Position numbers and translations under genes: made by a program. This document shows positions 1-24,060 of a stretch of 24,060 nucleotides of DNA, piece after piece; position 1 is the stretch's first letter; each line of letters starts with the position of its first letter. The notes under the pieces were generated by a model. That model saw only the letters and a list, made by a program, of their open reading frames with translations, ran no database searches and was not told the origin of the DNA. Source of the stretch: a virus; IMG/VR virus record IMGVR_UViG_3300032050_008557, positions 1-24,060 of that record; one strand, written 5' to 3'.

Positions 1-1
1 T

Positions 2-292
2 GATACTATCATTGCTGAATTGTGGGATATTCGTTTATTTCCTGTTGTATGGGCTAATTTTCACGCTTTAATTGATGACGAAGATTATGACATTAAAAAA
101 TTAATCTTAATTGATCTCTTTAAACGAGATGCTGAAGATTTTATTGATTTTATGTCATTGTTGGAACATCGACCTGATTATGCAAGAAAAGAGATAAAAG
201 ATATTGTTAAGGAAAAAAGAATGGAAATTATGGAATATAATTTTATTAAAGATGACCTTGATAATCTTGATTTAAGCGATTTAGGACTATAA
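2..292 (+). CDS. C-terminal part of an unidentified protein upstream of the large terminase
   Basis: The reading frame is open from the left edge, so the gene begins outside the window. A TTG at 20 exists, but nothing marks it as the real start. The visible 96 residues are acidic and mostly helical, with no recognisable catalytic motif. They end in an Asp/Leu-rich tail (DDLDNLDLSDLGL) and stop at 290-292. In T4 the gene directly before the large terminase is the small terminase subunit (gp16). Position therefore makes a small terminase possible, but that is inference from order alone; I see no sequence match. The gene is followed by a promoter-like element and the TTG-initiated terminase gene. 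Confidence 0.6.
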   Translation, partial: DTIIAELWDIRLFPVVWANFHALIDDEDYDIKKLILIDLFKRDAEDFIDFMSLLEHRPDYARKEIKDIVKEKRMEIMEYNFIKDDLDNLDLSDLGL

Positions 293-295
293 TAA

Positions 296-306
296 ACTAT
301 TTATAT
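296..306 (+). promoter_or_regulatory. Candidate late promoter element (TATTTATA) before the terminase gene
   Basis: TATTTATAT at 298-306 lies 23 bases before the TTG start at 321. The same element sits 24-25 bases before the genes at 4287, 5414 (minus strand) and 6919, always in the direction of the gene. No TTTG or TTG lies at the 19-23 base distance expected of a host -33 box. That is like T4 late promoters, which have only a -10 element. The assignment is inference from position and recurrence; the motif is AT-only and could recur by chance. Confidence 0.45.
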
Positions 307-320
307 GGAAACAATAGGCC

Positions 321-2129
321 TTGGCAAAACAAATTACCGATAAAAAAGAATTACTTTTAGAGTTCGCAAAATGTTCTCAAGACCCTTGCTATGTCATAGA
401 AAGTTATTTTGAAACTTTTGATAAGACTAGAGAGGGTTATGTACCTTTCGAACTTTTTGATGGTCAAAAAAAGCTTGTTTCCAATTATAGAAAACATAGG
501 TTTAACCTAGTTCTAAAATATCGCCAGGCTGGTATCTCAACAGTAACAGCGGCATATTCTGCTGTACTTACAGCTTTTGCTAGCCCAGATCGACCTGAAA
601 AAGTTTTGATCTTAGCAAACAAGCAGGAAACAGCAATTGAATTCCAAAACAAAATCATTAACTTTATTAAACAATTACCTGACTGGGTAAATGTTTCGTT
701 TGATAAATCATCACAAAAACACGTTAGATTATCTAACGGTTCAGAAATTAAAGCCGTTGCAACATCACAAGATGCTTTGCGTGGTTATACACCTACTGTC
801 CTATTAATTGATGAGGCTGCCTTCGTTGAAGGTGGACAAGAACTATGGACAGCGTGTTTGGCTTCAATTGGTACTGGTGGTAAAGCTGTATTAATTTCAA
901 CACCTAACGGTTTAGATCCTATCTACTACGCCTCATATGAAGGTGCTATTAAAGGTGATAATAGTTTCTGTGTAACACACTTAAAATGGTGGCAAGATCC
1001 ACGATTCAACAAAGATTTACGTTTAATTAAAACTAAAGATATTGTAGACTGGATTCAAAAACCAAATACAGAAAAACACGAAGAGGTTGTTGAATCTGTA
1101 ATCGATCTACACCCTGATGTTATAGCTAAATTTATTAGCGATGGCTATAAACCACACTCTACATGGTATGAAAACATGTGTAGAGACATGAACTTTAACA
1201 AACGTATGATCAACCAGGAGTTGGAATGTGCGTTTATTGGTTCTGGTGATAACGTTATTGAGGGTGAGGTAATTAGAAAACAAGAACAAGAGAATGTTAT
1301 TGACCCAATTGTTAAAGACAAAGCTTGGGATAGTAATTTATGGATATGGAAACTACCTGAAAAGGGTCATAGGTATATCTTAGCACTTGACGTATCTCGT
1401 GGTGACTCTGAGGATGCCACTGGTATGTGTATTATTGATTATGATACATTCGAACAGGTTTTAGAGTATCATGGTAAAGTTCCACCAGACGTTGCAGCGC
1501 TAATAGTTGATCAGTATGGAAGAATGTACGATGCGTTATCAACTTTTGATATCACTGGTGGTATGGGCATAGCGTCAACACAAAAACTTAAAGAACTAGG
1601 GTTCCCTAAAAAACTATTACACTATGATAATGATGGTGATAGTAACAGCATGTATTACATGCCAGATGAAAATGCTATACCAGGTATAAATTTTGCGTCT
1701 AAAAATAGAAGAAGTCAAATTGTGGCGGCTTTAGAAGAAGCTGTTGCTAGAGGTGGCTTTAAAATACGTAGCGAAAGATTGACAGCTGAGCTAAAAAAAT
1801 TCGTTTATAAAAACGGTAAACCAGACCACATGAAGGGCTCACATGATGACCTTATCATGGCTCTTGGTATGTGTTTGTTTGTTGCCAATACATCATTTAA
1901 AAGATTACAAGAATCTGATAATATGACTAGGGCTATGTTAGATAGTTGGAAAATAACAACTAGTAACACAAAAACAGATGCAGACTATTTATTAAAAGAC
2001 GTGACTAGTTCACCAAATCCAGATAAATCATATTATAATTCGGATGAATTTGCCACCAATAATAATATGATGAACACAAAAGAATTTGGTTGGCTATTTG
2101 GCGTAACTAAACCTAAACCTAATAATTAA
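321..2129 (+). CDS. Terminase large subunit (T4 gp17-like packaging ATPase and nuclease)
   Basis: This is the motor that pumps DNA into the prohead through the portal and cuts the concatemer. The 602 residues show an N-terminal ATPase with a deviant Walker A (RQAGIST, 69-75, with Ile in place of the usual Lys), Walker B LLIDEA (161-166) and the coupling motif STPNG (193-197). A C-terminal RNase H-like nuclease follows, with acidic residues D357 (LALDVSRG), D410 (TFDITGG) and D509/D510 (GSHDDLIMALG). The length is close to T4 gp17 (610). The start is the TTG at 321: an in-frame TAG lies at 315-317 and there is no Met codon in the first 280 codons. A 12-codon out-of-frame ATG reading frame (305-343) overlaps this start. 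The portal gene follows after one small gene, so gp18 and gp19 are not in their T4 position. Confidence 0.95.
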   Translation: MAKQITDKKELLLEFAKCSQDPCYVIESYFETFDKTREGYVPFELFDGQKKLVSNYRKHRFNLVLKYRQAGISTVTAAYSAVLTAFASPDRPEKVLILANKQETAIEFQNKIINFIKQLPDWVNVSFDKSSQKHVRLSNGSEIKAVATSQDALRGYTPTVLLIDEAAFVEGGQELWTACLASIGTGGKAVLISTPNGLDPIYYASYEGAIKGDNSFCVTHLKWWQDPRFNKDLRLIKTKDIVDWIQKPNTEKHEEVVESVIDLHPDVIAKFISDGYKPHSTWYENMCRDMNFNKRMINQELECAFIGSGDNVIEGEVIRKQEQENVIDPIVKDKAWDSNLWIWKLPEKGHRYILALDVSRGDSEDATGMCIIDYDTFEQVLEYHGKVPPDVAALIVDQYGRMYDALSTFDITGGMGIASTQKLKELGFPKKLLHYDNDGDSNSMYYMPDENAIPGINFASKNRRSQIVAALEEAVARGGFKIRSERLTAELKKFVYKNGKPDHMKGSHDDLIMALGMCLFVANTSFKRLQESDNMTRAMLDSWKITTSNTKTDADYLLKDVTSSPNPDKSYYNSDEFATNNNMMNTKEFGWLFGVTKPKPNN

Positions 2130-2144
2130 AAACAATTAAACAAA

Positions 2145-2384
2145 ATGGCAAACATAATTAAACAAGGTAGAAGCACTGGTCCTGGATCAACATCAATCGT
2201 TAGAGGTATTGACCCAAAAAATTTAGATAAAAGAGATGGTAGAGCGTTGCAAAGAAATGTTGACGCTATCAAATGTTCTATAGAATCTGATGGTACAACA
2301 ACTTATGTGCAAAAAAAAGAATGGGATGAAGCTGTAGAAAACTACAAGTTTCCACCATATGTAGAATGTGAATACGTAAATTAA
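2145..2384 (+). CDS. Small conserved-position protein of unknown function between terminase and portal
   Basis: A 79-residue hydrophilic protein that I do not recognise. The N-terminal half is basic and rich in Gly and Ser (GRSTGPGSTS); the C-terminal half ends in an aromatic, acidic stretch (FPPYVECEY). No signal peptide or membrane segment is visible. It starts 15 bases after the terminase stop, with an A-rich leader (AACAAAATGG) typical of this window, and ends 6 bases before the portal start. It is therefore almost certainly co-transcribed with both, and a role in head assembly or packaging is plausible but rests on position only. Confidence 0.75.
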   Translation: MANIIKQGRSTGPGSTSIVRGIDPKNLDKRDGRALQRNVDAIKCSIESDGTTTYVQKKEWDEAVENYKFPPYVECEYVN

Positions 2385-2390
2385 AAATAT

Positions 2391-4247
2391 ATGGCAGATA
2401 ATAGATTAACAATATTCCAAAGGTTAAATAAGGTTCTTGGCAATGAAGTCGATGGGCCAAAATATGTCATTGACCCTAGTTCGTTTAATGGGTTAAGTGG
2501 TGACGATTTGGAACAAAAAAAGTTAGAGGCGCAACAAACGCTATATCTACAAAATCAATGGAAAAAAATTGATAATGAGCTTTATCAAAAAGCTGTTTAT
2601 TACGAACCAACAAGAATTGCATCGTATTATGATTACGAAGCTATGGAATATACGCCAGAAATTTCTGTTGCATTGGATATTTTTGCTGAAGAGGCTACAA
2701 CAGCAAATGAAAACGGTAAAGTTTTAACAATTTATTCTGATAGTACCAGAATAAAAAAAGAATTAACAGATTTATTTGAAAATGTGTTAGATATTAACGC
2801 TAACCTAACATCTTGGGCTAGAAACGTATGTAAATATGGTGATAACTTTGTTTACAACAAGATTGTACCTAACCAAGGTATCGTGGGTGTTACCCAATTA
2901 CCAAATATTGAAATGACAAGATCTGAACCTGGTTTTTCAAAGATTACCAGTTTAGATGATCAACAAAAAGAAAAGAACATTAAGTTTTTCTGGAAAGATA
3001 AAAACGTTGAATTTAATTCATTTGAAATTTCTCACTTTAGATTACTTGGTGATGATAGAAGATTACCTTACGGTACATCAATGCTTGAAAAAGTAAGAAG
3101 AATTTGGAAACAATTGTTGTTATCTGAAGATGCGATGTTAGTTTATCGTGTTACCAGAGCACCAGAAAGACGTGTTTACAAAGTATTCGTTGGTAACATG
3201 GATGATAAAGATGTTGATGCTTATGTTGACAAAATCGCAAATAACTTTAAAAGAGTTAATATGGTTGATAAGAGCAACGGACAACAAGACACACGTTATA
3301 ACGCACTAGCTGTTGACCAAGACTACTTTATACCTGTTAGAGACCCAAGCCTTGCAATGCCAATTGAAACGCTTCCTGGGGCTCAAAACCTATCAGAAAT
3401 AGCCGATATCGAATATATCCAAAAGAAAATGCTTGCCGCACTTAGAGTACCTAAAGCTTTTATTGGTTTTGAAGAAACTACTGGTGACGGTAAAAACTTG
3501 GCCATTCTTGATGTTCGTTTTGCAAGAGCGGTACATAGGATACAAAAAGCTCTTATCCAAGAGTTAAATAAAATGGCTATTATCCATTTATACACCAAAG
3601 GATTTACTGATGATTTGGAAAACTTTACATTAACGTTAACAAGCCCATCAACACAGGCTGAAATGCTTAAGATCCAAAACTGGAAAGAGAAAGTTACTTT
3701 ATATCGTGATGCGGTTTCTGACGCTGGTAACGGATTCTCAGCTATGTCAATGACTTATGCTAAGAAAGAAATCTTAAATATGAGCGATGATGAGATTAAA
3801 CTTGATATCCAAAGACAAGCTGTTGAAAAAGCTGGTGGTGAGGAAATTAAAGCTCTTGGTGAAACGATTAAACAAACTGGTATATTCAGAGACATTTATA
3901 AGATTTATAAAATTGACCCTAACAACATGACGCTTGGTGCTTCTGGAACTGGTAGTGATATGGGTGCTGCTGGTGGTGGCGGTGGTGGTAGTATGTCTGA
4001 CATGGGTGGTGGTGATACCGCTGGTGGAACCGATTTTACAGCACCATTGGAAGTTCCTGGGGCTGAAGCTGGAGCTGAAATACCTGGTCCTGAAACAGGT
4101 GGTGAAACACCCGAAGCTGGAGCTGAAATACCTGGTACTGAGGAACCTTTGGCTGAAATAACCAAAAGAAAATTAGAGGCTAAAAATAGATTAATCAACG
4201 AAGCTCTTAAAAAAACAATTGACGAAATTGATGATTTATTAGTATAA
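2391..4247 (+). CDS. Portal vertex protein (T4 gp20-like)
   Basis: This forms the dodecameric ring at the head vertex through which DNA enters and the neck attaches. The 618 residues have the gp20-type core. Near residues 85-160 are a 'PEISVALDIFAEEAT' segment and a 'WARNVCKYGDNF' segment, both typical of T4-like portals. A middle clip/stem region carries VYRVTRAPERRVYKVFVGN (about 254-272), and the block around 320-400 has LSEIADIEYIQKKMLAALRVP. The length is well above T4 gp20 (524). The excess is a low-complexity Gly/Ala/Pro/Glu tail (about 510-590) with a duplicated EAGAEIPG motif, followed by a short helical end. The ATG at 2391 follows the previous stop by 6 bases and has an A-rich leader. 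Confidence 0.93.
   Translation: MADNRLTIFQRLNKVLGNEVDGPKYVIDPSSFNGLSGDDLEQKKLEAQQTLYLQNQWKKIDNELYQKAVYYEPTRIASYYDYEAMEYTPEISVALDIFAEEATTANENGKVLTIYSDSTRIKKELTDLFENVLDINANLTSWARNVCKYGDNFVYNKIVPNQGIVGVTQLPNIEMTRSEPGFSKITSLDDQQKEKNIKFFWKDKNVEFNSFEISHFRLLGDDRRLPYGTSMLEKVRRIWKQLLLSEDAMLVYRVTRAPERRVYKVFVGNMDDKDVDAYVDKIANNFKRVNMVDKSNGQQDTRYNALAVDQDYFIPVRDPSLAMPIETLPGAQNLSEIADIEYIQKKMLAALRVPKAFIGFEETTGDGKNLAILDVRFARAVHRIQKALIQELNKMAIIHLYTKGFTDDLENFTLTLTSPSTQAEMLKIQNWKEKVTLYRDAVSDAGNGFSAMSMTYAKKEILNMSDDEIKLDIQRQAVEKAGGEEIKALGETIKQTGIFRDIYKIYKIDPNNMTLGASGTGSDMGAAGGGGGGSMSDMGGGDTAGGTDFTAPLEVPGAEAGAEIPGPETGGETPEAGAEIPGTEEPLAEITKRKLEAKNRLINEALKKTIDEIDDLLV
4065..4136 (+). repeat. 24-base direct repeat in the portal gene's Gly/Glu-rich tail
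   Basis: Positions 4065-4088 and 4113-4136 are identical over 24 bases and both encode EAGAEIPG. They lie in the low-complexity tail of the portal. Identity at the DNA level, not only the protein level, points to a recent duplication or a slippage-prone site. Confidence 0.85.
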
Positions 4248-4260
4248 TAAAAAAATAACG

Positions 4261-4270
4261 GATATTTATA
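4261..4270 (+). promoter_or_regulatory. Candidate late promoter element (GATATTTATA)
   Basis: TATTTATA at 4263-4270 lies 24 bases before the ATG at 4287, in the roughly 50-base gap after the portal gene. Both the spacing and the flanking GA match the minus-strand copy at 5431-5440. No -33 TTTG is visible upstream. Confidence 0.45.
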
Positions 4271-4286
4271 TAAAAATATTAAACAA

Positions 4287-5000
4287 ATGTTTGGACAATT
4301 AAAAGAAAGTATTCTTTCAGATTTAGAAAAAACTTACCAAGAAAAGGGTGAAAAAGATTTTAAAAAATCTTTTGCTAAGTATGTTAAAGTATTAAAAGAA
4401 AATAATGTGTTGAGAGAATTTAATGAGGTTTACAACTTATTAAATACAATGAGATTTGAAAACGAAGATATAGCAAAAGAGTTTGTTGAAGAATCAATTG
4501 CACACTTAAAATCTTTTGATTTAACAAAAGTTGATGCGTTAAAAACTTTAACCGAAAATATTACCATTGTTAATAATGTTGTTAATGAGAGCATCGACCA
4601 ATTAATCTTTAATAAAAAATTATCGCTTATTGATAAGGTTAAATATAAAACAAACTTAATTAAGCATTTAACTAGAGTTGATGAGAATATTGTTTCAATA
4701 AAAGAATCAATTGACAAGATCAATGAAAGTTTATCTGATAAAATTTCAAAATTAAATGAGGAGCAAGTTAAAGTTTTAAATTTATTCGCTGAAAACGATG
4801 AATCGGCTATTAATAGCTATTACGCAACATTGATCGAAAGCACACAAAACGTGGTTGAGGAAACAATAAATAAATCTGATGATATTATTGTTGTTAAAAA
4901 ACTGTTAGAAGTCAGATCAAAGTTAAATGAGATGAAAAATCAAAAACCATCTTTAGATGTTATTGATAATGTTCTTGATTTAAAGAAAAGTTTCGAATAA
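4287..5000 (+). CDS. Helical protein between portal and protease, possible prohead core component
   Basis: A 237-residue protein, highly charged (Lys/Glu/Asp) and almost entirely predicted helical, with heptad-like spacing around residues 95-160 that suggests coiled coil. There are no Cys residues and no membrane segment or enzyme motif. In T4 the region between portal (gp20) and protease (gp21) holds the core proteins gp67 and gp68, small helical scaffold-associated proteins cleaved during maturation. Composition and position fit such a role, but I see no alignable similarity. It has its own promoter-like element 24 bases upstream and is followed by a strong bidirectional hairpin terminator. 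Confidence 0.8.
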   Translation: MFGQLKESILSDLEKTYQEKGEKDFKKSFAKYVKVLKENNVLREFNEVYNLLNTMRFENEDIAKEFVEESIAHLKSFDLTKVDALKTLTENITIVNNVVNESIDQLIFNKKLSLIDKVKYKTNLIKHLTRVDENIVSIKESIDKINESLSDKISKLNEEQVKVLNLFAENDESAINSYYATLIESTQNVVEETINKSDDIIVVKKLLEVRSKLNEMKNQKPSLDVIDNVLDLKKSFE

Positions 5001-5024
5001 AAAACACATTTTACCATAAAAAGT

Positions 5025-5057
5025 AAAGCCAGGGTAGCGAATCCTGGCTTTTTTTGT
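5025..5057 (+). terminator. Bidirectional Rho-independent terminator
   Basis: A 9-bp stem (AAAGCCAGG at 5025-5033 with CCTGGCTTT at 5043-5051) and a 9-base loop run into a T tract ending at 5055. It ends the portal/core operon. On the minus strand the same stem is followed by TACTTTTT, so it can also stop the converging gene at 5103-5414. Confidence 0.85.
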
Positions 5058-5096
5058 TCCATAACTGGAACGGTCCTAAAACACCGCTTATAGCGG
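5056..5096. other. Two further short hairpins between converging genes
   Basis: GTTCC (5056-5060) pairs with GGAAC (5067-5071), and CCGCT (5084-5088) pairs with AGCGG (5092-5096). On the minus strand the second is followed by TGTTTT just after the stop of the 5103-5414 gene, so it may be that gene's first, weak terminator. Confidence 0.45.
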
Positions 5097-5102
5097 AATA
5101 TC

Positions 5103-5414
5103 TTATTTGGTTTCCTCAACCGTAGTATCAACCTCATTAGCCGAAGCTTCAGCATTTGATTTTGCTATTGATACTTTGTGACCCGTATAGTTTTTATAAC
5201 CGATTAAAGCAGCGCCAATCATGGTAAAAGCCACCGCTTGGTTAATTACGTCCATACTTTTGTCAATGAACATTTTATCAATCACCCCCAATAAGAATGA
5301 TAAGCAGCCAATCATAACGATGATAAAGCCTGATGTTGATGTTACAGATGTTTTTCCGTCTGGGTTCGATGTCATTTCACCGAAAGACCATTTTTTGATG
5401 TCTCCTATTTTCAT
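5103..5414 (-). CDS. Small two-helix membrane protein, holin-like candidate, inverted in the head module
   Basis: A 103-residue protein with a polar N-terminus (about 1-28) and two hydrophobic segments: about 29-48 (GFIIVMIGCLSFLLGVI) and about 57-73 (VINQAVAFTMIGAALIGY). A Lys/Asp turn separates them, and the C-terminal tail is polar and acidic. Size and topology fit class II phage holins, which make timed holes in the inner membrane, but many small phage membrane proteins look the same and no lysis gene is adjacent. It is the only minus-strand gene in the head module, with its own promoter-like element 17-24 bases upstream and hairpins behind it. It thus behaves like an independently expressed insertion (moron). 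Confidence 0.8.
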   Translation of the reverse strand: MKIGDIKKWSFGEMTSNPDGKTSVTSTSGFIIVMIGCLSFLLGVIDKMFIDKSMDVINQAVAFTMIGAALIGYKNYTGHKVSIAKSNAEASANEVDTTVEETK

Positions 5415-5430
5415 AATATGTGTGTTTAAT

Positions 5431-5440
5431 TATAAATATC
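5431..5440 (-). promoter_or_regulatory. Candidate promoter element for the inverted membrane-protein gene
   Basis: Read on the minus strand, this is GATATTTATA, identical to the copy at 4261-4270, and it begins 24 bases before the gene's ATG at 5414. The element has the same orientation relative to its gene even though the gene is reversed. This is the best evidence that the motif is directional and functional. Confidence 0.5.
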
Positions 5441-5461
5441 TGAAATTTGCTTTAATGAACA

Positions 5462-5490
5462 TTTTTTCTTATTATTATAATAAGAAAAAA
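5462..5490. repeat. Perfect 29-base AT palindrome in a divergent intergenic region
   Basis: TTTTTTCTTATTA (5462-5474) is matched by TAATAAGAAAAAA (5478-5490), symmetric about 5476. It lies between the divergent genes at 5414 (minus) and 5521 (plus). The T and A tracts are placed the wrong way round for a terminator, so an operator or protein-binding site is more likely. Confidence 0.7.
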
Positions 5491-5520
5491 ATAAAATATA
5501 CTAAAACATGAAGAAACAAA

Positions 5521-5970
5521 ATGCAATGCAAATTTGGGAAAGAAAAGAAACTCTTTACAGACGAGAGATTTCGAGTTAAATACGGTACAATTGATGCTGT
5601 TAAATTAAACGCTGTGTATCTAAATGTTGAATCATGGGTCCAACCCAAAGAGATAGACAACTACGATTCATACATTAGAATAATGAGAAGACAGATTATT
5701 GTCAAAATAAAGGATAATATTGACGTAACAACGTTTAACGAAAATTTTATTGTTGATCTAGACTTAAGAGCATCTGGTATGTCATCAGATAAAAAAAGTT
5801 TTATGTTCATTGAATTAACAGTATACCCTAAAGAAAAATTAAAATTTAATTCTACTTTAATGTTTAAAAAAATGCAAGAACTATCTAATCTTATAGTGGA
5901 ATCTTTAGAACAGAATAAACTAAATTACTTTTCAAAAAAATCAAATGCTAGATCAAGAAGAATTATATGA
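5521..5970 (+). CDS. Hypothetical protein coupled to the AAA+ ATPase
   Basis: A 149-residue basic, soluble-looking protein that I do not recognise. The N-terminus (FGKEKKLFTDERFRVKYG) is charged, and alternating hydrophobic residues through about 40-120 suggest a mixed alpha/beta fold with a beta-rich centre. The C-terminus is Lys/Arg-rich (NARSRRII). The ATG at 5521 is the first in frame after a TGA at 5509. A separate 23-codon reading frame (5508-5579) begins 13 bases earlier in another frame and overlaps it. The last 26 bases overlap the start of the ATPase gene, implying translational coupling and possibly partnership with it. It lies within the head-assembly gene order. Confidence 0.78.
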   Translation: MQCKFGKEKKLFTDERFRVKYGTIDAVKLNAVYLNVESWVQPKEIDNYDSYIRIMRRQIIVKIKDNIDVTTFNENFIVDLDLRASGMSSDKKSFMFIELTVYPKEKLKFNSTLMFKKMQELSNLIVESLEQNKLNYFSKKSNARSRRII

Positions 5971-6868
5971 GATGTCACCAGAAGAGGGACAAGAAATGCT
6001 TAAAGACCACTTAGAGAAGATATACCCATCAATCGAATCGTGGTACACAATAAACAATACTGATTTCTTTTTTAATTTTAAGACAGTCGCTACTGTTGAA
6101 TCTGGGTTATATAGCATGATATATAACGATGGTAATGGTTTTGGTGTTTCTAAACTAAGTTATAAGAGTGATGAATTCTTTCACCTACCTTCTTTACCAC
6201 ACAATGAGATCATTAATGATTTAATTAATTTTTGGGACAATGTTGATAGGTTTAAAAAATATAACTTAACACCAAAGAGAGGTATTATCTTACACGGTGA
6301 TCCAGGTTGTGGTAAAACATCATTAATTTACCTTTTGGTCGATAAATTAAAAGAATATAATGGTTTATCGATTTATTTTGATAACCCTTTTAATTGGGTT
6401 GAATTGGCTAAATTGGTTAGGAAAGTTGAAAAAACCAGACCGTTACTTTGTATTATTGAAGATATTGATCTTGTGATCGAAAAGTTTGGTGAAGAAGTTT
6501 TCTTAAACTTTCTTGACGGTTTAAACTCAATTGATAATGTTGTTTATGTGGCAACCACAAACAATCTGGAAAAAATACCAGCTAGGATTAAAGATAGACC
6601 ATCTAGATTTGATAAGAAATATAAAATAGAAAAACCAACAACTGAGGATAGAAAGATTTACTTTACTGGGATATTAGATAAAGAGGATCAAAAGCTTTAT
6701 GATATTGATAAATTAGTTAAAGACACCAATGGTTATACTATGGCCCATCTTAAAGAAACTTTTATTTCGTTGTATATCCTTAAAAATCCATATGATGAAA
6801 CCATTAAGCGATTAAAAAACAAAAAAATTGCTGATGAAAGAATGGGATTTAATCTTTCTGAGGATTAA
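5945..6868 (+). CDS. AAA+ ATPase in the head-assembly module
   Basis: A 307-residue protein with one classical AAA domain: Walker A GDPGCGKT (118-125), Walker B LCIIEDID (168-175), sensor 1 ATTNN (203-207) and an arginine-finger segment DRPSRFD (217-223). A small helical lid follows (about 230-285). The 110-residue N-terminal region is not recognisable and probably binds substrate. The pattern is that of classical AAA unfoldases and remodelers (BCS1/FtsH/proteasomal ATPase-like) rather than of DnaA or clamp loaders. T4 has no such gene between portal and protease; its head assembly uses the gp31/GroEL chaperonin. A chaperone or remodeling role in head assembly is therefore an inference from location. 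The ATG overlaps the previous gene by 26 bases. Confidence 0.88.
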   Translation: MLDQEELYEMSPEEGQEMLKDHLEKIYPSIESWYTINNTDFFFNFKTVATVESGLYSMIYNDGNGFGVSKLSYKSDEFFHLPSLPHNEIINDLINFWDNVDRFKKYNLTPKRGIILHGDPGCGKTSLIYLLVDKLKEYNGLSIYFDNPFNWVELAKLVRKVEKTRPLLCIIEDIDLVIEKFGEEVFLNFLDGLNSIDNVVYVATTNNLEKIPARIKDRPSRFDKKYKIEKPTTEDRKIYFTGILDKEDQKLYDIDKLVKDTNGYTMAHLKETFISLYILKNPYDETIKRLKNKKIADERMGFNLSED

Positions 6869-6889
6869 GTCGACACTTAACTTGTTTTC

Positions 6890-6910
6890 ATTATATTTAT
6901 GTAATATAAT
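6890..6910 (+). promoter_or_regulatory. Candidate late promoter element within a short inverted repeat, before the protease gene
   Basis: TATTTAT at 6894-6900 lies 25 bases before the ATG at 6919. It is embedded in an AT-only inverted repeat (ATTATATT 6890-6897, AATATAAT 6903-6910). No suitably spaced -33 box is visible. Confidence 0.4.
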
Positions 6911-6918
6911 CTATTAAA

Positions 6919-7632
6919 ATGGGTATAAAAATATTAAAAGAAAACGAAGAAGGTTTTGGTATCTTAATTGAAGGTGATGCTGGTTCAGTATCTGAGGTAT
7001 TACAAGGACAAATTATAAATGAAGAAATTAGTAGGGGTCCAATAGATTTATCTGGACCCATATACTATTACGCTACATTACAAAAATATGGTGTTGAGAA
7101 TAGAAATGGCCGAGTGTATCCAGAAGACATTTTGAGAAGAGAAGTTGAAAGATATAGAGAAGTTATTGCTCGCAATTCTAGTTTTCATGAATTGGATCAC
7201 CCACAAGAATCTGTTATTTCGTTAAAAGGTGGTTCGCCACACAGAATAGTTGATATGTTCTGGAAAGATAATGTTCTTATTGGTAAACTAGAGATATTAG
7301 TATCTGAAGGCTTTAGGAGAGGTGGTATTATATCTTGTAATGGTGATTTAGTCGCACATTACCTAAGTTATGGTATGACATTAGGCATCTCTTCAAGAGG
7401 TGTTGGTAGTCTTAAAAAAGTTGGTGGTAAAAATGTTGTACAAAGTGACTTCGAATTAATCTGTTGGGATATCGTTTCATCCCCATCTACACCAGGCTCC
7501 TATCTTTATAAAGATCCACAAGACTTTAAAAAATATGATGAGGTTTTAAATGAGCCAAAGGAAATTGAGGAGAGTACCGCACCAGAAGAGAACGATTTTT
7601 TGGCAAATCTTAATAAATTTTTGAAATTTTAA
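6919..7632 (+). CDS. Prohead core protease (T4 gp21-like, peptidase family S77)
   Basis: This is the serine protease inside the prohead that cleaves scaffold, core and capsid proteins during maturation. The 237 residues carry the family hallmarks. There is the N-terminal block LQKYGVENRNGRVYPEDIL (about 54-72), H94 within ELDHP (91-95), and the nucleophile segment GISSRG (156-161, Ser158/Ser159). WDIVSSPSTPGS (183-194) follows. The length is close to T4 gp21 (212). The acidic C-terminal tail (about 210-237, with EEST and EEND) may be removed by self-cleavage, as in T4, though I cannot place the site. It lies upstream of scaffold and capsid genes, its expected substrates. Confidence 0.93.
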   Translation: MGIKILKENEEGFGILIEGDAGSVSEVLQGQIINEEISRGPIDLSGPIYYYATLQKYGVENRNGRVYPEDILRREVERYREVIARNSSFHELDHPQESVISLKGGSPHRIVDMFWKDNVLIGKLEILVSEGFRRGGIISCNGDLVAHYLSYGMTLGISSRGVGSLKKVGGKNVVQSDFELICWDIVSSPSTPGSYLYKDPQDFKKYDEVLNEPKEIEESTAPEENDFLANLNKFLKF

Positions 7633-7686
7633 GTTGCTTTTATAAAAAATTTTTACTACTATTATAACAGTTAAAAAATATTTTTT

Positions 7687-7926
7687 ATGAAAACTTACTA
7701 TTGGTACACAGTTACAATTCAATTCGTTGTTGAAGACGAGCAAACGGGTAAAATCAAAAAGATTAAAGAAAATTATCTTACCAAAGCAATCTCAGTTACT
7801 GATGCAGAAGCCTCTGTAATCAAGGATCTTGAGGGAACAATGGGTGATTTTAGAATCTTAAAAATCGATGAATCTAAAATTGTTAGAGTTATCCTTCCAC
7901 AAGGAGTTGACATCAACGCTGAATAA
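7687..7926 (+). CDS. Small DUF4494-like protein
   Basis: A 79-residue protein with the pattern I associate with DUF4494: an N-terminal aromatic beta strand (YYWYTVTIQF), a Gly-Lys turn (TGKIKKIKENYL), then 'AISVTDAEA' followed by a helix and a terminal beta strand (FRILKIDESKIVRVIL). DUF4494 proteins are found mainly in Bacteroidota and their phages and are usually about twice this length, so this would be a short version. The function of the family is unknown. Here it sits between the prohead protease and the scaffold, and is followed by two terminators, so it ends its operon. The family assignment is from memory of the pattern, not a search. Confidence 0.75.
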   Translation: MKTYYWYTVTIQFVVEDEQTGKIKKIKENYLTKAISVTDAEASVIKDLEGTMGDFRILKIDESKIVRVILPQGVDINAE

Positions 7927-7947
7927 AAACTAAGAAAAAAAGACGTT

Positions 7948-7978
7948 AAAAACCATCCATATCGGGTGGTTTTTTTTG
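7948..7978 (+). terminator. Rho-independent terminator after the DUF4494-like gene
   Basis: AACCATCC (7951-7958) pairs with GGGTGGTT (7964-7971), with one G-T wobble and a 5-base loop. Flanking A residues and a run of eight T's extend it to 7978. Confidence 0.85.
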
Positions 7979-7984
7979 TTTAGG

Positions 7985-8019
7985 CCCAGTACAATATAGC
8001 GTATTGGGAATATTTTTTT
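7985..8019 (+). terminator. Second, tandem terminator before the scaffold gene
   Basis: CCCAGTAC (7985-7992) pairs with GTATTGGG (8001-8008) with one wobble and an 8-base loop, followed by AATATTTTTTT. Two terminators in a row isolate the scaffold/capsid operon from upstream transcription. Confidence 0.65.
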
Positions 8020-8026
8020 AAATTTT

Positions 8027-8058
8027 TTTGCTCTTTCGATATTTTCATAGTATTTATT
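8027..8058 (+). promoter_or_regulatory. Candidate promoter for the scaffold and capsid operon
   Basis: TATTTAT (8051-8057) is preceded by TTTG (8027-8030) at exactly 20 bases, the Bacteroidota -33/-7 spacing. The box here has TTTA instead of TTTG. The ATG at 8101 is 50 bases downstream of the box, so this leader is longer than the other candidates' in this window. Being immediately after two terminators makes a promoter here very likely. Confidence 0.5.
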
Positions 8059-8100
8059 ACTAAGATAATATATCATAATAATTTTTTAATAAATTAAAAC

Positions 8101-9423
8101 ATGAGCAAAACAAATATTTTAGCAGAAACTCTAGCTGAAATTCAAGAACTAAGAGAAGCCGTTTCTAAAAACGCTAATCATGCGTTGAAAAGCACTCTTA
8201 AAGAAGAATTAGAAGAAATTGTCAAAAACAACCTAGAGGAAGTTAATGACGAAGAGTTAACAGATGACATGCCTGGTGATAATCTACCAGGTGATCAAAC
8301 AGCAAATAATGATGCAGACGGTATGGGTGATATGCCTACTGAGCCACAAGATGGTGAAGAGGTTATCGACTTAACCGACAAGTCAGATGAGGACGTTATT
8401 AAACATTTCGACCTTATGGAACCTGCTGACGAGATCGAAATCGTACAAACCCCAGAAGGCGGAGTACAAATCAACATTCAACCAGCTAAAGGTGAAGAAG
8501 GTTCTGAGGAAAATCCAGAAGAAACACCAGCAGCTACTGAAATTGATGAGTATAAAGACGAGCAGCCTATTACAACTAGTGCTGCACTTGACAAACAATT
8601 TGGGAAAGTTGTCGATGAAATGGTTGACTTAGAAGAAGAGCCAGTGTATGAGGTTGAAATCTCAGAAGAGGATCTTAACGAAGTTGCTAAGGAAGCTACA
8701 GCTCACATCGTAAACAAAGGTGGATCAGTTCCAACAGGTGAAAGTAAACTCGAAGAACCCGCTAAAGAAAATGGTGTGATTAAAAATGCGGCTACCAAAC
8801 ACATGTCTACTAAAGGTGGATCAGTTCCAACAGGTGAGAAAAAACTTGAGGAACCAGCTAAAGAAAACGGTGTTATTAAAAATGCGGCTACGAAAGATAT
8901 CCACGAAAGTACACAAGATACGGCTGGAAACAAAAACAAAGAAAAAGAGTTACATGAAAGCTTGGTGGTAATGAGAAAAAAATACCAAGAAGCAGTGGCT
9001 GAAAATAATAAAAAGACAAAAGAGTTGGATAGCTTCAAAACTTTAGCAGAAGAATTTAAAGGTTCTGAAACTGAATATAAATCAGCTATTAAAAATCTTA
9101 AGTCGCAATTACAAGAAGTTGCTTTGTTCTCATCAAACTTAACTTATGCAATCAAATTGATTACTGAAAACTCTACAACTAAGGACGAGAAATTAAACAT
9201 CCTTAAAAGATTCGATTCAGCTAAAAACTTAAACGAATCAAGAGAAATCTTTAACAGTTTGCAAGATCAGTTAGTTTCTGGCAAAACAGCAACAAAACAG
9301 GTGATTGAAGACAAAATTATGGAAACACCAAAAGCGAGTGGTTCTTCAAAATTAAATGAATCAACCGCTTATCAGAATCCACAATTATCAAGAATGTTGG
9401 ATATCATCGGAAAAATTAAATAA
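8101..9423 (+). CDS. Head scaffolding protein (T4 gp22-position)
   Basis: A 440-residue acidic protein placed between prohead protease and major capsid protein, where T4 has the main scaffold gp22. Residues 1-50 are helical, and about 50-200 are very acidic and probably disordered (MPGDNLPGD, repeated Glu/Asp runs). Residues 206-265 hold two copies of a 28-residue repeat. About 278-345 looks like coiled coil, and the C-terminus is a conserved-looking amphipathic end (LSRMLDIIGKIK) of the kind that docks capsid. T4-type scaffold is cut at (L/I)-X-E sites; several candidates occur here, such as LEE and LNE. No direct gp22 similarity is visible, so the call rests on position, composition and architecture. 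Confidence 0.82.
   Translation: MSKTNILAETLAEIQELREAVSKNANHALKSTLKEELEEIVKNNLEEVNDEELTDDMPGDNLPGDQTANNDADGMGDMPTEPQDGEEVIDLTDKSDEDVIKHFDLMEPADEIEIVQTPEGGVQINIQPAKGEEGSEENPEETPAATEIDEYKDEQPITTSAALDKQFGKVVDEMVDLEEEPVYEVEISEEDLNEVAKEATAHIVNKGGSVPTGESKLEEPAKENGVIKNAATKHMSTKGGSVPTGEKKLEEPAKENGVIKNAATKDIHESTQDTAGNKNKEKELHESLVVMRKKYQEAVAENNKKTKELDSFKTLAEEFKGSETEYKSAIKNLKSQLQEVALFSSNLTYAIKLITENSTTKDEKLNILKRFDSAKNLNESREIFNSLQDQLVSGKTATKQVIEDKIMETPKASGSSKLNESTAYQNPQLSRMLDIIGKIK
8716..8895 (+). repeat. Tandem 28-codon repeat within the scaffold gene
   Basis: Units at 8716-8799 and 8812-8895 (period 96 bases) encode nearly the same 28 residues, starting KGGSVPTGE and ending KNAATK. They differ mainly at third codon positions, so the duplication is older than the one in the portal tail and its protein sequence has been conserved. 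Confidence 0.9.
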
Positions 9424-9455
9424 TAAAATTAAAAACAAACTTAAAAAATACTAAA

Positions 9456-11039
9456 ATGGGAGCATTATTAGAATCAGGAAAAGTTGGTAACGTAAGCTTA
9501 AATCACTTAAAGGCTGTACGTACTGACGTAATTAACAGATGGGACAGCTTAGGACTATTAGAAGGTCTTGCTGGTCACAGAAAAGAGAATATCGCACAAT
9601 TATTTGAAAACCAAGCATCACACATGCTTAACGAATCAGTTGCTTTAGGTAACGAAGGTTCTTTCGAAACTGTGGTATTCCCAATCGTGAGAAGAGTATT
9701 CTCAAAATTATTAGCTAACGAAATCGTTTCGGTTCAAGCATTAAACTTACCTATTGGTAAATTGTTCTATTTCATTCCGAAATTGGATAATTCAGCGTTT
9801 GACGCTACTTATGCGGGTATTCCAAAAACCGCTCAAAGTAACGTAAGTGCTAACCTTTATGATTCTTTCTACGGAGAGAACGGTCTTTATGACAAATCTA
9901 AAGGTGCTGCTACTACTTTAACTGGAGCTACAACTACAGCTAACTTGTATCAATTTGACTCAGCTTCTGCTAGTGGTTACGCTACTTTGGCTGGTACATC
10001 TTGTGCAACTGGCGCAACTTCAATCATCAAGGTTGATTTCGCTGCATCAATCACTAACTGGGAAAATGCTGAAGAAGTTATGTCTACATTGGCAATCGCT
10101 TCAGTTACTTCTGGTGCTGATTTCGATTTCTATTTACCAGCTCAAAAATATGGTAAATCAATCATGGATTCAAGTGGTGTTGTTTACATTGCCGTTGTTA
10201 ACAACAGTGCAACAGTAGCATTACCTTTGACTGGTTTAACCGTAACAGCTAAAGAATACGAATCTTTAGAGTACAATGATCAAATGGGTGAAGTAAGCTT
10301 CGAACTTCAATCTGTAACAGTTTCTGTTATTGAAAGAAAGTTAAGAGCTCAATGGTCTCCAGAATTAGCTCAAGACGTATCAGCGTTCCATAACATTGAT
10401 GCAGAAGCTGAATTGACAGCTTTATTGTCTGAGCAAGTTGCTGCTGAGATTGACCGTGAAATTTTACGTGACTTACGTAGAGGTGCTGCATGGAGAATGA
10501 CTTGGGATTACTCTGGTTCAAGAGTTAACACAGGTGGTTTATCTGCAACAAACGGTTTCTATACTCAAAAAGATTGGAACCAAACTTTGATCACTGCGAT
10601 CAACCAAGTTTCTGCACAAATCCACAAAGCTACTTTAAGAGGTGGTGCTAACTGGATCGTAGTTTCTGCTGAGGTTTCAGCTATCTTGGACGACTTAGAA
10701 TACTTCCACGTATCTAACGCTGCTCCAGAGCAAGACAAATATAACATGGGTATTGAAAGAATCGGTTCATTGGGTGGAAGATACCAAGTTTACCGTGATC
10801 CTTACTTCCCAGCTGATACAATCTTGATGGGTCACAAAGGTACATCTTTGTTGGATACAGGTTACATCTACGCACCATACGTGCCAATGCAATTAACTCC
10901 TACAATGTACAACCCATTCACCTTTGCACCAGTTAAAGGTATCATGACTCGTTACGCTAAGAAAATGGTTAACAACCGTTTCTATGGTGTAATCAAGTGT
11001 CAGAATATCGTTAGCTTCGGTATCACAGGTTTAAGATAA
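9456..11039 (+). CDS. Major capsid protein (T4 gp23-like)
   Basis: This is the hexamer-forming shell protein. The 527 residues match T4 gp23 in length (521) and layout. An N-terminal arm has ENIAQLFENQ (44-53), and MLNESVALGNEG (57-68) follows. The LNE at 58-60 fits the T4 protease rule (L/I-X-E), so mature protein probably starts at Ser61. The core includes VVFPIVRRVFSKLLANEIVSVQ (about 73-94), and the C-terminal gp23-like block has GVIKCQNIVSFGITG. Residues about 150-260 form an insertion, whose start (151-189) is strikingly rich in Ser, Thr and Ala. Codons are more C-ending (TTC, AAC) than in neighbouring genes, as expected for the most highly expressed gene. A strong terminator follows. 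Confidence 0.94.
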   Translation: MGALLESGKVGNVSLNHLKAVRTDVINRWDSLGLLEGLAGHRKENIAQLFENQASHMLNESVALGNEGSFETVVFPIVRRVFSKLLANEIVSVQALNLPIGKLFYFIPKLDNSAFDATYAGIPKTAQSNVSANLYDSFYGENGLYDKSKGAATTLTGATTTANLYQFDSASASGYATLAGTSCATGATSIIKVDFAASITNWENAEEVMSTLAIASVTSGADFDFYLPAQKYGKSIMDSSGVVYIAVVNNSATVALPLTGLTVTAKEYESLEYNDQMGEVSFELQSVTVSVIERKLRAQWSPELAQDVSAFHNIDAEAELTALLSEQVAAEIDREILRDLRRGAAWRMTWDYSGSRVNTGGLSATNGFYTQKDWNQTLITAINQVSAQIHKATLRGGANWIVVSAEVSAILDDLEYFHVSNAAPEQDKYNMGIERIGSLGGRYQVYRDPYFPADTILMGHKGTSLLDTGYIYAPYVPMQLTPTMYNPFTFAPVKGIMTRYAKKMVNNRFYGVIKCQNIVSFGITGLR

Positions 11040-11061
11040 TCTTAGGGTTACATTAAAAATT

Positions 11062-11092
11062 AAAAGGGTGGATTTTTTCCACCCTTTTTTTG
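11062..11092 (+). terminator. Rho-independent terminator after the capsid gene
   Basis: A 10-bp perfect stem (AAAAGGGTGG 11062-11071 with CCACCCTTTT 11079-11088) and a 7-base loop run into T's to 11091. It separates the structural operon from the glycan operon. Confidence 0.92.
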
Positions 11093-11094
11093 TT

Positions 11095-11123
11095 TATATT
11101 TGTTTGTTTTTTTACTATATTTG
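11095..11123 (+). promoter_or_regulatory. Two host-type -7 boxes (TATATTTG) before the glycan operon
   Basis: TATATTTG occurs at 11095-11102 and again at 11116-11123, both perfect matches to the Bacteroidota TAnnTTTG box. A TTG at 11090-11092 lies 23 bases before the second. The second box is 28 bases from the ATG at 11145. The box differs from the TATTTAT element of the structural genes, so this operon may be expressed at a different time. Confidence 0.6.
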
Positions 11124-11144
11124 TATGGTTAATTAGAAACATTT

Positions 11145-13898
11145 ATGAAAAAATTATTATACATCGCCCCACACCTTTCCACAGGCGGTTTACCACAGTA
11201 CTTAACTAAAAAAATTGAATTACTTAGAGATTCATTTGACATTTATGTTGTTGAATGGTCTAACCACACTGGTGGTGTGTTGGTTGTACAAAGAGATAAA
11301 ATAACTTCAATGGTCGCCCCAGATAAATTTTTTACTCTGGAAGAAAATAAAATTCAACTAATTGATATTATTAATAGGGTATCACCAGATATTGTACACT
11401 TAGAAGAAATTCCTGAATATTTCATGGATTTTGAGGTTGCAAAAGAAATTTACAAAAAAGATCGTAACTATGTTATTGTAGAAACTTCTCACGATTCATC
11501 ATACGATGCCACACAAAAGAAATTTTTCCCAGATAAATTTATGTTTGTATCTGATTGGCAAATTAAATTATTTGAATCAATCGATATCCCAAAAGTTTTG
11601 GTTGAATACCCTATTGAATATAAACAAAGGCCAAATAGAGAAGATGCATTAAAAGACCTTGGTTTAGATCCTAGTAAAAAACACGTATTACACGTTGGTT
11701 TATTTACACCAAGAAAAAATCAAAAAGAATTTTTTGATTACGCAAGATCTTTACCTGAATATGTTTTCCATTCTGTTGGTAATCAAGCTGGCAACTTTGC
11801 TCATTACTGGGAACCTTTGATGAAAGATAAACCAGAAAATGTTGTTTGGCATGGTGAAAGAAAAGATGTTGACAGGTTTTATCAGGCGATGGATTTATTC
11901 CTATTCACATCTAGAGGTACAGATAATGATAAGGAAACAATGCCTTTGGTTATCCGTGAAGCGATTTCCTGGAATTTACCAATTTTAATTTACAACCTTG
12001 GCGTTTATCTTAATTATTTCGATAAGTTTGATAATATCAAGTACTTAGATTTTTCTGATTTTAACAAAAATTGTTCTTTAATCAAAGAAGTTTTAGAAAA
12101 TGGTATTGAATTTCAACCAAAAGTTAAAGAAATTAACAAAGAAAAAGAAGCTATCATTATTTCAACATATCCAACAACAAAAAGTGTTTTTGATACAACA
12201 GTTGAATGTATTTTAGCGGCTAAAAGAACGGGTAGAAAAGTTATTTTAACATCACATTTACCAGTTTCACCAGATTTACAAAATTTGGTAGATTATTATA
12301 TCTACGATAAAAACAATATTTTAACAAAACATACATTCTACTCCCAAAGTAGATATAGTGAAGCTGATTTCTTTGCTTTTGTTAACTTAAGAGGTGAAGG
12401 TAACGATGTTTATCACGGCCCAACTTGCTACACAAATTATTATAATGGCGCTGCGTTGGCAAACGAATTGGGTATGGAAAAAGTTTATTTCCTTAACTAC
12501 GATTATGTTCTAAAAAATGATGCGTATCTAGATAACATTTCAAATATATTAGATACAAAATCCGCTTATTTTGGTGATATGCCAAACAATCCAGAAGGTC
12601 ATTCAGTTACCACATTTTTTATGGGTATTAGACCGTCTTTTTATTTAAATTCCGTAGAGCCAATATCTTGCGCACAAGATTATGAAAATTTAAGAACAAA
12701 ATGGGGTTCATTTAGTAATGGGTACGAAAATATGATGTTTTTTGCCTTCAAAGATAAAATGAACCAAATCGAATTGGTTGGTGAAGAACAGTTTAAAAAT
12801 GAAGTGGCGACTAATTTCCACCATAGAGATTATTCTAGGGTTGAATATTTCACAGTTTTGCCAACAACAGTACCTAACTCGTTTGCTGTTTATTTCCAGG
12901 TATCAAATTCAATTGACAGTAGAATTGTTAATATTAAAATTAATAAGAATGGGTCTTTACTTAAAGAGGAACAAATTACTGTAACAGGTAGAGGTGCTTG
13001 GTATAACATGGTTGGTTATAATTTAGATGAAAACGCTGAATATACCGTTGATTATCAGTCCTTTGATAAGGATACCCAACAATTTATTGAAAGTAAGTTT
13101 TTAAGAATTAACAATGATTATATCACAAATGTCTTACCGAATAACGGAATGTTTGAATATAAAGGTGATATTAACGGCATCAATTTATTGAGTGATAATG
13201 ATAGTTCAAAACCTAAAATTAGAATTGTACATTTAGTTACTGAACCATCAACCAACCCTAAAGAGTTACGTTCAGCTTTTTCTTTAAAAGATTTTGCTAG
13301 TAACTTCGACAATGTTGAATACTATGAAAAAATCAACGAGATCTACAAAGAGTTACCGCCAGTTGATACGTGTAATAGACCACATGATGTTGCACCTGAA
13401 CCAGGGTACTTCAAACTATCCCCAGGGCATTACGGCTGTTTCTTGGCACATAAAAACGGTATAACTTTACCAGATAACAACAAATATGATTTCATCTTAG
13501 TGTTTGAGGGTGATGTCATAATTGATGCACCTTACCAGGAATTGTATGATAATTTAATTAGATGGTCACAACTGGCTAAAGAAGAAAATGTTGATATGGT
13601 CGGTTTTGGTAACTACTGCGCTGAGAGATATAGTGGTGAGCGTGAGGATTTAATGCTTAATTTAAGTATTTTTGCACCAGCGCAATCTTACTTGATTAAT
13701 AGAGAAAAATTACCTACTTTTGTAGAAAGATTTGAAACGTGTAAATGGGATGCGTTTGACTTGTGGATGACCAAAGTTGCCAAACTACACGGTGCAATGG
13801 CAAACAAGATTTATACTAAACATTTACCAGGATATTCTATTGTAGATAGAAAAGATAAAAATAAAGACAACGACTACGCAGCAATTTTCACTAATTAA
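11145..13898 (+). CDS. Multidomain glycosyltransferase (GT4-like, unknown middle, GT25-like)
   Basis: The 917 residues divide into several units. Residues 1-330 look like a GT-B GT4-type transferase: N-terminal YIAPHLSTGGLPQYL, then HVGLFTPRKNQ (about 183), then an E-X7-E motif at E264 and E272 (ETMPLVIREA). Residues about 334-565 begin IIISTYPTTKSVFDTTVECI and look like an alpha/beta domain I cannot assign. About 570-680 resembles a beta-sandwich. About 690-917 resembles GT25 (LPS-type) transferases, with SPGHYGCFLAHKNGI and an acidic metal-binding motif FEGDV near 786. Sugar donors and acceptors cannot be read from sequence. It opens the glycan operon and overlaps the next gene by one base (TAATG). 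Confidence 0.85.
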   Translation: MKKLLYIAPHLSTGGLPQYLTKKIELLRDSFDIYVVEWSNHTGGVLVVQRDKITSMVAPDKFFTLEENKIQLIDIINRVSPDIVHLEEIPEYFMDFEVAKEIYKKDRNYVIVETSHDSSYDATQKKFFPDKFMFVSDWQIKLFESIDIPKVLVEYPIEYKQRPNREDALKDLGLDPSKKHVLHVGLFTPRKNQKEFFDYARSLPEYVFHSVGNQAGNFAHYWEPLMKDKPENVVWHGERKDVDRFYQAMDLFLFTSRGTDNDKETMPLVIREAISWNLPILIYNLGVYLNYFDKFDNIKYLDFSDFNKNCSLIKEVLENGIEFQPKVKEINKEKEAIIISTYPTTKSVFDTTVECILAAKRTGRKVILTSHLPVSPDLQNLVDYYIYDKNNILTKHTFYSQSRYSEADFFAFVNLRGEGNDVYHGPTCYTNYYNGAALANELGMEKVYFLNYDYVLKNDAYLDNISNILDTKSAYFGDMPNNPEGHSVTTFFMGIRPSFYLNSVEPISCAQDYENLRTKWGSFSNGYENMMFFAFKDKMNQIELVGEEQFKNEVATNFHHRDYSRVEYFTVLPTTVPNSFAVYFQVSNSIDSRIVNIKINKNGSLLKEEQITVTGRGAWYNMVGYNLDENAEYTVDYQSFDKDTQQFIESKFLRINNDYITNVLPNNGMFEYKGDINGINLLSDNDSSKPKIRIVHLVTEPSTNPKELRSAFSLKDFASNFDNVEYYEKINEIYKELPPVDTCNRPHDVAPEPGYFKLSPGHYGCFLAHKNGITLPDNNKYDFILVFEGDVIIDAPYQELYDNLIRWSQLAKEENVDMVGFGNYCAERYSGEREDLMLNLSIFAPAQSYLINREKLPTFVERFETCKWDAFDLWMTKVAKLHGAMANKIYTKHLPGYSIVDRKDKNKDNDYAAIFTN

Positions 13899-14491
13899 TG
13901 TATTTACACGGGCATAAATTAAACACTAAACACCCAGATTTTAGTCTTGGGTGGTGTGAATCGGTATTTAAAGAAATTTGGTTAGATCACGAATACTCAA
14001 GATATGGTGTTGAAGTTGAAAAAGGGGATATTGTTGTTGACTGTGGTGCTAATGTTGGTTTTTTTACTAACTACGCACTAAATTATCGTAAAGCAAAACA
14101 TGTTTACTCATTTGAGTGTGATGAAACTTATGTGGAATGTTTAAGACAAAATACAAATGAAAATGTTACCATAACACAAGCATTTGTTTCGGATAGAGAT
14201 GAAATTGGTCACTATAACATAGAGAGAATGTTACATGATTTTGGTTTAACCCACATCGATTTTATTAAAGTTGACATTGAGTGGTGGGAATACCCATTAT
14301 TAATTAACATGTCAAATGATACGATGAAAAGAGCGAACAAATGGGTAGTAGAACTACATAGTATATATGATAATTATGATAAAATATTAGATATAATTGA
14401 AAAATTTACATTAAATGGGTTTGATGTAAATTATGAACAAGTACACAAAGAAACAAACCTAGCATTATTATACGCAAAAAAGAGAATATGA
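13898..14491 (+). CDS. FkbM-type SAM-dependent methyltransferase
   Basis: The 197 residues carry the S-adenosylmethionine-binding motif VVDCGANVGFFT (about 46-57), the acidic ribose-binding end of strand 2 (SFECDE, about 70-75), and the FkbM-type motif IDFIKVDIEWWEYPLL, where most family members have a Gly after the Glu. FkbM enzymes typically O-methylate sugars or glycan-linked hydroxyls. The protein is somewhat shorter than usual, lacking much N-terminal extension. Its start overlaps the previous stop by one base and its end overlaps the next start by four (ATGA), so it is tightly coupled. Within this operon it probably methylates a sugar added by the neighbouring transferases. Confidence 0.88.
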   Translation: MYLHGHKLNTKHPDFSLGWCESVFKEIWLDHEYSRYGVEVEKGDIVVDCGANVGFFTNYALNYRKAKHVYSFECDETYVECLRQNTNENVTITQAFVSDRDEIGHYNIERMLHDFGLTHIDFIKVDIEWWEYPLLINMSNDTMKRANKWVVELHSIYDNYDKILDIIEKFTLNGFDVNYEQVHKETNLALLYAKKRI

Positions 14492-15438
14492 AAATTTGTC
14501 AAGTACATCCTGGATGTGGAATACCAGTGCCACCACCTAATTGGGGTGCTGTAGAAAAAATAGTATGGGAATTTACCCAGAATTTAAGATTATTAGGGCA
14601 TGAGGTTGACATCAAATATGCAAATGAAATTCAACCAGGTGAATATGATGTTGTTCACGTGCACATGGCCAATTTATGCCATTTTTTACACGATAGAGGT
14701 ATACCATACATTTATCAATTACATGATCACCACGCTTATTACTATGGTAAGGGGTCTTATGTGTTCAACCAAAATAATAGGGCTATTCTCGAGTCACAGG
14801 TTTCATTAATGCCAGGTAGATTTTTAGTACCTTACTTTGAAACAGAAAAAGCTATTTATTTTTCACATGGTGTGAATACCGATTTTTATCACCCTTCAGA
14901 CATCAGACCTAAAGAGCATAAACTATTATGTTTAGCTAATAACGGATTAGCTGGTATGGATGGGTACGATAGAAAAGGTTTTGGCTTTGCAATTCAAGCC
15001 GCAATGGCAAGAAATCTACCGATCACAATTGCTGGTCCAAGAAATAACCAAAATTTCTTTAATGAGAATCCGTGGGTTAATGGGTACGCAAAATTATCAA
15101 TTGAGTGGGAACCTAATCAAGATGAATTAGTTAATCTATACCATAGACATACAATTTTTATGCACCCTTCTGAATTAGAAGCTGGCCACCCTAATTTAAC
15201 TATATTAGAGGCCGCTGCATGTGGCTTACCAATTAACGGTGCCATTGAGATGGAAACTGATTTTAACGGTATGTGGAGAGCACCTAGAAAGGTTACAGAT
15301 ATTGTACGTGGGTTAGATGATATTATAGCTAATTACGATTCATACCGTGAAAGAGCTATTCAACACGCTGAGTCTTTATCATGGTACAATAGATCAAAAG
15401 AATTATTAGAAGTTTATAAACAATACGCACAACAATGA
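14488..15438 (+). CDS. GT4-type glycosyltransferase
   Basis: The 316 residues have a GT-B fold pattern. The N-terminal KICQVHPGCGIPVPPPNWGA (2-21) resembles the GGxE-type acceptor loop of GT4 enzymes. VVHVHMAN (55-62) follows, then a linker to the donor-binding half, which has CLANNGLAGMDGYDRKGFGFAIQA (about 148-171). The nucleotide-sugar motif HPSELEAGHPNLTILEAAACGLP (226-248) has its two glutamates (E231, E241) separated by nine residues rather than seven, a loop variant. The length is at the short end for GT4 (usually 350-400). Both ends overlap neighbours by four bases (ATGA). Donor and acceptor are unknown. Confidence 0.9.
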   Translation: MKICQVHPGCGIPVPPPNWGAVEKIVWEFTQNLRLLGHEVDIKYANEIQPGEYDVVHVHMANLCHFLHDRGIPYIYQLHDHHAYYYGKGSYVFNQNNRAILESQVSLMPGRFLVPYFETEKAIYFSHGVNTDFYHPSDIRPKEHKLLCLANNGLAGMDGYDRKGFGFAIQAAMARNLPITIAGPRNNQNFFNENPWVNGYAKLSIEWEPNQDELVNLYHRHTIFMHPSELEAGHPNLTILEAAACGLPINGAIEMETDFNGMWRAPRKVTDIVRGLDDIIANYDSYRERAIQHAESLSWYNRSKELLEVYKQYAQQ

Positions 15439-17060
15439 GGATATTAGGGCTTTCAGCTGGATCACATTCTTGTGGTATAAGCTTAATAGAGAACGGTAAG
15501 ATAATCTTTTCTTTAGAAGAAGAAAGGCATACAAGAATAAAAGTTTACAAAGATTTTTATGGCGGTTATTTTAGATACCCACAGTTATCAATGTATGAAG
15601 CGGTTAAAAGATTTAACCTAGATCCAAACTCAGTTGATTATATAACGAGTTATTACCCCAAACATGAGGTTAAAGTATTTTGGGAAAGCTTAGGGTTAGG
15701 TCTATTCCCTGAACAGAAATTCATATTCATTGATCATCATGATTCACATGCTGGGACCGCTTATTATATGAGCGGTTTTGATGATGACACACTTGTTGTT
15801 ACCATGGATGCCAGCGGTGGACAGTATAGTGCAAAATATTTCGTAGGTTCTAATGGTGATTTAGATTATATCGATGGTTTGGATTTAACAAGAAAATCTT
15901 TTGGTCATTATTATGCCATGTTAACAGAATTTTTAGGTTTTAGAAGACTTAAAGATGAAGGTAAAGTTGTTGGTATGGCCGCACACGGTAGACATGATAG
16001 CCTATCATACCAAGCCTTTAATGAGTGTATTAAAATTGAGGGTATACACACCGATAAAGACCAATCAGACGTACTATTAGGTCAAATTTATGTTGATTTT
16101 TATACCAGATATTATAAATCATTAGGTTCTAAAGTGTTTTTTGGGACAAAAGCTGACTTAGCATATACAGGGCAATTTGTTTTTGAGGAAAAAATATTAC
16201 AAGTTTTTAATAACTTACATAACATGTACCCAAACATTAAAAAAGTTGCTGTAGCTGGTGGAGTTTTTGCTAATGTAAAATTAAATAAACGCATCAATGA
16301 ATTATATTGGGTTAATGAAATGTTTGTCGCACCCCCAATGGGTGATGAAGGTTGTCCGCTTGGTTGTGCTTTATTGGTACATAAAATGTTTACACCAGGG
16401 TTCAAACCATTTAGATTAGAAAACATGTTTATGGGTACGGAGTATACTGATACTGAAGTTGGTGAACATTTTTGGGACCAAAATAAATTTTCAAGGGAGA
16501 TATTCACCCCAGAATTGGCAGCAAAATACTTGGCTGAAGGTAAAATTATCGGTATGTTCAACGGAAGGTATGAGCACGGCCCAAGGGCTTTAGGTAATCG
16601 TAGTATTATTGGTGAGGTAACTAACCCAGATACATATGATAAAATTAATAACAAACTACAAAGAAATGATTTCATGCCATTTGCGCCAGCTGTAATGGAA
16701 GAACATGCTGATACAATTTTTAATGTCACAAAATCAAGATATACAGCTGAGTTTATGACGATGTTATATGATACAAGACCTGAGTGGGCCAATAGAATAC
16801 CAACAGTTGTTCATCCTAAGGATAAAACGGCTAGGATACAAATAGTAACTAAAACAAGCAATCCAACATTCTATAAAGTTTTGGATGAATATAATAAAAT
16901 AACTGGCGTACCTGTTCTTTTAAATACATCATTTAATGTACACGAAGAACCAATCGTATGTCACCCAAACGAAGCGTTTAATCATTTACAGAATGACGTT
17001 GTTGACTTATTAATAATAAATAATTTTATCTACAAAAAATATGAAGGACATCTTAATTAA
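15435..17060 (+). CDS. O-carbamoyltransferase (NodU/TobZ family)
   Basis: The 541 residues match this family in length and in both domains. The N-terminal Kae1-like domain has MRILGLSAGSHSCGISLIENG, metal-binding DHHDSHA (100-106), the phosphate/nucleotide segment VVTMDASGGQ (121-130), and EGKVVGMAAHG (175-185). The C-terminal YrdC-like domain has NGRYEHGPRALGNRSII (about 376-392) and LLNTSFNVHEEPI. The enzyme uses carbamoyl phosphate and ATP, via carbamoyl-AMP, to carbamoylate a sugar hydroxyl, as in NodU (Nod factor) and TobZ (tobramycin). In this operon the target is probably a sugar laid down by the transferases. It overlaps the next gene by 20 bases. Confidence 0.93.
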   Translation: MRILGLSAGSHSCGISLIENGKIIFSLEEERHTRIKVYKDFYGGYFRYPQLSMYEAVKRFNLDPNSVDYITSYYPKHEVKVFWESLGLGLFPEQKFIFIDHHDSHAGTAYYMSGFDDDTLVVTMDASGGQYSAKYFVGSNGDLDYIDGLDLTRKSFGHYYAMLTEFLGFRRLKDEGKVVGMAAHGRHDSLSYQAFNECIKIEGIHTDKDQSDVLLGQIYVDFYTRYYKSLGSKVFFGTKADLAYTGQFVFEEKILQVFNNLHNMYPNIKKVAVAGGVFANVKLNKRINELYWVNEMFVAPPMGDEGCPLGCALLVHKMFTPGFKPFRLENMFMGTEYTDTEVGEHFWDQNKFSREIFTPELAAKYLAEGKIIGMFNGRYEHGPRALGNRSIIGEVTNPDTYDKINNKLQRNDFMPFAPAVMEEHADTIFNVTKSRYTAEFMTMLYDTRPEWANRIPTVVHPKDKTARIQIVTKTSNPTFYKVLDEYNKITGVPVLLNTSFNVHEEPIVCHPNEAFNHLQNDVVDLLIINNFIYKKYEGHLN

Positions 17061-17625
17061 CGAATACAATAATACTGAAATCTTAGCAAAAGATTACAAA
17101 CAACCAGCAAACTCATTTATAGTACATTTTGTAAATGGTGCTTTATGTGAAATTAAAGGACCGATATCAAAAAAATACAAGGTTGTTTTTTCTGATAATA
17201 AAACTGGGCACGTTCATCACGTATCTGAGATTACAAATAACATGTGGACTAAAAGTGCCATTGAATATTTTATCGAATGGAATATTAAAGTATATGAGTT
17301 AGAAACGGAAGAGTTAGTTTTTGAACACACATACGATTGTAAAGATAAAAGGGTTTACATCCATTTAGATAGCTCTGCTGTTGGTGATACAATGGCTTGG
17401 TTTCCGTATGCGGATGAGTTCAGAAAAAAACACGGGTGTAAAGTTTTGTGCTCAACATTCCATAATGAATGGTTTGAGGGTATGTTAAACCTGGTACACC
17501 TGTTATTGATTTATACGCAATGTATAAGATTGGTTGGTTTTACGATAATAAAGAAGTTGTTAAAACCAAAATCCCGATTGATTTTAAACAGCACCCTTTA
17601 CAAGAAACTAGTTCATGTATTCTAG
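17041..17625 (+). CDS. Autotransporter-type O-heptosyltransferase, N-terminal part (frame broken)
   Basis: Residues 1-147 look like the N-terminal half of the TibC/BAHT family. A beta-rich start (about 25-95) is followed by the first Rossmann segment, VYIHLDSSAVGDTMAWFPYA (105-124), and KVLCSTFHNEWFEG (134-147). After about 17481 the frame becomes a basic, hydrophobic tail unlike the family. The family sequence continues in the -1 frame as VKPGTPVIDLYAMYKIGWFYDN and on to 18293. Joined, the product is about 410 residues, near TibC (about 406). The break could be a sequencing or assembly indel, a real mutation, or a programmed -1 shift at G_TTA_AAC (17484-17490). It starts with ATG at 17041, inside the end of the carbamoyltransferase gene. 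Confidence 0.82.
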   Translation: MKDILINEYNNTEILAKDYKQPANSFIVHFVNGALCEIKGPISKKYKVVFSDNKTGHVHHVSEITNNMWTKSAIEYFIEWNIKVYELETEELVFEHTYDCKDKRVYIHLDSSAVGDTMAWFPYADEFRKKHGCKVLCSTFHNEWFEGMLNLVHLLLIYTQCIRLVGFTIIKKLLKPKSRLILNSTLYKKLVHVF

Positions 17626-18293
17626 GGTTGGATTATGAAGAGGTTAAACCAAAGGTTTTTGTACCAGAAGAGCCTAGTAGAATTGAAGGTAAATATGTTA
17701 TTATTGCACCTCACGCATCTGCACACGCTAAATATTGGAATCATCCAGGCGGATGGCAAGGTGTTATTGATCACTTAAATGCTAGTGGTTATAAGGTTGT
17801 TATGATTACATCAGAAAAACTGGGTGATGCTTGGCATGATTCAAAACTTGGTGGTACATTAAGAAATGTTATTGATAAAACTGGTGGTCATATTGATCTG
17901 GTTGACAGAATGATTGACATTAAACACGCATCGGCTTTTATTGGTTTAGGTAGTGGTTTAAGTTGGTTATCTTGGGCTATCGGAACACCTACAGTTCTTA
18001 TCTCTGGATTTAGTTACCCTTTATCTGAGTTTGCTGACTGTGAAAGGATTTTTAACCCAAATGTTTGTAACGGATGTTTTAATAGACATTGGTTAAACCC
18101 AGGGGATTGGGAATGGTGCCCAGATCACAAAGATACACCAAGACACTTTGAATGTTCTAAAACTATTGAAACTCAAACTGTTATAGACGCTGTTAATAGA
18201 CTTTTAACCAAAAAAGAAGAGCCAGTTCAAGAGGTCATTGAAGAAAATTTAGAAAAAAAAGATAAAAAAAGTTTTTTTGGTAAGTTTTTTTAG
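17520..18293 (+). CDS. Autotransporter-type O-heptosyltransferase, C-terminal part
   Basis: The frame is open from 17478 (after a TGA at 17475); its first ATG is at 17520. The 257 residues from that ATG carry the catalytic GT-B half of the TibC/BAHT family: IIAPHASAHAKYWNHPGGWQ (61-80), IGLGSGLSWLSWAIGTPTVLISG (141-163), and the cysteine cluster C183-x2-C186-x13-C200-x11-C212. In TibC-type enzymes such a cluster binds iron. These enzymes transfer heptose from ADP-heptose to Ser in strand-loop-strand repeats of secreted proteins, an unusual protein O-glycosylation. The C-terminus adds a short Glu/Lys tail ending KKSFFGKFF. Translation from the ATG alone would lack the N-terminal half, so activity probably needs the joined product. 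Confidence 0.85.
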   Translation: MYKIGWFYDNKEVVKTKIPIDFKQHPLQETSSCILGLDYEEVKPKVFVPEEPSRIEGKYVIIAPHASAHAKYWNHPGGWQGVIDHLNASGYKVVMITSEKLGDAWHDSKLGGTLRNVIDKTGGHIDLVDRMIDIKHASAFIGLGSGLSWLSWAIGTPTVLISGFSYPLSEFADCERIFNPNVCNGCFNRHWLNPGDWEWCPDHKDTPRHFECSKTIETQTVIDAVNRLLTKKEEPVQEVIEENLEKKDKKSFFGKFF

Positions 18294-18294
18294 G

Positions 18295-18302
18295 TATATT
18301 TG
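18295..18302 (+). promoter_or_regulatory. Host-type -7 box before the cell-wall hydrolase operon
   Basis: TATATTTG matches the TAnnTTTG consensus perfectly and lies 28 bases before the ATG at 18330 (counting from the end of the box). The nearest upstream TTTG (18276-18279) is only 15 bases away, so the -33 element is weak. Its last three bases overlap the inverted repeat at 18300-18327. Confidence 0.5.
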
Positions 18303-18327
18303 TTGCTATAACATATAATAGCAACAA
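18300..18327. repeat. 10-bp perfect inverted repeat overlapping promoter and leader (operator candidate)
   Basis: TTGTTGCTAT (18300-18309) is matched by ATAGCAACAA (18318-18327) with an 8-base centre. It begins inside the -7 box and ends two bases before the start codon, so it spans the expected transcription start. It lacks a terminator T tract in the right place. A repressor operator is the simplest reading; an mRNA 5' hairpin is the alternative. Confidence 0.7.
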
Positions 18328-18329
18328 CT

Positions 18330-18905
18330 ATGTTTTATAAATATGACGAAAAACAACTCAAATTTGTTAAGAACAAATTGGGTATAAGGATAGCATTAGG
18401 AACCACCATTTTATTGATGGTTGGTTCCTTTTTTATTGGTAGGTATACCAGCGGTACACTCACTAAATATGAAAAAGAGTATATTCATATTAATTGGGAA
18501 AAAGAACGTAACGCTATTAATAAAGAAAAACTAGCTAAAGAACTAAAAGAATCTGGTATTAAATTCCCACACATTATAATGGCCCAGGCTATTATTGAAT
18601 CTGGTAATTTTAAGAGCGACCTTTATAAATCAAATAATAATCTATTTGGTATGACAATACCTGGTTCAAGAAATACCACCAATATTGCTGTTGATGGTAA
18701 ATATGCTAAATATAACACATGGCAAAGGTGTGTGCTTGATATGGCTTATCTGCAACAATATAATTTAAAGGGTATTAGATTAGGTAATGATGAGGATTAC
18801 TTTATATATTTGAAAAATAGTAATTACGCTGAAGCTCCGAATTATATAGCCGCTTTAAAAAACGTAATAGATAAAGAAAATTTAAAATCTTATTTTAATG
18901 AGTAA
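18330..18905 (+). CDS. Membrane-anchored glucosaminidase (GH73-like peptidoglycan hydrolase)
   Basis: The 191 residues have a short basic N-terminus, one hydrophobic segment (about 19-37, IRIALGTTILLMVGSFFIG) acting as a signal anchor, then a charged linker (about 45-75). A GH73/FlgJ-type domain follows: FPHIIMAQAIIESGNFKSDL (79-98) with probable catalytic Glu90, NNNLFGM (102-108), and a C-terminal YAEAPNYIAALKNVI (166-180). It should cleave beta-1,4 N-acetylglucosaminyl bonds in peptidoglycan on the outer face of the inner membrane. Such an anchored enzyme fits a signal-anchor endolysin; a host-interaction role is possible. It has its own promoter and possible operator, and overlaps the peptidase gene by 8 bases. 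Confidence 0.85.
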   Translation: MFYKYDEKQLKFVKNKLGIRIALGTTILLMVGSFFIGRYTSGTLTKYEKEYIHINWEKERNAINKEKLAKELKESGIKFPHIIMAQAIIESGNFKSDLYKSNNNLFGMTIPGSRNTTNIAVDGKYAKYNTWQRCVLDMAYLQQYNLKGIRLGNDEDYFIYLKNSNYAEAPNYIAALKNVIDKENLKSYFNE

Positions 18906-19731
18906 AGAAAAATTAAAAGATATTCTTTCAACACCAACTTATTGTGGGCAAGAACAATATCTTATAGCAAAAATAACCAAATATCTTAGTGAAAGTAATC
19001 TGGATTATGTTATTGATGAACACGGTAATATCTTCGTAACAAAGGGTATTGCCGAACATTATCCATGTGTTGTTGCACACACTGATTCTGTGCATAGAAT
19101 TGTTGATATGGATATCTTACATCACCCAGATGAAGAAGACATTATATATGCGGTTGAAAAAGGCACAAATAAGCCCACTGGCTGCGGTGGGGATAATAAA
19201 GCGGGTGTTTATGTATGTTTGGAGTTACTTGAGCGTGTAGAGGTCTTAAAAGCGGCTTTTTTCGTATCTGAGGAATATGGTTGTTTCGGGTCAACACTAG
19301 CAGATGAAGTTTTTTTTCAGGATGTTGGTTATGCTTTACAATTTGATGCACCTGAAAACGATTGGGTTACACACTATTGTAATGGTGTTAAGTTATTTGA
19401 CGAAAATGGTGATTTTTATAAAACAATAAAGCCAATATTGGAAGATTACATGGGTGATTATTCTTTAGGTAGACACCCATATACTGATGTTAGTATTCTT
19501 GGTGCGTTTTATGATTTTTCATGCATCAACTATTCAGTAGGTTATTATAACATGCATTCAAAGATGGAGTATGTTAGTATTAGTTTTGCACAACAAGCCA
19601 GAAATATCGCTTTAGAGATCATTACATCCCTGGGTAATATAAAGTACACATTTGTTGATGAAAACGTCAGAATTGATAAGGAAAAGGCTAAAGAAAGGGC
19701 TTTAAAATCACTTAACGGTTTAAGGAAATAA
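18898..19731 (+). CDS. Zinc metallopeptidase (M20/M28/M42-like)
   Basis: The 277 residues keep the full set of metal and catalytic positions of di-zinc aminopeptidases: H61 and D63 in VVAHTDSVH, bridging D99 in GCGGDNKAG (95-103), E125-E126 in SEEYGCFGS, D150 in QFDAPEN, and H220 in MHSKMEYVS. The lid or dimerisation domain is small, so the protein is shorter than PepT or PepV (about 400). The fold class is clear; the exact family and substrate are not. No signal peptide is visible, so it is probably cytoplasmic. Its start lies inside the glucosaminidase gene, which suggests a shared purpose such as processing peptidoglycan peptides, or host peptide salvage. Confidence 0.88.
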   Translation: MSKEKLKDILSTPTYCGQEQYLIAKITKYLSESNLDYVIDEHGNIFVTKGIAEHYPCVVAHTDSVHRIVDMDILHHPDEEDIIYAVEKGTNKPTGCGGDNKAGVYVCLELLERVEVLKAAFFVSEEYGCFGSTLADEVFFQDVGYALQFDAPENDWVTHYCNGVKLFDENGDFYKTIKPILEDYMGDYSLGRHPYTDVSILGAFYDFSCINYSVGYYNMHSKMEYVSISFAQQARNIALEIITSLGNIKYTFVDENVRIDKEKAKERALKSLNGLRK

Positions 19732-19733
19732 AA

Positions 19734-19760
19734 AAAGGGGCGCTAGGCCCCTTTCTTATT
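19734..19760. terminator. Bidirectional terminator between converging genes
   Basis: An 8-bp stem (AAAGGGGC 19734-19741 with GGCCCCTTT ending at 19754) and a 5-base loop are followed by CTTATTTT on the plus strand and TTTTTTATTT on the minus strand. It serves both the peptidase gene and the fibre gene. Confidence 0.88.
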
Positions 19761-19763
19761 TTA

Positions 19764-22700
19764 TTATTTCTTTAAATCTTGGATCTCTTTATCAAGATCT
19801 TTTATCGCCTCGATAAGTAAACCAACCAAGTTTGAGTAAGCTACCGCTAAGTGTCCATCGGATTCCCTTGTCGAGATAACTTCTGGGACAACTTTTTGAA
19901 CTTCCTGTGCAATAACACCCATTTTCAAAGATTTATCTTCAATATCATTTCTTGTATAGTTAACACCTCTCATATTTCTTACTTTATTTAAGGCATCACT
20001 AATTGTAACAACATTGTCCTTAACTCTTTGATCTGAGTATGCAATAACATCAGCAGATGCGTAGATAGTACCAGTAACATCTAATGTATATGCTGGAGTA
20101 GCGTTGTTAATACCTAATCTTGTATTAGCTATATCCGCTTTCAAGAAGCTAACGCTTTGTACTTGTGTTGTACTCACAGTTCTAACTAAGTAGTCAGGTT
20201 GGTTTGTGAATGAACCACCGCTGATACCTGATGTACCGCTAATTGATTGTCCACTTGTTCCAGCAACACCTGATGTACCGTTTGAACCATTAATACCTGA
20301 AGTACCACCAGCTCCATTTGCACCTGAGTTACCAGCAGCTCCAGCGGTACCATTTGTACCATTTGCACCAGATGTACCATTTGTACCAGATGTACCTGAA
20401 GAAGCTGACAATCTACCAGTACCAGCCGTACCGCCAGCACCTGAAGTACCAGATGTACCTGAAGTACCAGAAGATCCGTTAGCACCCGAAGTACCGTTAG
20501 CACCAACACCTGATGTACCAGCACCTGATGTACCTGAAGTACCAGCTGTTGCTGAAGTACCAGAAGAACCAGCTGTACGAGAAAGACCCGATACACCACC
20601 AGTACCAGTTGTACCACCTGTTGCAGAAGAACCTGATAAACCACTAATACCTGAGTTACCGTTGTTACCAGACGTACCGTTTGTACCAGTTGATCCTGAA
20701 GAACCAGAAGTACGAGATAAACCACTAGCCCCAGCGTTACCATTATTACCAACAGTACCGTTTGTACCAGTTGATCCTGAACTACCTGATGTACCACTTG
20801 CCTGTGTTACGCCAAAACCTGCGCTTAATGCATTAGCACCCACAGTACCATTTGTACCGCTTGATCCTGAAGAACCAGAAGAGCCAGAGTTTGCAGAAGC
20901 ACCAATGTTACCAGCATTACCTGAAGTACCATTTGTACCAGTTGATCCAGATGAGCCACTTAATGCTGACGCACCTATGTTACCCGCAGCACCGTTTGTA
21001 CCATTAGACCCTGAAGAACCAGATGAACCAGAGGCTCCTGAGTTAGCAACTAAACCTATTGTACCGCTTGTACCTGAAGAACCACTTGATCCTGAAGCAC
21101 CTGATATTCTATCATTACCACTTGTACCCTGAGTACCAGTTGATCCAGAAGATCCAGATGAACCAGAGTTTGCCGATAATCCGTTAGCACCAGCATTACC
21201 TGAGGTACCGTTTGTACCTGTAGATCCAGACGAACCACTCAATGCTGATGCACCAATGTTACCCGCAGCACCATTTGTACCATTTGTTCCCGAAGAACCA
21301 GATGTACCTGAAAGTGTACTTGTACCAGAAGGAACAACCAAACCATTTGTACCAGCCGTACCTGTAGATCCAGATGAACCACTATTACCTGAGTTACCGT
21401 TAGCGCCATTGTTACCGTTAGTACCGTTTGTACCATTTGAACCCGATAAACCACTATTACCTGAGTTACCGTTAGCGCCATTGTTACCGTTAGTACCAGT
21501 AGAACCATTTGTACCACTTAAGCCAGAGTTACCGCTGTTACCATTCACACCGATAGTACCATTTGTTCCTGAAGAACCACTTGATCCAGAAGAACCAGAT
21601 AATCTTGATAAACCTGAAACACCATCTGTACCTGAAGTACCAGTTGATCCAGCTGAACCTGAAGAACCTGAGCTTCTGCTTAAACCCGATTGACCATCTG
21701 TACCTGAGGTACCTGATGTTCCAGCTGTTGCAGAAGAACCAGCTAATCTACTTAAACCTGATGTACCAACCGTACCGTTTGTTCCTGAAGAACCACTTGA
21801 TCCAGACGAACCTGAAGCACCTGAGTTAGCCATTAAACCGACTGTACCGTTTGTACCGTTTGAACCACTTGAACCAGATGCACCACTTACAGCGTTGTTA
21901 CCATTGTTACCTGAGGTACCGTTTGTACCTGTAGATCCAGACGAACCACTCAATGCTGATGCACCATTACCACCGTTTATACCGTTTGTACCAGTTGACC
22001 CTGAAGAACCGCTAGAGCCAGAGTTAGCACTCAATCCGTTGTTACCCGCAGCACCATTTGTACCAAACGTACCTGATGATCCTGAAGAACCTGAAAGTGT
22101 ACTTGTGCCAGAAGGAACGGCTAAACCATTTGTACCAGCCGTACCTGTAGATCCAGATGAACCAGAAGATGCTGAAGAACCACTTAATTGTGATAAACCT
22201 GAGTTACCAGTTGTACCTGAAGTACCAGTTGAACCACTGGTACCTGAAGAACCAGAGTTTCTTGATAACCCTGACGCACCATCAGTACCCGCAGTACCAG
22301 TTGTACCAGAAGAACCTGAAGTTGCAGAAGAACCAGCTAATCTACTTAAACCTGATGTACCATTTGTACCATTTGTTCCTGAAGAACCAGATGACCCTGA
22401 GGAACCAGAAGCACCTGAGTTAGCCATTAAACCAACAGTACCGTTTGTACCATTAGATCCTGAAGAGCCTGAAGCGCCACTTACCGCATTGTTACCATTA
22501 TTACCGTTAGTACCGTTTGTACCTGTAGATCCAGACGAACCTGAGTTTGCAGAGGCACCACTATTACCAGCAGCTCCAGCAGTACCATTTGTACCAGTTG
22601 TTCCTGAAGAACCTGAAGAACCCGACAATTGTGATAAACCACTATTACCAGCAACACCCGCAGTACCAGTTGTACCAGAAGTTCCTGAAGAACCACTTAT

Positions 22701-24060
22701 CGCAGAAAAAGTACTTTGACCTGAAGTTGCGTTAAGACCGTTTGTACCAGACGTACCTGATGAACCAGCTGTTGCTGAAGAACCAGACAACCTACTTAAA
22801 CCAGAAACACCATCTGTACCTGAAGTACCTGTTGAACCAGCTGATCCAGAAGAACCTGATGTATCACTTGCAGCGGATATACCATCTGTACCTGAAGTAC
22901 CTGATGTACCAGCTGTTGCTGAAGAACCAGACAATCTTGATAAACCTGATGTACCAACTGTACCATTTGTTCCTGAAGAACCAGATGAAGCAGATGAGCC
23001 ACTTAATGCGCTTAAACCGTTATTACCAGCATTACCTGAAGTACCATTTGTACCAGTTGATCCAGATGAACCACTTAATGCTGACGCACCTATGTTACCT
23101 GCCACACCATTTGTACCATTTGAACCTGAGGTTGCAGATGAACCACTTAATTGTGATAAACCTGAAGCGCCAGCTGTACCTGAAGTACCAGTTGTACCTG
23201 ATGTCGCTGATGAACCGCTATTTAAGCTTAATCCTGAAGCACCCGCAGTACCATTTGTTCCTGAAGAACCTGAAGTTGCTGAAGAACCAGAACTACCACT
23301 TAAACCACTATTACCTGAATTACCCGCAGTACCATTTGTACCTGTTGATCCTGAAGAACCTGAGGTCCCTGAAGATCTACTCAATGCCGATGCACCGTCT
23401 GTACCAGCGGTACCAGTTGTTCCAGAAGTACCTGAAGTACCAGCAGAGCCAGATAATCTTGACAATCCTGATGTACCAACTGTACCGTTTGTTCCTGAAG
23501 AACCTGAAGAAGCGCTTGATCCGCTTAATTGAGACAATCCTGAATTACCAGCTGTTCCGTTTGATCCGCTCGTACCTGAAGTTGCGGATGAACCAGATGA
23601 ACCTGCGCTACCACTTAATTGTGATAAACCGTTTGTACCCGCAGTACCTGTTGATCCAGAAGATGCTGAAGAACCAGCTGTTGCACTCAATCCTGAGTTA
23701 CCAGCCGCACCTGAAGTACCGTTTGAACCTGTACTACCTGAGCTACCAGATGTACCAGAAGATCTACTCAAACCAGATTGGCCATTAGTACCTGAAGTAC
23801 CAGTTGAACCAGCTGAACCTGAGCTACCACTTAATTGTGATAGACCATTTGTACCTGCTGTACCTGAAGTAGCTGAAGTACCAGCTGATCCTGAAGAACC
23901 GCTATTTGCACTAGCACCATTTGTACCGTTTGTACCAGTTGATCCACTTGATCCAGATGTTCCACTTGATTTACTTAATGATGATTGACCATCTGTTCCA
24001 TTTGTTCCAGAAGAACCACTTGTTCCTGAAGAACCTGAAGATCTACTTAAACCTGATGTA
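19764..24060 (-). CDS. Giant collagen-like tail fibre with C-terminal S74 chaperone domain (N-terminus outside window)
   Basis: The frame stays open to the right edge, so the gene starts beyond it; the TTG at 23771 is not a meaningful start. About 1430 residues are visible. Some 1280 of them form a Gly-X-Y stalk in which X and Y are mostly Ser, Thr, Asn and Ala, with only two prolines (in VPSGTS). At regular interruptions Gly is replaced by Gln, Arg, Ala or Asn (GLSQLS, GLSRLS, GASALS). A short beta-rich linker follows (LGINNATPAYTLDVTGTIYA), then an S74 intramolecular chaperone: AYSDQRVKDNV with the expected self-cleavage just before the Ser, GVIAQEVQKVVPEVI, and a C-terminal coiled coil ending DLDKEIQDLKK. 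Such domains fold trimeric fibres and then cut themselves off. The product is probably a long host-recognition fibre. Confidence 0.9.
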   Translation of the reverse strand, partial: TSGLSRSSGSSGTSGSSGTNGTDGQSSLSKSSGTSGSSGSTGTNGTNGASANSGSSGSAGTSATSGTAGTNGLSQLSGSSGSAGSTGTSGTNGQSGLSRSSGTSGSSGSTGSNGTSGAAGNSGLSATAGSSASSGSTGTAGTNGLSQLSGSAGSSGSSATSGTSGSNGTAGNSGLSQLSGSSASSGSSGTNGTVGTSGLSRLSGSAGTSGTSGTTGTAGTDGASALSRSSGTSGSSGSTGTNGTAGNSGNSGLSGSSGSSATSGSSGTNGTAGASGLSLNSGSSATSGTTGTSGTAGASGLSQLSGSSATSGSNGTNGVAGNIGASALSGSSGSTGTNGTSGNAGNNGLSALSGSSASSGSSGTNGTVGTSGLSRLSGSSATAGTSGTSGTDGISAASDTSGSSGSAGSTGTSGTDGVSGLSRLSGSSATAGSSGTSGTNGLNATSGQSTFSAISGSSGTSGTTGTAGVAGNSGLSQLSGSSGSSGTTGTNGTAGAAGNSGASANSGSSGSTGTNGTNGNNGNNAVSGASGSSGSNGTNGTVGLMANSGASGSSGSSGSSGTNGTNGTSGLSRLAGSSATSGSSGTTGTAGTDGASGLSRNSGSSGTSGSTGTSGTTGNSGLSQLSGSSASSGSSGSTGTAGTNGLAVPSGTSTLSGSSGSSGTFGTNGAAGNNGLSANSGSSGSSGSTGTNGINGGNGASALSGSSGSTGTNGTSGNNGNNAVSGASGSSGSNGTNGTVGLMANSGASGSSGSSGSSGTNGTVGTSGLSRLAGSSATAGTSGTSGTDGQSGLSRSSGSSGSAGSTGTSGTDGVSGLSRLSGSSGSSGSSGTNGTIGVNGNSGNSGLSGTNGSTGTNGNNGANGNSGNSGLSGSNGTNGTNGNNGANGNSGNSGSSGSTGTAGTNGLVVPSGTSTLSGTSGSSGTNGTNGAAGNIGASALSGSSGSTGTNGTSGNAGANGLSANSGSSGSSGSTGTQGTSGNDRISGASGSSGSSGTSGTIGLVANSGASGSSGSSGSNGTNGAAGNIGASALSGSSGSTGTNGTSGNAGNIGASANSGSSGSSGSSGTNGTVGANALSAGFGVTQASGTSGSSGSTGTNGTVGNNGNAGASGLSRTSGSSGSTGTNGTSGNNGNSGISGLSGSSATGGTTGTGGVSGLSRTAGSSGTSATAGTSGTSGAGTSGVGANGTSGANGSSGTSGTSGTSGAGGTAGTGRLSASSGTSGTNGTSGANGTNGTAGAAGNSGANGAGGTSGINGSNGTSGVAGTSGQSISGTSGISGGSFTNQPDYLVRTVSTTQVQSVSFLKADIANTRLGINNATPAYTLDVTGTIYASADVIAYSDQRVKDNVVTISDALNKVRNMRGVNYTRNDIEDKSLKMGVIAQEVQKVVPEVISTRESDGHLAVAYSNLVGLLIEAIKDLDKEIQDLKK
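20206..24060 (-). repeat. Degenerate 9-base (Gly-X-Y) repeat array encoding the fibre stalk
   Basis: The whole stretch repeats with a 9-base period at the Gly codons. Higher-order blocks recur at the DNA level: 21196-21255 and 21907-21966 are identical over 60 bases (711 apart, a multiple of 9), and 21377-21425 and 21449-21497 are identical over 49 bases (72 apart). The array shows no spacer/repeat alternation. Long plus-strand reading frames rich in Pro, Val and Glu across it are shadows of the Gly/Ser/Thr codons. Confidence 0.92.

Follow-up and report, generated by a model that had tools for sequence, protein, structure and literature searches.

A probable TibC-type glycosylation cassette in a T4-like phage fragment and its likely acceptor, a Ser/Thr-rich collagen-like fibre

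One of the closest described systems is the BAHT pairing of TibC/AAH with TibA/AIDA-I (PMC4358343), in which a repetitive, Ser-containing acceptor is modified; the part of that paper drawn on here reports TibC to modify Ser and reports no modified Thr, and the word "phage" is absent from its main text. Viral protein glycosylation has also been described. Excerpts of two papers (PMC12363180, PMC11652166) credit Freeman et al. 2023 with O-glycosylation of the mycobacteriophage virion, on capsid and tail tube, and Mimivirus reportedly encodes collagen together with its own collagen glucosyltransferase (PMC9546862, PMC9614988, PMC8968730). According to portions of the last of these (PMC8968730), BclA of Bacillus spores has a glycosylated collagen-like stalk, Gram-positive collagens typically carry Pro in X and Thr in Y, and bacteriophage collagens are only ~18 residues long, far shorter than the stalks reported below. 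Virion glycosylation by mycobacteriophages and glycosylated bacterial collagens are already known, as far as these excerpts go; their combination was not found among the titles and abstract openings listed from open-licence papers, which describe no phage TibC and no glycosylated phage collagen fibre.

The locus analysed here shares elements with each of these systems. Like TibC/AAH, as portrayed in the excerpted paper (PMC4358343), it encodes an enzyme with the predicted fold, the catalytic Asp, the Lys, Arg and Trp and the four iron-finger Cys, together with a repetitive Ser-containing protein as candidate acceptor. Unlike TibC/AAH, it is phage-borne, its likely acceptor is a collagen-like fibre rather than an autotransporter, and extension and capping enzymes are found alongside, often in the same frame. 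The mycobacteriophages offer a likeness by description, with phage glycosyltransferases modifying the phage's own structural proteins, which is here predicted from genes; their acceptors are capsid and tail tube, the excerpts of PMC12363180 and PMC11652166 mentioning no collagen-like one. As in Mimivirus, a virus combines collagen-like proteins with candidate collagen-glycosylating enzymes; unlike in Mimivirus, which infects amoebae and for which the consulted section of PMC8968730 describes hydroxylysine, the present stalk contains 0.1% Lys and Ser is the likely site. The resemblance to BclA (PMC8968730, in part), again by description, is that of a glycosylated bacterial collagen-like stalk, cell-encoded in the case of BclA and, here, predicted from phage genes.

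The window, by which we mean the whole 24,060-base IMG/VR virus record, is a T4-like fragment with terminase, portal, core-protein and gp23 capsid genes; gp23 was tested directly (Pfam, PHROGs), while terminase and portal were called by similarity to annotated genes of the immuto phage. Its DNA matches phage records over 33 bases only; the four records concerned belong to Flavobacterium phages of the immuto group, and their capsid protein shares 32% identity with that of the window. L003 and L004, viral contigs of 111 and 206 kb, contain all five genes of the operon described below at 100% protein identity, a break in TibC excepted. The major capsid protein gp23 is encoded at 9456..11039 (+), with a Ser/Thr-rich insert at about 9906-10022. 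The gap between capsid gene and operon contains a terminator-like hairpin (11062..11088, +; consensus match only) and a match to a Bacteroidota-type promoter consensus (11089..11123, +), 21 nt 5' of the first codon of the operon; this match is weak, because the consensus has one match in the whole window versus 2.2 expected by chance. A second terminator-like hairpin lies at 19731..19757 on both strands, where operon and fibre gene converge. The late-promoter motif TATAAATA, with one mismatch allowed, showed no excess (64 versus 74.6 expected), and neither Rfam families at gathering score nor tRNA genes were found in the window.

The operon (11145-18293) consists of five consecutive genes with overlaps of 1, 4, 4 and 20 bases, in the order and at the positions given by the sequence-only reading of this DNA. 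That reading had also assigned two GT4 units, a GT25-like unit, an FkbM methyltransferase, a NodU/TobZ carbamoyltransferase and a TibC-type enzyme; these assignments stand, except that GT25 is weak by sequence and that the TibC frame is split. The GT4, FkbM, second GT4 and carbamoyltransferase identities are backed by Pfam, PHROGs and solved structures. The first gene (11145..13898, +) encodes a glycosyltransferase fusion with a GT4 domain (residues ~1-330; PF00534, 1.4e-11), a middle region (~335-665) and a GT25-like part (~672-917). It is followed by an FkbM-type methyltransferase (13898..14491, +; PF05050, 6.8e-10), a GT4 glycosyltransferase (14488..15438, +; PF00534, 5e-7) and a NodU/TobZ-type O-carbamoyltransferase (15435..17060, +). 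The last of these has both the N- and the C-terminal Pfam domain (PF02543, 1.7e-33, and PF16861, 3.3e-59, respectively) and 12 solved relatives at 1.1e-49 to 2.7e-45, the novobiocin enzyme, GdmN and TobZ among them. Downstream of the operon lie a glucosaminidase-type lysin (18330..18905, +; PF01832, 9.6e-19), not found in some relatives, and a PHROG 4191-type peptidase (18898..19731, +; 7.7e-39).

The predicted model of the fusion protein has a mean pLDDT of 78.7, and its GT4 domain superimposes on HepE (VIA-align, covering residues 1-325 only: Z 21.7, rmsd 3.3, 302 aligned). The GT25-like part scored 15.3 and 16.1 bits in the window protein, below the Pfam cut-off of 24 (0.019). A weak Pfam match recurred in 12 of 16 relatives of the fusion (best 1.1e-4), and one farther relative (L475) exceeded the cut-off at 27.8 versus 24 bits. 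Foldseek aligned the model with human COLGALT1, a collagen galactosyltransferase (1.4e-9), over 670 columns, the aligned part not being specified. Profile searches of the PDB with the middle and GT25-like parts gave no credible match, the whole fusion matched no PDB sequence, and 27 of the 61 related proteins listed stop before the GT25-like part. Among named phages, the fusion probe matched 3 of 50,697 records: two copies of a huge phage and, partially (query 155-297), an Enterococcus phage; Microcystis phage Mel-JY01 was absent from these matches.

The fifth gene (17041..18293, +) encodes the TibC-type (BAHT) heptosyltransferase, the sole enzyme of the operon whose family reportedly puts sugar on protein. 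In the window it is split over two frames (17041-17625 and 17520-18293), the second matching GT9 (1e-10) and the first TibC_1st below the cut-off (0.019). Near 17485, 19 nt are missing and the frame is interrupted, a deletion that comparison with L003, L004, L005, L006, L007 and L009 places in the window only. At this site TibC is intact in L003, L004 and L005 (423 aa), and all 15 relatives translated gave 400-425 aa. A slippery-looking heptamer at the break raised the possibility of a programmed frameshift, which was rejected because the relatives reveal the 19 missing nucleotides.

The intact L003 protein was used to characterize the enzyme. It aligned with solved E. coli TibC (4RAP) at 6.2e-61 over residues 66-397, and the first 21 Foldseek rows obtained with its model (mean pLDDT 71.4, low confidence at 350-377) were all TibC chains, at 9.1e-30 to 4.4e-24. 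The catalytic base Asp110 of TibC corresponds to Asp116, the sugar-site residues Thr226, Lys230, Arg286 and Trp305 to Ser233, Lys237, Arg296 and Trp315 (Thr being replaced by Ser), and the iron-finger Cys339, 342, 358 and 370 to Cys349, 352, 366 and 378. None of these nine residues varies among the 10 relatives compared. Unlike them, the tip residues Phe265 and Val266 of the beta-hairpin thumb are not conserved in the L003/4RAP alignment. Sequence, modelled fold and key residues together indicate that the L003 protein is a BAHT (TibC) heptosyltransferase.

Converging on the operon is the fibre gene (19764..24059, -), whose product has at least 1431 aa and whose 5' end is beyond the contig. It encodes a Gly-X-Y stalk of at least 1283 residues followed by an S74-containing part (Pfam Collagen, 3.9e-111; Peptidase_S74, 1.8e-13). 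With a long Gly-X-Y repeat and a trimerisation module (S74), the protein qualifies as a collagen-like fibre, the triple helix being a prediction. Over the 1283 residues, the stalk is 28.5% S, 28.5% G, 14.0% T, 9.1% A, 9.0% N and 0.2% P, in agreement with the earlier description of some 1280 Ser/Thr-rich and nearly proline-free residues; 79% of it falls into Gly-X-Y runs of at least three triplets. In these runs, X is mainly Thr and Ser and Y mainly Ser and Asn. The parallel previously drawn with Riftia collagen, where Thr in Y is glycosylated, is not supported: here Thr sits in X, Y is mostly Ser or Asn, and TibC reportedly modifies Ser, not Thr. In four relatives (L009, L011, L012, L014) the fibre reaches 2426-2620 aa and is still open, and fibres that include the N-terminus (L178, L176, L016) have PHROG matches to tail fibre and collagen-like tail families.

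A survey of related phages for co-occurrence of BAHT genes with Ser/Thr-rich Gly-X-Y fibres had been proposed as a check. A scan of viral contigs with a TibC alignment yielded 361 relatives, and the 80 best were retained. The 84 loci taken (L003-L017, L051, L065, L157-L222 and L343; L143-L156 repeat contigs of L003-L017) reduced to 57 distinct TibC genes, of which 38 were covered, that is, had at least 2.5 kb before the glycosyltransferase fusion or an array present; the other 19 were left out. An array counted as Ser/Thr-rich at a score of at least 15, Ser+Thr of at least 30% and Pro below 5%. Such an array was present in 29 of the 38 distinct covered loci. The same script found none in two sets of control loci lacking TibC, namely 41 carbamoyltransferase loci averaging 14.2 kb and 74 capsid-relative loci averaging 11.5 kb. 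The design tilts somewhat towards an association, since the presence of an array by itself makes a locus covered and part of the control loci are shorter. The sequence-only reading would have been undermined by regular occurrence of the operon without such repeats. This situation was found in a minority, 9 of 38, some being contig-end or near-threshold cases: in two loci (L180, L201) the giant fibre is built of a different repeat and a Gly-X-Y array is absent, L196 has a Pro-containing Gly-X-Y fibre with 15% Ser+Thr, the array of L205 is short, that of L008 scores 13 against the limit of 15 and that of L017 has 16% Ser+Thr, and L010, L199 and L219 have no array in the stretch examined.

We also approached the association from the repeat. 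Viral contigs were sampled by repeat alone, with GSSGTSG-type and GPxGPx-type patterns (at least 120 matches each), and 50 whole records per pattern were searched for TibC, the first sample serving as positive control for the second. TibC was found in 21/50 and 0/50 records, respectively. When a score of 20 was required for a real array, TibC was in the record for 20 of 45 Ser/Thr-rich versus 1 of 30 Pro-rich arrays (Fisher p 6e-5; p-values here overstate independence, because the loci are related by descent), and the sole Pro-rich case (L384) is at the 5% Pro limit. For 20 of the 21 positive records (all but G005, whose match is at the record end), up to 20 kb surrounding TibC were inspected, and 15 had a Ser/Thr array there, i.e. 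within ~10 kb. Among records of at least 50 kb, the array was near TibC in 10 of 14 versus ~2.8 expected from stretch length, an expectation that is too low because array length and multiple arrays per record are ignored. The remaining 25 of the 45 Ser/Thr arrays are in records without TibC, many of which are fragments. Loci of ~9 kb alone gave a weaker contrast, with TibC in 9/108 Ser/Thr-rich and 1/62 Pro-rich loci. Of 80 capsid-relative loci, 35 were searched whole and one (L065) contained TibC, with no array by an exact pattern requiring nine in-register Gly; three of the 35 hold Gly-X-Y arrays, all without TibC and two at a contig end. The idea that array composition is tailored to TibC was dropped, Ser content being 0.398 with TibC (21 records) and 0.386 without (25 records; p 0.76).

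These comparisons lend strong, though indirect, support to the earlier proposal that a TibC-type cassette acts on the phage's own fibre. Most likely, operon and fibre are functionally linked and the fibre serves as acceptor; the genes are probably best read as encoding a protein O-glycosylation cassette of the phage that is directed mainly at its own Ser/Thr-rich collagen-like fibre. In the scheme that we infer throughout, from the acceptor and the donor sugar to the order, timing and benefit of the steps, the TibC-type enzyme would add the first sugar to Ser of newly made Gly-X-Y chains in the infected cell, before trimerisation assisted by the C-terminal S74 domain. This sugar would probably be heptose taken from host ADP-heptose; a host-supplied donor is likely because rfaE domain II exceeded the cut-off in 0 of 25 phage records, with weak matches in three. 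The GT4 enzymes, and the GT25-like domain where present, might then lengthen the glycan, FkbM and the carbamoyltransferase would cap it with methyl and carbamoyl groups, and the decorated fibre would go onto the virion. A possible benefit is a stiffer proline-free triple helix, or altered surface properties; the comparisons gave no support to the stability and immune-evasion roles suggested by the sequence-only reading. A search for gmhA (0 of 1 MAG) was uninformative, resting on a single genome.

We put forward more tentatively a wider version of this proposal, which we hold to be possible rather than probable. It pictures a self-contained collagen-decorating module, carried by many phages, in which a BAHT-started, extended and capped O-glycan replaces proline/hydroxyproline as stabiliser and surface coat of giant, nearly proline-free fibres, with caps (carbamoyl, methyl, sulfo, 2-oxoglutarate oxygenase) swapped among phages like surface variants. 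If the central proposal is true, phages use on their own fibres a protein-glycosylation route whose enzyme family is known from bacterial autotransporters; if proven, the fibre would be a glycoprotein that the phage produces with enzymes of its own. Two questions become testable: how collagen-like stalks that nearly lack proline and are one to several thousand residues long can fold and keep their stiffness, and to what extent phages encode their own surface glycans.

Enzyme families such as those of the operon also serve surface polysaccharide pathways. The enzymes might accordingly alter the LPS or capsule on the surface of the host, for example as a means of superinfection exclusion, the proximity of the fibre reflecting a common variable host-recognition region. 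This is how glycosyltransferases near pelagimyophage tail fibres are interpreted in the section of PMC7029224 used here, and carbamoyltransferase relatives do occur in 41 loci without TibC or array. We nevertheless regard remodelling of host glycan as unlikely: TibC is reported, in the excerpted paper, to modify protein Ser (PMC4358343), it accompanies Ser/Thr-rich and not Pro-rich arrays, glycosyltransferases share its frames, and a frame whose beginning resembles a tail sheath follows TibC in 10 of 10 loci read (sheath and tube by PHROGs in L161 only). The target could instead be another virion protein, such as the capsid, a YadA-like fibre or, in some relatives, the Ser-rich product of the gene that follows TibC. 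Candidates directly 3' of TibC exist in L161 (5935-6867; 22% S, SSSYA-type repeats) and L180 (9188-10207; 16% S), and L180 and L201 combine TibC with the absence of a Gly-X-Y array. Against this, the window has the lysin gene in that position, and an array is present in most covered TibC loci, so that we judge a different main acceptor a little less probable still.

The capsid insert, once proposed as a second target, is indeed Ser/Thr-rich (29% over 59 aa). It was rejected as a glycosylation target, since its Ser+Thr content is not distinctive: 22-35% in 10 capsids of the TibC group overlaps with 16-32% in the 16 compared of 74 without TibC. To the least of these alternatives, that the cassette is inactive or decaying in this strain and the glycan is never started, we give a low probability. 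The deletion in the window does speak against activity of the cassette in this very contig, and in L005 the carbamoyltransferase match is shortened and the fibre frame is broken. The window deletion probably reflects an assembly error or an event in a single strain, because TibC is intact in L003, L004 and L005, whose neighbouring genes are near-identical; the unbroken length of TibC in the 15 translated relatives likewise counts against decay.

The activities assigned to the cassette are also joined in other ways. TibC and a GT4 domain occupy one frame in 13 of 20 loci, with the second GT4 of the operon in eight and the first GT4 domain in another five. In L475, GT25, GT4, a TibC region (2e-113) and FkbM all lie in a single frame (1500 of 1527 aa scanned), which is faced by an array frame of 3200 aa or more. 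L343 (Pfam) and L199 (by similarity) have FkbM linked with the glycosyltransferase fusion in one frame. Several layouts were seen, namely convergent after the capsid gene (the window group), co-directional fibre, glycosyltransferases and TibC, and that of Mel-JY01. The same activities thus travel together in differing orders. A 2-oxoglutarate oxygenase copy was found in L196; a search for this enzyme gave 0 of 12 and missed the known L196 copy too, making it uninformative.

TibC was present in 4 of 50,697 phage records, three of uncultured huge phages and one of Microcystis phage Mel-JY01, the sole named isolate among them. In the latter, one 1226-aa protein combines GT4 and TibC, and a collagen-like frame of at least 1015 aa lies 1.7 kb upstream in the same orientation. 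In the deposited annotation this frame is mostly covered by antisense genes. LR756504 contains TibC and no array within 20 kb, and LR756501 has an array (score 21.5) beside a relative of the glycosyltransferase fusion. Two peptide patterns run against bacterial and archaeal genome contigs retrieved one TibC relative, from a Winogradskyella MAG, which was also the only one of 100 genomes of its family to contain TibC. The contig is phage-like, with a Gly-X-Y fibre and tail-sheath-like and tube-like frames.

The operon of one related viral locus (L196) was found to carry additional genes upstream of the GT fusion, the first operon protein, in which a middle region separates a GT4 from a GT25-like domain. 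One encodes a 2-oxoglutarate/Fe(II) oxygenase (L196:6499-7089; PF13640, 1e-13), and the others specify a GT2-methyltransferase and a DUF6445 protein. The fibre encoded at the same locus contains proline, and the oxygenase might conceivably be a prolyl hydroxylase acting on it. Frames whose starts resemble those of the L196 oxygenase region were also observed in L198 and L199. In L180, the gene upstream of the GT fusion encodes a sulfotransferase (L180:4263-5081; PF13469, 1.1e-18), with a similar frame being present in L201; these phages carry a different giant fibre in place of the Gly-X-Y array.

Immediately 3' of the gene for TibC, the BAHT-type heptosyltransferase, L161 encodes a Ser-rich protein with SSSYA-type repeats (L161:5935-6867), for which no match was detected in Pfam or PHROG. 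The 141-kb record L065 contains a relative of the capsid protein (76%) and, close to the contig end and in inverted orientation, peptidase, TibC and GT4 matches; an exact-pattern search of this record did not find the Gly-X-Y array.

L005 is nearly identical to the window, but its carbamoyltransferase match is shortened and its fibre frame broken, which may reflect either assembly error or real variation. In Microcystis phage Mel-JY01 (PP395634.1 1-3049, L141), antisense hypothetical genes overlie most of the collagen-like frame in the deposited annotation. Within the window itself, the 440-aa gene preceding the capsid gene includes nearly two copies (89% match) of a 96-bp unit (8716-8895).
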